Origin: Actinomycetes bacterium
GTDB taxonomy: Bacteria; Actinomycetota; Acidimicrobiia; Acidimicrobiales; Acidimicrobiaceae
DNA length: 64,000 bases
Reading direction: 5' to 3'
Assembly (NCBI GenBank): GCA_021806545.1
Contig: JAJZXI010000001.1
Location: 1-64,000 of the forward strand
Shown here: positions 1 through 64,000 of the stretch, one piece after another
How positions within the stretch are numbered: position 1 is the stretch's first letter
Layout of the letters: every line of letters begins with the position of its first letter
Notes under the pieces: model-generated
Seen by the model: the letters and a program-made list of their open reading frames with translations, nothing else
Told to the model about the DNA's origin: nothing
The model's database searches: none
Position numbers and translations under genes: made by a program

Positions 1-2
1 TG

Positions 3-50
3 GTGGACCAGGATATCGGGGTTGCGGTGGTGGCTACGCACCGTGGGTGA
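3..50 (+). CDS. possible C-terminal end of a protein cut by the window edge
   Basis: The third forward frame reads a short plausible tail (ending VAVVATHRG) to a TGA at 48-50. It is too short to identify, and other frames are also open here. The call rests only on the residue style of the tail and on its convergent position to the moaD-like gene. Confidence 0.2.
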   Translation: MDQDIGVAVVATHRG

Positions 51-220
51 GGGTCAAACACGGTTACAGGTGTTGTGCAATCGAGCTCGGGTGTGTCTAT
101 CCTCTAGCGGCCTGGGGAGGTCGTGGTCACCTCTCCCTCCCAGAAACGCCACCAAGACCCGGCGCGAAACCAGTCAATCTGATCGTGGATTGCCAGCGAT
201 TCACAGAGCTCATACGGCTA

Positions 221-463
221 CTAGATTCCACCCGAGACAGGTGGCAGGACGACTACTTCGCCAGAGACCGGTATTGTACTCGTAACATCGAGTACGGCTG
301 AACCTACGGCGAAGCGACAGTAAGGAAGCAAAGCTGCGAGCTCGGGTCCACACTCGTTACCAAGAGCCTCAATCAACTCGGGAAGATTGGCTGCACCAGC
401 AACGATCTCGACGTTGTCGGTTCCAGCAATCGCCTTCGCAGCCCCAAAAAACCTAACCCGCAT
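221..463 (-). CDS. moaD: MoaD/ThiS-family sulfur carrier protein
   Basis: An 80-residue ubiquitin-fold protein starting MRVRFFGAAKAIAG, the usual beginning of MoaD, the small subunit of molybdopterin synthase. It would carry the thiocarboxylate that puts the dithiolene sulfurs into molybdopterin. The frame is open further upstream, but the ATG at 463 gives the family length and overlaps the stop of the preceding small gene. The C terminus reads LPPVSGG followed by one extra isoleucine, whereas active MoaD normally ends exactly in Gly-Gly. A formate dehydrogenase needing the molybdenum cofactor lies 7 kb away. A ThiS- or CysO-like role is possible; MoaE is not in the window. Confidence 0.75.
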   Translation of the reverse strand: MRVRFFGAAKAIAGTDNVEIVAGAANLPELIEALGNECGPELAALLPYCRFAVGSAVLDVTSTIPVSGEVVVLPPVSGGI

Positions 464-605
464 CCGCACCCCTCGGTTCGAGCAGCGACTCAATCTGGAC
501 CGTAATCGCATCGAACGCTGTCTGGAGCGACGCGATCGCTCGCTCCACTTCCAAGAGATCCTCTGCCGTCTGGCGCTGCTGCGTCTCGTCCATCATCCCT
601 GTCAT
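453..605 (-). CDS. small 50-residue helical protein upstream of moaD
   Basis: An ORF of 50 codons whose TAG stop lies inside the first codons of the moaD-like gene, and whose ATG overlaps the TGA of the frame before it (ATGA at 605-602). The product (starts MTGMMDETQQ, ends EPRGADAG) is rich in Glu, Gln, Ala and Leu with heptad-like spacing, so a single amphipathic helix or coiled coil is likely. No family is recognised. The overlaps on both sides suggest translational coupling and are the main support for calling it a gene. Confidence 0.5.
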   Translation of the reverse strand: MTGMMDETQQRQTAEDLLEVERAIASLQTAFDAITVQIESLLEPRGADAG

Positions 606-778
606 TCTAGCTCGTTGACTCCTGTGCTAGCGTTCGGCTCTGGCCCGGAGCACAGCGCACGTAGCGAGTTGCTGGCCCCAGCCGCATGCCAAACAAATTG
701 CGCCCAAGCACTGCCCTCGAATGACTCGCAGCGCCAAATCACTTCTTTCCGTTTCCGCGCCCCTTCGCTTGCAGACAT
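602..778 (-). CDS. possible small protein of unknown function, or 3' part of a broken gene
   Basis: A 58-codon frame starting MSASEGARKRKEV and ending GVNELE, with a TGA that overlaps the ATG of the next small gene. The same frame stays open upstream for about 70 codons beyond a single in-frame TGA at 863-865, so this may be the tail of a longer, decayed gene. No ribosome binding site is evident before the ATG and no family is recognised. Competing open frames on the same strand make the call weak. Confidence 0.3.
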   Translation of the reverse strand: MSASEGARKRKEVIWRCESFEGSAWAQFVWHAAGASNSLRALCSGPEPNASTGVNELE

Positions 779-1131
779 GTACTGTGCAGTAGCTTCGTTG
801 TCCCCCGCAAGCTTTGCCAGCGTGCCAGCGCCGACCTGTTCTCCAGAGAGCGGATCGACCCATCATCGAGGAGATGGCGAAGCCGGGGCGAACTGAGCGC
901 TGGCCCCAACGAGCCACCGGTGTGGTAGCAGCTGGTCTTCCCTGTCTACCTGCCTGCATCGACAACCTGACAGATCGAAGACAGCCTTCGCCGTAGGTAT
1001 CAATGCCCACCTCCGTGCATCGCGCAGGGCAAGGACAGGAAATAATAGTGCTTGAGTTACGAAAGCTGCCCAGTGCTCGATGACGGGTTCAGTTCTCGCT
1101 CCAAGCGACGTATCTCTGGGATCGAGAGCGC
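779..1131. other. unresolved stretch between small genes
   Basis: Several frames on the minus strand are open here but none has a convincing start, ribosome binding site or recognisable product. One frame continues into 602-778 after a TGA at 863-865. It may be a decayed gene. Confidence 0.3.
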
Positions 1132-1596
1132 TCAATATACGAACGACGAACGAATGGCGAACAGCAGGTACCATCCACACAGCACCTCGGCGAGCACCAG
1201 CAGGATGCCGTTGGGTCCAAAGAAGAAGGTCAGTACCACACCGGCCGCAAGTTGAATAATCGTCCCTCGAAAAATAATCTGCCATCCGCGATATCGCAGT
1301 TCGCGCAGCGGTCGAACACCAAAGAGGTAGACAAAACCGTAGCAGGCAGTGAGTCCGGCGGCGACATAGAAGCTTGAGAGCGCCGACCCACCCACACAAC
1401 CGAGCAGAACACCGGTGCACGAGCCACCGAACGCGGTGGCGGCACTAACGATGTCAAAGGCATCGAGCAATACGAGGATCGCGACGGTCAGCGCGATGAC
1501 CCAGGCCCACTTTGTCAATCGGCTCGTCACCACCTCAGGGAGCTTAGGTAGACGATCCGAGAGGCTCCACAATCTATCCTCCAACGTGACTAACAT
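1132..1596 (-). CDS. small polytopic membrane protein, unknown function
   Basis: A 154-residue protein with a charged N terminus (MLVTLEDRLWSLSDRLPKL) followed by about four hydrophobic segments near residues 30-50, 70-95, 105-125 and 127-150. Glycine, leucine and valine dominate the hydrophobic parts, as in small integral membrane proteins. No domain is recognised. It stands divergent to the ABC transporter genes and upstream of the unresolved moaD-side region on the same strand. Start is the first ATG. Confidence 0.65.
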   Translation of the reverse strand: MLVTLEDRLWSLSDRLPKLPEVVTSRLTKWAWVIALTVAILVLLDAFDIVSAATAFGGSCTGVLLGCVGGSALSSFYVAAGLTACYGFVYLFGVRPLRELRYRGWQIIFRGTIIQLAAGVVLTFFFGPNGILLVLAEVLCGWYLLFAIRSSFVY

Positions 1597-1736
1597 CTAT
1601 GGACCATCCCCCGCCTCGACTTTCGCGACGTTCAGATGCCAGTATAGCCAATGCCCGATTCTCGGAGAAGCTCGGCGAACGGTGAATCCGCGATCTACCA
1701 ATCTCTCCACCTTCGCTCCGATAGCCAAGGGCACCG

Positions 1737-2570
1737 GTGCTCAAGTCAGTCGCTAGGATGCTTCCCAATCTGGGTGAGAGGATCAACAAGGTGACGGGGG
1801 AAGAGCAAGACTGGTTGGTTCGCGCTAACCAAATTACGAAGGTGTTCACCACCAATGGCCAGGGTATTCTCGCCCTTGAAGAGGTCGACCTGACACTGAG
1901 GCAAGGATCGTTCACCTCCCTCATCGGACCATCCGGATGTGGCAAGTCAACGCTCCTGCGTATTGTCGGGTCAATCGAGACTCCAAGTCGAGGATCGCTC
2001 GATCAGCGTCAGTCCCCGCGGATCGCCTTCGTCTTTCAAGACCATGCACTCTTCCCCTGGCTAACCGTGCTCGACAATGTTGCATTTGGACTCAAGATGG
2101 CCGGAATTGCAACCAAGGAGCGGTACCGGCGTTCGCAGCTCTGGATCGAGCGCGTGGGTCTTGCTGGCTTCGAACGCACCTTCCCAAATGCCCTTTCCGG
2201 GGGCATGCGCCAGCGGCTTTCGATCGCTAGAGCCTTTGTCACCGAACCCGACGTGCTGCTCATGGATGAACCGATGGGAGCGCTGGACGAGCAGACGCGC
2301 CTCCTGATTCAAGAGGATCTGATTCGTCTCTGGGAGGAGACCCGCAAGACAGTGCTGCTCGTCACACACTCTATCGACGAGGCTATTCTCCTTGGCGATC
2401 GCGTGGTGATTATGAGCCGGCGCCCAGGACGGATCAAGACAATCCTTGAGGTGGATCTCGAGCGACCTCGTAGCTTGCACACCATGACCGATCCGCGCTT
2501 CGTCGCGCTCAAGGATACCATTATCAGTGACCTCCACGATGAGGTCATGGCCTCGATGGACCTCCGATGA
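1737..2570 (+). CDS. ABC transporter ATP-binding protein (SsuB/TauB/NrtD type)
   Basis: Nucleotide-binding subunit of an importer, 277 residues with a GTG start; AAGG at 1727-1730 serves as ribosome binding site. An ATG at 1758 is the alternative start. Visible motifs are Walker A GPSGCGKST (about residues 64-72), a Q-loop (VFQDHALFPW), signature LSGGMRQR, Walker B LLMDEPMGALD and the switch His in VTHSIDEA. The D-loop and spacing match the sulfonate/taurine/nitrate subfamily. The stop overlaps the permease start (ATGA at 2567), so the two are translationally coupled. The substrate cannot be told from this subunit. Confidence 0.93.
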   Translation: MLKSVARMLPNLGERINKVTGEEQDWLVRANQITKVFTTNGQGILALEEVDLTLRQGSFTSLIGPSGCGKSTLLRIVGSIETPSRGSLDQRQSPRIAFVFQDHALFPWLTVLDNVAFGLKMAGIATKERYRRSQLWIERVGLAGFERTFPNALSGGMRQRLSIARAFVTEPDVLLMDEPMGALDEQTRLLIQEDLIRLWEETRKTVLLVTHSIDEAILLGDRVVIMSRRPGRIKTILEVDLERPRSLHTMTDPRFVALKDTIISDLHDEVMASMDLR

Positions 2571-3394
2571 CCACCTCGAACAACCCCATCCGCGACGAAA
2601 TCGAACGCAGTACCGCCCGAAGTCGGCGTCTTCGTCAACGTGACCTCGCATTAGGTATCACCACACCAATCGTCCTCCTGATACTGTGGCAAGCGGCAAG
2701 CTCCACCAACCTCATCGACGCAAAGATCTTCACACCTCCTAGCAAGATCTTCGCGACAGCACTGACGCTCATACACAACGGAATCCTGACCCACGACCTC
2801 CTTATCACCTCCCTGCGCCTGCTCATCGGCTTCATTCTTGGGGGCGCAGTAGGGGTTGGCGTCGGGATATTGCTAGGGATTTTTCGCACGCTGCGTGCGG
2901 CCTTCTCGCCTCTGTTTGCTGCGCTCTACGCTGTACCTCAGATCGCAGTCCTTCCTCTCCTGCTGGTCATCTTCGGTATCGGCGAAACTCCAAAGATTCT
3001 TACCGTCGCCGCCGTCTCGTTCTTCGTGCTTGAGATCAATGCTATGGCCGGCGTTCGCTCGATTGATCCGCAGCTACTCGAGGCTGGCAGCGCCTATGGC
3101 GCCAAGGGACGACGTCTCTTTTGGCATGTCTTGTTACCCGGCAGCCTTCCTGCAATCTTTACGGGACTCCGCGTTGGCGTTGCGCTCGCGCTGGTGGTCG
3201 TTACCGCTACCGAGTTCGTCGCGGCCAACAGTGGGCTTGGCTATCTCGTCTGGAACTCCTGGCAACTCTTCGAGCCCAACGCGATGTATGTCGGACTCAT
3301 CACCATTGCGCTGGTTGGCGTCATCCTCACCGGGATCGTCGAACTGATCAGTCGCAGGCTCATGCCGTGGCGCGGCCGGAACACTCGTGATTGA
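2567..3394 (+). CDS. ABC transporter permease (SsuC/TauC type)
   Basis: Inner-membrane subunit, 275 residues, with a cytoplasmic charged N terminus and about six membrane segments. The loop before the last helices, starting EAGSAYGAKGRRLFWHVLLPG, is the conserved EAA-type coupling loop that contacts the ATPase. It overlaps the ATPase gene by four bases. With the downstream lipoprotein it forms a complete NMT1/SsuABC-like importer for a small organic or anionic solute. Confidence 0.93.
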   Translation: MTTSNNPIRDEIERSTARSRRLRQRDLALGITTPIVLLILWQAASSTNLIDAKIFTPPSKIFATALTLIHNGILTHDLLITSLRLLIGFILGGAVGVGVGILLGIFRTLRAAFSPLFAALYAVPQIAVLPLLLVIFGIGETPKILTVAAVSFFVLEINAMAGVRSIDPQLLEAGSAYGAKGRRLFWHVLLPGSLPAIFTGLRVGVALALVVVTATEFVAANSGLGYLVWNSWQLFEPNAMYVGLITIALVGVILTGIVELISRRLMPWRGRNTRD

Positions 3395-3455
3395 GACACT
3401 GAACGCACCCGGGCTAAAACACGCTAAAACATGCGCTTGGGCTCGTTTACGTTGC

Positions 3456-3461
3456 TATAAT
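3456..3461 (+). promoter_or_regulatory. possible -10 element before the substrate-binding protein gene
   Basis: A perfect TATAAT hexamer sits 91 bases ahead of the next start codon. No good -35 hexamer is found at 16-18 bases; TTGGGC lies only 13 bases upstream. It may drive separate, stronger expression of the binding protein. Confidence 0.35.
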
Positions 3462-3488
3462 CGCCTGAAACAATCGTTACATCGTGTC

Positions 3489-3519
3489 AACCGAACAGCT
3501 CTTGTAGAGCGGTTCGGTT
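3489..3519 (+). repeat. 14-bp near-perfect inverted repeat (hairpin) in the leader of the binding-protein gene
   Basis: Two 14-base arms (AACCGAACAGCTCT and AGAGCGGTTCGGTT) match in 13 of 14 positions around a TGT spacer. It lies between the TATAAT and the ribosome binding site, so it could be a stabilising or attenuating hairpin, or an operator. No run of T follows it, which argues against a simple terminator. Confidence 0.6.
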
Positions 3520-3551
3520 AGAGAATGTCCAACTGAGGAGGATCACGACCA

Positions 3552-4559
3552 ATGCGCCGGATCAAAGGGTTTGCGGCTCTCGCCATTGCGGCATCCAGTG
3601 TGCTAGCCGCCTGCGGCAGTACCGGTTCATCAACCACGAATGCGACCGCGACGACCAACGTCACCGTAGCCTATGTACCGATCCCCCTCTTTGACCCGTT
3701 GTATATCGCCATGGCCAAGGGTTACTTTGCCAAAGAGCATATCAACGTGCATCTCACCGTCGTCTCCTCTGGGCAGAGCGCCACCACACTGGCCGCCACC
3801 AACCGCGTCCAAGTAGTTCTTGGAGGATTCTCAGCTGGCATGTTCGACGCCATCCATCAAGGCCTGGACTTTAAGGTTGTAGGGTCCATGGCCGCCGAAG
3901 CCCCGGGTCCAGCCGCCAACGGCCTCGTTGTCGCTAATGGGGTCATACCTGCTGGCAAGACCTTGACTGGCTCCGAACTACGCGGAAAGAAAATCGGGAT
4001 TGATGGCGGAGCAGGGGCGGCCGGAGGCTACCTGCTTGCCGAAGCCCTCAAGCCATACCACCTCACCCTGTCTGACGTGAACGTCGTCAACCTCGGATTA
4101 CCAGACATGCAAACGGCCCTGGCCAACCACTCAGTCGTCGCCGCCTACCCTTCCGCCCCCTTCCTCTCGGCGATCTTGGCTGCCAGGGACGGTACTCTCG
4201 TCTCACCTGCACCCGTAAACGCTGCGGTGGTCGGAGTCATCTACGGTGGTGCATTCGCCAAGACGCCGGCTGCACAGCGCTTCTTCGACGCACTCGCCGA
4301 GGGCGCACAAGATCTGCAGGGTTCGGCCCAGACCAGCGCTGCAAACCTTGCAATTATCGCGAAGGCGACCGGTGAGTCCACCGCGATCTTGAAGTCAGAG
4401 CCGCCCAGCATCTACGCTCCTAACCTTGCGCCTCCAATCGCGACGCTTGGCGCCATGCAGAACGTCTATATCACCAACGGCCTGGTTGACTATCATCACC
4501 CGATGGGGACCTCCACCTTTGTGGATGCAAGTTTTGCTAACCACGTCCCGACGAGCTAG
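3552..4559 (+). CDS. ABC transporter substrate-binding lipoprotein (NMT1/SsuA-like)
   Basis: A 335-residue secreted lipoprotein. The N terminus is a lipoprotein signal with lipobox LAAC, lipidated Cys at residue 21, followed by a Ser/Thr-rich linker. The mature part begins VTVAYVPIPLFDPLYIAMAK, typical of the NMT1/OMP-decarboxylase-like periplasmic fold used for sulfonates, nitrate, pyrimidine precursors and similar solutes. A strong ribosome binding site (GAGGAGGA) precedes the ATG. It follows the permease after 157 bases that hold their own promoter-like and hairpin elements. The ligand is unknown. Confidence 0.9.
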   Translation: MRRIKGFAALAIAASSVLAACGSTGSSTTNATATTNVTVAYVPIPLFDPLYIAMAKGYFAKEHINVHLTVVSSGQSATTLAATNRVQVVLGGFSAGMFDAIHQGLDFKVVGSMAAEAPGPAANGLVVANGVIPAGKTLTGSELRGKKIGIDGGAGAAGGYLLAEALKPYHLTLSDVNVVNLGLPDMQTALANHSVVAAYPSAPFLSAILAARDGTLVSPAPVNAAVVGVIYGGAFAKTPAAQRFFDALAEGAQDLQGSAQTSAANLAIIAKATGESTAILKSEPPSIYAPNLAPPIATLGAMQNVYITNGLVDYHHPMGTSTFVDASFANHVPTS

Positions 4560-4621
4560 TCCAAGCTATCGGAGCAGTCTCCCTCGCACCCACAAGTGTC
4601 TAAGGGACTAGCCTGATAGCC

Positions 4622-5710
4622 ATGCCATCGCTCTTTGACCTCGATCGCGCCGCCGCAGAATCGGTACTTGGAGCACGATATCGCGCAGACCAACTCTTCG
4701 AGGGCCTCTTTGACAAGGCGTTACCGGTCACGGACATCACCTCCCTTCCAGCCCGACTCCGAATGGAGCTGGCTGATGAGTTCCCCTTGAGCCTCAAGGA
4801 GCTTACGGTTACTGCAAGCGACGATGCAACCACGCGGAAGTGGCTCTATGAGGTCGACGGTGGGCACAGGATCGAAACCGTCCTGATGGAATACCCACAG
4901 CGGGCGACGGCATGCATCTCGACACAAGCCGGCTGCGCCATGGCGTGCAGCTTTTGTGCCACGGGGCAGGGTGGCTTTGGCCGCCACCTCTCTCCTGCGG
5001 AGATCATCGAACAGGTCTATCGTGCCAAGCAGGCTGCGCTGCCACGTCGACTATCGAACATCGTATTGATGGGCATGGGGGAGCCACTGGCCAACTATCG
5101 CTCTGTTGCTGTCGCGCTACACCTGATTGTCGAGCGCTTCAACATCTCCGCTCGACGTATCACGATCTCTACCGTTGGGGTAGTTCCGGGTATCGACCGT
5201 CTCGCACTCGAAGGTTTGCCCCTCACCCTCGCCGTCTCATTGCACGCCGCCAACGACGAAGATCGCTCCAGCATCATCCCCTTGAACCGCCGTTACCCAA
5301 TAGAGCGCGTCGTTACCAGCTGCGAAGGGTGGACGAAAGCAACCTCGCGGCGTATCAGCCTGGAGTGGGCGATGATCGACGGCTTCAACGACACCCCCAA
5401 GGCATTGACCGAACTCACCACCATTGCCCGACGCCTGCGCGCGCATGTCAATCTCATACCGCTGAACCCAACACCAGGTTACCTGGTCCAAGGAAGTACA
5501 CGTGACCGCGTGTTGGCCTTCCAACGGGGACTCCAGGACAGTGGTGTACGTTGTACCGTGCGTTCGACCCGAGGACAGGCCATCGACGCCGCGTGCGGGC
5601 AGCTCGCCATGCGCAACGCAACACGGCCTCGCCAAAAACGGCCCACCGGCAGTCTCTCCTCGGCAGTTCTCGAGGGCGTCGTACCAGTACCGACATCCAT
5701 CAGGCGCTGA
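4622..5710 (+). CDS. rlmN: 23S rRNA (adenine-2503-C2)-methyltransferase RlmN
   Basis: Radical SAM enzyme of 362 residues that methylates A2503 of 23S rRNA, and in some bacteria A37 of certain tRNAs. The CxxxCxxC cluster motif is Cys105, Cys109 and Cys112 in GCAMACSFC. The family sequences GMGEPL, TVGVVPG and a C-terminal conserved Cys in DAACGQLA are present; in this family a C-terminal Cys carries the catalytic methylene chemistry. Length is normal. It stands alone between the ABC transporter and rpe. Confidence 0.95.
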   Translation: MPSLFDLDRAAAESVLGARYRADQLFEGLFDKALPVTDITSLPARLRMELADEFPLSLKELTVTASDDATTRKWLYEVDGGHRIETVLMEYPQRATACISTQAGCAMACSFCATGQGGFGRHLSPAEIIEQVYRAKQAALPRRLSNIVLMGMGEPLANYRSVAVALHLIVERFNISARRITISTVGVVPGIDRLALEGLPLTLAVSLHAANDEDRSSIIPLNRRYPIERVVTSCEGWTKATSRRISLEWAMIDGFNDTPKALTELTTIARRLRAHVNLIPLNPTPGYLVQGSTRDRVLAFQRGLQDSGVRCTVRSTRGQAIDAACGQLAMRNATRPRQKRPTGSLSSAVLEGVVPVPTSIRR

Positions 5711-5820
5711 CCGGCGTCAGATCGCCTCGATCCCGGCGTTGTGTCAACTAGTGTGGATCAAACTGACAAGCCCCCCAACGGAGAGTAATTCTGAGGCGTC
5801 TTGCTTGAAAGGACCATTCC

Positions 5821-6528
5821 ATGACCACGACATCCGCTCCCGCTAGCGATGACCGCATCGTTGAGCTTGCCCCCTCGATACTGCCCTGTGACTTTGGGCG
5901 CCTGGGCGAGGAGCTCCAGGCGCTTGAGGAGGCGGGGGTTGACAGGATCCACTGGGATGTGATGGATGGTGTTTTCGTCCCCAACATCACCATTGGAGCA
6001 CCTGTCGTCGCCAGCTGTCGGCGCTACAGCTCACTCCCCTTTGAAGTGCATCTCATGATCATCGATCCGGAGCGTTATGTGGGTGAGTTCATCGACGCCG
6101 GATGTGAACTCATCACGGTACACGCAGAGGCTACCCGACATCTGCATCGCACCCTAGGTCTCATCAAGTCCCTAGGAGCCCGGGCGGGCGTCGCGCTCAA
6201 CCCAGCCACCCCGTTGAGCGCGGTAGAGCATGTTATGGACGAACTCGACGTCCTCATGATCATGAGCGTCAACCCAGGGTTCGGTGGTCAGCACTATATC
6301 GAATCAATGGACGCGAAGATTCTCGCTGCCGTTGCCTTACGAGAAGCGACCAACCCAAGCGTGAAAATCGAGGTAGACGGCGGTGTCTCTGAGGAGACGA
6401 TTGCCGGCTGCGTCATGAACGGCGCCCAGATCCTCGTCTCAGGTTCGGCGCTTCTTGCTCATCGTGATAACCTTGGCCAAGCCGTCAACCACTTTCACCA
6501 GCTCGCTACCGCGGCGAAGCCGTCGTGA
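5821..6528 (+). CDS. rpe: ribulose-phosphate 3-epimerase
   Basis: A TIM-barrel enzyme of 235 residues interconverting ribulose 5-phosphate and xylulose 5-phosphate in the pentose phosphate pathway. It shows the family motifs LAPSILPCDFGRLGEE, HWDVMDGVFVPNITIG, VHLMI, MSVNPGFGGQ and EVDGGVS, covering the metal-binding His and Asp residues and the phosphate-binding loop. The N terminus has about 13 extra residues before the barrel. The ATG at 5821 is the first possible start. Confidence 0.95.
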   Translation: MTTTSAPASDDRIVELAPSILPCDFGRLGEELQALEEAGVDRIHWDVMDGVFVPNITIGAPVVASCRRYSSLPFEVHLMIIDPERYVGEFIDAGCELITVHAEATRHLHRTLGLIKSLGARAGVALNPATPLSAVEHVMDELDVLMIMSVNPGFGGQHYIESMDAKILAAVALREATNPSVKIEVDGGVSEETIAGCVMNGAQILVSGSALLAHRDNLGQAVNHFHQLATAAKPS

Positions 6529-6997
6529 GATACCCACAGATGATCAACTCCCATCCACCAGCGCCACCGAGGACACCAGCCGCTGCATGAGCGGCTCCAG
6601 CTGATCGAAAGCTCCACGCTCGCCCACGCACCGCCACCACCTCTGAGGGCTGCGCCGTACCTGGCGCCCCCGAGAATGAGTCGCGATCGCCACGGCCGGT
6701 GAAAGGAGCCGCTCTTGGCTTACTCGATGACGAGGACACCGAGGCGAGCCATACACCATATCAGCCGTCTTTGCATTTCTGATCAGGATCCTCGGATCGT
6801 GGAGTCTCACAAGAGCTGCTCACCACCTCGGCCTCGAGCCCTCTCACCGCTGAAGCCTCCACAGCCGTTCGCCTCACGGCTATCGAGCCAAAAGGAACAC
6901 AATCCGGCGCTACGTACCCATGGAACAACATCGGCGTAGCGACAGCCTGTGAAGCAAACTCCTCCCGAGCGCACGCGCACCCAATACCGCATCTGCG
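6529..6997. other. intergenic stretch downstream of rpe and fdsA
   Basis: These 470 bases lie between two convergent genes. On the minus strand a 56-codon frame (6931-6761, starting MLFHGYVAPD) has protein-like composition and follows fdsA in the same frame after its TAA, but has no near ribosome binding site. Other open frames overlap. No terminator was clearly recognised. Confidence 0.35.
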
Positions 6998-9900
6998 TTA
7001 GTGCGGTGCTAGCGCCCCCGGCGGCACGACCTCCTTTGCGGCCGCGAGCGCCAACGGCGACAGCGCCGCCTCGCCACCGGCTGCAATTCGAGCCAGTTCA
7101 TCGCGCATAGCAGGCGACCAGAACCGTCGGAGATGGTTAACGATCCGAGCTGTGCCCTCCTGCTCACCCAAATACTCAAAAATATCTGCAATCTGGTTGG
7201 CCATTCTCACGACAGACTCGCCCGTTACGTTTCCTGAATGCGTCACTGACTGTTCGCCATCGAGTTGAGCAGCCTTCGCGCTCTTCGGGTAGACCTCCAC
7301 AGCCGTAACCTTGTACTCCGGACAGTTCGTTGCCCAGTCCGAGAACTCGGTCGTCACCAAATTCGCAGCGTCACCAGGGAAATGGAAAGTGGTGTAGACG
7401 ACCCCTTGAGGCACACGATCGGTGATATGGGCATGTAAGCTCGTCTCACCCACCCGACTAGCCAGGCTAACCAGGGTGCCCTCTGCAATTCCACGCTCTT
7501 CCGCATCAAAGGGGTGAATGTCGAGCACGTCCTCACCATGCCACCGCAGGTTCTCGGTGCGCCGTGTCTGAGCGCCGACATTGTATTGGCTCAAAATACG
7601 TCCGGTGGTGAGAATGAGGGGGAACCGACGATTCGCACGCTCGGGCGTAGCGACGAACGGCGTCTCCGTGAAGTGACCCTTGCCACGTACAAATGAGCCA
7701 ACATGCATGACGGGTGTTCCCAGCGGAGCCTTCTCATTGCACGGCCATTGAACACTGCCGACCTTGTCGAGCAGATCGAAGGAGACACCAGAGAACGCTG
7801 GGGTAGTGCGCGCAATCTCATCCAGGATCTGTGAACTATTCTCGTAGTGCATTGGATAGCCCATAGCGTTGGCAAGCTCACAAACGGCCTGCCACTCGTG
7901 CTTGCCGTTGCGCGGCTGCATGACAGGGCGAACCCGGTTTATCCGACGCTCAGCGTTGATAAAGGTCCCGTCCTTCTCGAGGAATGAGGTTCCCGGCAAG
8001 AACACGTGAGCATAAGCCGCCGTCTGATTGATGAACAGATCCTGGACGATCAAGAGTTCAAGCGACGACAGAGCCTTGGCAACATGCTTGCTGTTGGGGT
8101 CTGACTGCGCGATGTCCTCGCCTTGAACAAACAATCCCTTGAAATGTCCGTCGATCGCAGCGTCGAACATGTTGGGGATCCGCAGCCCTGGTTCGTTGTC
8201 CAGCGTACGACCCCACTCCTTCTCGAAAATCGCCCGCACGCTGTCATCGGAGACATGTCGGTACCCGGGGAATTCATGGGGGAACGAGCCCATATCACAC
8301 GATCCCTGAACATTGTTCTGTCCCCGAAGTGGGTTCACCCCCACCCCTTCTCGGCCTAGGTTGCCAGTCGCCATCGCCAGATTCGCAAGCGCCATCACCA
8401 TCGTCGATCCCTGAGAATGCTCCGTCACACCGAGTCCGTAGTAGATCGTTGCATTCGGCGCGGTAGCATACAGCCGCGCTGCGGCACGCACATCCTCCGC
8501 AGGAACTCCCGTGACAGAGGCCAGTGCCTCCGGACTATTCTCGGGACGAGCCGCGAACTCGGCCCAGGCGGCGAAACTATCGGCCTCGCACCGCTCAGCC
8601 ACAAACGACTCATCCACCAGCCCCTCCGTCACCACCACATGGGCGAGGGCATTCATCAACGCAACGTTGGTACCGGGGTGCAGCTGCAGATGATGTGCTG
8701 CATCAACGTGCGGCGTTCGCACGAGGTCAATCCGACGGGGGTCGGCCACGATCAGCTTGGCTCCCTGGCGCAGACGCCGCTTCATACGCGATGCAAAGAC
8801 CGGGTGCGCATCCGTCGGATTAGCACCGATGAGCAGGATGACGTCTGCCTGATCGACCGAACGGAAATCTTGCGTCCCCGCAGAGGTCCCGAACGCCTGG
8901 CTCAGACCGTAGCCGGTAGGAGAATGGCAAACACGAGCACAGGTATCGGTATTGTTGTTGCCAAAGGCGGCTCGTACCATTTTCTGGACGGTGTAGACCT
9001 CCTCATCCGTGCACCGTGATGAGGTAATCGCCCCGATCGAAGCGACGCCATGGCGGCTCTGAATATCCTTCAAACGCGTCGCAGCATACGAGATGGCCTC
9101 GTCCCATGACACCTCGCGCCACGGGTCGGTGTACGCCTCTCGAATCATCGGGTGGAGGACCCTGTCCTTGTGTGTCGCGTACCCCCAAGCAAAACGGCCC
9201 TTCACGCACGAATGCCCCTCATTCGCACCGCCATCCTTGTACGGCACCATCCGTACAACCTGGTCACCTCGCAGCTCTGCTTTGAAAGAACACCCGACAC
9301 CACAGTAGGCGCAGGTGGTGATCACGGTGCGGCGGGGTACACCGAGTGAGATAACCGACTTCTCCTCGAGCGTTGCCGTTGGGCAGGCCTGAACACATGC
9401 GCCACACGAGACACACTCTGAATCGAAGAAATCCCTTCCACCCGTCGCAACCGTTGATCCAAATCCACGACCCGCTATCGTAAGAGCGAACGTACCTTGT
9501 ATCTCATCACACGCGCGTACACACCGCGAACAGACGATGCATTTGGAGGGGTCAAAGCGAAAATATGGGTTGGAATCGTCAGCCGGTGCATCGAAATGAT
9601 TGTCACCGGCGTAGCCGTACCGAACATCTCGAAGGCCAACGGCCCCGGCCATCTCCTGAAGCTCACAGTCGCCGTTGGCTGCACAAGTAAGGCAATCGAG
9701 CGGATGATCGGAGATATACAGCTCCATTACTCCTCGACGGAGCTTCTCGAGCCGTGGTGTCTGGGTCGAGATGCGCATCCCGTCAGCAACTGGCGTCGTG
9801 CACGACGCCGGAGTCCCTCGAACCCCCTCGATCTCGACAAGACACAACCGGCAAGACCCGAAGGCCTTGAGGCGGTCGGTCGCGCACAGCTTCGGCACGT

Positions 9901-10039
9901 CGACACCACCGATGGCGGCTGCCCGCATGACCGACGTGCCTGCTGGAACACTGACATCAATACCATCGATCTCGACATGCACGATGGTCTCTGACTTGCT
10001 CTCACTAGTCCCCAGATCGTGCTCTTTGAGTAACGTCAC
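6998..10039 (-). CDS. fdsA: NAD-dependent formate dehydrogenase alpha subunit fused to delta subunit (FdsA-FdsD)
   Basis: Catalytic subunit oxidising formate to CO2 at a bis-pyranopterin Mo or W site. I place the start at the GTG at 10039, preceded by GAGGAG and 19 bases after the fdsB stop; this gives 1013 residues. In order: a 2Fe-2S ferredoxin domain (Cys52, 63, 66, 80), a His/Cys-ligated cluster (His112, Cys116, 119, 125), two 4Fe-4S sites (Cys167-177 and 209-219), the cluster motif CAYCGVGC near 243, then the molybdopterin oxidoreductase domains. The metal ligand is cysteine, not selenocysteine, in TCARVCHSPTG (about residue 371). The last 70 residues, from VRMANQIADIFEYLG through HLRRFWSPAMRDEL, resemble the separate FdsD delta subunit and are fused here. 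Confidence 0.93.
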   Translation of the reverse strand: MTLLKEHDLGTSESKSETIVHVEIDGIDVSVPAGTSVMRAAAIGGVDVPKLCATDRLKAFGSCRLCLVEIEGVRGTPASCTTPVADGMRISTQTPRLEKLRRGVMELYISDHPLDCLTCAANGDCELQEMAGAVGLRDVRYGYAGDNHFDAPADDSNPYFRFDPSKCIVCSRCVRACDEIQGTFALTIAGRGFGSTVATGGRDFFDSECVSCGACVQACPTATLEEKSVISLGVPRRTVITTCAYCGVGCSFKAELRGDQVVRMVPYKDGGANEGHSCVKGRFAWGYATHKDRVLHPMIREAYTDPWREVSWDEAISYAATRLKDIQSRHGVASIGAITSSRCTDEEVYTVQKMVRAAFGNNNTDTCARVCHSPTGYGLSQAFGTSAGTQDFRSVDQADVILLIGANPTDAHPVFASRMKRRLRQGAKLIVADPRRIDLVRTPHVDAAHHLQLHPGTNVALMNALAHVVVTEGLVDESFVAERCEADSFAAWAEFAARPENSPEALASVTGVPAEDVRAAARLYATAPNATIYYGLGVTEHSQGSTMVMALANLAMATGNLGREGVGVNPLRGQNNVQGSCDMGSFPHEFPGYRHVSDDSVRAIFEKEWGRTLDNEPGLRIPNMFDAAIDGHFKGLFVQGEDIAQSDPNSKHVAKALSSLELLIVQDLFINQTAAYAHVFLPGTSFLEKDGTFINAERRINRVRPVMQPRNGKHEWQAVCELANAMGYPMHYENSSQILDEIARTTPAFSGVSFDLLDKVGSVQWPCNEKAPLGTPVMHVGSFVRGKGHFTETPFVATPERANRRFPLILTTGRILSQYNVGAQTRRTENLRWHGEDVLDIHPFDAEERGIAEGTLVSLASRVGETSLHAHITDRVPQGVVYTTFHFPGDAANLVTTEFSDWATNCPEYKVTAVEVYPKSAKAAQLDGEQSVTHSGNVTGESVVRMANQIADIFEYLGEQEGTARIVNHLRRFWSPAMRDELARIAAGGEAALSPLALAAAKEVVPPGALAPH

Positions 10040-10058
10040 GGACTTCTCCTCTAGCTCA

Positions 10059-11636
10059 CTAACTCGTACCCTGGCCACCTGCATCAGACACGCCAACAAC
10101 CGGTGACCGATGGAAATCATCCCTAAAGTGGTGAAGGGCGCTCCGAACGGGCATCGGGGTCAAGGAGCCCATCGCACACAGGGAGCCACTCACCATCACC
10201 TCACAGAGATCCTCAAGGAGCTCAAGATTCGCCTCACGCTGATCACCTGCAATGATGCGATCAATCACCTCAACGCCCCGAACCGCGCCCAGGCGGCAAG
10301 GAGTGCACTTGCCGCAGGACTCCTCGGCACAGAACTCCATGGCAAAGCGCGCCTGCCGCGCCATGTCAACCGTCTCGTCAAAGACCACAACACCGCCATG
10401 TCCAACCATGGCATCGATCGCCCCAAAGCTCTCATAATCTATCGGGACGTCGAAGGCGGCAGAAGGCAGATAGGCGCCAAGCGGTCCGCCAACTTGGGCG
10501 GCCCGAACGGACCGGCCGGAGCGTGTTCCGCCACCAAAGTCGTCCACCAGCGTGCTGAGAGTGACTCCAAACGGTAACTCGACAATCCCCCCGTGAGCGA
10601 CATTGCCCCCGATTTGAAACACCTGCGTTCCCCGTGAGCGCCCAACCCCGAACGACTGATATCTCGCTGGCCCATCGGCAATGATACGCGGCACCGAGGC
10701 CAGCGTCAGCACATTGTTGATCACCGTAGGACGATCAAAGAGCCCGGAATGCGCTGGCAGTGGGGGCTTCGCTCGCACCATGCCCCGGCGGCCCTCAAGG
10801 CTTTCGAGCATTGCCGTCTCTTCACCGCAGATGTAGGAGCCTGCGCCCACCCGAACCGTCAGCTCGAACCTGTGCGGCGATCCGAGGATGTTCGATCCCA
10901 ACCATCCACGCAGGTAAGCGACCTCGATAGCGGTGCGCATAGTAGCAATGGCATCGGGATACTCCGATCGGACATAGACAAAACCCTCGGTAGCACCGGT
11001 CGCGAGGCCCGCGATGATGATCCCTTCGATGAGACTGAATGGACTACCCTCCATCAGCATCCTGTCTGCGAAGGTGCCGCTATCGCCCTCATCAGCGTTG
11101 ACGCAGACAAACTTCACGTCCTCGGTTGGGGTGGTTCGCACCGTCTCCCACTTGATTCCGGTTGGGAATCCTGCCCCGCCACGACCTCGAAGTCCTGACT
11201 CCGTCACCGTCTCAACGATGGTCTCCGGCGCCATGGTGAGCGCAGCACGCAGCCCCGATAGCCCACCATGAGCCTCATAATCCTCAGGCGAGAGTGGATC
11301 GAGCACACCGACCAGCTCAAACGTGTACCGACTTTGGCGTGCAAGCCAAGGGATCTCCTCGGTCGGACCCAGGTAAAGCCGATGATCGGCACCGGCGAAG
11401 AGACCGGCACGCACGAGATCCTCGACGTCCTCAACAGACACCGGACCATAGGCCAACCGACCGCGATCCGTCTGAACCTCGACGAGCGGCTCCAGCCACA
11501 ACATCCCACGCGATCCATTGCGCACCACGGTGACCGGTATCTCATGGGCCTCGGCGGCTCGGCGTATCGCCTCAGCCACCTCATCGGCGCCCACCGAACG
11601 CGCAGCCGAATCGATCGGAACGAAAACTGTCGTCAT
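10059..11636 (-). CDS. fdsB: NAD-dependent formate dehydrogenase beta subunit (FMN, NAD-binding)
   Basis: A NuoF-like flavoprotein of about 525 residues passing electrons from the alpha subunit to NAD+. Residues 1-120 form the thioredoxin-like N-terminal region usual in FdsB, followed by the FMN/NADH fold with GRGGAGFPTGIKWE, and a 4Fe-4S motif ESCGKCTPCRLG near the C terminus. The ATG at 11636 is preferred; a TTG at 11651 overlaps the region just after the fdsG stop. It sits between fdsG and fdsA with very short gaps. The soluble type, with no membrane anchor gene nearby, is inferred from the subunit set. Confidence 0.93.
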   Translation of the reverse strand: MTTVFVPIDSAARSVGADEVAEAIRRAAEAHEIPVTVVRNGSRGMLWLEPLVEVQTDRGRLAYGPVSVEDVEDLVRAGLFAGADHRLYLGPTEEIPWLARQSRYTFELVGVLDPLSPEDYEAHGGLSGLRAALTMAPETIVETVTESGLRGRGGAGFPTGIKWETVRTTPTEDVKFVCVNADEGDSGTFADRMLMEGSPFSLIEGIIIAGLATGATEGFVYVRSEYPDAIATMRTAIEVAYLRGWLGSNILGSPHRFELTVRVGAGSYICGEETAMLESLEGRRGMVRAKPPLPAHSGLFDRPTVINNVLTLASVPRIIADGPARYQSFGVGRSRGTQVFQIGGNVAHGGIVELPFGVTLSTLVDDFGGGTRSGRSVRAAQVGGPLGAYLPSAAFDVPIDYESFGAIDAMVGHGGVVVFDETVDMARQARFAMEFCAEESCGKCTPCRLGAVRGVEVIDRIIAGDQREANLELLEDLCEVMVSGSLCAMGSLTPMPVRSALHHFRDDFHRSPVVGVSDAGGQGTS

Positions 11637-11652
11637 GCTACCAACCAACAAC

Positions 11653-12135
11653 TCACAAGTATGGAGCCAAAAACTCGTCCAATGTCGCCTCGTCTAAGCG
11701 ACCAACCAAACGTCCATCGATCACGCCCGACGGCCCCAGCGCGCAGTTTCCAAGACAGAACACCTGATCCAAGGAGACGCGGCCGTCCTCGCTCGATTCA
11801 CCAACTCCCACCCCGAGACGCTCGCACGCGTGAGCGACAAGGCCCTCCGCGCCCACAGACTGACACGCCTCTCCCCGACACAGCCGTATGGTCGCCTGCG
11901 CAGGAGGCTGTCGGCGAAAATCCCGGTAAAAACTGACCACACCCAGCACTTCTGCGCGAGAGAGGTTCAGTACATCCGCAATCGGGGCGATAGCGGTGTC
12001 ATCCACGTACCCCAACTCCTGCTGCACTGAGTGCAGAATCTCGAGAAGCGGACCACGGGCGTGGGCTCCCTCTTCAGCCAAATCTCGGACTCGTCCCACA
12101 TCATAGGCAGAAGACTGCTCTGTGCTAGCCGTCAC
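11653..12135 (-). CDS. fdsG: NAD-dependent formate dehydrogenase gamma subunit (2Fe-2S)
   Basis: A NuoE-like protein with a thioredoxin fold that holds one 2Fe-2S cluster through Cys residues in LCRGEACQSVGA and FCLGNCALGP. The helical N-terminal half (GPLLEILHSVQQELGYV) is also typical. The frame opens further upstream, but the GTG at 12135 has AGAGGAG before it and lies downstream of the promoter at 12169-12197, so translation must start there. This gives 160 residues, normal for FdsG. It is the first gene of the fds operon. Confidence 0.92.
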   Translation of the reverse strand: MTASTEQSSAYDVGRVRDLAEEGAHARGPLLEILHSVQQELGYVDDTAIAPIADVLNLSRAEVLGVVSFYRDFRRQPPAQATIRLCRGEACQSVGAEGLVAHACERLGVGVGESSEDGRVSLDQVFCLGNCALGPSGVIDGRLVGRLDEATLDEFLAPYL

Positions 12136-12168
12136 GGGAACACTCCTCTCAGGAGATCTACTATCATA

Positions 12169-12197
12169 ACGATAGCGCGATTGGCGGTATTTGTCAA
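12169..12197 (-). promoter_or_regulatory. sigma-70-type promoter of the fdsGBA operon
   Basis: On the minus strand a perfect -35 TTGACA (12197-12192) is followed after 17 bases by TATCGT (12174-12169), four of six matches to the -10 consensus. It lies about 35 bases ahead of the fdsG GTG. The -10 overlaps a small inverted repeat (CTATC-GTTAT-GATAG) that could be a regulator site. Confidence 0.7.
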
Positions 12198-12231
12198 GGT
12201 GATCATCCTCATCATTCTTGCCAACTTTCAT

Positions 12232-12748
12232 CGCAGATCACCCATCAATGCGATGGAGCTAACGACGCGCTGCTCCCCTTCACGACGGTCACACCGTCGC
12301 CATCAGGGGATAAGAGCGACATCGGCGATGACAGTCTCTCTCTTAGTGTGCAAAGACTGCAGCATTCACCAACCAATTGCCGTGACAACAAGTCCGAATT
12401 AAGGGCTATAACAGCCTCACTCGACGATTATTTGCGGACCCTCTCGAGACATTATGACGTCGCACGTCATCTGGCTCGGTCCGAATCTCAGCGTGCTCGC
12501 AGTCAGGATGTCGGCGACGTGATTGTGCACCGGTCGTCTTGGGTGCGAACGATCGTATTCGACACGAGAGACCATTGCCAAGAGGACGGTACCCCTCGTG
12601 CGGGGATCTTCGCGCTCCCAGACGAACCACCCGAGACCAGCCTTCGGGTTCGGACTCTGCGACTCGGCAAACTCTCTGGTGTAACTACTCCTGGTGACGC
12701 GGTTCAAAGCGGGTACCAACTCCAGGGGCGGTCACGAGCCTGGTGGCT
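12232..12748. other. intergenic stretch between the fds operon and the flagellar cluster
   Basis: No gene is supported. Open frames on both strands overlap each other and have no family signature. A 7-bp hairpin with a 3-base loop (CGACGGT-CAC-ACCGTCG, 12283-12299) is the only clear structure; it has no T run. Confidence 0.4.
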
Positions 12749-12970
12749 TCATGACTGGCGCCGCCGCCGCTCCGCAAGGTTTTGCAGATTATACCAAGCG
12801 GTCACCGTTGCGAGAATTGAGAGACCAACGTAGACCACCAACAGGGCAATCAGCAGGTGTTCGAGATAGGTTGACCACCCGTTATAGCCATCCAGTACGT
12901 TGCGCAGGCTCGAATACGTCGCGAAGAATGCCCCGACTAGTGTCAACCTCACCCGCCACGGGAACTTCAC
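12749..12970 (-). CDS. small two-helix membrane protein at the end of the flagellar cluster
   Basis: A 73-residue protein with two hydrophobic segments near residues 8-20 and 36-60 and a strongly basic C terminus (ending ERRRRQS). Its GTG start overlaps the stop of the FlhF-like gene (GTGA), so the two are probably translationally coupled. No family is recognised. By position it may be a membrane partner of the flagellar export or placement proteins. Confidence 0.55.
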   Translation of the reverse strand: MKFPWRVRLTLVGAFFATYSSLRNVLDGYNGWSTYLEHLLIALLVVYVGLSILATVTAWYNLQNLAERRRRQS

Positions 12971-14145
12971 CGATCGTCCCCAGCGACCGAGGGGTGCAGG
13001 CGGGCGATACCCAACCGGGTCGCAATCGCATCATCTCCCGGGTACCAGAGGGCGTCGACTTGGCCGCAGGGACTCATCTCGCGCTCGAGGCGCGCAATCG
13101 TCTCCGTACCAGCGACGGCGACCACAACCGACATCATCGAATCAAGAAAAGATCCGCGCAGGAGGCGAAGCTGTCCGGCGTCCACCAGCACGCCGGTGCA
13201 TCCCCCATTTTGGGAGCTCTGCATCACCGATCGTGCTACCAGATTCGTAGAGCTCTGCATCGCCGCTGGAATCTCTCGACGACGTCGCGCGAGCACGAAG
13301 CGGTGTTCACCAGCGATGTCCAATTCGTTACAGATCTCTACAAAGCGTTCAACCGGGTCCGGTGCCGTTGGAACCACAATAGCGACAAGGTGGGTCGTGG
13401 GCGCCAAGCTTGCGGTCTCAGCGACAAACGGGAGGCCCCGAAGGTCAACCACCGGTGCCGCTCCTGCGAGATCCACCACCAGCGAATCGATTCGATCACG
13501 GAGAAAGGCACCTGGACTCATGGCGCGCCGAGCCGCCGCGACCAGCTCCTCCTCGGTTAGCTCCGCTCCAGGGGGACCGACGACACCAACGCACTCCTCA
13601 ACATCACGTTCGGTGGCTGGCGCGTGTCCCTCTCCGAGTCTGTCAACGACGGCAACAGCACCCAACGTCGGTGGCGTAGAGCCACCGACCCCTCCGCCAA
13701 CACGCATCGCTGACGGGTCCATCGAGGAGGGACTACTGGCCGTTGACCATTGCGGGGAAGCGATGGTCGCAAGCTTGGCTACCTTGCCATCCCGTCGAAA
13801 GATCTTCGGAACCGCCGGCGGGGAATCTACCGTACTCGCTCGCCCATACGTTTGTGCAAGGTCATCCTGCACGCTGCGATAGTCGGACACATCGGCCTCG
13901 TTTCTGGTCTTCGGCATCGGTTCCTGGGTGAGCAGGGCACTGCGCAGTGCGGCCGCGAATCCGGGCGCCGAGACGGGCGCCATCGGTGGCTCGACGACGA
14001 CGGTAAAACTTATGCGCTTCCCTACGAGGCCCGGCTTGCTCACTCGCTCGGCCGCGACCAGGCGCACCCCTTCGCCGAGTGTGGCTCGCGCTTTGGCGAG
14101 GGCCTCCTCAATCGACTTTCCATTAAACCGTAGCTGGTTCGACAT
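12967..14145 (-). CDS. FlhF-like flagellar protein lacking the GTPase P-loop
   Basis: A 392-residue protein directly after flhA, where flhF usually lies. The N terminus (RFNGKSIEEALAKARATLGEGVRLVAAERVSKPG) resembles the B domain of FlhF, the SRP-type GTPase that positions flagella. The middle is a low-complexity Pro/Ser/Ala linker (about residues 60-190), and the last 170 residues have alternating beta and alpha character. I cannot find a GxxGxGKT P-loop or the other G motifs anywhere, so it cannot act as a normal FlhF GTPase. The start is the ATG at 14145, inside the flhA tail. Confidence 0.6.
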   Translation of the reverse strand: MSNQLRFNGKSIEEALAKARATLGEGVRLVAAERVSKPGLVGKRISFTVVVEPPMAPVSAPGFAAALRSALLTQEPMPKTRNEADVSDYRSVQDDLAQTYGRASTVDSPPAVPKIFRRDGKVAKLATIASPQWSTASSPSSMDPSAMRVGGGVGGSTPPTLGAVAVVDRLGEGHAPATERDVEECVGVVGPPGAELTEEELVAAARRAMSPGAFLRDRIDSLVVDLAGAAPVVDLRGLPFVAETASLAPTTHLVAIVVPTAPDPVERFVEICNELDIAGEHRFVLARRRREIPAAMQSSTNLVARSVMQSSQNGGCTGVLVDAGQLRLLRGSFLDSMMSVVVAVAGTETIARLEREMSPCGQVDALWYPGDDAIATRLGIARLHPSVAGDDR

Positions 14146-16165
14146 CGCCAATCACTCCTATCTGAATCAACTTGAGTGAGGGAGCAAGCTCCCTCACGGC
14201 CAACACCGAGATCGATGCATCACCTGTGCGTAGCGTCTGGAAAAGCGCTCTGCGGATAGCAGGCATACACACAAGAACTGGCTCGTGACCCTCAATCTCC
14301 GCACGCATCTTTGCGGCTCGAATCTCCTCACGCAACCGCATGATCTCGTCCATCCCTATACCAAGGACGCGACGGCCATCAACCGTCACCAGACTCTCTG
14401 CAAAGCGCATCTCGAGCTGAGAGGAGAGATAGACCACGGCCAACCTGCCATCCTGGGCAAAGGCCGATGAGATCGAACCACCCAGAGCCTCCCGCGCCGC
14501 ATCGAGCAGGGCGTCAGGCTCCTTCGAGGATCGGTATCGGTCCACGATGGCCTCGACGATGGCCGGGAGATTGCGCACGGGCACCCGCTCATCGAGGAGC
14601 TCGCGCAAGACGCGCTGGATATCACCCATTGCGACTTGGGCGGTGTTGAGTTCGTCAACGACGACCGGAGCCACGCGCTTGAGGGCATCGAGCATCTCTT
14701 TGGTCTGCTGACGCGTGAGCAGTGAGCCCGCATGGTGCTGGACAACCTCCGAGAGGTGCGTGACGATGACCGATGACCGATCCACGACCGTGGCACCAAG
14801 TACCTGCGCCTGCGTCTTGTAGTCCGGTGGGATCCACCGGGCGCGAAGCCCGAAGACCGGATCGACCGTCTCCTCACCGGGCAGCGCATCCAGGTTGTCA
14901 CCGATAGCGAGCACCCGGTCGCGTGGAACCTTGCCACGACTGACCTCGGTCTCTGCGATCTTGATCACATACTCCGTGGGGCCGATATCGAGGTTATCGT
15001 GCGTCCTCACCGGCGGCAGGACGAAGCCGAGTTCGCCAGCGAGCTTGCGGCGCAGCCCCTTGACCCGTTCGAGCAGATCACCACCTTTGGAGGGGTCGAC
15101 AACGTCAAGCAGTTCGAAGCCCAACTCGAGCTCAAGGATCTCTACACCGACGACATCTTGAGCCGTCTCGGGAGCCGCCACCTCAGCCAGGGCCTCGGTC
15201 TTGATCTCCTCGGTGCGATCGGGTGACTTCGACACTCGCCATCCGATCACGAAAACCGCGCCGCCGACGAGTAGGAACGGGAGCTTCGGCAGACCAGGGA
15301 GCAGGCCGAGTGTGCCGATGATGCCCCCGGCTATCTGGAGAGCCACCGACTGCTTGAGCAGCTGCTGGAGCAGGTCAAGGCCAAAGTCCGCATCATTTGA
15401 GGTGCGAGTGACGACCAATCCGGTGGCGATGGAAAGCAACAGCGCCGGAATCTGGCTCACCAAACCGTCACCGACCGAGAGCAGCGAATAGGTATCGATC
15501 GATTGCGTGACCGAGAGGTGATGCTGGACGACCCCGACGATAAATCCGCCGATCAAGTTGATCACGGTGATGACGGCGGCAGCGATAGCATCACCTTTGA
15601 TGAACTTCGATGCCCCGTCCATCGCACCGTAGAAGTCAGCCTCTTTGGAGATGCGCGCTCGACGACGTCGTGCCTCGGCCTCATCGATATGCCCGGCATT
15701 GAGGTCCGCGTCGATCGCCATCTGCTTACCCGGCATCGCATCCAAGGTAAAGCGAGCGCCGACCTCGGCGACTCGGCCAGCTCCACTGGTGATGACCACG
15801 AACTGAATGATGAACAGGATCGCAAAAACCACCAGGCCTACGACTACCGAGCCACCGACCACGAAGTGGCCAAAACTCTCGATGACCGAGCCGGCATAGG
15901 CATGAAGGAGCACCAAACGCGTCGCCGAGACATTCAAGGCGAGCCTGAACATCGTGGCGATGAGGAGCACCGATGGGAAGGCTGCGAACTCAAGTGGATC
16001 GGTCACGCGGAGAGAAACACCAAGCACCACCAGTGCAAAGGTGATGTTTGCCGTGATCAGAATATCGAGAAGCTGTGACGGAATTGGAACGACCAGCATC
16101 ACGACAATCACGGCGATGCCAATGGGTACCGCTAGCGCCAAACGGCGAAGACGGGTACTCTCCAT
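14123..16165 (-). CDS. flhA: flagellar export gate protein FlhA
   Basis: Main export-gate protein of the flagellar type III secretion system, 680 residues. The N-terminal half has about eight membrane helices and the conserved FHIPEP-type cytoplasmic loop region (RFTLDAMPGKQMAIDADLNAG). The C-terminal half is the cytosolic ring domain that docks chaperone-substrate complexes. AGGGAGG precedes the ATG. It overlaps the FlhF-like gene by 23 bases and follows flhB after 120 bases, the longest gap in this part. Confidence 0.96.
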   Translation of the reverse strand: MESTRLRRLALAVPIGIAVIVVMLVVPIPSQLLDILITANITFALVVLGVSLRVTDPLEFAAFPSVLLIATMFRLALNVSATRLVLLHAYAGSVIESFGHFVVGGSVVVGLVVFAILFIIQFVVITSGAGRVAEVGARFTLDAMPGKQMAIDADLNAGHIDEAEARRRRARISKEADFYGAMDGASKFIKGDAIAAAVITVINLIGGFIVGVVQHHLSVTQSIDTYSLLSVGDGLVSQIPALLLSIATGLVVTRTSNDADFGLDLLQQLLKQSVALQIAGGIIGTLGLLPGLPKLPFLLVGGAVFVIGWRVSKSPDRTEEIKTEALAEVAAPETAQDVVGVEILELELGFELLDVVDPSKGGDLLERVKGLRRKLAGELGFVLPPVRTHDNLDIGPTEYVIKIAETEVSRGKVPRDRVLAIGDNLDALPGEETVDPVFGLRARWIPPDYKTQAQVLGATVVDRSSVIVTHLSEVVQHHAGSLLTRQQTKEMLDALKRVAPVVVDELNTAQVAMGDIQRVLRELLDERVPVRNLPAIVEAIVDRYRSSKEPDALLDAAREALGGSISSAFAQDGRLAVVYLSSQLEMRFAESLVTVDGRRVLGIGMDEIMRLREEIRAAKMRAEIEGHEPVLVCMPAIRRALFQTLRTGDASISVLAVRELAPSLKLIQIGVIGDVEPATV

Positions 16166-16285
16166 GGTCCTCCCTCTGGAACCTTGGTCATCCGTGAGAA
16201 CAGGGCTCTTCCGTGTATTGAACGCTTCGTCACCGAAGGGACCGACCTTTAATTACAAGATTGCCGAGCCGCCATAGCTGCGCCC

Positions 16286-17416
16286 TTAGGTGGCGAGTTC
16301 ACTGAGCACCCGCTCCAAGATATCCTCCGGTATCTCGTCAAGATTGCTCTGATGGCTCGACTCATAGTAACGCGCCGTCGTCGAGAGTTGATAGACAAAG
16401 GCGAGCAGACGTGCCACGACAAGGAACAGCGAACCCGGGATGGACTCTCCGACCGGCACCGCGATATTGAGTGCTCTCGCGAGTGGCGGGTCAATCACAA
16501 TAGGGACTCCAGCAACGCGGGCTCGCTCACGAATCGTCGCCGCAATATATTCCGAGCCCTTGGCCAACACGATCGGTGCACGGTGACTGCTCGGCTCGTA
16601 TTGCAATGCGACCGCGACGTGGGTTGGGTTGGCGACCACGACATCAGCCAACGCAACATTGGCGATCATTCGACGACGCGAAAGCTCTCGGGCAACGCGA
16701 CGGCGACGTCCTTTGGTCTGCTGGTCACCCTCGAACTGTCTCATCTCGTCCTTGACCTCTTGGCGGGTCATCATGAGCTGCTTTCGCACCTGGGTACGTG
16801 AACGCGAAAAGTCGATGAGAGCGATAGCGAGGCCGAGGACCCCCGTGAGGCGCACCAACTCTACGCTCATCGAGGCGACCTGTGCCGCCACCGCGAGCGG
16901 CGAGATCGACACGGTAATCAACGAATCGATTCCACCCAACAACAGCAGTGTCGAAACGACCACGACGATCAACAGTTTGACCACGGACTTGAGGGCCTCG
17001 ACAGCCGGAGTTGTCGAGAAAATTCGCGAAAGATTCTTTCTGGGGGAGAAGTGCGTGATGTCGGGTTTGAGCTTCTTGGGTACGAACCGTATCCCCACCT
17101 GAGCCACGTTGATGAGCACAACAAAGGCCGCGATAGGCGCCGCCACCATGAACCCGAGTTCGCCAACCGTCTCGAGGCCGGTCTCAAGACGTCGTAGTGC
17201 CGTCGCCGTCGACACCGCGGCGCCGCCATCAAAGGCGAGGTGACCAAAGGTTACAATCCTCGCCTCCACGAGATGGAACATCAAAGGTACCCCCAGCGAA
17301 AACAGCAGTATCACCAACCACGTCGCGAGCTCCGCAGAGCGCGCGACCGTCCCCTCCTTCTTCGCCTTGTCGAGCTTGTGAGCGGTTGGCTGTTCGGTAC
17401 CCTGGTTCTTCGGCAT
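16286..17416 (-). CDS. flhB: flagellar export switch protein FlhB
   Basis: Membrane protein of the export apparatus that switches from rod/hook to filament substrates. It has four membrane helices in the first 210 residues and a cytosolic C-terminal domain with the self-cleavage motif NPTH at residues 263-266, intact. 376 residues is normal length. It begins three bases after fliR ends. Confidence 0.96.
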   Translation of the reverse strand: MPKNQGTEQPTAHKLDKAKKEGTVARSAELATWLVILLFSLGVPLMFHLVEARIVTFGHLAFDGGAAVSTATALRRLETGLETVGELGFMVAAPIAAFVVLINVAQVGIRFVPKKLKPDITHFSPRKNLSRIFSTTPAVEALKSVVKLLIVVVVSTLLLLGGIDSLITVSISPLAVAAQVASMSVELVRLTGVLGLAIALIDFSRSRTQVRKQLMMTRQEVKDEMRQFEGDQQTKGRRRRVARELSRRRMIANVALADVVVANPTHVAVALQYEPSSHRAPIVLAKGSEYIAATIRERARVAGVPIVIDPPLARALNIAVPVGESIPGSLFLVVARLLAFVYQLSTTARYYESSHQSNLDEIPEDILERVLSELAT

Positions 17417-17419
17417 CGC

Positions 17420-18175
17420 CTATCCCAATAGGTCGCGTTCCGCGGCGAGAAGATCCCGTATCGATGCATCAAAGAGGTGTGGCAATAGCGGCACCGCGAC
17501 CAGCATCAGAATGAACGACAGCAGAATTTGGAGCGGAAATATGAAGGTGAGCGCATATAGTTGAGGTGCGACCTTGGTCAGCACTCCCACCACAATCTGA
17601 GAGAAGAACATCACCGCTAGGATTGGAGACGCCACCTCCAGAGACGAGACGAACAGGATCGTCACGGACTTCACAAGTATCCCAAGCGTGAACGAAAGAT
17701 GCAAGAGGTTCGGCGTGCCAAAGCTCGCAAAGTAGCCGTGGATGACGACCACATCAGCGCCGGAGACGAAGAACAGAACAATCCACATCAGGTTGTAGAA
17801 CTCGCCGGTTACCGGGGTCTCGTTGAGCGAAAGTGGATCGAGCGCCGGTGGCGTTGCAAATCCACCAAAGAGGCCAACGAGACCACCGGCCGATTCTCCA
17901 AGTGAGATGAAAAGCATCGCAAAAAAACCCAGAGCAGCCCCAATCAACAACTGCTCAGCCGACGAACCGATGAGCCCCCCCGTGGTGCGTGGCAACGTCA
18001 TCGCATGGACCAGGGGAGCCTCTGTGCCGAACCCAAAGGCGACCGCGATCGCGACCCTCACGGTGACGGGAACGACAGGCATCGCAAAGGGGAACGCCAC
18101 CAGGATGAAGCCCATGGACCGGCTGAAGGCCAGCAGATATCCGATCAGCCAATGTGCATCGAAGGCTACCTGCAC
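17420..18175 (-). CDS. fliR: flagellar export gate protein FliR
   Basis: A 251-residue polytopic membrane protein with about six hydrophobic segments, ending in a charged tail (SIRDLLAAERDLLG). FliR forms the export pore with FliP and FliQ. Placement after fliQ and before flhB is the classic order. The sequence FGGFATPPALDPLSLNETP matches the family loop around SMDP/DP residues. Confidence 0.95.
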   Translation of the reverse strand: MQVAFDAHWLIGYLLAFSRSMGFILVAFPFAMPVVPVTVRVAIAVAFGFGTEAPLVHAMTLPRTTGGLIGSSAEQLLIGAALGFFAMLFISLGESAGGLVGLFGGFATPPALDPLSLNETPVTGEFYNLMWIVLFFVSGADVVVIHGYFASFGTPNLLHLSFTLGILVKSVTILFVSSLEVASPILAVMFFSQIVVGVLTKVAPQLYALTFIFPLQILLSFILMLVAVPLLPHLFDASIRDLLAAERDLLG

Positions 18176-18205
18176 CGATGGTCACACCTCGTCATCTCGG
18201 CCACC

Positions 18206-18481
18206 TCAGAGAGATCGAACGAGGGAAGGGATCTCATGATACATCTGGACGGTAAAGCCATCCAACTCCGACAGCATCCAGTGCCCGGCCAAAAAGATGA
18301 TCAGTGCAATCACCACCAGCTTGGGTAAGAAGCTAAGCGTGGGCTCCTGGATCTGCGTGAGCGTCTGGATAAAGGCAACGACAAGACCGATTGCCAACGC
18401 ACCTGCCAGTACAGGACCGGCAAGCTTTGCCGCCAGATACAGCGTCTGCCCGGCGATCTGAAGGACTGGGCCATCGTTCAT
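18206..18481 (-). CDS. fliQ: flagellar export gate protein FliQ
   Basis: A 91-residue protein with two membrane helices, a subunit of the FliPQR export pore. ALAIGLVVAFIQTLTQIQEPTLSF-type core, with TQIQE, is the family signature. It follows fliP after seven bases. Confidence 0.96.
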   Translation of the reverse strand: MNDGPVLQIAGQTLYLAAKLAGPVLAGALAIGLVVAFIQTLTQIQEPTLSFLPKLVVIALIIFLAGHWMLSELDGFTVQMYHEIPSLVRSL

Positions 18482-18488
18482 CAGCTTC

Positions 18489-19193
18489 TCATTTCATACT
18501 CACCAACAGGGCGTGGACCACGAGAGTCCAGCCATCGACCATCACGAAAAGCAGAAGCTTGAACGGAAGCGACACCAGTGTCGGTGGGAGCATCATCATG
18601 CCCAAGCTCATCAGGATCGAGGAGACAACGAGATCGATGACGAGAAATGGCAAGAAGATGACGAACCCAATGATGAAGGCGGAGTGGAGCTCCGAGAGGA
18701 GAAAGGCTGGGATCACCGCATCCATCGAGACCTTGGTAGGTGCCACAGTGCCCTGATGATTGACCTTGGCAAAAAGCTCGAGTTCTTGGGTTCTGGTATT
18801 GGACAGCATCCACGTCTTGATCGGAGTCTGCGCTCGATCATAGGCTTGCACGGCGTTGATCTGGCCGTGCAGATAGGGTTGAACCGCCACGTGGTCGACG
18901 GTCTTGATCGTCGGCGCCATGATGAAGATCGCGAGAAAGAGCGCAAGACCAGCGAGCACCTGATTCGGTGGCGTCGCCGTCAGTCCTAGCGCGTTTCGGG
19001 TGATCGACAGGACCACCACGATCTGGACGAACCCGGTAAGCAAGATGAGCAACGAGGGTGCCACCGAAAGCAGGGTCAAGACGAGGATGATGACCAGTGA
19101 TTCGCTGGGCCCGGCCGCGCCATGCAAACTGATGTTCAAGCTCGGAAGCTTGGCAGCGGCCAAGAGCACCGCTGGTGCAAAAACTGAGCCCAT
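18489..19193 (-). CDS. fliP: flagellar export gate protein FliP
   Basis: Main component of the export pore, 234 residues, with an N-terminal hydrophobic region that may be a signal sequence, three further helices and the family motifs LTGFVQIVVVLSITRNALG and PPNQVLAGLALFL. It lies between fliO and fliQ. Confidence 0.96.
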   Translation of the reverse strand: MGSVFAPAVLLAAAKLPSLNISLHGAAGPSESLVIILVLTLLSVAPSLLILLTGFVQIVVVLSITRNALGLTATPPNQVLAGLALFLAIFIMAPTIKTVDHVAVQPYLHGQINAVQAYDRAQTPIKTWMLSNTRTQELELFAKVNHQGTVAPTKVSMDAVIPAFLLSELHSAFIIGFVIFLPFLVIDLVVSSILMSLGMMMLPPTLVSLPFKLLLFVMVDGWTLVVHALLVSMK

Positions 19194-19196
19194 GAA

Positions 19197-19616
19197 CTAG
19201 CCCATTCGTCCGCTGAGCAGCCGACGAATGCCAGCCACCACGCTCTCCTTCTGCCGTCCATGCCAGATATCGTTATTCGTCCTACCCCAAGTTGCCAAGA
19301 GCTCACGCTCTGGATCCTCAATCTTCGAGAGATCCAGTACCTCGACCGGCTCTTGAGACACAGTCTCAGCCTCGAGCTCACCAAGCAGCGCTAGTTGGGT
19401 CCCAGAGACACCGATGAGCAGGCGTTTCTCGCCAGCGTCGAGCACAAAGATATTGGCCTTCTGCCCCAGTGCCACCCGTTGTGTCACCTTGAGAGGACCG
19501 TGTCCTCGTTCAGACCCAAGCGATCCGATGGTCCGTCGCTTCGCGATCCTCCCCATGACAACAATGAGTCCGATGACCGCGGCGAGTGCCAACAGGGCCG
19601 TTGCGATGGAGCCCAT
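19197..19616 (-). CDS. fliO: flagellar biosynthesis protein FliO
   Basis: A 139-residue protein with one N-terminal membrane helix followed by a cytosolic beta-rich domain (VTQRVALGQKANIFVLDAG) typical of FliO, which helps FliP assemble. FliO is weakly conserved, but the position between fliN and fliP supports it. Its start overlaps the fliN stop by one base. Confidence 0.85.
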   Translation of the reverse strand: MGSIATALLALAAVIGLIVVMGRIAKRRTIGSLGSERGHGPLKVTQRVALGQKANIFVLDAGEKRLLIGVSGTQLALLGELEAETVSQEPVEVLDLSKIEDPERELLATWGRTNNDIWHGRQKESVVAGIRRLLSGRMG

Positions 19617-19930
19617 CAGCGCGCCGCCCTGAGGTTATCAACCTCCTCGGAGTTGACAACATCGACGATACGGACGCCGAACTCGTCATCCACCACCACG
19701 ACCTCTCCGTGCGCAACGAGTGTCCCATTGACCAGTACATCGACGGGCGCATTAGCAGCCCGGTCCAACTCGATCACGTCGCCACTGGTGAGACTCAACA
19801 ACGCCTTGACGGCCATCTTCGCCCTGCCGAGTTCGACGGTCAGCTCCATCTCCACATTGCGCAGTACTGCCAAGTTGTCGCCGACCTCCGGTCGGGCAGA
19901 CTCGGTCATCTCCTCGTTCTCCACCATCAA
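19616..19930 (-). CDS. fliN: flagellar motor switch protein FliN
   Basis: A 104-residue SpoA-domain protein of the C-ring. The stretch VEMELTVELGRAKMAVKALLSL and LVNGTLVAHGEVVVVDDEFGVRI is typical. It forms the rim of the C-ring with FliM and binds FliH. The start overlaps the end of fliM by four bases. Confidence 0.95.
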   Translation of the reverse strand: MMVENEEMTESARPEVGDNLAVLRNVEMELTVELGRAKMAVKALLSLTSGDVIELDRAANAPVDVLVNGTLVAHGEVVVVDDEFGVRIVDVVNSEEVDNLRAAR

Positions 19931-20832
19931 TCCTCCTCACCCACGATGATCGCCGCAACCCGTGAACCCGCCTGGCCCAAGACCGCCTTGAACAACTCAA
20001 CCCGATCAACCACCACCGACATCGGGCGGCTCTTACGATGCCCGAGCCCGACGACATCACCCGGCTTGAGCCGAAGAAAGGCCTGCGAGGAGATCGTCGT
20101 GGAGTCCAGCCTGACGCGGGCAACAACCGGAACATCCTGGAGACGCCGCTCAAACGCGGCCTGGAAGTCGGTCCCATTCTCTTGCACGACAACCGCCCGC
20201 GAGGAGATCATCTCTACGACCGGCCTGAGCATCGAATACGGCAGTACCATAGAGAGCTCGCTTCCCTGATCATCGCCGAGCGAGAAGCGAAACTTCGCCC
20301 ACACACACATCTCTGACAGCGGGATGCCCTGGATGAACTCGAGTGAGGGCTCGGTGTGGATCCGGTCAGGCACGACCGCAGTTTGGGTCGAGATAGCGTT
20401 CGCCACCTGGGCGACCATATCCTCAAAGAGTTTGGATGCCAGGCTCTGCTCGAGATCGGTGAGCTCACGTGGCTCGATCTCCACCCCCTCGCCATCACCG
20501 CCTAGCCTCAGGTCGATAAGTCGTAGGGTCACGGCCGCGGGTAGATAGATCGTCGCCTTCGAGGCCAGCGGGTGTAGCGCGAAGGTGATCACCAAACCAG
20601 ATCCGGTCAGTTCGGTAAGCAGGCTCTCCCAGGAGAGCTGATCGATGGTATCGAGTTCGATTTTGACGTTACGTCGCAAGGCAGCGCCAATGAGCGTTGC
20701 GCTCGGCCTTGACGCGCTCTCGAGTAACAACTCGACGCCGCGCAGATGCGAGCGCTCAAAACTTCTAGGCAGGCGGAAGTCGACCGGTCGTACCGATCGC
20801 CGCTTCTGCTCCTCTATCGTCTCCCCACTCAT
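19927..20832 (-). CDS. fliM: flagellar motor switch protein FliM
   Basis: C-ring protein joining FliG and FliN, with the FliM middle domain (about residues 25-200) and C-terminal SpoA domain. I choose the ATG at 20832; a start at 20901 would overlap fliL and add 23 residues without family similarity. In either case the N-terminal peptide that binds phospho-CheY (usually LSQxEIDALL) is not visible: the protein moves from a short charged tail straight into VDFRLPRSFERSHLRGVEL. This could mean a motor not switched by CheY in the usual way. Confidence 0.92.
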   Translation of the reverse strand: MSGETIEEQKRRSVRPVDFRLPRSFERSHLRGVELLLESASRPSATLIGAALRRNVKIELDTIDQLSWESLLTELTGSGLVITFALHPLASKATIYLPAAVTLRLIDLRLGGDGEGVEIEPRELTDLEQSLASKLFEDMVAQVANAISTQTAVVPDRIHTEPSLEFIQGIPLSEMCVWAKFRFSLGDDQGSELSMVLPYSMLRPVVEMISSRAVVVQENGTDFQAAFERRLQDVPVVARVRLDSTTISSQAFLRLKPGDVVGLGHRKSRPMSVVVDRVELFKAVLGQAGSRVAAIIVGEED

Positions 20833-20878
20833 GGGTTCTTCATCGACCGTAGAACCCTCGACTGAAGAATTTTCCTCT

Positions 20879-21358
20879 CTACTGCACGATGAAGCTCGCA
20901 AACAGAATCGACTGGACGCTATCCCAGGGCTTCGGACCCGTATGCAACACCGTATTGAACGCGTTGGTCAAAGCCACTGCGGCCTGGGTTCGCCCGGCGG
21001 TTGGAAGGAGTTGACTATAACCCATACCTCCGAAGGTCAAGATTGCAGCGTTGTTGAGCTCCGGAAGATCCTTGGTCACCTCGGCCTTGTTATCGCCCGG
21101 TGCCAGTTCTAGGATCATCTGTGCCTGCACGATATGCCCATCATCGAGGTTGGTCGTGATCGTGGGCATCGTATACGAGATACTCACCAGTGCCGCCGTC
21201 TTGGTACCCTTGATCGGTCTGGCTGGCTTCTTCAAGATCAAGAAATACGCCGCGACCGCGAGGATCACGACCACAGGGACGATGATCATCACCATCTTCT
21301 TCCCCTTCTTTTTGGGCTTCTCCTCGATAGCATCTGGCGCAACAGTCCTTGTCGCCAT
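20879..21358 (-). CDS. fliL: flagellar basal body-associated protein FliL
   Basis: A 159-residue protein with a basic N terminus, one membrane helix (VMIIVPVVVILAVAAYFLIL) and an extracytoplasmic domain. FliL forms rings around stator units and supports torque. It follows motB after 12 bases. Confidence 0.93.
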   Translation of the reverse strand: MATRTVAPDAIEEKPKKKGKKMVMIIVPVVVILAVAAYFLILKKPARPIKGTKTAALVSISYTMPTITTNLDDGHIVQAQMILELAPGDNKAEVTKDLPELNNAAILTFGGMGYSQLLPTAGRTQAAVALTNAFNTVLHTGPKPWDSVQSILFASFIVQ

Positions 21359-21370
21359 CGTTGTCCCTCC

Positions 21371-22159
21371 TTAGAGTCGGTTGGTAGTTTGCGAATTGAG
21401 AATGACGACGTCAACACGTCGATTGAGTGCCATGTTCGCCGGCGTTGAATTCGGAACGATCGGATGCGTCGCGCCAAAGCCGGTCGCAGAGAGTCGAGCA
21501 GCGCTCACTCCATCGGTGCGCATCAGTTGTTCAAGGACGGTTACGGCCCGCACGGCCGAGAGCTCAAAATTCGACGAGAACGGACCCCCATAGATAGGGG
21601 CGGAATCGGTATAACCCTCGACATCGATGTCATTCGGCAGTGGTTTGACCACCTTGCCGATGACGTTGACTACCTCGCTGCCGACCGGTCCAAGTGACGC
21701 CGAATCGGTGTTGAAGAACACCTTATCCGAGAGCAGTCGAACCACCACTCCCCGCTTCTCGACAGCGACCTGGACATCGGAGGCGAGATTCGCCTGGTTC
21801 AACGCCGCCATAATCTTCGCCGCGATCTGGCTGCTCTGTTGAGCTGAGGTGCTTGCCGGGGTCCCGCTGCCCGTCTCGGGGATCGAGATCTGCGGTGGAC
21901 CCGGGGTAACTCCTGGGTGGGTGATCAGCGAACGGTGCTCTAGCAGGCCCGATCCCCCCTTGAGTGCTGACTGAAGCTGCATCTGGGAGAAGGTCTGGAG
22001 CAACCCCGTCTTGAACTCATCGAACTTCTTCTGTGAAATGCTACTCATGGCGAAGAGCACCACGAAGAGCGCGAGAAGGAGGGTGATCATATCGGCATAG
22101 GTGAGCAGCCAGCGTTCGGCATTCTCAGCCTCCGCCTCGCCCTGGGCGCGCTTACCCAT
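21371..22159 (-). CDS. motB: flagellar motor stator protein MotB
   Basis: A 262-residue stator subunit with a short cytosolic N terminus, one membrane helix with the proton-binding Asp23 in TYADMITLLL, a plug region, and an OmpA-type peptidoglycan-binding domain from about residue 130 (VEGYTDSAP, LSAVRAVTVLEQL). The sequence does not show on its own whether protons or sodium are used; protons are likely in an acid habitat. Confidence 0.95.
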   Translation of the reverse strand: MGKRAQGEAEAENAERWLLTYADMITLLLALFVVLFAMSSISQKKFDEFKTGLLQTFSQMQLQSALKGGSGLLEHRSLITHPGVTPGPPQISIPETGSGTPASTSAQQSSQIAAKIMAALNQANLASDVQVAVEKRGVVVRLLSDKVFFNTDSASLGPVGSEVVNVIGKVVKPLPNDIDVEGYTDSAPIYGGPFSSNFELSAVRAVTVLEQLMRTDGVSAARLSATGFGATHPIVPNSTPANMALNRRVDVVILNSQTTNRL

Positions 22160-22162
22160 CGC

Positions 22163-22957
22163 TTAGGCCGCCTTGCCTTTGCCCTGCTTTGCACTCTCGC
22201 CGCCCGCCCGATCAGCCGGAGCAAGATAGGTCATGAGCTGCTGCTCCAGGAGGCGTGGCGATGAACCACTCTGAATCGCAAGAGCGCCATCAACGATCAA
22301 GAGCTTTGCCATATGCTCCTGTTCAGCAAGGTGACTCAACTTATTCGATATCGGCAGCCAGATCACGTTGGCCGTCATTACACCCCACAACGTGGCGGTA
22401 AAGGCCGCCGAAATCGCCGGGCCCAGCGTGTTGGGCGACGAGAGGTTAGCCAGCACATGGATCAGGCCCATGACGGTCCCGAGGATACCCAATGTCGGCG
22501 CGAAACCTGCCATATCTTTGAAAAACTTGGCCCCGGCCTTGTGTCGTGAGCGCATCGCATCGATATCGGCCTCGAGGATCTCTCGAATCTTCTCACCATC
22601 GACGCCGTCGATGATCAGCTGGATTCCGCTGCGCAGGAATGGGTCGGTGAGATCCTTGGCCGCCGACTCGAGCGCCAGCACGCCCTCGCGCCTCGCCATC
22701 TCCGCGAACTTGACCAGCGTCTCGACGGTCTCCTCCGCTGTCAATGACTTCGCCATGATCGCTGACTTCAACGCGCCAACGATCCGACCTACCTCCTTGA
22801 ACCGGATCCCAGCCAATGAGACAAAGACCGTGCCCCCTATGACCAACAATATCGCCGACGGTGCTATCAAGGACGCCGGGTTGCCGCCATCGAGCACCAT
22901 CGCAACGATAACGGCAACGAGCGCAAATACGATCCCTACCGGGGTTGCAACATCCAT
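22163..22957 (-). CDS. motA: flagellar motor stator protein MotA
   Basis: A 264-residue protein with four membrane helices and a large cytosolic loop between helices 2 and 3 that contacts FliG. The helix-3/4 region starts AGFAPTLGILGTVMGLIHVL, the family signature. It lies between flbD and motB with gaps of two and three bases. Confidence 0.96.
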   Translation of the reverse strand: MDVATPVGIVFALVAVIVAMVLDGGNPASLIAPSAILLVIGGTVFVSLAGIRFKEVGRIVGALKSAIMAKSLTAEETVETLVKFAEMARREGVLALESAAKDLTDPFLRSGIQLIIDGVDGEKIREILEADIDAMRSRHKAGAKFFKDMAGFAPTLGILGTVMGLIHVLANLSSPNTLGPAISAAFTATLWGVMTANVIWLPISNKLSHLAEQEHMAKLLIVDGALAIQSGSSPRLLEQQLMTYLAPADRAGGESAKQGKGKAA

Positions 22958-22959
22958 GT

Positions 22960-23202
22960 CTACTCCAATTCACTTCCATGCAGCACCACGAGCGCGTGAT
23001 GCTCGAGGTTGGCCAGATTCAAGTGAAAAATCCTGGCCTTATACTCGATGATGATCTCGACGACCTGTGCGACCGACTCGCGAACGACGAAGCATGCCCC
23101 CGTAGTGAGCGTGACCACCGTGTCAGGGGTCGCCTCGATCTTCTCGATCAAATCCGCATTCAGAACTACTGTCGATCCTGACAGCCGAGTCACCTCGATC
23201 AC
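22960..23202 (-). CDS. flbD: FlbD-family flagellar protein
   Basis: An 80-residue protein of the FlbD family found next to motA in many flagellar operons; its molecular role is not settled. IEVTRLSGSTVVLNADLIEKI and TPDTVVTLTTG are family features. The GTG at 23202 with GGGAGGTG upstream is the real start; the frame is open 18 codons further, but those show no family similarity. Confidence 0.88.
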   Translation of the reverse strand: MIEVTRLSGSTVVLNADLIEKIEATPDTVVTLTTGACFVVRESVAQVVEIIIEYKARIFHLNLANLEHHALVVLHGSELE

Positions 23203-23274
23203 GATGCACCTCCCATGTGCTTTTGCTAGCATCGGCACAAACCGCGACAAGCTCAAGACCCAAAGGAGGAGAAT

Positions 23275-24579
23275 TTAGGCCATCTGCACCAACGCCTGGA
23301 GTACCGAGGCCGTCGTCGAGACCACCTTGGTGTTCGCCTGGTAGGCGGTCTGGGCCAACACGAGATTCGTCAACTCGTTCCCAAGGTTCACATTTGACTC
23401 CTCAACCGATCCACCAACGAACGTGCCACGGCCACCTGTTCCTGCGGTGCCCAGTTGTGCGGCACCCGAGTTCAACGTCGCCTGGTACAGCAGATTCCCT
23501 TGCTTTGCCAACCCTTGCGGGTTCGTGAACATCGCACTCGCGATCTGACCAAGAATCTGCTTGGTTCCATTGGCGTATGTTCCCTGCACGGTTCCGTCCG
23601 AACCGATGCTAAAGCCCGTCAATGCTCCCGAGGCGGCTCCGTCTTGACTCGTGACCGCAAGTGACGACGAATTACCGGCGAACTGAGTGACCGCACCATT
23701 GGAGCCAACTGCTGGGAAGTCAAGGTTCATGGATGGGGTCTTGAGGTTGTAACCGGTGGGAAAGTTACTAAGAGCAAGGTTGTTGGTCCCTGTTGTCGAT
23801 CCTGAGACCGTCTTGACCTGGCCAGTCGTCGAATCAAAGGTGATCGTCTGCGAGGTGGCTCCGCCAAGATCTAAGGGGGTGGTCCCTGGTGGCGTGGTCG
23901 TCGACCCCGGGGTGGGTACCGTTGCCGTTACAGTCCATTGGTTGGCTGTGGTGGTCGATGGCGTGAACGTAAAGGTGATTGGGATTGGGTTCCCCAAGGA
24001 GTCGTAGGCAGTAGTCGTCACCGTCACCGGGCTGGTGGCACCCGCGGCCAAGTTCCCCCCAAGGGTGATGTTCTGTGTCTCGACCGGATTTGCCACCTGA
24101 CCCTGCGGGATCGTGATACCCGTCAGCGGGGCGTTCTGGTTGATCTGGCCATTGGCGCTCGGTGCCCAACCCTGTACAATTGCTCCCGTCGAGGTCACCA
24201 GCTGGCCGGCGGCGTCAAGCTGGAGTGCACCATCGGTGGTGTAGTAGTTCTGTCCACCCTGGTTGACCACGAGAAAACCGTTCCCAGAGATGGCGAGGTC
24301 GGTCGAGACGCCGGTCTGTTGCATCGTTCCTTGTGCGAAGTTGGTGTTGGTGCTGGCTACCCGGACACCCGAGCCAACCACGATCGGGTTGGTGCCACCC
24401 TGGACCCCAACGATCGGCGCTCCGGCGCCCTGGGACTGCTGGTACAACAGATCTGCAAATTGAATCGAGGTCGACTGATAGCCGACCGTATTCGAGTTGG
24501 CAATGTTGTTGGCGATGTTGTCAAGCCACTGCTGATCGGCGTTGATGCCAGTAATGGCTGCTGATAGAGACTTCGTCAT
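23275..24579 (-). CDS. flgE: flagellar hook protein FlgE
   Basis: A 434-residue axial protein. The N terminus has the rod/hook motif ANNIANSNTVGYQS and the C terminus the matching helix (NLGNELTNLVLAQTAYQANTK). The middle forms the Thr/Gly-rich hook domains. It is preceded by flgD and fliK, the usual hook-assembly group. Confidence 0.95.
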   Translation of the reverse strand: MTKSLSAAITGINADQQWLDNIANNIANSNTVGYQSTSIQFADLLYQQSQGAGAPIVGVQGGTNPIVVGSGVRVASTNTNFAQGTMQQTGVSTDLAISGNGFLVVNQGGQNYYTTDGALQLDAAGQLVTSTGAIVQGWAPSANGQINQNAPLTGITIPQGQVANPVETQNITLGGNLAAGATSPVTVTTTAYDSLGNPIPITFTFTPSTTTANQWTVTATVPTPGSTTTPPGTTPLDLGGATSQTITFDSTTGQVKTVSGSTTGTNNLALSNFPTGYNLKTPSMNLDFPAVGSNGAVTQFAGNSSSLAVTSQDGAASGALTGFSIGSDGTVQGTYANGTKQILGQIASAMFTNPQGLAKQGNLLYQATLNSGAAQLGTAGTGGRGTFVGGSVEESNVNLGNELTNLVLAQTAYQANTKVVSTTASVLQALVQMA

Positions 24580-24675
24580 GTTTTCCTCCTCGGAGTTGAT
24601 TTATTTCGGACACTTACACCGCTTGCGACTCTTGGTGTCACGTCGGCACGGAGACGATGATGGCTTTGATATGGC

Positions 24676-25119
24676 TCAGCTACTCGACCCTCCGATCACC
24701 TTGCCAACGGCTGTGACCTGCGAACTCGGTATCGCTAAGCCATTGACGTTGAGATTGAGTCCGCCACTGGTCATGGCGACCCCGGAGACCACGCCACTTC
24801 CCTGTTTGCCACTAGCGGTCGTATAGCTCACCGTCTGGCCGATCAGGCTGGATGCGCTGAGAACTCCCTCTTGAGACTGGAGCGCCTGTAACTCATTGGA
24901 GACGCTGTCGAGCAGCTGTACCATCGATAGGCTCGAGGTCTGCTGCACCATCGCGGTGGGATTCATCGGCGACAAAGGGTTCTGATTCGTCAACTCGGTC
25001 ACCAAAAGTTGGAGAAACTCATTGGAAGATAACGAGGCAATCGAGTTGCTCGAGGTATTGCCGACGCCTGTCGAGCCGGCGGCACCAACGGACCCCACCG
25101 CGCTAATTGGTAACGTCAT
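24676..25119 (-). CDS. flgD: flagellar hook capping protein FlgD
   Basis: A 147-residue scaffolding protein for hook assembly. SNEFLQLLVTELTNQNPLSPM is the FlgD N-terminal signature. At 147 residues it is short: the conserved N-terminal half and a small beta part remain, while longer FlgD proteins add a further Ig-like part. Confidence 0.92.
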   Translation of the reverse strand: MTLPISAVGSVGAAGSTGVGNTSSNSIASLSSNEFLQLLVTELTNQNPLSPMNPTAMVQQTSSLSMVQLLDSVSNELQALQSQEGVLSASSLIGQTVSYTTASGKQGSGVVSGVAMTSGGLNLNVNGLAIPSSQVTAVGKVIGGSSS

Positions 25120-25140
25120 CGTTTCAATCTCCTTTCGTCG

Positions 25141-26358
25141 TCATAACCGTAGGTCGACCATCGAGTGGCTGACAGAAGGAGTCGGGACGACCTCATGGCC
25201 CGACACGACTCCCACCGCCGGACCTGGCGTCGATGTCTTCGACTGGTCTGCTTGGTTACCTCTGTGTTGCTCACCGAATCCGAGGTCCCGGTTCAGTTGG
25301 TTCGTGAGGTCCGGCAGCTGGGCACTGACCATACCTCGGGTCAAGGGGTCAGCTACTTGAATATGCACCTGGATCTCGCCACCGTTCGAGGTCACTTGGA
25401 GCTGGAGTTGCCCAAGGTCTTTGGGCTCCAGCGCAATGGTGATGGTCCTCGGCAGATTACCCTCTCTGACCACCTGTGCCACTACGGCGCCGAGCTGGCC
25501 AAGGGGCGTGGAGCCGACTGCTTCACCCGTCGTGGCCATCACCGGTGCGGTGGCCAAGGGCGCACTCTGCTGAGCATGCTCCAAGGCTCCGATCGCCGGC
25601 GACTGGTTACTCAATTGGGCGCCGAGGCGTAGTGCTGCACGCTGCCCGACACCAGCCGTGTTCCCCGCTCCGCTGCGGGTGGGTGCGGGCATCAGATTCA
25701 CATCCACAACGGGAGCGTTGGGCACGTGGCTCGGCCTTGCCACTATCGACGGCTTCGTCGGGGCCGCGGTCACTGGGGCAGCGCCTTGTGCACCTTCGGA
25801 GGCGGCGGTGGCGACGGCATTCGAGATCGCGAGCGCCTGGCCCTCACTACCTGGGTGAGAGCGTAGGGCTGTCGAAGGAACCGGCACAGAACTGGTCTGG
25901 CCCTCACTACCTGGGTGAGAGGCCGGCGAGCTCAAGGATATTGGCTCGGGTCGGCTCGGTGCGAGCGCAATCGATCGAGCTGCTTGCCCTCGCTGATCGC
26001 CCACCATCGTAGCGGGCAAGCTCATCTCAGCGCCAGGCGCTGGCGTGGCTGGCTGAATGGCAGCCAGGGAGGGCTTTGGTCGCGATGTTGGCGTTCGAAG
26101 AGTCGCCTCACGGACAGTAGCTTGCGCAGGTCCACCCTCATTGGCCGCAGTGGGTACAGTGGTGGGCACCGTAGGCAGGGGTTGCCTCCGCAGCGCCTGC
26201 TGGTGCAGATGAGCCTGGACCTGTTGAAAGTTTGCGCCCTCCTTTGTCGCACCACCCGAATGACGAGCGTTCTTTCGTCCACTCGATTTGGTCGCGTTGG
26301 CGCGAGACGGCACAACCGCGAGCAACGGTGTGCTGGCAGATTTAGCCACTGGTGACAT
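25141..26358 (-). CDS. fliK: flagellar hook-length control protein FliK
   Basis: A 405-residue secreted ruler protein. About 290 residues of Pro/Ala/Ser-rich low-complexity sequence are followed by the FliK C-terminal domain (TITIALEPKDLGQLQLQV, HIQVADPLTRGMV), which interacts with FlhB. The linker has a repeated HPGSEGQ unit from a 60-base periodic repeat at 25837-25860 and 25897-25920. It overlaps the preceding hydrolase gene by 17 bases. Confidence 0.9.
   Translation of the reverse strand: MSPVAKSASTPLLAVVPSRANATKSSGRKNARHSGGATKEGANFQQVQAHLHQQALRRQPLPTVPTTVPTAANEGGPAQATVREATLRTPTSRPKPSLAAIQPATPAPGAEMSLPATMVGDQRGQAARSIALAPSRPEPISLSSPASHPGSEGQTSSVPVPSTALRSHPGSEGQALAISNAVATAASEGAQGAAPVTAAPTKPSIVARPSHVPNAPVVDVNLMPAPTRSGAGNTAGVGQRAALRLGAQLSNQSPAIGALEHAQQSAPLATAPVMATTGEAVGSTPLGQLGAVVAQVVREGNLPRTITIALEPKDLGQLQLQVTSNGGEIQVHIQVADPLTRGMVSAQLPDLTNQLNRDLGFGEQHRGNQADQSKTSTPGPAVGVVSGHEVVPTPSVSHSMVDLRL
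25837..25920 (-). repeat. 60-bp spaced direct repeat in fliK
   Basis: A 24-base unit occurs identically at 25837-25860 and 25897-25920, exactly 60 bases apart. In frame it repeats the SHPGSEGQ peptide in the FliK linker. Such repeats can change linker length by slippage or recombination. Confidence 0.8.
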
Positions 26359-27457
26359 TTTGGCCTCCCATCAATCCCATGACTTCGTTGACATAGTTCT
26401 GCGTCTGGGCGTAAGGCGGTATCCCACCATACTGCTCGACCGCCCCATCGCCAGCGTTATAGGCGGCCAAGGCAAGCGGTACCGACCCAAATCTCGCCAA
26501 CTTCTGCGAGAGCAGCTCAGCCGCCCCATAGATCGCCTGTGTCGGATCCATCGGGTTGACTCCGAGCGATGCGGCGGTCTGTGGCATGATCTGCATAATT
26601 CCCTCAGCACCCGCCGACGAAACCGCTGAAGGGTTCATTCCCGACTCTGCCGTCGCGACCGAGGCGAGAAGGTTCTGTGGAAGGTGGTAAGCCTGCGTCG
26701 CGGCGGCAAAGACCGGCGCGAGGTTACTCGGAGCGGCGACCGATCCCACCGGCCCATCGGTTGGCGCAACGTTGCGGATCTCAGTTGGAGATCCGACTGG
26801 TTGGATCTGCACCGTCTGGCCGGTTTGCGGTGCGTCGACCATGTAGCCATTGCCAAGATAGATACCAACGTGATACGCCGGGTTCCCGTAGAAGACCAGA
26901 TCACCCGGTTGGGCCTGGGCAAGCGACGCCACTTTAGTCCCCACCTGTTGCTGTTGGTCGGCCACTCTCGGCAGATCGATACCTGCCTGGCCATAGGCCC
27001 ACTGGACCAGGCCCGAGCAGTCAAAGCCGGTTGTAGGCGACGAACCCCCCCAGACGTAGGGGACACCGACCTCCCCGAGTGCATTGGCGAGTGCCTGGGT
27101 AATGGGTGACGGTGTGGAGCCTGAGCTTGGTGCACTGGGGGCGATCGCCGCGGAGGCCGTCAGAGCCGGTGCACTCACGGAAGCGGGCGATGATCCGCCG
27201 GTCACGCCGTTCGCCAGGGGCACGCCAGAGCTGAGTCCTGCCGCGAGTGACGGAGCCGCACTGGTGCCCAAGGTGGCGGAGGTACTCGTCGTCGTCGTTG
27301 CCTTGGGATCGAGAATCGCACCGATCGTCGACTGCACCTGATTCAACGTCTGGAGAAACGCACTCGGGCCATTTGAGGTAACGGTTTGGCTGGCCAACTG
27401 GTTAAAGGCGTTGGAGAGGTCGGTGAGCGCGGGCAGGGTGGAGGGGATTGCGTTCAT
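26342..27457 (-). CDS. flagellar NlpC/P60 endopeptidase-lytic transglycosylase fusion (FlgJ-like role)
   Basis: A 371-residue protein encoded between fliJ and fliK. After a 120-residue Ala/Ser/Thr-rich head it has an NlpC/P60 domain (GVPYVWGGSSPTTGFDCSGL with the catalytic Cys, HVGIYLGNGYMV with the catalytic His), then a soluble lytic transglycosylase domain (ASVATAESGMNPSAVSSAG with catalytic Glu, GIMQIMPQTAASLG, LALAAYNAG). It should cut both peptide and glycan bonds of peptidoglycan. There is no signal peptide, so it may leave through the flagellar export gate as FlgJ does. It overlaps both neighbours, which ties it to flagellar assembly. Confidence 0.88.
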   Translation of the reverse strand: MNAIPSTLPALTDLSNAFNQLASQTVTSNGPSAFLQTLNQVQSTIGAILDPKATTTTSTSATLGTSAAPSLAAGLSSGVPLANGVTGGSSPASVSAPALTASAAIAPSAPSSGSTPSPITQALANALGEVGVPYVWGGSSPTTGFDCSGLVQWAYGQAGIDLPRVADQQQQVGTKVASLAQAQPGDLVFYGNPAYHVGIYLGNGYMVDAPQTGQTVQIQPVGSPTEIRNVAPTDGPVGSVAAPSNLAPVFAAATQAYHLPQNLLASVATAESGMNPSAVSSAGAEGIMQIMPQTAASLGVNPMDPTQAIYGAAELLSQKLARFGSVPLALAAYNAGDGAVEQYGGIPPYAQTQNYVNEVMGLMGGQNVTSG

Positions 27458-27870
27458 ACGTCACCCCGCTCGGATCGGTCAAAGATCTGTCGAGCGACAA
27501 AGAAATCCAGGACCTCAACCAGCTCTCTCCTGTCCTCGATACGGGTAAGTTCGGCGGTTGTTGCCGATCGAAGCTGCTCGAGTGTCCGACGGCGAGCATC
27601 AATCCCGAGCAACACCCTCTCTTGCACTGCGATCGTCTGGAATGCCGCCAACGCGGACTCGCCATGCTCCTGGGCCAACGACAGATGTTCGGGTCCAAGG
27701 GCGCCAAGTTCCGAGCGCGCCTCTACCACGGCTAGATGATCATCCACCGCACGGAGTTCGCTGGCCCGTCGTTCGACCGCCACACGCAACTCGAGCAGAT
27801 GTCCCCATCGTTCGATCTCTTGCATTCGCAGGAGCAGCGTGAGTGCCCTACGCCGTCCTAGGAGGTTCAT
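27454..27870 (-). CDS. fliJ: flagellar export chaperone FliJ
   Basis: A 138-residue, highly charged, helical coiled-coil protein between fliI and the hydrolase gene. FliJ proteins are weakly conserved in sequence; identification rests on the coiled-coil composition, length and position after fliI. FliJ couples the FliI ATPase to FlhA. Confidence 0.82.
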   Translation of the reverse strand: MNLLGRRRALTLLLRMQEIERWGHLLELRVAVERRASELRAVDDHLAVVEARSELGALGPEHLSLAQEHGESALAAFQTIAVQERVLLGIDARRRTLEQLRSATTAELTRIEDRRELVEVLDFFVARQIFDRSERGDV

Positions 27871-29177
27871 GGCGTGACTCCCAGTGCCTGAGACAGTCTC
27901 GCCCAGGTCGTATCCGCAGGGGTGAGCTCCATCAGGTCCTGTGCGAACAGCTGCGTGAGGCGAGGAACCAGCGCGAGAGCTCGGTCCACGTTGGGATTCG
28001 AACCCGCTACGTAGGCGCCCAAGTCGATAAGGTCGCGTACCTGATCGAGCTCGGCAAAGAGACGCCGAGCCTCATGTGCAAGTGCACGTTTGGGTTCATC
28101 GAGGATAGCGGTCTCAAGTCGTGATATCGACTCGAGCACGGACACTGCCGGGTAGAGACCCCGTTGGGCCTGTGCACGACTCAAGACGATATGGCCGTCG
28201 AGCACGGAACGGGCGGAGTCGGCGATCGGATCGTTCAAGTCGTCGCCATCGACCAGGACCGAGTAGATACCCGTGATGCTACCAAGACTCGAAGTCCCTG
28301 CCCGCTCCAAGAGCCGCGCCATGAGCGCAAAGACCGACGGTGGATAACCGCGGACGCTCGGTGGCTCGCCCGCCGAGAGCCCGATCTCGCGCTGTGCCAA
28401 GCCGAGGCGGGTCAGCGAATCCATCACCAACAACACACGCTTTCCTTGATCCCGGAACCACTCGGCGACACGGGTGGCCGCCAGCGCCGCTCGCACGCGC
28501 AGCAGCGGTGGTGCATCGGAGGTTGCCACGACAATTGCGGCTTTGGCGAGCCCCTCAGGACCGAGGTCGTGCTCGAGAAACTCCTTGACCTCGCGGCCTC
28601 GCTCACCGACGAGCGCCAACACGATCACATCGACATCGGCTCCGCGAATCATCATGGACAATAGCGACGATTTGCCAACACCTGCACCGGCAAAAACTCC
28701 GAGCCGCTGACCAATACCACACGGCACCAGCGCATCGATAACCCGAATTCCGAGGGAGAGCTGCTCATCGATCAAGCTCCGATCCATAGGGGATGGCGCA
28801 CGACCCTCGATAACGACGAGGTCATCGGGTGTGAGCGGTCCAAGTTGATCAATCGGACGTCCTTCGGAATCGAGCACACGGCCGAGCAGCGCTGGACCGA
28901 CGGGGAACAGTGGCGGGCGTTTGAGCGACCACGCGGGGTTCCCATACCGGACACCCGTCATCTCCTTGAAGGGCATACAGATCAGTCGCTGGTTGTCGAG
29001 GCCAACCACCTCGGCGATCAAGGTCTTCGATCCCCCGAGATCGACTACGACCGCATCCCCGATGCCGGCCTCCACCCCTTCTACCTCGAGATGCATCCCG
29101 ACCAACCGACACACTCGTCCTCGCGGAGTGGGTTCCACCACCGAGAGCAGGCGCTCACGCATCACCTCAGGAATCAT
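27867..29177 (-). CDS. fliI: flagellum-specific ATPase FliI
   Basis: A 436-residue ATPase of the type III secretion family related to F1-beta. Walker A is GAGVGKSSLL, Walker B VLLVMDSLTRLG, and LALVGERGREVKEF follows. It powers and organises delivery of export substrates together with FliH and FliJ. It overlaps fliH by 11 bases. Confidence 0.96.
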   Translation of the reverse strand: MIPEVMRERLLSVVEPTPRGRVCRLVGMHLEVEGVEAGIGDAVVVDLGGSKTLIAEVVGLDNQRLICMPFKEMTGVRYGNPAWSLKRPPLFPVGPALLGRVLDSEGRPIDQLGPLTPDDLVVIEGRAPSPMDRSLIDEQLSLGIRVIDALVPCGIGQRLGVFAGAGVGKSSLLSMMIRGADVDVIVLALVGERGREVKEFLEHDLGPEGLAKAAIVVATSDAPPLLRVRAALAATRVAEWFRDQGKRVLLVMDSLTRLGLAQREIGLSAGEPPSVRGYPPSVFALMARLLERAGTSSLGSITGIYSVLVDGDDLNDPIADSARSVLDGHIVLSRAQAQRGLYPAVSVLESISRLETAILDEPKRALAHEARRLFAELDQVRDLIDLGAYVAGSNPNVDRALALVPRLTQLFAQDLMELTPADTTWARLSQALGVTP

Positions 29178-29808
29178 GATGCCAACTCCCTAACTCGCTC
29201 ACCACCCGCTCGAAGGCCGTTGCGATGCGTGCGTCGAAAACCCGTGCGCCGGACTCAACCACAAGATCGTGGGGTCCAAACCCTTCGCCGACGACCACCA
29301 CAGCTTCAAGCCCCCGCTCGAGTAGCTGGGGCAGCAGCGATGCCTGCACCGCATCCAGGTTCTGCGCAGCCACCCTCACCAGGAAGGTCTCCTGCGTGGC
29401 GGCCGCCTCGGCCGTCTCCTCGATGATCTGGCGAATTCGCTCCAGTGGTTGGGCTATCTCGGTGCGGAGAATCCGCTCGACAAGCTCGAGTGCGAAGCCG
29501 ATGACGTCGGCCAACTCCACGGCAAACTGCTGCGCACGTGCCTGGTGCAGACCCCGGATCGCGCTATCGATGAGGTCATTGTTCAGGCGGGAGCGTGCAA
29601 GCTCCTCCTTCATCTCTCGATCGAGCATGGCCCGAGCGTGCTCGACACCGGCATCGAAGGCCTCAGCACGTACCGCCTCGATCTCCTCACGCCACTGGGT
29701 CGCCGACCGCGTCGGCACCGAGGCGCCAAAACCAATGTCTTCGAGCACGGTGTTGACCGAGGGAAGATCAAGGCGGATCACCTCCGGCTGGTTGGATCGC
29801 GAATCCAT
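29167..29808 (-). CDS. fliH: flagellar assembly protein FliH
   Basis: A 213-residue regulator of FliI with a long central helical region rich in Ala, Glu and Arg and a C-terminal FliH/V-ATPase E-like domain. Identified from composition and its place between fliG and fliI. Confidence 0.87.
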   Translation of the reverse strand: MDSRSNQPEVIRLDLPSVNTVLEDIGFGASVPTRSATQWREEIEAVRAEAFDAGVEHARAMLDREMKEELARSRLNNDLIDSAIRGLHQARAQQFAVELADVIGFALELVERILRTEIAQPLERIRQIIEETAEAAATQETFLVRVAAQNLDAVQASLLPQLLERGLEAVVVVGEGFGPHDLVVESGARVFDARIATAFERVVSELGSWHHDS

Positions 29809-30821
29809 CAGTTCACCAGCTCCTCGTCAGCTCGTGCGATCGTGATCTCGCCGGCAGCCTCGAGTTCGCGGACTGAACGCACAATACCGGCCTGCGCCGC
29901 CTCGACCGTAGAGAGGCGCACCGGTCCGAGAATTTCGATCTCTTCCTCGAGATCGAGTGCAGCTCGCTCTGAGATATTCCCCATTACCTTCGCTACCAGC
30001 GAGGGGGCAACACCCTTGAGGGCAACCGCCAAATCCTTCGGGCTTACCTGCCGCAATACTCGCTGGAGCGTGCGATCATCAAGCGCGAGCACGTCCTCAA
30101 AGACAAACATCTGCTCGCGGATACGATCCGCAAGCTCCGGGTCTACCGCGTCGAGATCCGAGAGGATACGACGCTCAGTCGTCTGGTCGATATTGTTGAG
30201 AATCTCGACAACAGAACTCAAACCGCTGTGCATCGCCACCGGCCCGGCCTTGGTCAGCCCGGCGAGCTTGCGCTGCAAGATGACGGCGGTCTGTTCGACG
30301 ATGATCGGATCCACGCGACTCAACAAGGCGATCCTGCGTGTCACGTCGGCACGGATCTCGTCGGGCATCGCCGCCATGACCTCTGCGGCCATCGTCGAGT
30401 TGACGTGCGACAGGATCAGGGCAACGGTTTGAGGATGCTCCTCCTGCAGGAAGGAGGCGAGCTGAAAGGACTCGACATGAGAGAGAAAAGAGAGTGGATT
30501 CTCTATCGAGCGCCCGGAGAACTGCGCAAGAACCTCGTCGGCCTCGTTCCTTCCCAGGCGAGCCGCGAGAATCTCACGGGCCGTATCCATGCCGCCCTGG
30601 CCAACGGTCTTGACAGCGATGACCGACTCGACAAACTCCTCCATCAACTCAGCGATCGTCTCCTTGTCAAGACTAGGCAGCTTGGCAATTTCGAGCGTCA
30701 GCGCCACCGCCTCGGTCTCGCTCATCGACCTCAGCACACGGGCTGCCAGCTCGGTACCAAGTTGCACCAGCACCGCCGCCGACTTTTGAATGCCAGTGAG
30801 ATCCTTGACCTGGGTTGTCAC
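29808..30821 (-). CDS. fliG: flagellar motor switch protein FliG
   Basis: A 337-residue C-ring protein that contacts MotA. The conserved middle domain (EEHPQTVALILSHV) and C-terminal charged ridge (MFVFEDVLALDDRTLQRVLR) are clear. Overlaps fliF by four bases and fliH by one. Confidence 0.96.
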   Translation of the reverse strand: MTTQVKDLTGIQKSAAVLVQLGTELAARVLRSMSETEAVALTLEIAKLPSLDKETIAELMEEFVESVIAVKTVGQGGMDTAREILAARLGRNEADEVLAQFSGRSIENPLSFLSHVESFQLASFLQEEHPQTVALILSHVNSTMAAEVMAAMPDEIRADVTRRIALLSRVDPIIVEQTAVILQRKLAGLTKAGPVAMHSGLSSVVEILNNIDQTTERRILSDLDAVDPELADRIREQMFVFEDVLALDDRTLQRVLRQVSPKDLAVALKGVAPSLVAKVMGNISERAALDLEEEIEILGPVRLSTVEAAQAGIVRSVRELEAAGEITIARADEELVN

Positions 30822-32356
30822 TTGTTTCCTCGAGACCCCATCCAGATGCGCAGTAGTTTGGCAACATCGTCTGGCTGTTTGTCGATATAGTCGAGCACGT
30901 CATCAGCGACAATGGGCTGGGGCGCCGGCATCGACAGGGCTGGCATGACCTGAGTAGTATCGTCGCCAGGTCCCAGCGCCATCGTGGGCGACCCAGCATC
31001 GAGAAAGAGCGGCTCGATCTCGGTGCGCGCTGACGAGCGAGCCATCAGGAGGATCGCTCCAATAATGCCAAGCACCAGCAGAACGATTTTTGCCAGCGAA
31101 AAGATAGACCCGAATGGACTCTGACTCGCGGGGACGGCCGCGGTCTGGGTGGCAAATGGCAGGGATACCACGCTCAGCGTATCCCCGCGCTTTGGTACGA
31201 TGCCAGCCGCTGCAGCAACCATACTCTTGATCTTTGCCAGGGAGTAGCCGGTCTTTAACTTCGAGTTGACCGCCACGGCAATTGACAGGCGCTGCACCTG
31301 GCCAGGCGCCTGAACGGTGGTCTGGTCAATCTGACCAACCGCGTAGCTATTGTTCGCAGACGTCTGCTTGTAGTTGCTCTTGGTACCGTTGCCCGCCACC
31401 GGCGCAATCGCCCCGAGGGTGCCGCCTGCAACCGTTCCTGCACCGGTGAACGTTTGCGTCTGGGTGTTGGACTGAGTAACCGCCGACTGGGGCTTACCTT
31501 TGACCGTTGGGATCTGCTGCGACTTCGTCGTGACCTGGTTGTAGTTCAAGGTGGCCGACACTCGCACGTTCGCCTGGTTAGGGCCAAGTACCGAATCCAG
31601 CATCGACTGTAGGGAAGCCTCAAGGGTGTTGTCGTACGACTGGGTTGCTGAGCTCGTCCCGGTCCCCGTCACCCCCTGCCCGGGTGCCGCCAACACGTCG
31701 CCGTTCTGATCGACGACGGTGACGCCGTTAGCATTCATGCCAGGAATTGCCGAGGCTACCAGATGGACGATAGCCTGCACCTGGGTTGAGGACAGTGACA
31801 CTCCGTTGTCCAGCGTGACGATCACCGAGGCCGTCGGCGACTGATTGCCACCAACCGCGAAGACATCGGTAGGTGGCAACGCGAGATTGACCTGTGCGCT
31901 CTGAACCCCGTTGATCGCCTCAATCGTCTGTTCGAGCTGGCCCTGGAGCGCCGCCTGATAGTCCGCCTGCTGCGTGATCTGTGACGTGGTGATACCGACC
32001 TTCGACAGGAGCGAAAGGCCCACAGTGGAGTTCGCTGGCAAGCCAGCTTGAGCCATCGCGATCCGCTCCTGATCGACCATGTTTTGAGGCACCTCAATCA
32101 CCGAACCAGAGCCCGCAAGCTGATATGGTACGCCGGCACTTGAAAGCTTCGCGGTGATCGCACCGGCGTCTGACGCCGACAGATTGGTAAAGAGAACGCC
32201 GTAGGTTGGCTTTGAGGTCATCGAAGAGACCACAAAGACGATCGCCACCACGATCGCGAGCCCCACCAAGACAACCGCCTTCTGACCGGTCGTAAAGCCG
32301 TCGGCGAAGCGCTTGAGACTCTTGGTGACATTCGACAAGGTATCCGTAGACGCCAT
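30818..32356 (-). CDS. fliF: flagellar MS-ring protein FliF
   Basis: A 512-residue ring protein with membrane helices near residues 27-45 and 425-445, and ring-building motifs between (YGVLFTNLSASDAGAITAKL, GVPYQLAGSGSVIEVP). The C-terminal tail, ending in DDVAKLLRIWMG, binds FliG. Length is typical. Confidence 0.95.
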   Translation of the reverse strand: MASTDTLSNVTKSLKRFADGFTTGQKAVVLVGLAIVVAIVFVVSSMTSKPTYGVLFTNLSASDAGAITAKLSSAGVPYQLAGSGSVIEVPQNMVDQERIAMAQAGLPANSTVGLSLLSKVGITTSQITQQADYQAALQGQLEQTIEAINGVQSAQVNLALPPTDVFAVGGNQSPTASVIVTLDNGVSLSSTQVQAIVHLVASAIPGMNANGVTVVDQNGDVLAAPGQGVTGTGTSSATQSYDNTLEASLQSMLDSVLGPNQANVRVSATLNYNQVTTKSQQIPTVKGKPQSAVTQSNTQTQTFTGAGTVAGGTLGAIAPVAGNGTKSNYKQTSANNSYAVGQIDQTTVQAPGQVQRLSIAVAVNSKLKTGYSLAKIKSMVAAAAGIVPKRGDTLSVVSLPFATQTAAVPASQSPFGSIFSLAKIVLLVLGIIGAILLMARSSARTEIEPLFLDAGSPTMALGPGDDTTQVMPALSMPAPQPIVADDVLDYIDKQPDDVAKLLRIWMGSRGNK

Positions 32357-32410
32357 TCCTTCTCCCTACCCAAATTCACTTTGTCGCATCGATGGATGTA
32401 CGGTGGTGAC

Positions 32411-32716
32411 CTAGAACTGCGTGGACATCACTTGGTTGATTGCGCTGACCGCTCCGTTGCGCAGCGCAACCACGAGCTGGGTAGCGAGTAACGACTCACT
32501 GGAAGCAACCATGGCATTACTCAGGTTCGCCTGGCCGGTCGCCACTTGCTGAGCCTGAGTAGCCGCTGTCGCCTGCGTACCTTGCAAGGAGTCGATAGCC
32601 TTCCCTAGAATCTGTCCGAACGAACTGGTTCCAGTAGAGGCGCTTGGGGTGCTCGAGCCGATAGGAGGCAAGGTGGCCCCAAAACTCGAGGAGATCGCGC
32701 CGATCGCGGGAATCAT
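32411..32716 (-). CDS. fliE: flagellar hook-basal body protein FliE
   Basis: A 101-residue protein joining the MS ring to the rod. The helical C-terminal half (ANLSNAMVASSESLLATQL) is the family core. Its ATG overlaps the flgC stop. Confidence 0.92.
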   Translation of the reverse strand: MIPAIGAISSSFGATLPPIGSSTPSASTGTSSFGQILGKAIDSLQGTQATAATQAQQVATGQANLSNAMVASSESLLATQLVVALRNGAVSAINQVMSTQF

Positions 32717-33150
32717 CAGCTCACGATCCCAAGTATTGACAGGTAAGCCGCCTTCGCCTGGCTCATCACCGAGGCGTTAGCCTCATAGCTGTACTGGGCG
32801 TTCACCAGGTTACCGAGCTGCGTACCGAGGTTGATACCAGGCTCTTTGACCATGCCGAGCTTGTTCGCAAACGTCGAGTTTGGATCGTACTTGAGCACGC
32901 CGTTCGGTTTCGGTGTCACAATCTGGGTCACCTGGACGCCGTCACCGAGTGCATAGTTGGTGAGGTTGGGAATCCCGGTGGAGTTGACCGACGGCTTCGG
33001 CGCCACCAACACCTCCTGCTCCTGATACTGCGGCTGATTGACACCCGAGATGTCGTTGGCATTTGCGATGTTGGAGCCGATAGTGTCGAGCCAGGTCTGT
33101 TCAGCATTTACGCCACTACCAGCAATATTGATTGCACCGAACAATGACAT
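32716..33150 (-). CDS. flgC: flagellar basal-body rod protein FlgC
   Basis: A 144-residue proximal rod protein with the axial N-terminal motif GSNIANANDISG and C-terminal helix (GTQLGNLVNAQYSYEANASV). Overlaps flgB and fliE by one base each (TGATG). Confidence 0.95.
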   Translation of the reverse strand: MSLFGAINIAGSGVNAEQTWLDTIGSNIANANDISGVNQPQYQEQEVLVAPKPSVNSTGIPNLTNYALGDGVQVTQIVTPKPNGVLKYDPNSTFANKLGMVKEPGINLGTQLGNLVNAQYSYEANASVMSQAKAAYLSILGIVS

Positions 33151-33488
33151 CAGAACTGACCTCCCATCGAGCCCGATAGGATTTGAAATTGAGTGGTTAG
33201 CTGGTTCGATACCGCCTGGTAAGCGAGTGCATTATTTTGCAGTCGTACCAGTTGGTTTCCTACCGATACATTGTTGCCGTCGAGCGACTCAGGGTTCGTC
33301 GACGAAGTGAGTGTGATCGACGCGGTACCACCGTTGGCCAGCGCATTCGACAATGATGATTGGAAGGAGACATTGGATGTCTGGAATCCTGGCGTATTGA
33401 TATTGGCCAGATTGTTCGCGATCGCATGCTGCTGCGCCGTCAACCCATCAAGCGCAAACTGGAGAGCTTGAATCGAGGTAGAACCCAC
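33150..33488 (-). CDS. flgB: flagellar basal-body rod protein FlgB
   Basis: A 112-residue proximal rod protein with AIANNLANINTPGFQTSNV near the N terminus and the matching C-terminal helix. The start is a GTG with GGGCGG upstream. It is the first gene of the long flgB-flhA run after a 425-base gap, so a promoter must lie ahead of it. Confidence 0.95.
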   Translation of the reverse strand: MGSTSIQALQFALDGLTAQQHAIANNLANINTPGFQTSNVSFQSSLSNALANGGTASITLTSSTNPESLDGNNVSVGNQLVRLQNNALAYQAVSNQLTTQFQILSGSMGGQF

Positions 33489-33913
33489 GGTACCGCCCTT
33501 TCAAAGTAAAGCTATCCATAGCCCACTTCCGAGCGATCCGTGCTCGCATGGTTAGCTTCGGTTGGGCTCAAGCTCCACTTAAATAACTTCTCGAAACGCT
33601 CGCTAGTTCGACGAGAAATGTAAGAGGGTTCTAACGGCTCTCGTGCTCGGTTGGTCCGGTGGCTACCGGGTCGCGGGGCTACACCGAGAGACCCCAGCCG
33701 GGGTCGAGGTTGTACGTCCAGTGGCCCCTTGGCCTGTTGTCACCACGTGCACCGAACGCAAGAGGGGCCTTTGCGCCATCAGCCCTTCTTCCGCAGGCGA
33801 GCTACGCATTCGTCGAGACCACACCTGCCGACAGGCTCCAACAGCATCCATCAGGCTCCAAAGCCACGGGAGCAGATTTATCGATACCGGCGGACCACCA
33901 CGATCATCGGGCA
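33489..33913. other. intergenic stretch ahead of flgB
   Basis: 425 bases with no supported gene, although several frames are open on the plus strand and one on the minus strand. It should hold the promoter of the flgB operon (candidate at 33555-33581) and the end of the fliDS transcript. Confidence 0.5.
33555..33581 (-). promoter_or_regulatory. candidate flagellar-type (sigma-28-like) promoter of flgB
   Basis: On the minus strand TAAG (33581-33578) is followed after 15 bases by ACCGAAGC (33562-33555), a partial match to the sigma-28 pattern TAAA-N15-GCCGATAA. It lies 67 bases ahead of flgB, almost the same distance as the similar element ahead of fliC. Confidence 0.35.
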
Positions 33914-34192
33914 CTACGCCAGAACGTCGATCAACACGACTCGGCTCGCATCCTTCATCCGCGAGTAACGCAATACGGTCGAAAAGGCATCCATTCGCGT
34001 GCGTAACTCATTGCTGAGTTCTTGCGTGCGCACAACGAGGGCCTCAGAACGCGCCTTCAGTTCGCGGGGAAGATGGGTGCTCGGCTGGGCTCGATCGAAC
34101 CGAGTCCCAAGAGCCCCGCCACCGGCGAGCGAACGCTCGACTGCATCGAGATGCTCTTCGTAGGCGTCAAGATAGGCAACCCATTCATCCAT
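33914..34192 (-). CDS. FliT-like flagellar chaperone (by position)
   Basis: A 92-residue helical protein starting MDEWVAYLDAYEEHLDAVE, directly after fliS and overlapping its stop by eight bases. FliT, a chaperone of FliD, usually follows fliS, and this protein has the right size and helical, charged composition; sequence similarity is too weak for certainty. The ATG at 34192 is preferred over an upstream start at 34228 that would lie deep inside fliS. Confidence 0.55.
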   Translation of the reverse strand: MDEWVAYLDAYEEHLDAVERSLAGGGALGTRFDRAQPSTHLPRELKARSEALVVRTQELSNELRTRMDAFSTVLRYSRMKDASRVVLIDVLA

Positions 34193-34565
34193 CACGGCCA
34201 ACCAGCACCGCGGCCTGTCGCCAGGCATTCATCAGCGGTCGCAAGACCGCCTCCGCCTCAGCTAGCAGTTCACGCTCCTTGTAGAGGTTAGAGCGGACCA
34301 GCCGATCAAGGGAGTACTCATACAGTCGGTGGACATCGTTGGCGCCCTCCCAGACATCGAGTTGGAGACTATCGCGCAGCAGCGCTACAATCGCCTGTGC
34401 GTTCTTGAGCCCACAGTGAATCTCATAGAGGTCATGAACCTCATAGGCACGCTCGGCCCGGAGAAGCGCAGCATCCAAAAGGTCAACCATCATCACCAAT
34501 CGAGCTGACGGCGATGCCGTCTCCACCGAGTTAACGGCATAGCTTCGCCTACCAGAGTAAGCCAT
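34185..34565 (-). CDS. fliS: flagellin export chaperone FliS
   Basis: A 126-residue helical chaperone that holds flagellin monomers before export. It starts MAYSGRRSYAVNSVETASP and contains LVMMVDLLDAALL, the family features. It follows fliD after 12 bases. Confidence 0.94.
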   Translation of the reverse strand: MAYSGRRSYAVNSVETASPSARLVMMVDLLDAALLRAERAYEVHDLYEIHCGLKNAQAIVALLRDSLQLDVWEGANDVHRLYEYSLDRLVRSNLYKERELLAEAEAVLRPLMNAWRQAAVLVGRDG

Positions 34566-34577
34566 ATCTAGTCCTTT

Positions 34578-37121
34578 CTAGGGGAGTTGAGCGATCTCGC
34601 CCGCCAGGTAGCTGCCTTGATTTTTGAGAGATCCGAGCTGGACCTCCATATTGTTGAACTCCTGCTGAAGCATTTGCTGCTCTGATTGAATCATCGGCGT
34701 GTACGCGTTGTACTGTTGCTGCAAGTTTGAGATCTGCTGATTGATGCTGGTAATCGTGTTGGTAAGAGAGCCCGTGGTCGGATCAGACGCACCGTACCCA
34801 GTTGTCCCCATCCCACCAGCGATACCGGTGGTATAGGTGAAGTTGCCGAGGTTGGTGGCACTCGTGATACCAGTAGCGGTGACCTGAAGCGAGAGCCCTG
34901 CCAACGTCGGGTTGTTGAGCGGCGCAGTGAGGAACTGCCCGCTGCCGGTAGCAGCGACCCCATCGATGGTCCCAGCGACGTCGGTCCCGGTATAGGTCGT
35001 GCCGCCTGCCGTCAAGCCCAACTGTCCCGTCGTGCCACTCGTCGCAACGGTAAAGCTCTGTGATGAACCATAGTTCTGCGACGAGATAACGAGCTGCGAT
35101 CCCGACGACGTGGTCTTGACGCTCGCTGCGAGCGCTAGGCCAGCTGAGGCAAACGAGGCATTGACTCCTGCTGCGATACTCGAGAGCGACTCGCCGGCAC
35201 TCGCCGCATAGGTCGCGGTAGCACCACCAGAGGTAAACGAGAGGGTTTCTGCGCCGGTAATGGCTCCGCTCGCAACCACGGAGCCGGTATCAACCGCTTG
35301 CGTCGCTGAGTGGGAAACCACGACCGCGTAGCTGCCAGGCTGAGTGGCGTTGCTCGCGTAACTCAACGTGACCGATCCCGAATAGGCGTTAGAGCTGGCG
35401 CTCAAGGTACCACCCTGGGTAAAGAGCGACGCTACCTGAGAAGGGTTTGCATCGTAGGCTTGGGCAAAGGCCGAGGCATTGAAGTCGATCGAGCCGTTCT
35501 TGTTGAGGGTGATCCCTGCGCTCGCAGCCGTGGTGCCGTTGGCCCCGACCTCGTTTGCGATGACACCGAGAATCTGAGAGGTCAAGGCGTTCAAGTTTGC
35601 ATTCCCCATGAGTGGGCCGCCAGTTTTGGTAGCCGCGTTGTAGCCGGCATACTTATTGATGTCAGAGAGCGCTTGGTTCGCGGCATTGACGAGCGCTTGA
35701 ACCTGGGTCGCCATCTTGGTACCATCCGGGGTGACCGAAAGGGTAACGGGTGACGAGCCGGGTGCCTGAGCGGAAACCAGGTTGATGCTGACCCCGGGCA
35801 GTACACCGGTAACAGTGTTGGTCTGCGATGAGAGCTCATAGCCAGACGAGCCTCCCACGCTGATGACGGCGTTTTGACCGGCGGTGACGGTATTGAAGCT
35901 CCCAAGAGCCGACGAGAACGGTGCCGACTCGACCGTGATGTTACCACTCGTGCCGGTGGTGTTGGAGGCGAGTTGGAGGATGTAAGCGTTCGTCCCGACC
36001 TGGACCGCCGAAGCCGTGACTCCTGTATTTGCTGCGTTGATGTTCGCCACCACTGACGAGAGGCTCCCGTTGCCGGCAGAGACCTCAGTGGCGCTAAAGC
36101 TACCCTTGGCCAGGCCGAAGGCACCGATTCCCATCGTGATCGTGCCACCCGAGCCATCCGTGAGACTGGTAGTCGTCCCCGACTGAACATTGTTGATCGC
36201 GGTCGTGGTCCCATCGAGTGTGATGGACCCTGCGGTACCGACCGACGCGGCTGACTGTGTGCTGAGTCCGAGCGCAGAGAGCGCCGTACCACCGGTGATC
36301 TGGAGCGAGGCAGAACTGCCTAACAGGGATGTTCCCACCTCGAGCTGTCCGCGTGAGTTCACCTTGGCATTGAGCAATGCGGTACCAGATACCGTGCTAG
36401 CGGTGCTGATAGCTTGAGCGAGTTGTGAGGGGGTGTAGGTGCCACTCGCGATGGTAAAGGTTTCGGCGGTCCCATTCACCGTTGCACTGATTGTGTCGTT
36501 CGCAGAACCGATGGTAACTGAGCTTGCGAGCGCGCTCGTGCCGGTCGCCGTGCCACCGGTGAGCGCTTGGGTGACATCAAAGGAGTGGGTACCGACGGCC
36601 AAGGAGCTGCCAGCAAGGGAGCTCACGCCAAAACCAGCCGCACTCGACGAGAGCAAAAAGTTCGACGACGCGACCGTGGATGAAAGCGAACTAACGGTAT
36701 TCGCACCAGCTACGACGTTGCCTTGAGCGAGTTGGTCAACGTTGAAGCTGATGGTCGAAGGGGTCGCCCCCGAGGTGGTGCTAGCGGTCGCCACAGCTGG
36801 ATTGGAGGTGGTGGCTGAGGTCACTTGCCAGTCCGAGGCCGAGTTGAGGTTGTTGGCAGCGGTTTGAAGATTGAGGAAGTCCGACGAGAGCTGTTGGTAG
36901 TCGTTCAGGTTCGTCTTGAGCGCGTTGATCTGGTTTTGGATATCAACTTGAGGCTGCTCGTAGGCCTGCATGAGTGCGCTGATGATCGCAGTGGTGTTGA
37001 GTCCCGAGATGACGCCATTGAACTTGATCGCCGGTGCGAAGGGATTCGTGCTACTCGACGACGTGGTAGAGCTCGTGTTCGTCGTCGAACTCGTACTGGT
37101 GAGCGGTGATATCGAAGACAT
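34578..37121 (-). CDS. fliD: flagellar cap protein FliD
   Basis: A very long FliD, 847 residues. The N-terminal region (NGVISGLNTTAIISALMQAY) and the C-terminal coiled coil (SINQQISNLQQQYNAYTPMI) are typical; the centre is an expanded Thr/Ser/Gly/Ala-rich set of beta domains. It caps the growing filament and may also act as an adhesin. It starts with a good ribosome binding site (AGGAGG) 62 bases after the fliC terminator palindrome. Confidence 0.93.
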   Translation of the reverse strand: MSSISPLTSTSSTTNTSSTTSSSSTNPFAPAIKFNGVISGLNTTAIISALMQAYEQPQVDIQNQINALKTNLNDYQQLSSDFLNLQTAANNLNSASDWQVTSATTSNPAVATASTTSGATPSTISFNVDQLAQGNVVAGANTVSSLSSTVASSNFLLSSSAAGFGVSSLAGSSLAVGTHSFDVTQALTGGTATGTSALASSVTIGSANDTISATVNGTAETFTIASGTYTPSQLAQAISTASTVSGTALLNAKVNSRGQLEVGTSLLGSSASLQITGGTALSALGLSTQSAASVGTAGSITLDGTTTAINNVQSGTTTSLTDGSGGTITMGIGAFGLAKGSFSATEVSAGNGSLSSVVANINAANTGVTASAVQVGTNAYILQLASNTTGTSGNITVESAPFSSALGSFNTVTAGQNAVISVGGSSGYELSSQTNTVTGVLPGVSINLVSAQAPGSSPVTLSVTPDGTKMATQVQALVNAANQALSDINKYAGYNAATKTGGPLMGNANLNALTSQILGVIANEVGANGTTAASAGITLNKNGSIDFNASAFAQAYDANPSQVASLFTQGGTLSASSNAYSGSVTLSYASNATQPGSYAVVVSHSATQAVDTGSVVASGAITGAETLSFTSGGATATYAASAGESLSSIAAGVNASFASAGLALAASVKTTSSGSQLVISSQNYGSSQSFTVATSGTTGQLGLTAGGTTYTGTDVAGTIDGVAATGSGQFLTAPLNNPTLAGLSLQVTATGITSATNLGNFTYTTGIAGGMGTTGYGASDPTTGSLTNTITSINQQISNLQQQYNAYTPMIQSEQQMLQQEFNNMEVQLGSLKNQGSYLAGEIAQLP

Positions 37122-37182
37122 ATCGCCTCCTGGTTGCGCTAGAGCGGTTCTGCTGGATGGTTGTAGACGATGGCATTACCCA

Positions 37183-37216
37183 AAATGGGCCGTGGATATA
37201 TATCCACGGCCCATTT
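37183..37216 (-). terminator. 34-bp perfect palindrome, terminator of fliC
   Basis: A perfect palindrome with two 17-base arms (left arm AAATGGGCCGTGGATAT), 16 bases after the fliC stop. The GC-rich stem followed by TTTT on the minus strand makes it a likely intrinsic terminator, separating abundant fliC message from the fliD operon. Confidence 0.8.
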
Positions 37217-37231
37217 GCGACTGAGTAGGGC

Positions 37232-38065
37232 CTAGGGAATCAGTTTGAGAATCAACTGCGGTAGAGCCTGGGCCTGGGACAACATCGCGACACCGGCCTG
37301 CATGAGGACCTGCTGCGAGGAGAAGGTCGTCATAGCTTGGGCCATATTCGTATCCACTAAGGTCGAGTTCGCGGCGGTCACGTTCTGCTGGCTCACCGTA
37401 TCGTTCGCAATGATCGCCTGGATCTGGTTCTGTACCGCACCGACGTTGGCCTCAGCCGACGCGACGGTGCTAATCGCTGATTGGACGGCCACCATCGCTG
37501 AGAGAGCGGCGGTTGAGGTGCCAATACTGACGGTGCCAGTGCCAACCCCAAGCGCACCGGTCGTCAACGCACCGATGCTCACCACTACCTGATCCACGGA
37601 ACTTGCGTACGCGCCAATTTGGAATGACTCACCAACGAAGCTGCCATTGAGGAGCTGTTGGCTGCCAAAACTCGTAGAGTTTGCGATCTGATCGAGCTGA
37701 TTCTGCAAGGCTGCAAACTCCTGCTGGTCGGCGTTGAGCGAATTTGAATTCGACGCACCGGCGTTGGCAGCCTGAGTTGCCAACTGGTTCATGGTCTGCA
37801 GGATCGAGATCTGCTGGTTCATGGCGCCGGTGGCGATCTGAAGCACGGAGTTGGCGTCCTGTCCGTTGTTGATTGCGACGCCGAGACCGTTCGCTTGGGT
37901 TTGAAGACCCTGCGAGATGACATACCCGGCAGCATTGTTTGCGGCTGTTTGGATCTGAAGACCCGAGGACAGCTGGTTGATAGTGGTCTGCATCGCGTTA
38001 TTGGTAGCGTTCAAGTTATTGTACGCCTCGATAGCCGAGATGTTTGTGTTCACCGAAAGGGACAT
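37232..38065 (-). CDS. fliC: flagellin
   Basis: Filament protein, 277 residues, with the conserved D0/D1 N terminus (MSLSVNTNISAIEAYNNL) and C terminus (STLVDTNMAQAMTTFSSQQV), and only a short variable centre, so essentially a minimal flagellin. AAGGAGG stands before the ATG. It is flanked by a candidate flagellar promoter and a strong terminator, as expected for a highly expressed single-gene transcript. The amino acids Ser, Thr and Asn are frequent, so O-glycosylation by the nearby glycosyltransferases is conceivable but not shown. Confidence 0.96.
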   Translation of the reverse strand: MSLSVNTNISAIEAYNNLNATNNAMQTTINQLSSGLQIQTAANNAAGYVISQGLQTQANGLGVAINNGQDANSVLQIATGAMNQQISILQTMNQLATQAANAGASNSNSLNADQQEFAALQNQLDQIANSTSFGSQQLLNGSFVGESFQIGAYASSVDQVVVSIGALTTGALGVGTGTVSIGTSTAALSAMVAVQSAISTVASAEANVGAVQNQIQAIIANDTVSQQNVTAANSTLVDTNMAQAMTTFSSQQVLMQAGVAMLSQAQALPQLILKLIP

Positions 38066-38129
38066 GAATCCTCCTTGAATTCCCTCATGTTTTTCTCTCC
38101 AACGCTGGGGTCACCAAGCGTCTTTGGAA

Positions 38130-38158
38130 GCATCGGGAAGTCTTTGACAAACCTTGAG
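38130..38158 (-). promoter_or_regulatory. candidate flagellar-type (sigma-28-like) promoter of fliC
   Basis: On the minus strand CTCAA (38158-38154) is followed after 16 bases by CCCGATGC (38137-38130), a partial match to CTAAA-N15-GCCGATAA. It sits 65 bases ahead of the fliC start, in the 96-base gap after asd. Confidence 0.4.
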
Positions 38159-38161
38159 GAT

Positions 38162-39178
38162 CTAGTCCAACAAAAGCTCCAAGATCTGGATCGCATTCAA
38201 CGCCGCGCCCTTGCGAAGGTTGTCTCCTGCTACAAAGAACGCGACTCCGTTGGCGGAGGAACGATCGCGACGTATCCTCCCAACGAGGACAGCGTCGGCT
38301 CCTGCGCACGCCAGCGGGGTAGGCAGACCAACGACCTTGCACCCTGGCTGTTGATCCAGCTCAGCTACGAGTCGCTCCACCCTCGGTTGATCGCGGCACT
38401 CCGCGAGAACGGCGATGCTATGACCCGTGAATACCGGTACCCGCACGCAGGTGGCGTGAACTTTGAGGTCCTTGAGTCCGAGAATCTTACGAGACTCATT
38501 GATAAACTTCTCCTCTTCGGAGGTGTCTCCATCGCGTAGCTCGCCCGCGAGTGGAATAACGTTACCCGCGAGCGTGGCCGGGAATTTTTGCGGTGGTGCG
38601 AACGCGACCGCAGCACCGTCGAAGGTCAATCGAACAAGATCAGGCCGTCGCAACTGCTCGTCCAGCTCGACTACCCCAGCCTTGCCAGCGCCAGAAGCAG
38701 CCTGATACGTCGAGACAATGACGCGTTCGAGACCAAAGAGTCGGTCGATCACAGCCAGCGGAGGCATGGCGATCATCGTCGTGCAGTTTGGGTTCGCAAT
38801 GATCCCCAATGGTCGACGCGCTGCATCCCCCGGATTCACCTCTGGGACGACCAGCGGCACCTCGCTATCCATACGGTATGCGGAGGAATTGTCGATCACA
38901 GTGGCGCCTGCCGCGGCGAATCTGGGGGCGTAGATCCGAGAGGCACTAGCCCCGATAGAGAACAGTGCGTAATCGATTCCCTCAAGATCCGCAACATCCA
39001 CATCCTCGACCTCGATCGTCTGTTGACCAAAGTTGATCGTCGATCCAGCCGAGCGAGACGAAGCAAAGAAGCGCAGACGCTCGAATGGAACCTTTCGTTC
39101 CTCGATGATCTGGCGCATCACGGTACCTACTTGGCCAGTCGCGCCCACGACGGCAAGTGTTCCAGCACTCCGTCTCAT
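38162..39178 (-). CDS. asd: aspartate-semialdehyde dehydrogenase
   Basis: A 338-residue enzyme reducing aspartyl phosphate to aspartate semialdehyde, NADPH-dependent, in the lysine/threonine/methionine pathway. N-terminal VVGATGQVG binds the dinucleotide; the catalytic Cys132 lies in ANPNCTT. It overlaps lysC by four bases, forming a two-gene operon. Confidence 0.95.
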   Translation of the reverse strand: MRRSAGTLAVVGATGQVGTVMRQIIEERKVPFERLRFFASSRSAGSTINFGQQTIEVEDVDVADLEGIDYALFSIGASASRIYAPRFAAAGATVIDNSSAYRMDSEVPLVVPEVNPGDAARRPLGIIANPNCTTMIAMPPLAVIDRLFGLERVIVSTYQAASGAGKAGVVELDEQLRRPDLVRLTFDGAAVAFAPPQKFPATLAGNVIPLAGELRDGDTSEEEKFINESRKILGLKDLKVHATCVRVPVFTGHSIAVLAECRDQPRVERLVAELDQQPGCKVVGLPTPLACAGADAVLVGRIRRDRSSANGVAFFVAGDNLRKGAALNAIQILELLLD

Positions 39179-40383
39179 AGCCCGAATGCCTCATGCAGTG
39201 CCTGCACAGCGACCTCGAGTTGGTCGGAGCGAATCACACATGAGATTCGGATCGCCGAGGTGGAAATCATCTCAATGTTGATACCATTGTTCGCTAAGGT
39301 CTCAAACATGGTTGCCGTCACGCCCGGGTGCGACTTCATGCCAGCCCCCACAAGGGAGACTCTGCCGATCGCATCATCGGCCACTACCTCACCAGCGTCC
39401 ACCTGCCGGGCAACCTCCTCGGTCACTCGACGCGCGAGTTCGAGGTCGACTTTCGGAGCGGTGAACGAGATATCCGTATGGCCTTCGATCGATGTGTTCT
39501 GAACGATCATATCTACGTTCACACCAGCATCAGCAATCACACGGAAGATCTGGGCTGCCACACCTGGCCGGTCCGGGACCCGCAACAGTGTGAGCTTGAC
39601 CTCGGTGGCATCATGGGAAATCGCACTCACCACTGCCTGCTCCATCGTCTCCTCCTCTTCAACAACCCAGGTCCCTGGCTCCCATGTGAAACTCGAGCGC
39701 ACGTGCAACGTGACGCCGTAATTGCGGGCGAACTCAACCGAGCGCAAGGCGAGAACTCGCCCGCCAGAGGCGGACAGCTCGAGCATCTCCTCAAAGGAGA
39801 TTCGCGGGATCTTGCGTGCGCTCGGCACTACTCTCGGATCAGCCGTGAACACCCCAGACACGTCCGTGTAGATCTCACAGACCGTCGCGCCCAAACTCGC
39901 CGCAATGGCGACCGCAGTGGTATCGGAGCCGCCGCGTCCCAGCGTCGTGACGTTCCGTTCGGTAGATACCCCCTGGAAGCCCGCGATCACCGGCACAACA
40001 CCAGCCGCAAGAGACGCCTTGATGCGGTCGGGTTTTATCTCGACGATCTTGGCCTTGGTATGGTCGGTGTCGGTGATAATGCCGGCTTGTGACCCGGTGA
40101 AGGACTCGGCGGCGACGCCGAGATCCGCGAGAGCCATACAAAGTAACGACACCGAAATGCGCTCACCAGCAGTCAAGAGCATGTCCATCTCCCTGGGTGG
40201 GATTGTGGTACTGACGTCTCCCGCGAGTCGTATAAGGTCATCGGTGGTCTTTCCCATGGCCGACACCACCACGACCACATCGTCACCGCGGCGTTTGGAG
40301 CGCGCGACATAGTCAGCCACCGTCCTGATCCGATCCGCATCAGCGACGGATGTGCCGCCATACTTCTGAATTATGAGAGCCAC
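39175..40383 (-). CDS. lysC: aspartate kinase
   Basis: A 402-residue enzyme phosphorylating aspartate, the first step of the aspartate amino-acid pathway. KYGGTSVADADRI is the kinase signature; two ACT domains for feedback control fill the C-terminal 140 residues (VPDRPGVAAQIFRVI and SHPGVTATMFETL). The start is a GTG. Confidence 0.95.
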   Translation of the reverse strand: MALIIQKYGGTSVADADRIRTVADYVARSKRRGDDVVVVVSAMGKTTDDLIRLAGDVSTTIPPREMDMLLTAGERISVSLLCMALADLGVAAESFTGSQAGIITDTDHTKAKIVEIKPDRIKASLAAGVVPVIAGFQGVSTERNVTTLGRGGSDTTAVAIAASLGATVCEIYTDVSGVFTADPRVVPSARKIPRISFEEMLELSASGGRVLALRSVEFARNYGVTLHVRSSFTWEPGTWVVEEEETMEQAVVSAISHDATEVKLTLLRVPDRPGVAAQIFRVIADAGVNVDMIVQNTSIEGHTDISFTAPKVDLELARRVTEEVARQVDAGEVVADDAIGRVSLVGAGMKSHPGVTATMFETLANNGINIEMISTSAIRISCVIRSDQLEVAVQALHEAFGL

Positions 40384-40422
40384 GCGAACAATCTACCAGC
40401 CCGATCCTCTCAGACCAAGAGG

Positions 40423-40443
40423 AGTAGCGGTAATCATGCTACT
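40423..40443. repeat. inverted repeat in the lysC-isomerase intergenic region
   Basis: AGTAGC and GCTACT are separated by nine bases in the 71-base gap between two divergent genes. This 6-9-6 dyad could be a regulator site, but it is short enough to arise by chance. Confidence 0.25.
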
Positions 40444-40454
40444 AAAGTGTTGAC

Positions 40455-41243
40455 GTGCCAAGCGAAAAGCGGGCTCGAATTCGAGCGAACCAACAGAAAC
40501 TGAAAGAGGCAGAACTGGCACGAGCCAAGCGGCGCCGGATGCTCCGTAACGGTGCCATCATCCTCATCGCCGCGATAGTGGTCTTTGTTGGTATCTACCT
40601 CCTTACCAAACCGACTCCGAAAAAATCGACCACCGACAAGACGACGGCGGGGTCGAAGGTGGCGAGCTACCTGCTCCCAGACGGATGCCCCAACCCCAGC
40701 GCCACTATTCCACGCAAGACTCACTTCAAGCGATACCCGCCTGAATGTCTCAACCCCCACGATCATTACCTAGCCGTGGTCAACACTACGGCGGGAACCT
40801 TTGATATCAAGCTTGAGCCCAACCTCGGCCCGAAATCTGCAAACAACTTCTATGTCCTGTCGCTTTATCACTTCTTCAACGGCACGACGTTCTTCAGGGT
40901 GATCCCAGGTTTCGTCATCCAAGGCGGGAGCCCGACTAATAACGACATCGGGAGCCCCGGCTATAGCTTCGGTGATAAGAATCCACCGGCGGGCTCCTAT
41001 CACATCGGCACAGTCGCCATGGCAAATAGCGGCTCGCCGAACACCAATGGCAGCCAGTTCTTCGTGGTGTCCGGAACCGCTGGCGAGAAGGAGCTGAGCA
41101 ACACCTACAGCGTCTTTGGTCAAGTGACCAAGGGTTTGTCGGTGATTGCAAAAATCAATGCCGGCGGCAGCACTGCCAACAACGGTATCCCACCCAAGAC
41201 CACGTACAAAATCAACACCGTCACCATTGAGGTGACCAAGTAG
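40455..41243 (+). CDS. membrane-anchored cyclophilin-type peptidyl-prolyl isomerase
   Basis: A 262-residue protein with a basic cytosolic N terminus (about 30 residues), one membrane helix (AIILIAAIVVFVGIYLL) and an extracellular cyclophilin domain containing FFRVIPGFVIQGGSP and NTNGSQFFV. It probably helps fold secreted proteins. The start is a GTG; there is no Shine-Dalgarno-like sequence close to it. Confidence 0.9.
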   Translation: MPSEKRARIRANQQKLKEAELARAKRRRMLRNGAIILIAAIVVFVGIYLLTKPTPKKSTTDKTTAGSKVASYLLPDGCPNPSATIPRKTHFKRYPPECLNPHDHYLAVVNTTAGTFDIKLEPNLGPKSANNFYVLSLYHFFNGTTFFRVIPGFVIQGGSPTNNDIGSPGYSFGDKNPPAGSYHIGTVAMANSGSPNTNGSQFFVVSGTAGEKELSNTYSVFGQVTKGLSVIAKINAGGSTANNGIPPKTTYKINTVTIEVTK

Positions 41244-41276
41244 CGCGCCTCAGCATGAGAGTAAGGGAGTGAAAGC

Positions 41277-41858
41277 ATGGTTGGACGGAAGAAGGAAAAC
41301 TACCCCTGCCCCGAGGCGGATGGCTCTAGCCCTCAGGTGCGCCACTTCGACGCCAGCCCGTCGTACTGCCTCGAGGATGGCGCCTCGTATGAGGCGACCA
41401 TGGAGACAAGTCACGGCACGATGCGCTTTGAACTCTTCGCAAACCGCGCTCCGATCACGGTCAACAGCTTTGTCTTTCTCGCTCGCTACCACTACTTCGA
41501 CGGGATTGACTTCCACAGGATCATCCCTGGGTTCGTCGTTCAAGGTGGCGATCCGACCGGGACGGGAGCTGGAGGTCCTGGCTACCAGTTCCGTGACGAA
41601 CTGCCTAACCCCGGTGAATACCGACGAGGAAGTCTGGCGATGGCAAACGCCGGACCCAATACCAACGGAAGCCAGTTTTTCATCATCTCAGGGCCGAGTG
41701 GCATCTCACTGCCCCCCCTCTACAGCCTTTTCGGGCAGCTTGTCGATGGTGATGCGGTGATCAGCACGCTAGATGAAGCTGGTTCTCAGGGAGGGCGGCC
41801 AACCACTCGCTGTACCATCGAGAAGGTAGACATCCATCAGCACCTAGCTAAGATCTGA
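41277..41858 (+). CDS. cyclophilin-type peptidyl-prolyl isomerase
   Basis: A 193-residue protein with a complete cyclophilin domain (FHRIIPGFVVQGGDP, NTNGSQFFI) and no membrane segment, so probably cytosolic. AAGGGAG stands before the ATG. A tandem paralogue of the preceding gene, 33 bases away and probably co-transcribed. Confidence 0.92.
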   Translation: MVGRKKENYPCPEADGSSPQVRHFDASPSYCLEDGASYEATMETSHGTMRFELFANRAPITVNSFVFLARYHYFDGIDFHRIIPGFVVQGGDPTGTGAGGPGYQFRDELPNPGEYRRGSLAMANAGPNTNGSQFFIISGPSGISLPPLYSLFGQLVDGDAVISTLDEAGSQGGRPTTRCTIEKVDIHQHLAKI

Positions 41859-42315
41859 ACCAGCGTCCCGCTGCCCGAGGGTTGCTGGTGTGTGCAGCCG
41901 AACTGCCCGACAACTCGTCCACAAGCGAGTGGCGCATCCTCGCAGAGCCTTCTCAACGGAAACGTACGACAAGCTAGAGCCGCCTGGCAAAGACCAACCA
42001 AGTTGGCAGAACGAGATAGCTCGTCCATTAACGGCCAGAGCCAACCATCCCACGCAGCAAGTGCCAGAATTGTGGATCCATTGTCTGCACGACTGTGCAT
42101 AACTAGCGCGCTCTCGAAGATCAAAGGATCCGTGCACATGATCATCTCGACTCTCCATAGTTGTCTCAACTGGCCACCAGTGCGATCAACGCTACGAAAC
42201 GTGCCCAGGTGGTTGACAAGAACTGAGCGACGGCTACGGCAAAACCGCTCGTGCCGACGGCCCGGCATCGATCCCGTTGAGCCAGCGACCCGTATCGGCT
42301 GAGTTTATCGCCCGC
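41859..42315. other. intergenic stretch between convergent genes
   Basis: No gene, RNA or strong terminator is seen. Open frames on both strands have no recognisable content. Confidence 0.45.
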
Positions 42316-45237
42316 TCAGCCAAGCCTTTGGTGTAGCCAATCAACTTCCACTTGAGGTGGGCCGCTTCCGGCCAGCACCTCAGCACGGGCGAGCGCACGC
42401 TCCTGGCGCAGTCGAAGTGTGACCTCGTCGGTCAGCGAATCCACGAGTGCAGCCGTGAGCTCATCTTCATCAACGTCGAACCAGGACGACCCTCGAAAGT
42501 AGGGGGCCAATCCGGCTGGGATGGGCACTAGCGAACCAGGCACGAGCCATTGCTCTTCATTGACGACGTCACGATGACCTCCACTTGCGGGGGCGATGAT
42601 CGCACACCCAGCAGCCATCGCCTCCGCGAAGGGCAGTCCGTAACCTTCTCCTCTGGTTGGCAAGCAAAACACGTCGGCACTGAGATATAGGCTCTTTAGC
42701 TCCTCTGCCGACAGCGAGCCGGTAACGACCTCGAGTGCACCAGCTTCCGCAAGGCGCTCGAGTGTTCCACCCAGGCGGGCCCTGATCGTGGCGGCTTCTC
42801 GAACTTTCAGGACGAGTACCCCACGCCCGGTCGAGACTCTCGCACGCTCGAATGCGCGTACAAGAGCGTCGAGGTTCTTCCTAGGCTCGTCATTTGCTAC
42901 CGCCAAAACTCTGCCACTGGTACCCTCATGATCCCACCGCGCAAAGCGAACCGTTCCTCGATCGACCCAGAGTCGGACCGAGGGTGCCCAGACTCCAATG
43001 CGTTCACTAGGGACGCCTGCACTGGCCAGCACGTCAGCCGAGAAGCTTGAGAAGGTCCAAATGCGCTCATACTGTGCAAGAATGGCGACCAGACGGTGAG
43101 GGATCCCGTGTACCTCCCATGCGGTACGCACCAGTGACGCGGGCGGTGCGCCGATGGGTTCACCCAGCCAGACGAGTGGCAGATCATGAGCAACTATGGC
43201 GCTGGGACCCATCGGCTCGCCAAGACCGGCTACCTCTGTGCGAATACCTGCCGAATTCAGTTCAGCCACCCACAGGGCAGTAGCACGGCGAAAGCCACTG
43301 ATCTCATCGGGTACCGCGATGATGCCGAGCCGCGGTGTACGCACCTGGAGTGGAGCCGAAGCTCGGGGACGTCGTCTGGCAACCAGATATACATCAAGTG
43401 GGGCCAGCGGCGCAAGACTCCCCCCGATCGCAGGGTCCGCCTCAAATCCAGCCTCTCGAACCATGGCAGCAAGTGCCTCAACAGGATAGGGACGTCGGTG
43501 TGTCGGATCCAGCCAGAACACGCGACCGTGGACGGCGTCGACTTCGAAGTTGGGCGTTTGGATGACAAGTACGCCACCCGGACTCATGGCCTTCCACAAG
43601 GATCGCAGCAGGACGCCGAGAGCCTCTGGCTCTAGGTGTTCAACGATGTGGCCAAGGAAGGCGCCATCGATAGCGTCCGTCGCCATAGCCTCGGCCGCCT
43701 CGACAGCATCTGCAGTCACAACCTCAAATCCCTCGTCACGCAACGCTACCGCCCTAACAGGATCGAGTTCGATCCCAGTAGCCGCAATCCCAAGATACCG
43801 TAGCTCCCGCAGCATCGCTCCTTCACCACAGCCGACGTCAAGCACTCGACTCGCTGTCGCGAATAGCGGTGCGAGGAACCGTGCTACCCGCGATGTCGCT
43901 GCTAGATCGCCCTCGTTTGCATGCCATGAAGCGCGAAGTTGCGAACTGGTCGGGATAAGAGATCTGTGGGCTGCTCCGACCCACAAGTCTGCCGATGTGG
44001 CCGCGAGACGCGCAAGACGGCCAACTAAGTCCTCGGCGTCCGGCGTCGCCCTCGCAAGCTCAAGCGCACCATGACTGTCACCGAGATCGATGAGTGCACC
44101 AATACCGGGTGGTCCACCTTGTTGCACTCGGTCAACCCTGGACGTGAAAAAGTCTGTAGCCTCTGCGCCGGCCTCGAGTGTCGACACAATTTCCTCAAGC
44201 CGTTGTGCGCTGACATCCCAACTGTGTGTTAGCGCACGCGCGCGACGCTCAGACGCCGTGACCCAGAGATCTACCTCACGCCTGAGCAGGGCGCGAAACG
44301 TTGCGACCAACGCATCCTGCTCAACTTCGAGCTCCCAGGAGCGCCCGAGCGAAGGGCCATTGATTCCGTCGTAGAAGCCCTTCGGCGTCACCACCTTGGC
44401 ATCGAGCCTCAACGCAATCGTGTCGTCTACAAGACTGTCACTCACACCTCCGCGAGTTACTATCGGCAGCACACCCGTCGCCATGGCTTCAAGAATCGAA
44501 ACCCCGTAGTTCTCTGTTCGATACGGCGCAACCAGGACGTCCAGCCGGCCATACACGTCCCGAACACCTCCCGAAGCTATGATCTCGCTCCTCATGGCTA
44601 CACGAGGATGTTCCGTCAGCAAACGTCTGAGGATCGACTCGTCCTGATGGCCCAAGCCTCCGTCAAACTCTTTGAGGACGAACTCAATCTGTTCAAGTTC
44701 CTGATTCGACAGACGATTGAGCGCTCCGACAACGAGATCGATTCCTCCAGCAAAGCCGAGCTGGCCAACATAACCAACGACGAACTTGCCTTCTCTTGGA
44801 TCGGCATGCACATCGACCAACGGCCGAACCCCTATCGGGACTATGAACACCTTCCCCGGCTCCGCACCACCTTGAAGCCAGCACTGTTTGGCATGCGCTG
44901 AAGTCACCAATACTGCGTCCACGGTTCGCATACCCACCAGCCAGCTCGCTGGCACAGCACCTCGTGCGAACGGCTGGACAACCAAAAACATTCCAGACTG
45001 CGGGCGATCAAATACTGGCGGCCACATATGACGAATATGCACGTCGGGAGCATGATCTTGAAGGTCAAACGGCTCGATCCCCATCGTCTGCGCACTTATT
45101 GTAGCCTCTCTGATCGTTTGATCCCGTGAGATGACCCCTACGTCATGGCCCCGAGCTCTCAATGCGCCGGCCAACTCTAGATTGAAGATTCCACAGCTGT
45201 TATCGACTCGCGTTGAACCTTCAATGGCAACGTGCAT
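42316..45237 (-). CDS. glycosyltransferase-methyltransferase-glycosyltransferase fusion protein
   Basis: A 973-residue protein with three enzyme modules. Residues 1-350 form a GT-B glycosyltransferase of the GT4 type (LVAPYRTENYGVSILEAMATG is the donor-binding segment). About residues 440-610 form a SAM-dependent methyltransferase (VLDVGCGEGAMLREL, then HIVEHLEPEALG). Residues 620-960 form a second GT4 transferase (FCLPTRGEGYGLPFAEAMAAG). No signal peptide or membrane helix is evident. Such fusions occur in surface polysaccharide or glycoprotein synthesis. The N-terminal module and following linker are clearly related to the divergently transcribed gene at 45996. The acceptor is unknown; flagellin is only a guess from proximity. 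Confidence 0.88.
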   Translation of the reverse strand: MHVAIEGSTRVDNSCGIFNLELAGALRARGHDVGVISRDQTIREATISAQTMGIEPFDLQDHAPDVHIRHMWPPVFDRPQSGMFLVVQPFARGAVPASWLVGMRTVDAVLVTSAHAKQCWLQGGAEPGKVFIVPIGVRPLVDVHADPREGKFVVGYVGQLGFAGGIDLVVGALNRLSNQELEQIEFVLKEFDGGLGHQDESILRRLLTEHPRVAMRSEIIASGGVRDVYGRLDVLVAPYRTENYGVSILEAMATGVLPIVTRGGVSDSLVDDTIALRLDAKVVTPKGFYDGINGPSLGRSWELEVEQDALVATFRALLRREVDLWVTASERRARALTHSWDVSAQRLEEIVSTLEAGAEATDFFTSRVDRVQQGGPPGIGALIDLGDSHGALELARATPDAEDLVGRLARLAATSADLWVGAAHRSLIPTSSQLRASWHANEGDLAATSRVARFLAPLFATASRVLDVGCGEGAMLRELRYLGIAATGIELDPVRAVALRDEGFEVVTADAVEAAEAMATDAIDGAFLGHIVEHLEPEALGVLLRSLWKAMSPGGVLVIQTPNFEVDAVHGRVFWLDPTHRRPYPVEALAAMVREAGFEADPAIGGSLAPLAPLDVYLVARRRPRASAPLQVRTPRLGIIAVPDEISGFRRATALWVAELNSAGIRTEVAGLGEPMGPSAIVAHDLPLVWLGEPIGAPPASLVRTAWEVHGIPHRLVAILAQYERIWTFSSFSADVLASAGVPSERIGVWAPSVRLWVDRGTVRFARWDHEGTSGRVLAVANDEPRKNLDALVRAFERARVSTGRGVLVLKVREAATIRARLGGTLERLAEAGALEVVTGSLSAEELKSLYLSADVFCLPTRGEGYGLPFAEAMAAGCAIIAPASGGHRDVVNEEQWLVPGSLVPIPAGLAPYFRGSSWFDVDEDELTAALVDSLTDEVTLRLRQERALARAEVLAGSGPPQVEVDWLHQRLG

Positions 45238-45995
45238 CGCACCTCCTCGTTTCCCCTGCCCTCACGAACAACCCCGGGGGCTTCTTACACTCCAGGCATG
45301 TGTAGAGCCGAACAGTTGCCGTCCAACGATTGAAAGAACTCCTCACACAACCAGGCCCATATCGGCCCGGGCCACGCCCCAGCATGAGACCTGACTAATC
45401 GAGCCAGACTCACGCGACAACTCCGTCCACTTGAACACGATACCCGCCGGATTATCGGGCAGTTTTCACCACCCCTGCGGCCTTGTGCTCGACACCTCAT
45501 GCCAAACCAAAGCGCAACCACCCCCCTCGATAGAACACAGCAACCTCTCGATGGTCTCCGCTCGGTGCGTCAACTCGCAGAGGTTGCAACCTGCACGAGA
45601 GAATCACGCCGTTGGACACTCCTTGACTGCAAGGAGTGCGGCTCATCCAGTTCTGCGGGCCCTTGTCAGATGACCCGGCCTCAGCCGCACCCCTCTTCGT
45701 CCGCGTCAGGTAGTGCACGCGCTGCATCAAGCCCTTCCCAAATCTCTTCAACACTTGTCGGCTCACGTGGTGTAGCCTTGAGTCTCACTTCACTCCTCCT
45801 ACGTGAATCACCACTATCCACTCCAAGGCCGCAGCGAATACCACGCGGTTCCCGTGTTCGAACCGTTAGGATCACCACTGTGGACGGCTAGTTAAGAAGC
45901 GCAGCGAACCCGCCGATGCACCCGTCGAGACCGAAACGGAGCTCGCTCTACCACAAGAGCTTGCCGTCCATTACTGCAGGTTATGGAGCAGTGTA
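45238..45995. other. 758-base intergenic stretch between divergent glycosyltransferase genes
   Basis: No gene is supported on either strand. It should hold promoters for both transferase genes. A perfect 9-bp hairpin lies at 45617-45638. Unusually long for this compact region. Confidence 0.5.
45617..45638. repeat. 9-bp perfect hairpin
   Basis: CACTCCTTG and CAAGGAGTG are separated by ACTG. No T run follows on either strand, so it is not an obvious terminator; it could be a regulatory RNA or protein site. Confidence 0.5.
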
Positions 45996-47393
45996 ATGCA
46001 GATCCTTTTCCAAGGAAACACGAGATTCGACAACAGCTACGGGATCGTGAATCTCAACATGGCCGACAGCCTCAGGGCACTGGGCCACCATCTCCGAGTC
46101 GAGTCATGGGATCAAAGCGATCACGATTGTGCGGCGAGCTGTCGACTTCTCGGGTTGGCACCATTCGACTCTGGTGAATCTCTCAGTCCGCCTGACGTCT
46201 GTATCCGTCAATTCTGGCCACCACGTTGGGACAGACCTGATACCGAGTTCTTCATCGTGATTCAGCAGTGGGAATATGGCGGCATCCCAGAATCATGGGC
46301 CTCCTCACTCCAGGGGGTCGACGAAGTTTGGGTCCACTCGCGCTTTGTAAAGTCTTGCTGGGTACAAGGAGGGGTCACCCCCAGCAAGGTTCGTGTCGTC
46401 CCAATCGGCACCCACCGCGTTGAGCTGCCCGTAATTGACAAAAAGGCCAATCAGTTGCTCTTTCTTGGTGGAGGCATCTGGAGAAAAGGGGTCGACATTC
46501 TGATCAGATCTCTCGATCGACTATCGAACAGGGAACTCACATCGCTGTCCCTGGTGATCAAAGAGTCGGGCATCGACTCGTACTACAAAGACCAGTCTCT
46601 TGTCAGCGACCTCCTTGAACATTTCCCCAGGGTGGCGGCGCAGGTAGAGCTGATCCGGCACAGCCTTCCACGTGCAGAGCTCGACGAGTTAATCGCCCAG
46701 TCTCAGGTCCTTGTCCACCCGTATCGAGCAGAGGGTTTCTACCTCGGAGGTATAGAGGCGATGGGCCTTGGAACCCAGCTGGTCACTACCCGCGGTGGGG
46801 CAACAGATGACTACGCCAATGATGACAACGCGTTGCTCGTCAATGCATCGTTTATGGTCACCAACAAGCAACCTATCGATATGCTGGGTCCGCGACGGGG
46901 TCGCAACTATTGGCAAGAGGCTCACATTGACGAACTCGCTAACGTCATCCGGAGAGCTCTCGATCCATCGAAACCGGAACTTGAGAGCCGGCTAGCGGCG
47001 GCTCACGCTACTGCCGCGCAGTTCTCCTGGGCCGAGGCCGGGCTTGCGGCCGATCGGGCCATCATGGAGGCAAGGAGTGGAGTTTTGCCCGAAGATAACC
47101 TTGTCGTGGCGGACCGCATGGTACAGACAGTGCTCAGAGAGTGGAGTCCGGCGAGCTTGATAGCAGGCGTGCGCCAGCTCCTAGAGATCGGTGACCTTTA
47201 TGGAGCCTATCGACTCATGTCGCTCGGGGTCGAGCAGCTCAATGCCGACTGGCTCATTATGCATCGCACCCTAGGCGCAACGCTTCCACGCGTCCAGGAC
47301 ATCTGGTTCGACGCCATGTTCCGCAAAGATATCGAAATCTCACTAAAGCACCAGATGCATCAACAGTGCCAAACGGCGGAGCTCGGTAATTGA
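45996..47393 (+). CDS. GT4-type glycosyltransferase, paralogue of the neighbouring fusion protein
   Basis: A 465-residue GT-B transferase. Its N terminus (QGNTRFDNSYGIVNLNMADSL) matches the fusion protein's (EGSTRVDNSCGIFNLELAGAL), as do the IRQFWPPRWDRP and CWVQGGVTPSKV regions. The donor-site segment is VHPYRAEGFYLGGIEAMGLG. The last 70 residues (LLEIGDLYGAYRLM) match the fusion protein's linker after its first module, so this gene corresponds to module one plus linker. Likely cytosolic; donor and acceptor unknown. Confidence 0.87.
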   Translation: MQILFQGNTRFDNSYGIVNLNMADSLRALGHHLRVESWDQSDHDCAASCRLLGLAPFDSGESLSPPDVCIRQFWPPRWDRPDTEFFIVIQQWEYGGIPESWASSLQGVDEVWVHSRFVKSCWVQGGVTPSKVRVVPIGTHRVELPVIDKKANQLLFLGGGIWRKGVDILIRSLDRLSNRELTSLSLVIKESGIDSYYKDQSLVSDLLEHFPRVAAQVELIRHSLPRAELDELIAQSQVLVHPYRAEGFYLGGIEAMGLGTQLVTTRGGATDDYANDDNALLVNASFMVTNKQPIDMLGPRRGRNYWQEAHIDELANVIRRALDPSKPELESRLAAAHATAAQFSWAEAGLAADRAIMEARSGVLPEDNLVVADRMVQTVLREWSPASLIAGVRQLLEIGDLYGAYRLMSLGVEQLNADWLIMHRTLGATLPRVQDIWFDAMFRKDIEISLKHQMHQQCQTAELGN

Positions 47394-47707
47394 ACCCGAT
47401 AAATCGAGCCACCCACAGGGCGCGGGCTGGTAAACATCCGGAACCGGGGTGCTCAAGCTACCGTGCTTCTGGTTCGTCCTTGGAGGTCATCGTAAAGTCT
47501 CGGGTCTGGAAAGGCGACTCCTCACGCGCCGCAGGCTCCCTCACGGCCCAAACCTAGCAGATAGACTTCACGGCGAATCCGAGGGGTCCAACGGAACACA
47601 CCACCGTACGCATCGGCCTTCGTCCTCATCTTACAAATCTTCGCGCTCGCTCCCATGAACTACCAATAGCCGCTCAACCCGCGGCAACGGGCGAGGCCCA
47701 AGTATCT
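47394..47707. other. intergenic stretch between convergent genes
   Basis: About 310 bases between the glycosyltransferase and thiolase genes. I see no gene or RNA here. Confidence 0.45.
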
Positions 47708-48889
47708 CTACAGGGTTCTCACGAGCAACGCGTCCCCTTGGCCGCCACCGCCGCAGAGGGCAGCAGCACCAACGCCTCCCCCACGCTCCACCAGCTCAGT
47801 GATCAGGGTCAGTGCGAGTCGAGTCCCCGATGCCCCGATTGGATGACCCAGCGCAATGGCACCGCCGTTGACATTGACGACCTCTTCACTAACCCCCAGG
47901 TGGTCCATGGACGCGACCGCGACCGCTGCAAATGCCTCGTTGATCTCAAAAAGATCGATATCCTTGACCGTCATGTCCGAGCGCTGCAGGGCATTGTTGA
48001 TCGCATTCGATGGCTGGTGTAACAACGAGGTATCCGGGCCAGCAACCTGTCCATAACCGACGATCTCAGCGAGAGGCATCAGTCCGAGCTCTCGTGCCTT
48101 GGCCTCGGACATTACGACCAGCGCGGCTGCCCCATCGCTGATCTGGGAGGCATTTCCCGCGGTGATGGTACCTTGCTTGTCGAAGGCTGGACGAAGCTTG
48201 GCGAGCGACTCCATCGTCGTCTCGGGACGAACGCCCTCATCGGCTTCGATGGTCAAGTCATCACCGCGACGTTGAGGAACCGATACCGGAACGATCTCTT
48301 TGGCCATACGTCCGTTCTTGATAGCCTTGGCCGCACGCTCGTGCGAGAGCACAGAGAAGTGATCCTGACGCTCCCGGGAGATGGGACTCACCTTGAGATA
48401 GTTGTCAGTGGCCAGTCCCATGGCCATCTTGTCGAAGGCACAGAACAGTCCGTCGTAGAGCATCGAGTCGATCAGCTGCACGTCGCCCATCCGAAAACCG
48501 CTACGTGCGCCGGGAAGAAAATACGGAGCCTGGGTCATGGATTCCATCCCGCCCGCGACCACGATGTCAGCCTCACCCGCTCGAATCATCAGATCGGCCA
48601 AGTGAATGCTGTTCAAGCCAGATAGACAGACCTTGTTGACCGTCGTGGACGGAACCGACATCGGAATGCCAGCGCCGAATGCGGCCTGTCGAGCCGTAAT
48701 CTGACCTTGACCAGCCTGGAGTACGTGGCCCATGAACACGTACTCAACCGCCTCAGGTGTTAGTCCAGCTCTCGCGAGAGCCCCTTTGATCGCAACCGAG
48801 CCAAGCTCCATCGCAGTCAGCGACCCCAAGGCCCCCGACAGCTTGCCTATCGGAGTACGAGCCCCTGATACGATCACAGTTCTTCCCAT
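47708..48889 (-). CDS. acetyl-CoA acetyltransferase (thiolase)
   Basis: A 393-residue thiolase condensing two acetyl-CoA to acetoacetyl-CoA, or the reverse. It starts [16 protein letters not shown] at 48889 with AAAGGA upstream; the frame is open about 96 codons more but those have no similarity. The nucleophile Cys is in [12 protein letters not shown], the His in [14 protein letters not shown], and the second Cys in [14 protein letters not shown]. Divergent from ccr by about 120 bases, so it probably supplies acetoacetyl-CoA to the ethylmalonyl-CoA route or to polyhydroxybutyrate. Confidence 0.93.
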
Positions 48890-49012
48890 GGTGCATCCTT
48901 TCTTCTCCTTAACAGTATACGAGTCGGACCCAAGCCACTGGAATTGGGGCAAAGACACAGATGACGCCCCGACCGGCATGAACAAGAGCGTTCTGACTGG
49001 TAGCATACCTCC

Positions 49013-50377
49013 ATGACAACGGAGCTCATCGACGCAATCAACGCCGACGCCACCGGCGAGGATCTGGCAAAACTGCCGCTGCCAACTCACTACCGAGCTG
49101 CCTTCCTGCGCAAGGAGGAGATCAACATCTTCGAGGGCGTGCCCTCGGCCGAACGAGATCCCTCGCGGTCGCTCCACGTCGATATGGTACCCATGCCGGA
49201 ACTCGCACCTGACGAGGCCGTCATCGCGGTCATGGCATCGTCAATCAATTACAACACCGTCTGGTCATCACTCTTTGAACCCGTGCCGACCTTCGACTTC
49301 CTCAAGAGGTTAGGGCGCTCACACAATCTCTGGAATCGGCGACACGATCTCGACTACCATGTCCTAGGTTCGGATGCCTCCGGCATCATCGTTCGGGTGG
49401 GGTCCGCGGTACGCAACTGGAATATCGGCGATCGGGTGACGATTCACTGTAACTATGTCGATGACCAAGATCCTTCATCCCATGACGACTCGATGTTGGC
49501 TGCCGAGCAGCGAATCTGGGGCTTCGAAACCAACTTCGGTGGCCTCGCGGACTTCGCCATCGTCAAGGCCAACCAGATTATGCCAAAGCCAGCGCATCTC
49601 ACCTGGGAAGAGGCCGCGATCAACCCTCTGTGCAACTCCACCTCCTACCGGATGATCGTCTCCAAAAATGGAGCGCACATGACCCAAGGGCAAGTAGTGC
49701 TGATCTGGGGAGCCACAGGAGGCATCGGTAGCTACGCCGTCCAGTACGTGCTCAACGGTGGCGGCATCCCCGTCGGGGTCGTCTCCTCCCCGCGAAAAGC
49801 TGCACTCTTACGCGCCATGGGCTGTGAATACATCATCGACCGATCGGCCAATGGCTATCGGTTCTGGAAAGACGAGAACACCCAAGACGAGACCGAGTGG
49901 CGTCGATTCGGCACCGACATCCGCGCACTGGTAGGTGAAGACCCCGATATCGTCTTCGAGCACCCTGGGCGTGAGACGATGGGCGCCTCTGTGTACGTCG
50001 CCAAACGTGGCGGCCTCATCATGACCTGTGCCGCTACGTCGGGCTATCGCATCGAATACGACAATCGACACCTCTGGATGAAGCTCAAGTCCATCAAAGC
50101 TAGCCACTTTGCCAACTATCGCGAGTCCTACGAAGCGAACAAGCTGATCGCAAAGGGTATGGTCCAGCCGGTGTTGTCCGCTACCTACGAACTCGAACAA
50201 GTCGGGGAGGCGGTCAGCGTCGTTCGGGCCAACCTGCACGAAGGAAAGGTCGCAATCCGCTGTCTCAGCCCCGAAAATGGCCTGGGAATCAGCGACCCAG
50301 ACTTTCGAGCGAGGGTCGGAGAGGACAAGATCACGCTGTTTGAACGCTTCGCCCGAGACAAGACCATGGAGGGTTGA
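49013..50377 (+). CDS. ccr: crotonyl-CoA carboxylase/reductase
   Basis: A 454-residue medium-chain dehydrogenase/reductase that carboxylates and reduces crotonyl-CoA to ethylmalonyl-CoA with NADPH, the key step of acetyl-CoA assimilation through the ethylmalonyl-CoA pathway and of ethylmalonyl extender supply. Long N-terminal segment (LPLPTHYRAAFLRKEE, SSINYNTVWSSLFEP) and cofactor-binding motif GATGGIGSYAVQYV are characteristic of Ccr rather than of simple quinone reductases. It is directly followed by the epimerase gene. Confidence 0.94.
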   Translation: MTTELIDAINADATGEDLAKLPLPTHYRAAFLRKEEINIFEGVPSAERDPSRSLHVDMVPMPELAPDEAVIAVMASSINYNTVWSSLFEPVPTFDFLKRLGRSHNLWNRRHDLDYHVLGSDASGIIVRVGSAVRNWNIGDRVTIHCNYVDDQDPSSHDDSMLAAEQRIWGFETNFGGLADFAIVKANQIMPKPAHLTWEEAAINPLCNSTSYRMIVSKNGAHMTQGQVVLIWGATGGIGSYAVQYVLNGGGIPVGVVSSPRKAALLRAMGCEYIIDRSANGYRFWKDENTQDETEWRRFGTDIRALVGEDPDIVFEHPGRETMGASVYVAKRGGLIMTCAATSGYRIEYDNRHLWMKLKSIKASHFANYRESYEANKLIAKGMVQPVLSATYELEQVGEAVSVVRANLHEGKVAIRCLSPENGLGISDPDFRARVGEDKITLFERFARDKTMEG

Positions 50378-50778
50378 TGAAGACCTCTGAAATCGACCAC
50401 GTCGCTATCGCGGTGAACGATCTTGATGCCGCCGTCCAGCGCTACGAGACCCTTGGCGGTACCGTCGTGCATCGCGAGCGCATCGTGTCAGACGGGGTTG
50501 ACGAGGTCCTCTTGAAGGTGGCAGACTCCTATATTCAGCTCCTGTCGCCATTCACCGAGTCCTCGACCGTCGCGAAGTTTCTCAGCAAACGAGGCGAGGG
50601 GCTCCACCACCTAGGCCTTCGCGTGCCTGACTGCGCTGGGGCGGTGCGCGAACTCACTGAGCAGGGGTTCGTTCTCATCGATCCTGAACCCCGCACCGGA
50701 TCGCGAGGCACTCTTGTCGCCTTCGTCCACCCTCAGAGTACGAACGGCACCCTCATCGAGCTGGTCCAGGAGCGCTGA
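50377..50778 (+). CDS. mce: methylmalonyl/ethylmalonyl-CoA epimerase
   Basis: A 133-residue VOC-fold metalloenzyme that epimerises methylmalonyl-CoA and often ethylmalonyl-CoA. Metal ligands are visible as His in EIDHVAIAV, His in LHHLGLRVPD and Glu in TLIELVQE. The ATG overlaps the ccr stop (TGATG), so it acts right after Ccr in the same pathway. Confidence 0.93.
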   Translation: MKTSEIDHVAIAVNDLDAAVQRYETLGGTVVHRERIVSDGVDEVLLKVADSYIQLLSPFTESSTVAKFLSKRGEGLHHLGLRVPDCAGAVRELTEQGFVLIDPEPRTGSRGTLVAFVHPQSTNGTLIELVQER

Positions 50779-50796
50779 GCAACTGCGCCAGCCAGG

Positions 50797-51393
50797 CTAG
50801 GTGACGCGATAGCGGCCGTCGAGGGCACGTGAGAGGGTGACCTCATCGACGTAGTCGAGGTCGCCGCCAACGGGAACCCCGGTCGCGAGCCGAGAGATGT
50901 TGACCCCTGCTGGCGCAATGAGTTTGGCGAGATAGGTCGCCGTTGCCTCTCCCTCGATCGTTGACGAAGTTGCGAGAATGACCTCTTTCACGGTGTCGCC
51001 TCGCAGACGATTGAGCAGCTCCCCAAGGTGTAGCTGTTCAGGACCGATGCCATCCATAGGACTGATCACCCCGCCCAGGACGTGATAGAGCCCCCGAAAG
51101 GACATGCCTCGCTCAAAGGCAAGCACATCTCGTGGCTCCTCCACCACACAAATCACCGAGTGATCTCGACCGGCGTTGGCACAGACGCCACAGAGATCCT
51201 CCTCACTCAAAGAGAAGCACTCTCGACAGCGTTTGGTGTTTGCGGCAGCGGCGAGGAGCGCCTCCGCGAGTCGTTGTGCATCCTGAGGGCCGCGCTTGAC
51301 CATGAACAACGCGATCCGCTGGGCGGACTTGGGGCCAATACCAGGCAACCGCGACAGCTCATCCATGAGCTTTGACAGCGACGCAGGATACAC
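50797..51393 (-). CDS. recR: recombination protein RecR
   Basis: A 198-residue DNA-binding protein of RecFOR gap repair. It has the helix-hairpin-helix (LSRLPGIGPKSAQRIALFMV), a C4 zinc finger (CRECFSLSEEDLCGVCANAG) and a Toprim domain (VICVVEEPRDVLAFE). It follows dnaX by three bases, a classic pairing. Confidence 0.96.
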   Translation of the reverse strand: MYPASLSKLMDELSRLPGIGPKSAQRIALFMVKRGPQDAQRLAEALLAAAANTKRCRECFSLSEEDLCGVCANAGRDHSVICVVEEPRDVLAFERGMSFRGLYHVLGGVISPMDGIGPEQLHLGELLNRLRGDTVKEVILATSSTIEGEATATYLAKLIAPAGVNISRLATGVPVGGDLDYVDEVTLSRALDGRYRVT

Positions 51394-51396
51394 GAC

Positions 51397-53379
51397 CTAT
51401 AACTCCCCTTGTATCAGTCGAGCACTCGGGAAGACATCGATGACGTTGGCAACGACCGCATCGTCGCTAAAGCGTTCGGTTGGCTCGGCTTGGGTCGACT
51501 CGTCTTCGGCCACCATCGCCATCTCGTCAGGCTCGACAATAGCTGGCGAGCTGTCGTCGCTGGTCTCACTCTCGAGCATCAGGCGCACGCGGAGGCCGTC
51601 CCCATAGAGCGTGCGCAACGTCTTTGCAATCTCGTTGAGGTACGGCTCGAGCTTCTTACGCCGAGTTTCATGATCGAGTACGACCCCAATCTCGCCGGCA
51701 TCGACGACCACCAGCCGGGTATCGCGGATCCAGGCCCGAATGTTGCGTTGGTTGAGTGCGAGCAAGAAACGATCAAGCCACTCGGCCTGGATCACCGAAC
51801 GTAGGCGCTCCGTCGCTGCTCGGTCAAGCTCTTCGCCGCCAGGCGTTCGAGCAGAAGACTCTGCGCTCTTCTTGGCTGACCCCGGTCCACTATCGCCTTG
51901 TGGCGCAATCTGGTCCTGGGAGCGACCTGCTGCCACCTCCCCCTGTACCGGCGAGCGATGAGCAGGGCTCGCCGGGGACGCTGGCTCGTCGCTTGCGTCT
52001 GTCGTTGGCATCTGCGACGCGGGTGCCTCACCAGCAGTTGACAGCTCATCATGTGACCCGAGTGCTGGACTCGAAGGGGGTTCAGGGTTTGGGCTGAGCC
52101 GACGTGGGTCCGCCTGCGGTTGGGTTGGCGAGGGTACGGCTGGCTGTGAACGATCCGGGGACGCAGTCCCACCAGCCCCTATACCGGGTCGGCCGATCGC
52201 TCCTCGCAATCGTGCGAGATCCGCGCTGGCGGATCGAGCACCCGAGGACTCATCGCGGCTAGGCCGGGGTGGTTTGGGTGCACTCTCTTGCTCCGGTCCA
52301 CCAGCGCGAGCTGGCGACCCGCGGTGCAGGGACTCCTCGAGTCGGCGCACACGCTCCTCGAGGCTAGCCCCTTCGCTGATCTCCGCGATCAGCTGCACGA
52401 GCACAGCTTCGAGCACGACGCCTGGGTCTAGTGCATCGCGTACGCCGACGCTCAGGCGGCCCAACGTCTCCATGATGCGAGTTACCCGGGCCAAGGGGTA
52501 GTGTCCTCCTTGGCCACCCAGGCTGGCCAGGAACTGATCCTTCAAGCGCATCAACATCTCAGACACCACCCAGAGAGGGTCGTTTCCGGCTTGCAAGAGA
52601 TCCTCGATCGCCAGAACGGCCGCGCCGGCCTCCAACTCCAAGAGGTTCTCCACGGCACGCTCGATCGAGGCGTCGACCTCGGGGATCACCTGGCCAAGAG
52701 CGAGTACTTGCTCGAGTACCGAGAGCGTATCACGTGCAGAGCCACGCCCTCGACGCAGCACCCATTGGCGCGTCGAGGCACTGAGCTCCACGCCGGTCCT
52801 GCTGGCGATGTCATCGACCACCTCACCGGCCGTCGAGGCATCCAACAGATGGAACTCAAAGTGCTGGGTCCGTGAAACGACGGTCTGGAGGACCTTTTGC
52901 GGGTTAGTCGTTGCCAGAATGAATATGACGTGCGGTGGTGGTTCCTCGAGAGTCTTCAGCAAGGCGTTGGACGCAGCCGTCGAGAGCATATGAACCTCAT
53001 CGATGATGTAGACCTTCCAACGCCCTGTCCCTGCCGTTGCCACCGTCTGAATCAGCCAACGCATGGCGTCGACGCCGGAGTTGGAGGCGGCGTCGAGCTC
53101 CTCTACCTCACCTGAGGCACCCGACGCGATTGCGATACACGAATCACAGGTCAAACACGGCTCGCCGTCGACAAGGTTTTCGCAGTTCAACGCCTTGGCA
53201 AGAATGCGTGCGGTCGAGGTCTTGCCCGTCCCTCGTGGCCCTGAGAAGAGGTACGCGTGGCCGACGGTATCAGAGGCCACCGCGGCGCGCAGCGCCCGCG
53301 TCACATGATCCTGGCCAAGCACCTCGCAAAAGCGCTGAGGCCGAAACCTCCGATAGAGGGACTGATAGTTCGCGGACAC
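51397..53379 (-). CDS. dnaX: DNA polymerase III gamma/tau subunit
   Basis: A 660-residue clamp-loader ATPase. Walker A GPRGTGKTSTARILAKAL, zinc-binding CLTCDSCIAI with upstream Cys, Walker B IIDEVHMLS. Residues 350-520 form a long Pro/Ser/Ala/Glu linker, then a tau-like C-terminal region. I see no clear frameshift signal for a shorter gamma form. Confidence 0.95.
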   Translation of the reverse strand: MSANYQSLYRRFRPQRFCEVLGQDHVTRALRAAVASDTVGHAYLFSGPRGTGKTSTARILAKALNCENLVDGEPCLTCDSCIAIASGASGEVEELDAASNSGVDAMRWLIQTVATAGTGRWKVYIIDEVHMLSTAASNALLKTLEEPPPHVIFILATTNPQKVLQTVVSRTQHFEFHLLDASTAGEVVDDIASRTGVELSASTRQWVLRRGRGSARDTLSVLEQVLALGQVIPEVDASIERAVENLLELEAGAAVLAIEDLLQAGNDPLWVVSEMLMRLKDQFLASLGGQGGHYPLARVTRIMETLGRLSVGVRDALDPGVVLEAVLVQLIAEISEGASLEERVRRLEESLHRGSPARAGGPEQESAPKPPRPSRDESSGARSASADLARLRGAIGRPGIGAGGTASPDRSQPAVPSPTQPQADPRRLSPNPEPPSSPALGSHDELSTAGEAPASQMPTTDASDEPASPASPAHRSPVQGEVAAGRSQDQIAPQGDSGPGSAKKSAESSARTPGGEELDRAATERLRSVIQAEWLDRFLLALNQRNIRAWIRDTRLVVVDAGEIGVVLDHETRRKKLEPYLNEIAKTLRTLYGDGLRVRLMLESETSDDSSPAIVEPDEMAMVAEDESTQAEPTERFSDDAVVANVIDVFPSARLIQGEL

Positions 53380-53438
53380 AAGGCCATCCTAATCTGGCGC
53401 AGCCGGACGTGTACGAACGCCTGCGAAGAACAATCGTA

Positions 53439-53568
53439 GCCGTGTCCATCACGGAGATCAGGCGACCCACGGTACCCGGGATACCTTGCTGAGGGCTGCT
53501 GCCTTCCGGCCCTGACCCGGTTCACGAGGTCCCGCCACGTGGGGCCCGACCTCCGTGATGGACACGGC
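53439..53568 (-). ncRNA. ffs: bacterial signal recognition particle RNA
   Basis: On the minus strand the conserved domain IV core is present (GGTCAGGGCCGGAAGGCAGC within 53490-53520), closed by a perfect 18-bp helix formed by 53439-53456 and 53551-53568. The molecule is about 130 bases. It sits just upstream of dnaX on the same strand, a common bacterial arrangement. Exact ends are approximate. Confidence 0.92.
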
Positions 53569-53623
53569 CCTTGGAAACTATAAGCTAGTGTAGCACGCTC
53601 CGAGCCTGACGGCTCTGAGCCGT

Positions 53624-53708
53624 GGAGGGGTGCGAGAGCGGCCGAATCGGCGCGATTGGAAGTCGCGTGTGGGGCAACTCACCGTGGGTTCGAATCCCAC
53701 CTCCTCCG
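53624..53708 (+). tRNA. tRNA-Ser (anticodon GGA)
   Basis: An 85-base class II tRNA with a 7-bp acceptor (GGAGGGG/CTCCTCC), discriminator G, a long variable arm and the T arm GTGGG-TTCGAAT-CCCAC. The anticodon loop TTGGAAG between CGCGA and TCGCG gives GGA, reading UCC and UCU. Confidence 0.95.
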
Positions 53709-53716
53709 CGCCTACG

Positions 53717-53742
53717 CCAAGGGGCCGCCGATGGCCCCTTGG
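53717..53742. terminator. hairpin between tRNA-Ser and the aldo/keto reductase gene
   Basis: A perfect 10-bp stem (CCAAGGGGCC with GGCCCCTTGG) around a 6-base loop, nine bases after the tRNA. It probably ends the tRNA transcript and perhaps also the convergent reductase transcript, though no T run is seen. Confidence 0.6.
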
Positions 53743-53809
53743 CAACCACAACTTTGCACCGTCACCGGAACCAAGGCGTCCTCTTCTACACAGCTCCCGA
53801 TCACTTGGA

Positions 53810-54742
53810 CTACAGGATCGCACCAATGATCGCGCGCACCTCACTGACCTGCGCCGCCGTGAGGACGTGACGCTGCGTGTCAACGTTGCGCGCCACTTGA
53901 GCCCCCGAACTCGCGCCTGCGATCACTGAACTCACGCTCGGTTCGCCCAGAAGATATGCGAACGCAAGATCGAGCAGCTCCATGCCATGATCACCGGCAT
54001 AGCCCTCAAGTGCTTCGATGAGATCCCAAGCTGCGTGCTCCAGCTGCTCCGGTCGTGATGCCAACCTCGTTCCTTCGGGGGGTGTGTGTCCACGATGGAA
54101 CTTCCCAGTCAACAACCCCGAGGCCAAGGGGTAGAACGGCAGTATGCCAACTCCGAACTTGTGAGCCGCAGGGATCAGCTCCGCCTCGACAGAGCGCTCG
54201 AGCAACGAGTACTCGTTCTGAGCCGAAATGAACCGCGGTGCACCCGAAGAGCGCGCTGTGAACTCAGCCTCGACGAGTTGCCACCCCGCAAAATTCGATG
54301 AGCCGAGGTACCGGACCTTTCCTTGATGGACGGCGTCGCCCAGCGCCATCAGCGTCTCCTCGATGGGAGTCAACGGATCGGGCTGGTGTAGCTGGTATAG
54401 GTCGATGTGATCGGTCTTGAGCCTTCGCAATGAGGCCTCGAGCGCCCGCATCAGGTACCGTCGTGATCCTCGTGCGGTATCTCGATCACCCATATCCATG
54501 CCGAACTTGGTGGCAAGTACGATCTCATGGCGAAACGGCTTGATGACCTCGCCCATGATCTCTTCAGAGGCGCCACTGCCGCCATAGATATCCGCAGTAT
54601 CGAAAAGGGTAATGCCCGCCTCGTAGGCTGCAACGAGGACCTCCTTCGACGATTCGAAGTCCAGCCTCCTTCCGAAGTTATTACAGCCGAGCCCTACCTC
54701 AGACACCTGAAGTCCTGAATTACCTAGCTGACGAAATCTCAT
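53810..54742 (-). CDS. aldo/keto reductase
   Basis: A 310-residue NADPH-dependent TIM-barrel oxidoreductase. Motifs include GLGCNNFG, DTADIYGGSGASEEIMGE with the catalytic Asp/Tyr pair, ATKFGMDMG with Lys, and YQLHQPDPLTPIEET with His. The family reduces many carbonyl compounds; no specific substrate can be named. Confidence 0.92.
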   Translation of the reverse strand: MRFRQLGNSGLQVSEVGLGCNNFGRRLDFESSKEVLVAAYEAGITLFDTADIYGGSGASEEIMGEVIKPFRHEIVLATKFGMDMGDRDTARGSRRYLMRALEASLRRLKTDHIDLYQLHQPDPLTPIEETLMALGDAVHQGKVRYLGSSNFAGWQLVEAEFTARSSGAPRFISAQNEYSLLERSVEAELIPAAHKFGVGILPFYPLASGLLTGKFHRGHTPPEGTRLASRPEQLEHAAWDLIEALEGYAGDHGMELLDLAFAYLLGEPSVSSVIAGASSGAQVARNVDTQRHVLTAAQVSEVRAIIGAIL

Positions 54743-54762
54743 GGTATCTCCTGTCTACATCG

Positions 54763-55938
54763 TCAAACATTGCTCTCTGCACCGCGAAATCGAGCCATTA
54801 CCCGATCATGCAGCTCGCCAATCGGGATTCCAGTCTCACCACTAACCCTGCGAAGATCTTCAAACTCCGGCTTGGCCCCTGCCGAGGTTACCTTGACGGT
54901 CACGGCCCGATTTTCGACATAAACCTCCACAAAGCGAGGGATGAGTCGCTGGCGCTGTTGAAGCCGGAATCTGACTCCTGGGGTCGCTAATGCACGTTGG
55001 ACTTTTTCGACCATCCTATCGACATCAATAGGGTTCACCAGCACGGTGAGCAATACCCCGGGTCGCGACTTCTTACCCGTAGCCGGCACCAGATACGCAT
55101 CAAGTGCTCCCGCACTCAGACTCTCTTCGACAAAGGCTCCGAGAGCCTCACCGCTGACGTCGTCAAGGTACGTCTCGATCACACCCACCGACTCCACCGT
55201 CGCACGGGCAAACCCAACTCCCGCATCTGCTAGCACCATCACCTGGCATACGTTTGCCAATCCCGCGATGTCGCGCGCACCGGCTCCGTAACCCACGCCG
55301 TCGATGGTGCCTATCGCAGCAGCCTGTGGAAAGACCTGCGCCAGCGCCGCTAAAAGCGCTGCTCCCGTCGGCGTGACGCTCTCTGCTCCCGGTGTTGCCG
55401 TTATGGTGAGTCCTGCCCGGGCAAGCAACGATGCGACCGCAGGACCCGGCAGGGGGAGCTGGCCATGCGCCATGGGGAAGGCGCCAAAACGAACACCAAC
55501 AGGCATAATCGAGACGGCGTCAATACCAGCCACCGTACACAGATGCGCGACACCCACGAGGTCGGCAAGTGTATCGACCGAGGCGAGTTCATGGAGGTGG
55601 ATCCCACCCCCATGGACCTCCTCCTCCGATTCACCGAGCAGATCGAGCGCGCGCAAAGCGATCTCAGCCCCTTGTGATGCACCCATCAGCTCGGTTACCC
55701 ACCAGCGAAGCTCTTCGAGCGAGAGCACCGGTGCATCTCTCCCCAACTTCACCTCACAACGCAGCGCTCTCACCGAGGACCGTGTCACTTCGTGAAGATC
55801 GAGCGTACACCATCCTCGCACCGTCAGGGGTTCGAGCAAGCCTGCTAACGCAGTCGCCGAGCCCGTCGCGTGGGCAAGCCCCGCCATCAACATGTCACCG
55901 GCCACGCCATTGGCCGGGTTGACTACCAGGGTGCGCAC
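54763..55938 (-). CDS. larC: nickel-pincer cofactor biosynthesis protein LarC
   Basis: A 391-residue protein of the LarC family, the CTP-dependent nickel insertase completing the nickel-pincer nucleotide of lactate racemase and related LarA enzymes. VNPANGVAGDMLMAGL, FHHGG-like GGIHLHELASVDTLADLVG and ETYLDDVSGEALGAFVEE are typical. Here it is one intact frame; in Lactiplantibacillus it is split. It begins seven bases after larB. LarE and LarA are not in the window. Confidence 0.9.
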   Translation of the reverse strand: MRTLVVNPANGVAGDMLMAGLAHATGSATALAGLLEPLTVRGWCTLDLHEVTRSSVRALRCEVKLGRDAPVLSLEELRWWVTELMGASQGAEIALRALDLLGESEEEVHGGGIHLHELASVDTLADLVGVAHLCTVAGIDAVSIMPVGVRFGAFPMAHGQLPLPGPAVASLLARAGLTITATPGAESVTPTGAALLAALAQVFPQAAAIGTIDGVGYGAGARDIAGLANVCQVMVLADAGVGFARATVESVGVIETYLDDVSGEALGAFVEESLSAGALDAYLVPATGKKSRPGVLLTVLVNPIDVDRMVEKVQRALATPGVRFRLQQRQRLIPRFVEVYVENRAVTVKVTSAGAKPEFEDLRRVSGETGIPIGELHDRVMARFRGAESNV

Positions 55939-55944
55939 CGAGCG

Positions 55945-56637
55945 TTACCTCACACTCAAAATGCGAAGGGCGGCACACGCCGCACCGAAGCCGTTGTCGA
56001 TACCCATGACCATCAACCCTTGGGCGCACGAGGTCAGCATCGAGGCCATCGCCGTCTCGCCGCCGCGAGCTACTCCGTAACCAACCGAAGTTGGAACCCC
56101 GATCACCGGTTTGGAGACCATCGAGGCGACCACGGTCGCGAGCGCACCCTCGAAGCCAGCGAGCACGATAAAGATCTCCGCCTCGTGAGCCTCGTCCAGT
56201 GCCACCATCGTTCGTTCGATCGCCGAGACCCCGCAATCGAGAATAAGGTGCGAGTGAACCCCGAGTGCGGTGAGCACCGCACGCGCCTCGAGCGCCATCA
56301 CCCGGTCGGACGAGCCAGCTGCAAGAATAGCAACGTACTTAGTCGTCGTTTGATCGAGCGGGCGTGCGACCAAGGTCACATAGTCGCTGTTCTCCTCGAT
56401 GCCCGGGAAGGCCAGCCAAGGAGCTCGCGAAGCCACCAACTCCCATCGTGATGGGTCGAAACGGGTCACCAGGACAGGGCCAGAACCCTCGAGAGCAAAA
56501 TCAATCATCTCGACCAGCGCAGCATCGCTCTTACCGGCGGCGTAGATCGCCTCTGGCATCCCGATGCGCGCTCGGCGCCCAGCATCGAACCAACCCAGGT
56601 CACCACGACGCAGTCCATCTTTCGGAGTTTCTTGCAC
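55945..56637 (-). CDS. larB: nickel-pincer cofactor biosynthesis protein LarB
   Basis: A 230-residue PurE-like protein. In lactate racemase maturation LarB carboxylates and hydrolyses nicotinic acid adenine dinucleotide. The C-terminal PurE-like half has the segments GFEGALATVVASMV and PVIGVPTSVGYG; the N-terminal part starts with a conserved Gly/Asp-rich region. It forms an operon with larC. Confidence 0.9.
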   Translation of the reverse strand: MQETPKDGLRRGDLGWFDAGRRARIGMPEAIYAAGKSDAALVEMIDFALEGSGPVLVTRFDPSRWELVASRAPWLAFPGIEENSDYVTLVARPLDQTTTKYVAILAAGSSDRVMALEARAVLTALGVHSHLILDCGVSAIERTMVALDEAHEAEIFIVLAGFEGALATVVASMVSKPVIGVPTSVGYGVARGGETAMASMLTSCAQGLMVMGIDNGFGAACAALRILSVR

Positions 56638-56681
56638 AATTGGAGCCTACCGGGCAAGACGATGTCCGCTAGTCTCCTCTT

Positions 56682-57614
56682 ATGGAAGAACTGACCCCCA
56701 TGCGTATCTCCTATCTTGGTCCTGCGGGAACCTTTACCGAGGAGGCGCTCATCGAGTTCATGGGGGCCAGGCAGTACGAGGGTGTCGCTCAGCCAACCAT
56801 CGAAGATGTGCTTGCCGATATCGCTATCGGAAATTCGGACTATGGATTTGTACCCATCGAAAACTCAATCGAAGGAACCGTCACCCCAACGCTTGACGCG
56901 CTGATCTTCCGCTTTCGACTACAGATCTACGCAGAGTTCATCCTCCCTGTCCGCCAGCAATTGATTGCCACCCCAGGTGCACGCCTCGACGATATCGAAT
57001 CGGTCTACTCGTATGCCCACGCACTGGCACAGGTGGGTCGATTTCTCCGAGACCGACTTCCAAAGGCCAAGCTCCATCACACCGACTCGACCGCCGAGGC
57101 GGTACGACTGATTGCTGAGGCGAGAGCTACCTCGATGGCGGCGATCGGTCCCAGGCGAGCCGCCCAACTGTACGGGCTTGACGTGCTGATTGCCGATATC
57201 GACGACCACGCAGCTAACTCGACTCGCTTCCTGCTCCTCAACAACGATCGAATACCCGCGCCGACGGGTAGGGACAAGACGAGTCTCGTATGCTTTCAGG
57301 TCGAGGACCGACCCGGCTCACTCCTGTCGATCTTGGCCGAGATCGCCTCCCGGGGCATCAACCTCACCAAGTTGGAGTCGCGACCTACCAAAACCGGCAT
57401 CGGCATCTACTGCTTTGCCATCGATCTCGGAGGTCATATTGCGGACCGTCCCGTCCAAGACGTGATCAGCGGTCTGAATCGTCATCTTGGCCATGTCAAG
57501 TTCCTGGGTTCGTATCCGGCCTTTGCCGACGCGCCACGACCGTCCCAGTCGACACCAAGAGCCGACCCATTGGTCGAGGAACTCCTCGGTCAGATCGAGC
57601 CTGCAAACTCGTAG
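56682..57614 (+). CDS. pheA: prephenate dehydratase
   Basis: A 310-residue enzyme converting prephenate to phenylpyruvate in phenylalanine synthesis. The dehydratase domain has YLGPAGTFTEEA, PIENSIEGTV and HTDSTAEAVRL; the C-terminal ACT domain has the Phe-binding LTKLESRPTK. The ATG at 56682 or at 56700 could be the start. No chorismate mutase domain is fused. Confidence 0.95.
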   Translation: MEELTPMRISYLGPAGTFTEEALIEFMGARQYEGVAQPTIEDVLADIAIGNSDYGFVPIENSIEGTVTPTLDALIFRFRLQIYAEFILPVRQQLIATPGARLDDIESVYSYAHALAQVGRFLRDRLPKAKLHHTDSTAEAVRLIAEARATSMAAIGPRRAAQLYGLDVLIADIDDHAANSTRFLLLNNDRIPAPTGRDKTSLVCFQVEDRPGSLLSILAEIASRGINLTKLESRPTKTGIGIYCFAIDLGGHIADRPVQDVISGLNRHLGHVKFLGSYPAFADAPRPSQSTPRADPLVEELLGQIEPANS

Positions 57615-57662
57615 CGCATGAGCCCCATCCCATAGCGCAAGCCCTAGGATGTTTTCGCACGC

Positions 57663-57746
57663 GGAGGGATGGCAGAGCGGACGAATGCGAAGCACTTGAA
57701 ATGCTTTGGGCCAAAAGCCCCGTGGGTTCGAATCCTACTCCCTCCG
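57663..57746 (+). tRNA. tRNA-Ser (anticodon TGA)
   Basis: An 84-base class II tRNA: acceptor GGAGGGA/TCCCTCC, discriminator G, long variable arm, T arm GTGGG-TTCGAAT-CCTAC. Anticodon loop CTTGAAA between AAGCA and TGCTT gives TGA, reading UCA and other UCN codons. Confidence 0.95.
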
Positions 57747-57794
57747 CCATCGTGCCAAGGCTGCGGCACGTCAGCACTCGTTGAGCAAAAAATG

Positions 57795-57830
57795 CGTTGG
57801 GCTATGCAGGAACAACTGCATAGCCCAACG
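57795..57830 (-). terminator. intrinsic terminator of the sedolisin gene
   Basis: A perfect 15-bp stem (CGTTGGGCTATGCAG with its complement) around a 6-base loop; on the minus strand it is followed by CATTTTTTG. It lies 19 bases after the protease stop. It may also help end the tRNA-Ser transcript from the other side. Confidence 0.88.
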
Positions 57831-57849
57831 TCACTCAAGATCCTTCCTG

Positions 57850-59976
57850 CTATGGAGTGACGGACGCAAAGTCGGCCAGCAACTTGGAAAGGTTTGCGTA
57901 TCCGAGTCCAGATCCCGGGTTGTAGATCGCTCCAGGTGTGCCGGTGTAATAATCGTTCGTGTTCATGAACTCACCGGTGATTGACAGCGGTGAGTTGTTG
58001 TTCGAACCTGAGTAATAGCTGGAGCCATAGACCGTGTTCGAATCCAGCGGATGGAACGGTGAGTTCGTCGACTTCGCGAACGCATAGATGTTCGGGTTCC
58101 AGAACCCAATCCGGTGCCCCAGCGCACTCTCGTAGTCAGCAGTCACACCATTGAGTTGTGGTCCAATAAAGCTCGTCCCACCGAAGTCAACGTAGTCCGA
58201 ACCGAACACCGACTTGAACTGAGGGTCGTAGGTGATATATCCGGTCTGGGGATCCGCATTAAAGGCTACATCTGGCGTCGCACGATAGAAGCTATTGCTC
58301 CCTGTGCTCAATGTTGGTGCAGGATTCAACGTAAAACTCGTCGGCAAGACGAGGCTGGTTGGAGCTATCGCCTGATACTTCGTTGGGTTGATGAACTCAT
58401 AGTCCGAGTAGTTCGTTACGCCCGCCACGCTTTGCTGATAGGCGCTCCGTTTGAACAGAACGCTGTAGCCACCGCCAGAGCCAACGATCAGATCTCCGGC
58501 TGCAGCACTTTCACTTGAGAGACCAAGCGCCTGATACATTGGCCACAGGTAATCCCAGCCCCAGGTCAACTGCTTGGGAATCGTGACCTCCTCGTAGCCG
58601 GTCGTCGCGGTGGTGCCCGATGACGATGTCGTGGTGATCGGGTAGACCTGGCTCCCAGGGAGAGTCGTTCCCCCAACCGATGTCACGTAGGGCGAGTCCT
58701 CCGGGCTGTCGACCCCCAGATTATACGTTCCGATATCACCCGTTGGATCATAGGCACCCTGGTCCCCCGAGGCAACGAAGGTTGACTGGCCCTGCGCGGC
58801 TGACTCAAGGAACGCTTGGTTGAAGGCTGCAGCGTAGCCCGGGGACTCTTGGGCAGCTAACACGGAGTACTGGATAGCCGTCTCCGACTCACCCCAGCTA
58901 GCCGACAGCGAACCGGCGATATTCTGGCTGGCTCCTGCGTAGAAAGCGTCAACGAAGCCGTAATCGGTATTTGGCGCCTGATAGACAACAATGCGAGCTC
59001 GCGGTGCAATCGTCCCAGACTGCTCGACATCGATCGTCGTCTCGTCAGATCCACTGTTGAGACTCACACGCCCCGCCCCACCATCGATGTTGACCAACGT
59101 CAGCCGATTTTGCATGACGGGAATGTGGGCTACGTTCCTCCAGAAGTAGGCAGGAACGCTCGGATTGACGCTGGCTAGCGTCACAATACCCATCGTCTGC
59201 CCCTGGCCCTGGGAGCCAGCGTTGAGTACCGATGTGAGGTGATAGTCCTTCTCAAAGGCCTGGGGCAACTGCGCGGTCGGGGCGGTTCCCGTCGGAATCG
59301 TAGCACCGGTGGCCGTGACCGTTCCTGGCGATGCCTGTGCCTTGCCCGGAACCGACAACGACTCATAGGGCGCATAGTTGGTGAGACCGAGGACCGCTTC
59401 AATATTGCCTGCCAAGTCCGCAGGGAGCTGCGGGTTTGTCCGCGCCGCGAAGACATTCTGCACCGTTGCAGATGCGCCAGGCAGTTTCGCGCTTGCAGGA
59501 GAAGCCGGCACCTGATAGTTGTCGAAGAGCACCGAAAGCGCGTTCTGGTACTGCGCAGCGGTCCCCTGGGACGTGACATCGAGCATGTCCGCCATGACCT
59601 GTGCATGGATCCCAAATGACCCCAAGTAGGCGATCAGTGCACCGACGTACTGAGGTGTCTGGCCGTACTGTTGGGCGAACTGCATCGGCGTCAGGTACGG
59701 ACCGGTCCAACCCGCGTCAACCTTGTGAGCAAGGGCCGCAATATCGCGGCCTTTGAGGATGAACGAGACCCGCATTCGGGTCGACCCAGCCGTTTTTCCC
59801 GTCGGCTTTGATTTGGCTGCTATCGCCGGTGCCAATCCACCAGGCACCGTCACCCTTGGTGCCGGAGCCTGAGCGGCGGTCAAGGACGCAGCAGGTGACG
59901 CCATCGCCATCGTCGCGAGACCAAGTACTCCGGCCGCCCCAAAAACAATACTATGGCGCATAAACCTCTTTTTCAA
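57850..59976 (-). CDS. secreted sedolisin (S53) serine-carboxyl peptidase
   Basis: An acid-active endopeptidase with a signal peptide, an activation propeptide (about residues 60-220, pro-kumamolisin type) and the S53 catalytic domain. Glu and Asp of the triad are in SGSDETTIDVEQSG, the Ser in FGGTSFIGPQ, the oxyanion Asp region in FVASGDQGAYDP, and the calcium loop in NPGSGLGYANL. I prefer a TTG start at 59976, which has GAGGGGG upstream and gives KKRFMRHSIVFGAAGVLG, a proper signal sequence; ATG at 60006 is the alternative. S53 enzymes work at low pH, which suits an acidophile feeding on external protein. Confidence 0.92.
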   Translation of the reverse strand: MKKRFMRHSIVFGAAGVLGLATMAMASPAASLTAAQAPAPRVTVPGGLAPAIAAKSKPTGKTAGSTRMRVSFILKGRDIAALAHKVDAGWTGPYLTPMQFAQQYGQTPQYVGALIAYLGSFGIHAQVMADMLDVTSQGTAAQYQNALSVLFDNYQVPASPASAKLPGASATVQNVFAARTNPQLPADLAGNIEAVLGLTNYAPYESLSVPGKAQASPGTVTATGATIPTGTAPTAQLPQAFEKDYHLTSVLNAGSQGQGQTMGIVTLASVNPSVPAYFWRNVAHIPVMQNRLTLVNIDGGAGRVSLNSGSDETTIDVEQSGTIAPRARIVVYQAPNTDYGFVDAFYAGASQNIAGSLSASWGESETAIQYSVLAAQESPGYAAAFNQAFLESAAQGQSTFVASGDQGAYDPTGDIGTYNLGVDSPEDSPYVTSVGGTTLPGSQVYPITTTSSSGTTATTGYEEVTIPKQLTWGWDYLWPMYQALGLSSESAAAGDLIVGSGGGYSVLFKRSAYQQSVAGVTNYSDYEFINPTKYQAIAPTSLVLPTSFTLNPAPTLSTGSNSFYRATPDVAFNADPQTGYITYDPQFKSVFGSDYVDFGGTSFIGPQLNGVTADYESALGHRIGFWNPNIYAFAKSTNSPFHPLDSNTVYGSSYYSGSNNNSPLSITGEFMNTNDYYTGTPGAIYNPGSGLGYANLSKLLADFASVTP

Positions 59977-60021
59977 CTGAACCCCCTCATGCGGTAGTTT
60001 ACGACTCATGATCGCGACCAA

Positions 60022-60730
60022 GCTAGCGCCACAACGCTGACGCTCACCTCACTATAGCAAAGTGCCAAATTATTTGTCGGCGGAAATATGAAAACTCGCA
60101 ATTTTCCTTGCTGATTCTCCAGCAGTGGCTGATGAGGCCGGTCATCCACAACTATGGCCTCCAGCGCCGGAGAGCGCCATTCCCGTGGCGGCGTGTTGAC
60201 AGGTTCGGCACCACAGCGGCCCTTACCACAGTCCGGCACCGTTCACCGGCCGTTATCCTGTGGGCGGGATAGTTCGTTATCCCTGATGCATCATGAGACA
60301 CAGCAGCAAAAACTCAGCAGGTCGACAGTCTCATCCGTTGGGCACAGCGACAATACCTTTATCGGAACACCAACAGCCTCAAGGGGTCGCCAGGTCACAG
60401 GCGAGGCTCGACCACCACGATCACTGCATCGGGCTCGAACGACTCCCACACAATAACGTTTGTCGCGAACTCTGGTGCTGCCCAGCCACCCCGCTCGAGG
60501 TCAGTCTCCGCCCACTGATCTGGAACCCGCAGGGCCAGGGGTAGCGCGAATGTGGTAGAGATACCCGGTTCCCACAAAATCCGTATCACGCCAAGCAGCA
60601 GACAACCGCGCGCGACTTAAGCAGTCGAGGGAGTTTGAGTTCCCGTGTATTGCCAGGAGACCTCCACCTCTACCGGAGGTACCGTCTGGAATGTTTTCGG
60701 TGCACCGCCCGTACCGGCTCTCCGAAGAGG
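60022..60730. other. intergenic stretch between the sigma-like gene and the sedolisin gene
   Basis: No gene is supported. Its low-coordinate end holds the candidate protease promoter. The rest shows only overlapping open frames of unlikely composition. Confidence 0.45.
60051..60080 (-). promoter_or_regulatory. candidate promoter of the sedolisin gene
   Basis: On the minus strand CCGACA (60080-60075) is followed after 18 bases by TATAGT (60056-60051), five of six matches to the -10 consensus. It lies about 45 bases ahead of the ATG and 75 ahead of the preferred TTG start. Confidence 0.5.
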
Positions 60731-61594
60731 TTAAGAACGAATCCCTCCTCCAGATCGGTGGTTGCAATCGGCTGCCCACCTCACCGAACACAGTTCCGGC
60801 TCCCTCTCCGTCAGTTGGCGCCGTATCGCCAAAACGATCTTGAGCGTCTCCTCGACGACCCGGCCCTCTGGCATGGGAAGCTGCATTGCTATGGCGCGTG
60901 TCGAGGATATACCGAGATCATCCTTGGCGCCTCGCGGTTCAATTAGCAGGGTGAGAATCGTCCGTCGCTTCTCGCTCAAGCCCTCGACTGCCTCGAACAC
61001 ACAGGCCAGAAGACGATCTCGCTTCTCGGCTGCCGAGGTCTCCTCGATGCCCGAGACAACCACCTCTTCTGCCGACAAGTGGTCAGTTAGCGTGTTAGCC
61101 AGCCCATTATCCTCAAACGAGAGTCGGGCCGCGGGACGCAGGATGTTCGCTGCCGACTCCACGTCCGGTCGTGAGTATCGACTAGCGTTATTCAACTTCG
61201 CCGTTGCCCGCGCGTACACCGACTGACTACGGTCGTGGGTGAAAGCGTGTTCGCATTGTAGAGCTGACTGGATGTACCAAGGCAGGCACGATGAGAATTT
61301 GCCCCGCTCTGGGTCGTAGTGACGCGCGGCTACGAAGACGCCCATCATTACCTCGGAGGTCTCGTCTGGTGTGAGCGCCTTGCCCCGGCAGTAGCGAGTG
61401 GCGATCTTGATGATTAGACCCGCGTTCTGGACAAAGAGCTGGGCTTGGGCATCGTATAGCCGCTGCCGGCCCCCGGGAGCCTGAGCATCGCTTAACTCTT
61501 GGATCGACGCCACCAGTTCTTCCTTTGTGCCGTGCGCCCCAAGACCGCTCCGTGTGGTGCTACCGATAATCTTGTCCAACATTGGCATGCACAT
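60731..61594 (-). CDS. divergent sigma-70-family RNA polymerase sigma factor
   Basis: A 287-residue protein. Region 2 is recognisable as LFVQNAGLIIKIATRYCRGK through EVMMGVFVAARHYDPERGKF and LPWYIQSAL, matching the core-binding and -10-melting part of sigma-70 factors; SQSVYARATAKLNNASRY lies where region 3.0 would be. Region 4 (EAVEGLSEKRRTILTLLIEP and following helices) is weak. Region 1.1 is missing. It differs from FliA and from ECF factors in length and linker. The start may be any of three close ATG codons (61594, 61588, 61582). Target promoters are unknown. Confidence 0.7.
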   Translation of the reverse strand: MCMPMLDKIIGSTTRSGLGAHGTKEELVASIQELSDAQAPGGRQRLYDAQAQLFVQNAGLIIKIATRYCRGKALTPDETSEVMMGVFVAARHYDPERGKFSSCLPWYIQSALQCEHAFTHDRSQSVYARATAKLNNASRYSRPDVESAANILRPAARLSFEDNGLANTLTDHLSAEEVVVSGIEETSAAEKRDRLLACVFEAVEGLSEKRRTILTLLIEPRGAKDDLGISSTRAIAMQLPMPEGRVVEETLKIVLAIRRQLTEREPELCSVRWAADCNHRSGGGIRS

Positions 61595-61667
61595 ACATAT
61601 GCACCAAGTGGAATCTCATGAACGAATCTCCCAATGTCGGCCTTCACATGTATGCAGCGGTACGTAT

Positions 61668-61980
61668 CTAAAATGCGCCAACGCCCGACAAACCCTTGTT
61701 GGCATCGGAATCGCGTGAGTGATTCAGGATATTATGCCGTTCCATGTAGAGTGATGCTCCCCCAAGATGAGGGAACCCAGTTTTGGCGAGGGTTGCGCCG
61801 TAGCCAATACCTTGGAGCCAAGGGGCCATGACCAGGACTTCGCCTTTGAAGACATCATCAAAAGGGGATCGCGGCAAGCTCCTCGGCCCTTGCCGCGATC
61901 CTCAAGGCATGCGGCCACCTTCGCTTCAAGCCGTCGAGCAGCCCCTTGGCGAGGGTCATCGCCTCGTGAGGAGTTTCCAT
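61668..61980 (-). pseudogene. frameshifted gene of unknown function
   Basis: An ATG at 61980 opens a 40-codon frame (METPHEAMTLAKGLL to LAAIPF) that stops at 61858 just after a TTTT run. One base less in that run would join it to a second protein-like frame (DDVFKGEVLVMAPWLQG to KGLSGVGAF) ending at 61668, for about 103 residues. Both halves look like coding sequence of one protein. No family is recognised. A real frameshift, a sequencing error in the homopolymer, or programmed slippage are all possible. Confidence 0.45.
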
Positions 61981-62030
61981 GACCGCATCCTAAAGCTGTC
62001 GCGACGAGCTGAATCCATGCACCATGGTTC

Positions 62031-62924
62031 TCAAATGCCATCTTCGCACGGATTGCTACAACTTTCTCTACTACGCTCAGTCGCCAAAGAGTGACTTCGA
62101 ATCGCCTCCGTGACTTGGGCTGGACGTTCGAGGGGGGGCAGGTGGGCGGTGTCGGCAATGTCAAGGCGGCGTGCACGAGGGATCCTCTCACTCAACAGAT
62201 CTGAGACATCCTGGATCCAGGGTACGTCGTCTCGGCCGTTGATGACCAAGGTGGGGGCACTTACTTCTCCCAGGCGGCCAACCGCAGGTGGTTCGAGTTG
62301 TCTTTCGACGACTGGCCTGTCCGTCCATTGCCGTTCGAAGACCCTGTATAGCATGTCCACAGCCAGCTGCCAGACCTCCGGGTCAACCTGCGCCGGGTCC
62401 CGACTCGGCCCGGCAACCATGTAACGGGCCTGTGCCTCGGCCATAGCGGCGACGTCCTCCGGGTTGATGCGATCTGACGTGTGCGACTGGTAGGCCCCCA
62501 GTCGATCCACTGGCACCGAGCGGTGCACCTGCTCCTTTACCTCACGGATCATCGCCGGTGGCCAGACATGACCCGGCAGCCCCGAACAGACCAGGGTGAG
62601 CGACCGTACCCTCTCTGGCGCCACCAGAGCGACCTCCAAGGCGTATCCCCCTCCCATTGAGCAACCCACCAGGTGAGCAGTGGGGATATCCAACGCGTCC
62701 ATTAAACCCAGCAGGTCTCGGTGGTGGACAACATCGCCTTGGGCACTGCTGGACTCACCACGACCCCGCCAGTCGTAGCAGACCACCCGGTGATCGGTCG
62801 CCAGGTCACGAAACTGGTGTTTCCACATCCTTCGATCGGCAATGCCCGCGTGCGAAAAGATCATCGCAGGGCCCTCGCCAGCCTCGTCGTAGCCGATCTC
62901 GCCGCCGTCTACCTGGACGCGCAT
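62031..62924 (-). CDS. alpha/beta hydrolase
   Basis: A 297-residue enzyme of the alpha/beta hydrolase fold. Oxyanion region FSHAGIADRRMWKHQF, nucleophile elbow GCSMGGGYA, acid in VINGRDDVPW and His in ADTAHLPPLERP form a full catalytic set. Esterase, enol-lactone hydrolase or C-C hydrolase activity are all possible. No linked pathway genes are seen. Confidence 0.9.
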   Translation of the reverse strand: MRVQVDGGEIGYDEAGEGPAMIFSHAGIADRRMWKHQFRDLATDHRVVCYDWRGRGESSSAQGDVVHHRDLLGLMDALDIPTAHLVGCSMGGGYALEVALVAPERVRSLTLVCSGLPGHVWPPAMIREVKEQVHRSVPVDRLGAYQSHTSDRINPEDVAAMAEAQARYMVAGPSRDPAQVDPEVWQLAVDMLYRVFERQWTDRPVVERQLEPPAVGRLGEVSAPTLVINGRDDVPWIQDVSDLLSERIPRARRLDIADTAHLPPLERPAQVTEAIRSHSLATERSRESCSNPCEDGI

Positions 62925-63325
62925 GATTCACCAACAATTCTCCGGCTCCACTCGCCCAAATCAGCGATGATCGAACGACCCTCTATGCCGACTCGCGCGC
63001 ATGCGCACCCTAACTTCACTTTCCTCATCACGGCCTTTCTCTCCAGGATCTTACTGTTTGTCTGCGGCAATAAACGGTTTAGCTATGGCTAATGGCGCCT
63101 CCCCTAGGTGGTCCCAGAATCAAGCCACTATCCCGTCTATCCGTCGACTCCAGCCCAGTTGCGGAGCGGCGCTGGCCTCGATGTCTGCAGAAATGCCCCT
63201 TAATCGCGTCGAGCCTGTGCAGCCAGCCGAACTCAAAGAGTGGTAGGACACCCAGCGGTAGCGTCGCGGTGGGTTGAGAGACAAGGTTCGCGTTCCCGCC
63301 GACCGCGGACCAGTCAGTTTCGATG
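62925..63325. other. intergenic stretch
   Basis: About 400 bases upstream of the hydrolase gene without a supported gene or RNA. Confidence 0.4.
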
Positions 63326-63904
63326 CTAGAGTTCATAACGCCCGCAGCGCTCTCGACTACGGGAAAATGGTAGGCCATTGCTCGCGTCGGGCCTTCGGGA
63401 CCCTACTACCAACCGGCCAGAAGCATCGGCGGGAGTGAGAGTGATCCCCTCGGAGCAGGTGACCCCGGTGCGGGTATGACAGGTGCCCGAGTTAACGGTG
63501 GCCGTCCAGATAGTGGCGAGGTCCAAGACCACCTTCCCTGTCTGGTTGAAGGTCACCAGTGGATCGTAAAGAGCTCCGACGACGTTGTATCCGGCGAAGG
63601 ATGCGTCCATGCCCGTGTGCAGGATCGCGGATGGACTACCAACAGCGAAGGTCGCAATACCAGGCTTCGCCGCCGAACCGGTGGACTTGGCCGAACCAGG
63701 TCGGCCGCTGGCAGCACTGCCGCGGTCTGACAGCAGCGCACCGACAGTAAGCAGCCTCCCCCACGCAAGGATCCATGGATGCGCACTTCTAACACCCCCC
63801 AGACTTGTTACCACACATGCGGCATAGCGGCCATTCGGCGACAAGGCGCTAACGGCTTGTCCTGACGGTCGCATGGACTCCTGTCCGGGACTTGTTACTT
63901 TCAC
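63326..63904 (-). pseudogene. remnant of a family-5 (peptide/nickel type) extracellular solute-binding protein
   Basis: The middle of this frame (TFAVGSPSAILHTGMDASFA, then VVGALYDPLVTFNQTGKVV and LATIWTATV) matches the start of mature SBP family-5 proteins, which run to 500-600 residues. Here similarity begins without a lipoprotein signal and ends after about 100 residues (SEGITLTPADA). It is probably a truncated, decayed gene. No permease or ATPase gene is next to it. Confidence 0.5.
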
Positions 63905-64000
63905 CGCAGCGTCTCCTCCAAGAACGCGTATTTAGTCTTGATTTGTCCTGCGGCCAGTGTCCGAGACTCACCGTCGTCTATCCGGCGGACGGGAAGGATT

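Follow-up and report, generated by a model that had tools for sequence, protein, structure and literature searches.

We propose that the protein encoded directly after flhA in an acidimicrobial flagellar cluster is, almost certainly, a true descendant of FlhF that has turned into a pseudo-GTPase. In the reading that best explains the evidence as a whole, and which we consider probable, it would act as an adaptor independent of nucleotide. The stretch analyzed, hereafter the window, comprises the first 64,000 nucleotides of contig JAJZXI010000001.1 from an Actinomycetes bacterium (assembly GCA_021806545.1; source genome of 2.42 Mb, 95.5% complete), and the features relevant to this proposal are as follows.

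12749-12970, minus strand: gene for a 73-residue two-helix membrane protein, GTG start, coupled to the flhF-like gene
12967-14145, minus strand: flhF-like gene, coding for the proposed pseudo-GTPase FlhF of 392 residues
12988-13413, minus strand: vestigial G fold, about residues 245-386; AlphaFold2 (AF2) pLDDT about 80, SRP GTPases first in VIA-align, profile chain to FlhF
13030-13056, minus strand: G4 position, where by alignment DALWYPGDD replaces TKLD
13171-13191, minus strand: G3 position, where by alignment VLVDAGQ replaces DTAGR
13351-13374, minus strand: G1 (P-loop) position, where by alignment VPTAPDPV replaces GxxxxGKT
13414-13974, minus strand: low-complexity, fast-evolving linker, about residues 58-244; pLDDT mostly below 50, pN/pS 0.43
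13975-14145, minus strand: B domain with a FliG-interaction-domain-like module, residues 1-57; predicted strand-helix-strand-strand (AF2)
14123-16165, minus strand: flhA (PF00771, E=6e-242), directly upstream of the flhF-like gene
29808-30821, minus strand: fliG, with all three FliG domains (Pfam FliG_N, FliG_M and FliG_C), its product being the predicted target of the B domain

The flhF-like open reading frame is real: it opens with an ATG at 14145, 6 bases downstream of a TTG, closes with a TGA at 12967-12969, shares 23 bases with the 3' end of flhA and overlaps the start of the two-helix gene by 4 bases (GTGA), giving the order flhA, flhF-like gene and 73-residue membrane protein gene at the end of the cluster. 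FlhA was found in 69 of the 395 genomes of the window's class, and all 69 flhA regions were read; in two of them the contig ends too soon, G432 has no B-domain gene, and such a gene directly follows flhA at 66 of the 67 testable loci. An earlier note on this DNA was right to see the gene in the flhF position. Among the tested genes the window's flagellar cluster includes a single FlgE-type gene, FlgC, FliF, FliG and FliS, with flhA and more flagellar genes downstream; no FlgF or FlgG was seen among its tested ORFs, which fits the classes reported to lack FlgFG, namely Acidimicrobiia, Nitriliruptoria and Actinomycetia (PMC10746217), and of these we take the window's class to be Acidimicrobiia. 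Beside fliK within the cluster, a gene at 26342-27457 (minus strand) codes for an NlpC/P60 domain followed by an SLT transglycosylase domain and is likely a rod-related wall hydrolase. Genes for aspartate-semialdehyde dehydrogenase and aspartokinase (38162-40383, minus strand) directly adjoin the flagellin gene. Near the latter lie genes for a 973-residue protein with methyltransferase and glycosyltransferase domains (42316-45237, minus strand) and for a second glycosyltransferase (45996-47393, plus strand), suggesting possible flagellin glycosylation. After the flagellar cluster comes an operon (6998-12231, minus strand) that by reading, without a family search, resembles an NAD-linked formate dehydrogenase, with NuoF-like and NuoE-like parts and a large subunit with a NuoG-like N-terminus.

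Sequence libraries detect nothing in the window protein beyond its B domain. Its lone match to the NCBIfam FlhF model TIGR03499 (residues 6-96, E=0.0013) is weak, at 18.8 bits far below the curated cut-off of 174 bits, and a Pfam search of the protein returned no match. At the level of the family the domain is clear: TIGR03499 matches 19 of 21 relatives (best 3e-9), and over this domain the window clade and P-loop-bearing FlhF reach 85.6% when their profiles are compared, a reversed control reaching 0.3%. The FlhF-like B domain recognized in the earlier note holds up. Furthermore, a B-domain profile, which contains FlhF rows from deeper lineages, matched the FlhF fragment 9en1 in the PDB (E=4e-6); the full 21-row alignment used as a profile gave chance matches only. 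A weak Jag_N match occurs in one family member (E=0.096). By these sequence comparisons we take an FlhF-type N-terminal B domain, with its putative FliG-interaction module, to be present. No N domain is recognizable between the B domain and the G fold of the window protein (pLDDT <50); relatives align in part of this region. The flhF-like genes of two other loci are longer, coding for 816 (L118, G080) and 635 residues (L124, G436), the former with a long Glu/Arg-rich, coiled-coil-like stretch C-terminal to the B domain.

The C-terminal part escapes both Pfam and NCBIfam, and its assignment comes from structure prediction and from chains of profiles. AlphaFold2 modelled residues 238-392 alone, from five sequences, with a pLDDT of 81.5 and a pTM of 0.80. 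Foldseek alone left the family unresolved, ranking guanylate kinases first with no match below E=0.001; a second look with VIA-align resolved it, as ranks 1-37 are all FtsY, FlhF or Ffh/SRP54 (Z 10.1-8.1, 136-152 residues aligned) and the first non-SRP row falls at Z 7.5. When the full model was compared with known structures, Shewanella putrefaciens FlhF (8r9r) ranked first (Z 10.5, rmsd 3.5 over 148 residues). At the level of sequence, the class-wide FlhF-like profile aligns end to end with P-loop FlhF of the phylum at 98.3%, and the C-terminal parts alone do so collinearly at 51% (E=1.5e-4; reversed 0.2%). The window clade joins the class-wide C-terminal profile through a sister set, in steps of 97% and 95%, whereas no significant signal emerges when it is compared directly with P-loop FlhF (0.2%); the C-terminal link of the window clade to FlhF is hence transitive, through intermediate families, and structural. 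The modelled G fold of about 150 residues is retained, shrunken but collinear, and about 50 residues shorter than the G domain of FlhF. The earlier note had described an FlhF-like protein that lost its GTPase core; this remains right for the motifs and wrong for the domain itself, since structure prediction shows a diverged G fold that persists.

No P-loop, DTAG or TKLD motif is found in the window protein, in which that note too saw no G motif, or in any relative, and G1, G3 and G4 are absent from all 62 complete members of the class. A P-loop-like string, GTTQRGKS, in two relatives (L065 and L110) is located in the linker, outside the G fold. On the strength of its sequence we predict that the window protein does not hydrolyze GTP. 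It shares with FlhF (TIGR03499; S. putrefaciens 8r9r, Bacillus subtilis 2px0) the position after flhA, the N-terminal B domain and the C-terminal SRP-GTPase fold; unlike FlhF, it has no P-loop, G3, G4 or FlhG partner. The genome, 95.5% complete, holds no second FlhF: a search for SRP54 gave two full matches, side by side, which are FtsY and Ffh, and one weak match of 120 bases. FlhG is absent from the window, as the earlier note had it, and from the genome, where the best FlhG-like matches read as Mrp/ApbC, a ParA followed by ParB, and an ArsA-like ATPase. With the best six candidates per genome scored, canonical FlhF exceeded the cut-off in none of the 395 genomes of the class, in a search that detected the B. 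subtilis and Thermotoga maritima controls; a TIGR03499 match at 1e-27 in one genome (G196) reads as FtsY.

We then compared flhF loci across the phylum, where three grades can be distinguished: FlhF with FlhG and intact motifs, P-loop FlhF without flhG and with eroded G3 and G4, and a form with no motif. The deepest lineages have P-loop FlhF, and flhG adjoins flhF at 8 of 8 searched loci of flhG-bearing lineages, whose FlhF retains G1 in 14/14, G3 in 13/14 and G4 in 14/14. By exact motifs, P-loop FlhF without flhG retains G1 in 12/12, G3 in 1/12 and G4 in 3/12. A third set, outside the class, is as motif-less as the window's class. Beyond flhA, the loci outside the flhG-bearing lineages show no flhG over distances of up to 6.5 kb. 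When 60 FlhA rows are arranged in a tree, the P-loop-less lineages, together with three gene-less ones, form one side of a single branch (support 100/100), and the P-loop state changes once, a value as low being reached in 0 of 500 shuffles. The P-loop was lost once, on the branch leading to the window's class and its relatives, and the grades show that flhG and the G3/G4 motifs were lost before it. Three flhA-bearing genomes of the branch (G432, G564 and G773) have no B-domain gene after flhA, a 297-residue gene of another kind standing there in G432. No B-domain ORF was found after flhA in a deeper family (f95: G707, G529, G697 and G754), the regions read being short in G707, G697 and G754. 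A search with a narrower alignment returned four related loci, from MAGs labelled 'Actinomycetes' or 'Actinobacteria'. A published survey scored FlhF as absent from the later actinobacterial classes and reported that the branch also lost other flagellar parts (PMC10746217). We found no paper describing a pseudo-GTPase FlhF or a pseudo-GTPase among SRP GTPases.

Across six species of the window's genus pN/pS is 0.07 for the B domain, the most constrained part of the protein, 0.43 for the linker and 0.21 for the G fold, and by this sequence measure the gene is not decaying and both it and the G fold are under purifying selection. Such constraint on the G fold would also suit a domain dead as a GTPase whose pocket has been rebuilt, so as to bind a nucleotide or another small ligand, and which still serves as a switch. 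Within the window clade Pro264 at the G1 position (invariant across its 10 sequences), Asp322 at the G3 position (likewise invariant) and the RFVLARRRR and LRxSFL stretches are conserved, and these belong to the fold and the pocket region; however, which residues are conserved differs from one family of the class to the next, as would not be expected of a common binding site, and the canonical motifs are gone in 62/62 members, so we consider a retained switch unlikely. The almost universal overlap with flhA in the class raises the further prospect that the protein no longer takes part in flagellar placement but serves FlhA as an accessory at the export gate. The order flhA-flhF is found in deeper P-loop FlhF loci as well, indicating that the neighborhood is inherited, and constraint is strongest on the B domain, the FliG binder in Shewanella; an export-gate role therefore also seems improbable. 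It is very unlikely that the protein is an inert relic kept by its position in the operon: the loss of other flagellar parts from the branch (PMC10746217), the fast-evolving linker and the few lineages without a B-domain gene would agree with this, but neither the pN/pS values of the B domain and G fold nor the retention of the gene at 66/67 loci in many families is what a relic predicts. Replacement of the G domain by fusion to an unrelated Rossmann-like domain, for which the want of a direct sequence signal between the C-terminal part of the window clade and P-loop FlhF might speak, is highly improbable given the collinear chain through intermediate families and the 37 SRP GTPase rows ahead of any other fold.

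Returning to the pseudo-GTPase FlhF, we examined the small gene that follows it, which the earlier note had rightly described as a coupled two-helix membrane protein gene. The count admitted ORFs of 45-160 residues starting no more than 130 bases after the flhF-like gene, with two hydrophobic helices by hydropathy; it includes a background control and supersedes a strict earlier count (57/76). Such a gene is present at 53 of 62 loci of the class against a background of 7/237 (3%), at 8/14 other P-loop-less loci, at 9/11 P-loop loci without flhG and at 0/5 flhG loci. In the window protein helix 2 is strongly and helix 1 weakly hydrophobic, and its genome (G000) falls under the threshold because helix 1 is weakly hydrophobic throughout its genus. 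The P-loop-less branch has a single family of these proteins (its two halves compare at 90.2%; reversed 0.3-0.4%), and comparison with those of P-loop lineages gives 4.5-8.5%, that link being topological only. At some loci the gene is absent or replaced; read by eye, FliW takes its slot in G401 and G313 (L099 and L112). In the deeper lineages the slot after flhF is filled by FlhG/YlxH, a MinD-type ATPase, and here by the two-helix gene. Gammaproteobacteria, too, have a gene for a small membrane protein in the vicinity of flhF: FipA (DUF2802), an FlhF partner in Vibrio, is required there for normal FlhF localization (PMC11620751). FipA combines one helix with a cytoplasmic DUF2802 domain, whereas the two-helix proteins have no DUF2802 match and no Pfam match over the cut-off, and their gene overlaps the flhF-like gene; by analogy the two-helix protein may be a counterpart of FipA. 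That it anchors the pseudo-GTPase FlhF is plausible, at somewhat under an even chance.

In light of the above we posit a static tether that would work without nucleotide, with the B domain on FliG and the dead G fold on the membrane or a polar site, both contacts being such as could survive without GTP. By binding FliG the B domain, which is the FliG-binding part of FlhF in Shewanella, would recruit or stabilize FliF-FliG, the nucleus of the basal body. Having lost the GTP switch, the dead G fold would offer a docking surface, the foremost candidate for the docking site being the two-helix protein. A scaffold role, suggested in the earlier note, would fit a motif-less FlhF homolog, and we regard a FliG-binding scaffold as rather probable. 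In Shewanella FlhF keeps FliM/FliN off FliG and its GTPase is stimulated by FlhG, and in Pseudomonas aeruginosa it is the GTP-bound form of FlhF that binds FliG (PMC12713375). With neither GTP hydrolysis nor FlhG, release of FliG to FliM/FliN would here depend on competition or a partner, that is, on a trigger other than a GTPase cycle. Since GTP-bound FlhF binds FliG and GTP binding matters for FlhF in several species (PMC12826062), function free of nucleotide is not a given. More tentatively, we suggest as a possibility that this branch of the Actinomycetota places or nucleates its flagella by a nucleotide-free FlhF with a two-helix anchor in the place of FlhG, a static or competition-driven tether having replaced the GTPase/ATPase switch.

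Motif-less FlhF extends over an entire branch of the phylum, in which the small membrane protein gene is likewise conserved. Our analysis indicates, against the published survey (PMC10746217), that the later actinobacterial classes keep FlhF in a form missed by BLAST-based searches. The branch offers a natural experiment on which of the jobs of FlhF need GTP. The order of loss, flhG and G3/G4 and then the P-loop, suggests a path from GTPase to scaffold. The analysis also points to an undescribed family of membrane proteins as the likely new partner of FlhF.

Follow-up and report, generated by a model that had tools for sequence, protein, structure and literature searches.

A putative flagellum-exported peptidoglycan hydrolase encoded between fliJ and fliK in Actinobacteria

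Introduction

How does a growing flagellar rod pass through a thick peptidoglycan wall in bacteria that lack the rod-binding domain of FlgJ, the flagellar peptidoglycan hydrolase that cuts the wall for the rod in Salmonella and E. coli? A survey of actinobacterial flagella reported that FlgJ and FlgFG are missing in three later classes, and the available part of its text left open how so simple a rod assembles in thick peptidoglycan (PMC10746217). The question is raised here by a stretch of 64,000 nucleotides from the genome of a member of the Acidimicrobiaceae (assembly GCA_021806545.1, contig JAJZXI010000001.1, positions 1 to 64,000), referred to as the window; the whole genome is referred to as G000. 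Its flagellar operon contains a gene for a wall-cutting enzyme in the slot between the genes for the export apparatus and those for the hook. We analyzed this gene, its neighborhood and its counterparts in other genomes.

Results

A two-domain hydrolase overlaps its flagellar neighbors

The slot gene lies on the minus strand at 26342..27457 (read 27457→26342), starts with ATG and encodes 371 amino acids; the initial annotation had named no strand, and the plus-strand reading of 26342-27457 contains several stops. That annotation proposed an NlpC/P60 peptidase joined to an SLT (soluble lytic transglycosylase) domain, and Pfam indeed found both in one protein with strong E-values: NLPC_P60 at residues 131-222 (26792..27067, minus strand; E 1.4e-28) and SLT (PF01464) at residues 250-347 (26414..26713, minus strand; E 1.8e-25). 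The NlpC/P60 part matches PF00877 and contains the predicted catalytic residues Cys147, the only cysteine in the protein, and His196. SLT lytic transglycosylases are recognized by a catalytic glutamate within an E-S motif and by an A-Y-N-A-G motif, and the SLT part has both, E271-S and AYNAG. The predicted structure (mean pLDDT 62.8, pTM 0.42) added little beyond the NlpC fold, and the SLT part was weakly modelled from an alignment of 10 rows.

The gene also overlaps both of its neighbors, as had been proposed. All genes of this region lie on the minus strand. The start codon overlaps the stop of the fliJ-position gene (27454..27870) by 4 nt (ATGA); this gene was named by position and matches no Pfam or NCBIfam family, and it follows fliI, which encodes the export ATPase (27867..29177, Pfam). 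At the other end, the hydrolase gene overlaps by 17 nt with fliK, the gene for hook-length control (25141..26358, Flg_hook PF02120), which is followed by flgD, encoding the hook cap (24676..25119, Pfam), and by a flgE-like hook gene (23275..24579), assigned from its sequence and its place after flgD; its product served as the FlgE query of the search model. A low-complexity part of fliK contains two copies of the 25-base sequence ctggccctcactacctgggtgagag, 60 bases apart (window 25837-25921).

In a profile search of the whole of G000 (2.42 Mb, 161 contigs, 95.5% complete), the flagellar slot protein was the only SLT match and the only NlpC/P60 match. Such a single complement is odd for an actinobacterium and may reflect an assembly gap: a second NlpC/P60 protein could be absent from the assembly, because several genomes of the same genus have one.

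The slot is occupied across the phylum

Flagellar loci were located by FliI, which was found in 58 of 396 phylum genomes and 64 of 298 genomes of the window's order. From part of all FliI matches we examined 100 stretches representing 99 distinct genomes (G220 contributed two); 90 of these genomes were chosen by FliI alone, and the other nine (L218-L226) came from a hydrolase search of the family and are therefore biased. An open reading frame with SLT and/or NlpC/P60 lay between fliI-fliJ and fliK-flgD in 92 of the 99 genomes. Among those chosen by FliI the figure was 83 of 90, with the gene directly after fliJ (two of the 83 being 60-amino-acid remnants), and two further genomes (G329 and G218) have an SLT gene with a similar head directly before fliK-flgD-flgE elsewhere (L308, L309). 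Conservation of the gene in this place, which had been set as a check on the initial annotation, is borne out by these counts. The 4-nt ATGA overlap with fliJ recurs in 51 of 92 slot genes. A close homolog of the window protein is encoded in Ferrithrix thermotolerans DSM 19514 (L035). The window gene is one case of a phylum-wide arrangement in Actinobacteria. The same scan found no SLT or NlpC open reading frame in the slot of 39 Bacillota loci, in 37 of which FliK was seen (FliI was present in 128 of 149 genomes sampled, 39 were examined, and L373, a second stretch of G803, was left out). A large frame of G329 also encodes another, distinct NlpC+SLT protein, in a locus that matched no flagellar model (L301).

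The remaining stretches vary. In L166 the gene is cut by the contig end and its head matches; L141 ends soon after fliJ, and L146 was left undecided. In L153 and L171, the hook genes come after fliJ with no hydrolase in between. In L149 and L154 (G020, G060) the slot gene encodes only about 60 residues, consisting of the head and the last part of SLT, with the catalytic core gone; this remnant may represent decay or a head-only protein that has been kept, and the closely related L140 and L148 keep the full gene. The hydrolase is not indispensable everywhere, because it is absent in L153 and L171 and reduced to a remnant in L149 and L154.

The catalytic part changes while its active sites are kept

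We assigned domain states with profile models built for this analysis, ten examples of which were checked by Pfam. Across the 99 genomes, the slot holds NlpC+SLT in 51, SLT alone in 29 (including two genes outside the fliI slot and L215, truncated at the edge of its contig), NlpC alone in six and the reversed order SLT+NlpC in three; SLT joined to FliK occurs in three, a remnant in two and nothing in two, with three undecided. NlpC+SLT prevails in the window's order (46 of 58 genomes, nine of them biased), and SLT alone prevails elsewhere in the phylum (21 of 41). Many relatives thus have SLT or NlpC/P60 alone, and the double-domain form was rejected as the needed form. No SLT match was found anywhere in the genomes of five NlpC-alone representatives (f29; 0/5).

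On a FliI tree, a quick IQ-TREE reconstruction of 100 rows with 43 of 97 inner branches starred and giving no direction of change, the catalytic states require at least 17 changes compared with 39.7 when shuffled; presence of NlpC changes at least 10 times and presence of SLT at least twice. The SLT E-S motif is kept in all 84 full slot domains (two remnants set aside), and the NlpC cysteine motif in 59 of 60 slot NlpC domains. The exception is the L210 protein (G454), in which the NlpC/P60 catalytic cysteine is lost and SLT is intact.

The FlgJ rod-binding domain is missing from the genomes searched in the window's order

The rod-binding domain PF10135 matched neither the slot protein (Pfam) nor any part of G000, with E. 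coli, Caulobacter and Thermotoga controls positive, and it was absent in all 39 other genomes of the window's order that were searched. The survey likewise reports, in its available text, that later classes of Actinobacteria have lost FlgJ (PMC10746217). Among 80 genomes searched (19 of the 99 were left out), nine had a PF10135 match, seven of them over the cut-off and all outside the window's order. In three stretches (L270, L272 and L273, f28) the FlgJ-like rod-binding protein is short, consists of a single domain and has no hydrolase part. Five of the nine FlgJ-match genomes (G003, G208, G303, G295 and G047) also have a slot hydrolase, so the slot protein is not simply an alternative to FlgJ; together with G218, which combines a FlgJ match with the hydrolase before fliK, they indicate that one genome can have both a cap and a cutter, each as its own protein. 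The glucosaminidase domain PF01832 was not among the Pfam matches of the slot protein up to E 0.1, and with PF10135 and PF01832 both missing, membership of the FlgJ family was rejected.

The head has the layout of early flagellar export signals

The initial annotation described a 120-residue unstructured head that might serve as an export signal. Disorder fits residues 51-115 (27113..27307, minus strand), a low-complexity stretch with pLDDT <50 in the predicted model that is probably a linker, and does not fit residues 4-23 and 30-49, where helices are predicted at low confidence (block pLDDT about 49-65). As to export, it is the first ~50 residues that resemble an early-export signal, with the remaining head as a linker. 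According to the available text of PMC8983047, early export signals in Salmonella consist of a small non-polar N-terminal stretch and, separated from it by no fewer than 19 residues, a gate recognition motif; FlgD has 2-SIAV-5 and 36-FLTLL-40, and the motif of FlgE lies at residues 39-43 (the latter also in the part of PMC10936197 available). The window protein follows this layout of a non-polar N-terminus and a motif near residue 36-43. Residues 1-23 (27389..27457, minus strand) include the small non-polar A3-I4 and form, by comparison with PMC8983047, a proposed gate-opening signal, and 34-FLQTL-38 (27344..27358, minus strand) is a gate-recognition-like motif of the form F-x-x-x-hydrophobic. 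The presence of the motif alone does not prove export.

We scanned 83 heads, namely the window protein and 82 of the 92 slot proteins; left out were seven without a decided start, the remnants L149 and L154, and L208, whose start is misplaced. Using regular expressions and shuffles that ignore kinship, the strict motif F..[AVILMFT][LMIVF] was found at residues 24-60 in 68 of 83 heads (shuffled 6.6±2.3) and from residue 11 on in 74 of 83 (shuffled 14.1±3.1), at a median position of 38 (quartiles 34-45). The strict test at 24-60 also identified exported proteins, with 71 of 87 FlgD and 14 of 21 FliE sequences positive, compared with 0 of 100 FliI (one genome counted twice), 5 of 89 FliJ and 3 of 20 Sec-type NlpC paralogs, the last being a rough control because some starts are doubtful (L235, L236, L240). 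The looser F...[LMIV] at 20-65 occurred in 77 of 83 heads (shuffled 16.1±3.4), and in 62 of 68 once similar heads had been removed, the remaining heads being dissimilar outside the motif. Heads without the motif numbered 15 of 83 under the strict test at 24-60 and six of 83 under the loose test at 20-65; nine have no strict motif anywhere, most of these having F-x-x-x-L with a polar fourth residue. Heads vary strongly, and their recurring elements are a non-polar, often R-I-x-x-I-like start and the phenylalanine motif, around which the consensus reads S/D-F-A-x-V/A/L-L-A-x-A. Chance occurrence of the motif was rejected on the basis of the shuffles and control sets, and a conserved head at a conserved position, a further expectation attached to the export proposal, was recovered in this form.

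The first rod protein of the window, FliE (fliE, 32411..32716, minus strand; Pfam), has its own motif, F33-G-Q-I-L, at nearly the same place as that of the hydrolase. This likeness leads to a different reading, in which the protein leaves through the gate and is retained as a part of the rod tip or hook base, the head docking, in the manner of FliE or FlgJ, on the growing rod and holding the hydrolase on a tether. The head layout of actinobacterial FliE (a non-polar start and F..hL near residue 33), the two helices predicted in the head and the lack of a FlgJ rod-binding domain in G000 would all suit such a part. We nevertheless consider it unlikely, since the head matches no FliE, FlgJ or rod family in Pfam or NCBIfam and is hardly conserved outside its two motifs, and the confidence of the helices is low.

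No room for a Sec signal, and fusions to FliK

Only one codon (R) separates the ATG from the previous in-frame stop, so a longer N-terminus with a Sec signal is impossible, and an upstream Sec signal was ruled out. The most hydrophobic 12-mer within residues 1-50 of the protein averages 0.88 on the Kyte-Doolittle scale, compared with a median of 1.86 for NlpC paralogs from the family, among which a Sec signal is often visible. The slot hydrolase therefore lacks an N-terminal Sec signal of the SltF type, in line with the absence of a signal peptide noted initially.

In three stretches (L213, L216 and L217, from G467, G538 and G675 in two families) a single open frame encodes the head, then SLT, a linker and Flg_hook, and this fused Flg_hook is the only Flg_hook match in each of the three genomes. 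G565 has one Flg_hook in a 499-amino-acid frame near fliI and another elsewhere, and in G588 and G610 contig ends interrupt the corresponding regions. FliK itself belongs to the early substrates that are secreted (PMC8983047 and PMC10936197, available text). If the fusion works, the hydrolase domain must therefore travel with FliK, and we regard the SLT-FliK fusion as the strongest single argument that the slot hydrolase may be exported through the flagellar gate.

The fusions also count against the idea that the enzyme takes another exit (a weak Sec signal, non-classical secretion or lysis) and sits in the operon only so as to be expressed along with the flagella. The flagellar transglycosylases SltF (PMC7277832) and BB0259 (PMC8517470) do use Sec, according to the available text of both papers; for the slot protein, this route is improbable, given the lack of in-frame room for a longer N-terminus, the low hydrophobicity of the heads, a head motif at the position of the gate recognition motif, and the fusions themselves. 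Very improbable is a head that serves as a docking site for FliJ, FliI or another cytoplasmic partner, with the enzyme as a regulator or acting only after release: translational coupling with fliJ and the R-I-x-x-I-like N-terminal element of many relatives, not seen in the FliE set, would fit it, but the catalytic residues, which need a substrate outside the membrane, are kept almost everywhere, and the motif corresponds to the one found in early proteins that are exported.

Discussion

The gene, its domains and catalytic residues, its position, the head motif, the missing Sec signal and FlgJ rod-binding domain, and the three fusions are seen in the sequence itself. We propose that the slot gene encodes a dedicated flagellar peptidoglycan hydrolase, which probably leaves the cell via the flagellar type III gate, as one of the early substrates of the rod and hook class. 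Since it has no Sec signal and has a conserved head like that of flagellum-exported proteins, it is probably a tool for passing the growing flagellum through the thick wall.

From these features we infer docking, export, refolding, activity, timing and place of action as follows. The hydrolase would be co-translated with fliJ and fliK; the head would dock on FlhB via the FLQTL motif, and the N-terminal non-polar stretch would trigger the gate. It could then pass unfolded through the growing rod, a passage compatible with its single cysteine, which allows no disulfide, and would refold at the rod tip under the wall. There, SLT would cut glycan strands and NlpC/P60 would cut stem peptides, opening a local hole for a rod without FlgJ. 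The slot gene would thus offer a concrete and testable answer to rod assembly in thick peptidoglycan, with the hydrolase delivered to the flagellum's own tip. Delivery through the gate would also prevent the dispersal of a lytic enzyme across the entire envelope, a problem named for the Sec-exported SltF in the available text of PMC7277832.

That one head is combined repeatedly with different catalytic parts suggests that the export signal is portable, and the fusions of SLT with FliK could provide a naturally occurring test of what the flagellar gate of Gram-positive bacteria accepts as cargo. In a broader and more tentative interpretation, to which we give somewhat less than even chances, Actinobacteria replaced or supplemented FlgJ with a modular flagellum-exported cutter, in which one early-export head stayed in the fliJ-fliK slot and its catalytic partner was exchanged at least 17 times. 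The cutter would in some lineages have merged with FliK, giving one polypeptide that opens the wall and measures the hook and possibly couples passage through the wall to the transition from rod to hook or from hook to filament.

Flagellar hydrolases are already known, including one counted as a type III substrate: FlgJ is listed among early export substrates in the available part of PMC10936197. FlgJ combines a rod-binding domain with a glucosaminidase, whereas the slot protein has NlpC/P60 and/or SLT behind a short gate-type signal. No title in the part of the literature that was searched describes a flagellum-exported NlpC/SLT protein or a fusion of SLT with FliK. Within that scope, the new elements would be an NlpC/P60 class in this role, an export-type head instead of a rod-cap domain, a slot that is occupied across the phylum while its catalytic parts vary, and the joining of SLT to FliK. 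SLT lytic transglycosylases dedicated to flagella are also known from Rhodobacter sphaeroides (SltF) and Borrelia (BB0259); the BB0259_flg_lyt model matched the SLT part at E 4.2e-14, with a score of 52 bits that falls well short of its 234-bit cut-off. Both have Sec-type signals and are described as working with FlgJ in the available text (PMC7277832, PMC8517470), whereas the slot protein has no Sec signal and G000 no FlgJ rod-binding domain.

The slot protein also resembles CwlQ of Bacillus subtilis in being a Gram-positive wall enzyme linked with flagella. CwlQ is reportedly needed for swarming and not for flagellar assembly. The two differ in setting, as the Bacillota slot contained no SLT or NlpC gene in the loci scanned. 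CwlQ was among the queries of the actinobacterial survey, whose Fig. 3A and supplements may count some slot genes as CwlQ; its available text uses none of the words 'hydrolase', 'transglycosylase' and 'NlpC', and names Actinoplanes missouriensis as the one actinobacterium whose flagella have been studied genetically (PMC10746217). Speaking against a cutting role, a published model for B. subtilis holds that rods find holes and do not cut them (PMC12153297, available text).

Among actinobacterial enzymes, the RipA/RipB/RipC-type NlpC/P60 endopeptidases share the NlpC/P60 sequence and fold with the slot protein, but none of their models passes its curated cut-off on it. RipA, RipB and RipC are not known to have an SLT domain and are Sec-secreted. 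Matches of the slot protein in PHROGs were to phage lysins and tail hydrolases, at the level of domains only.
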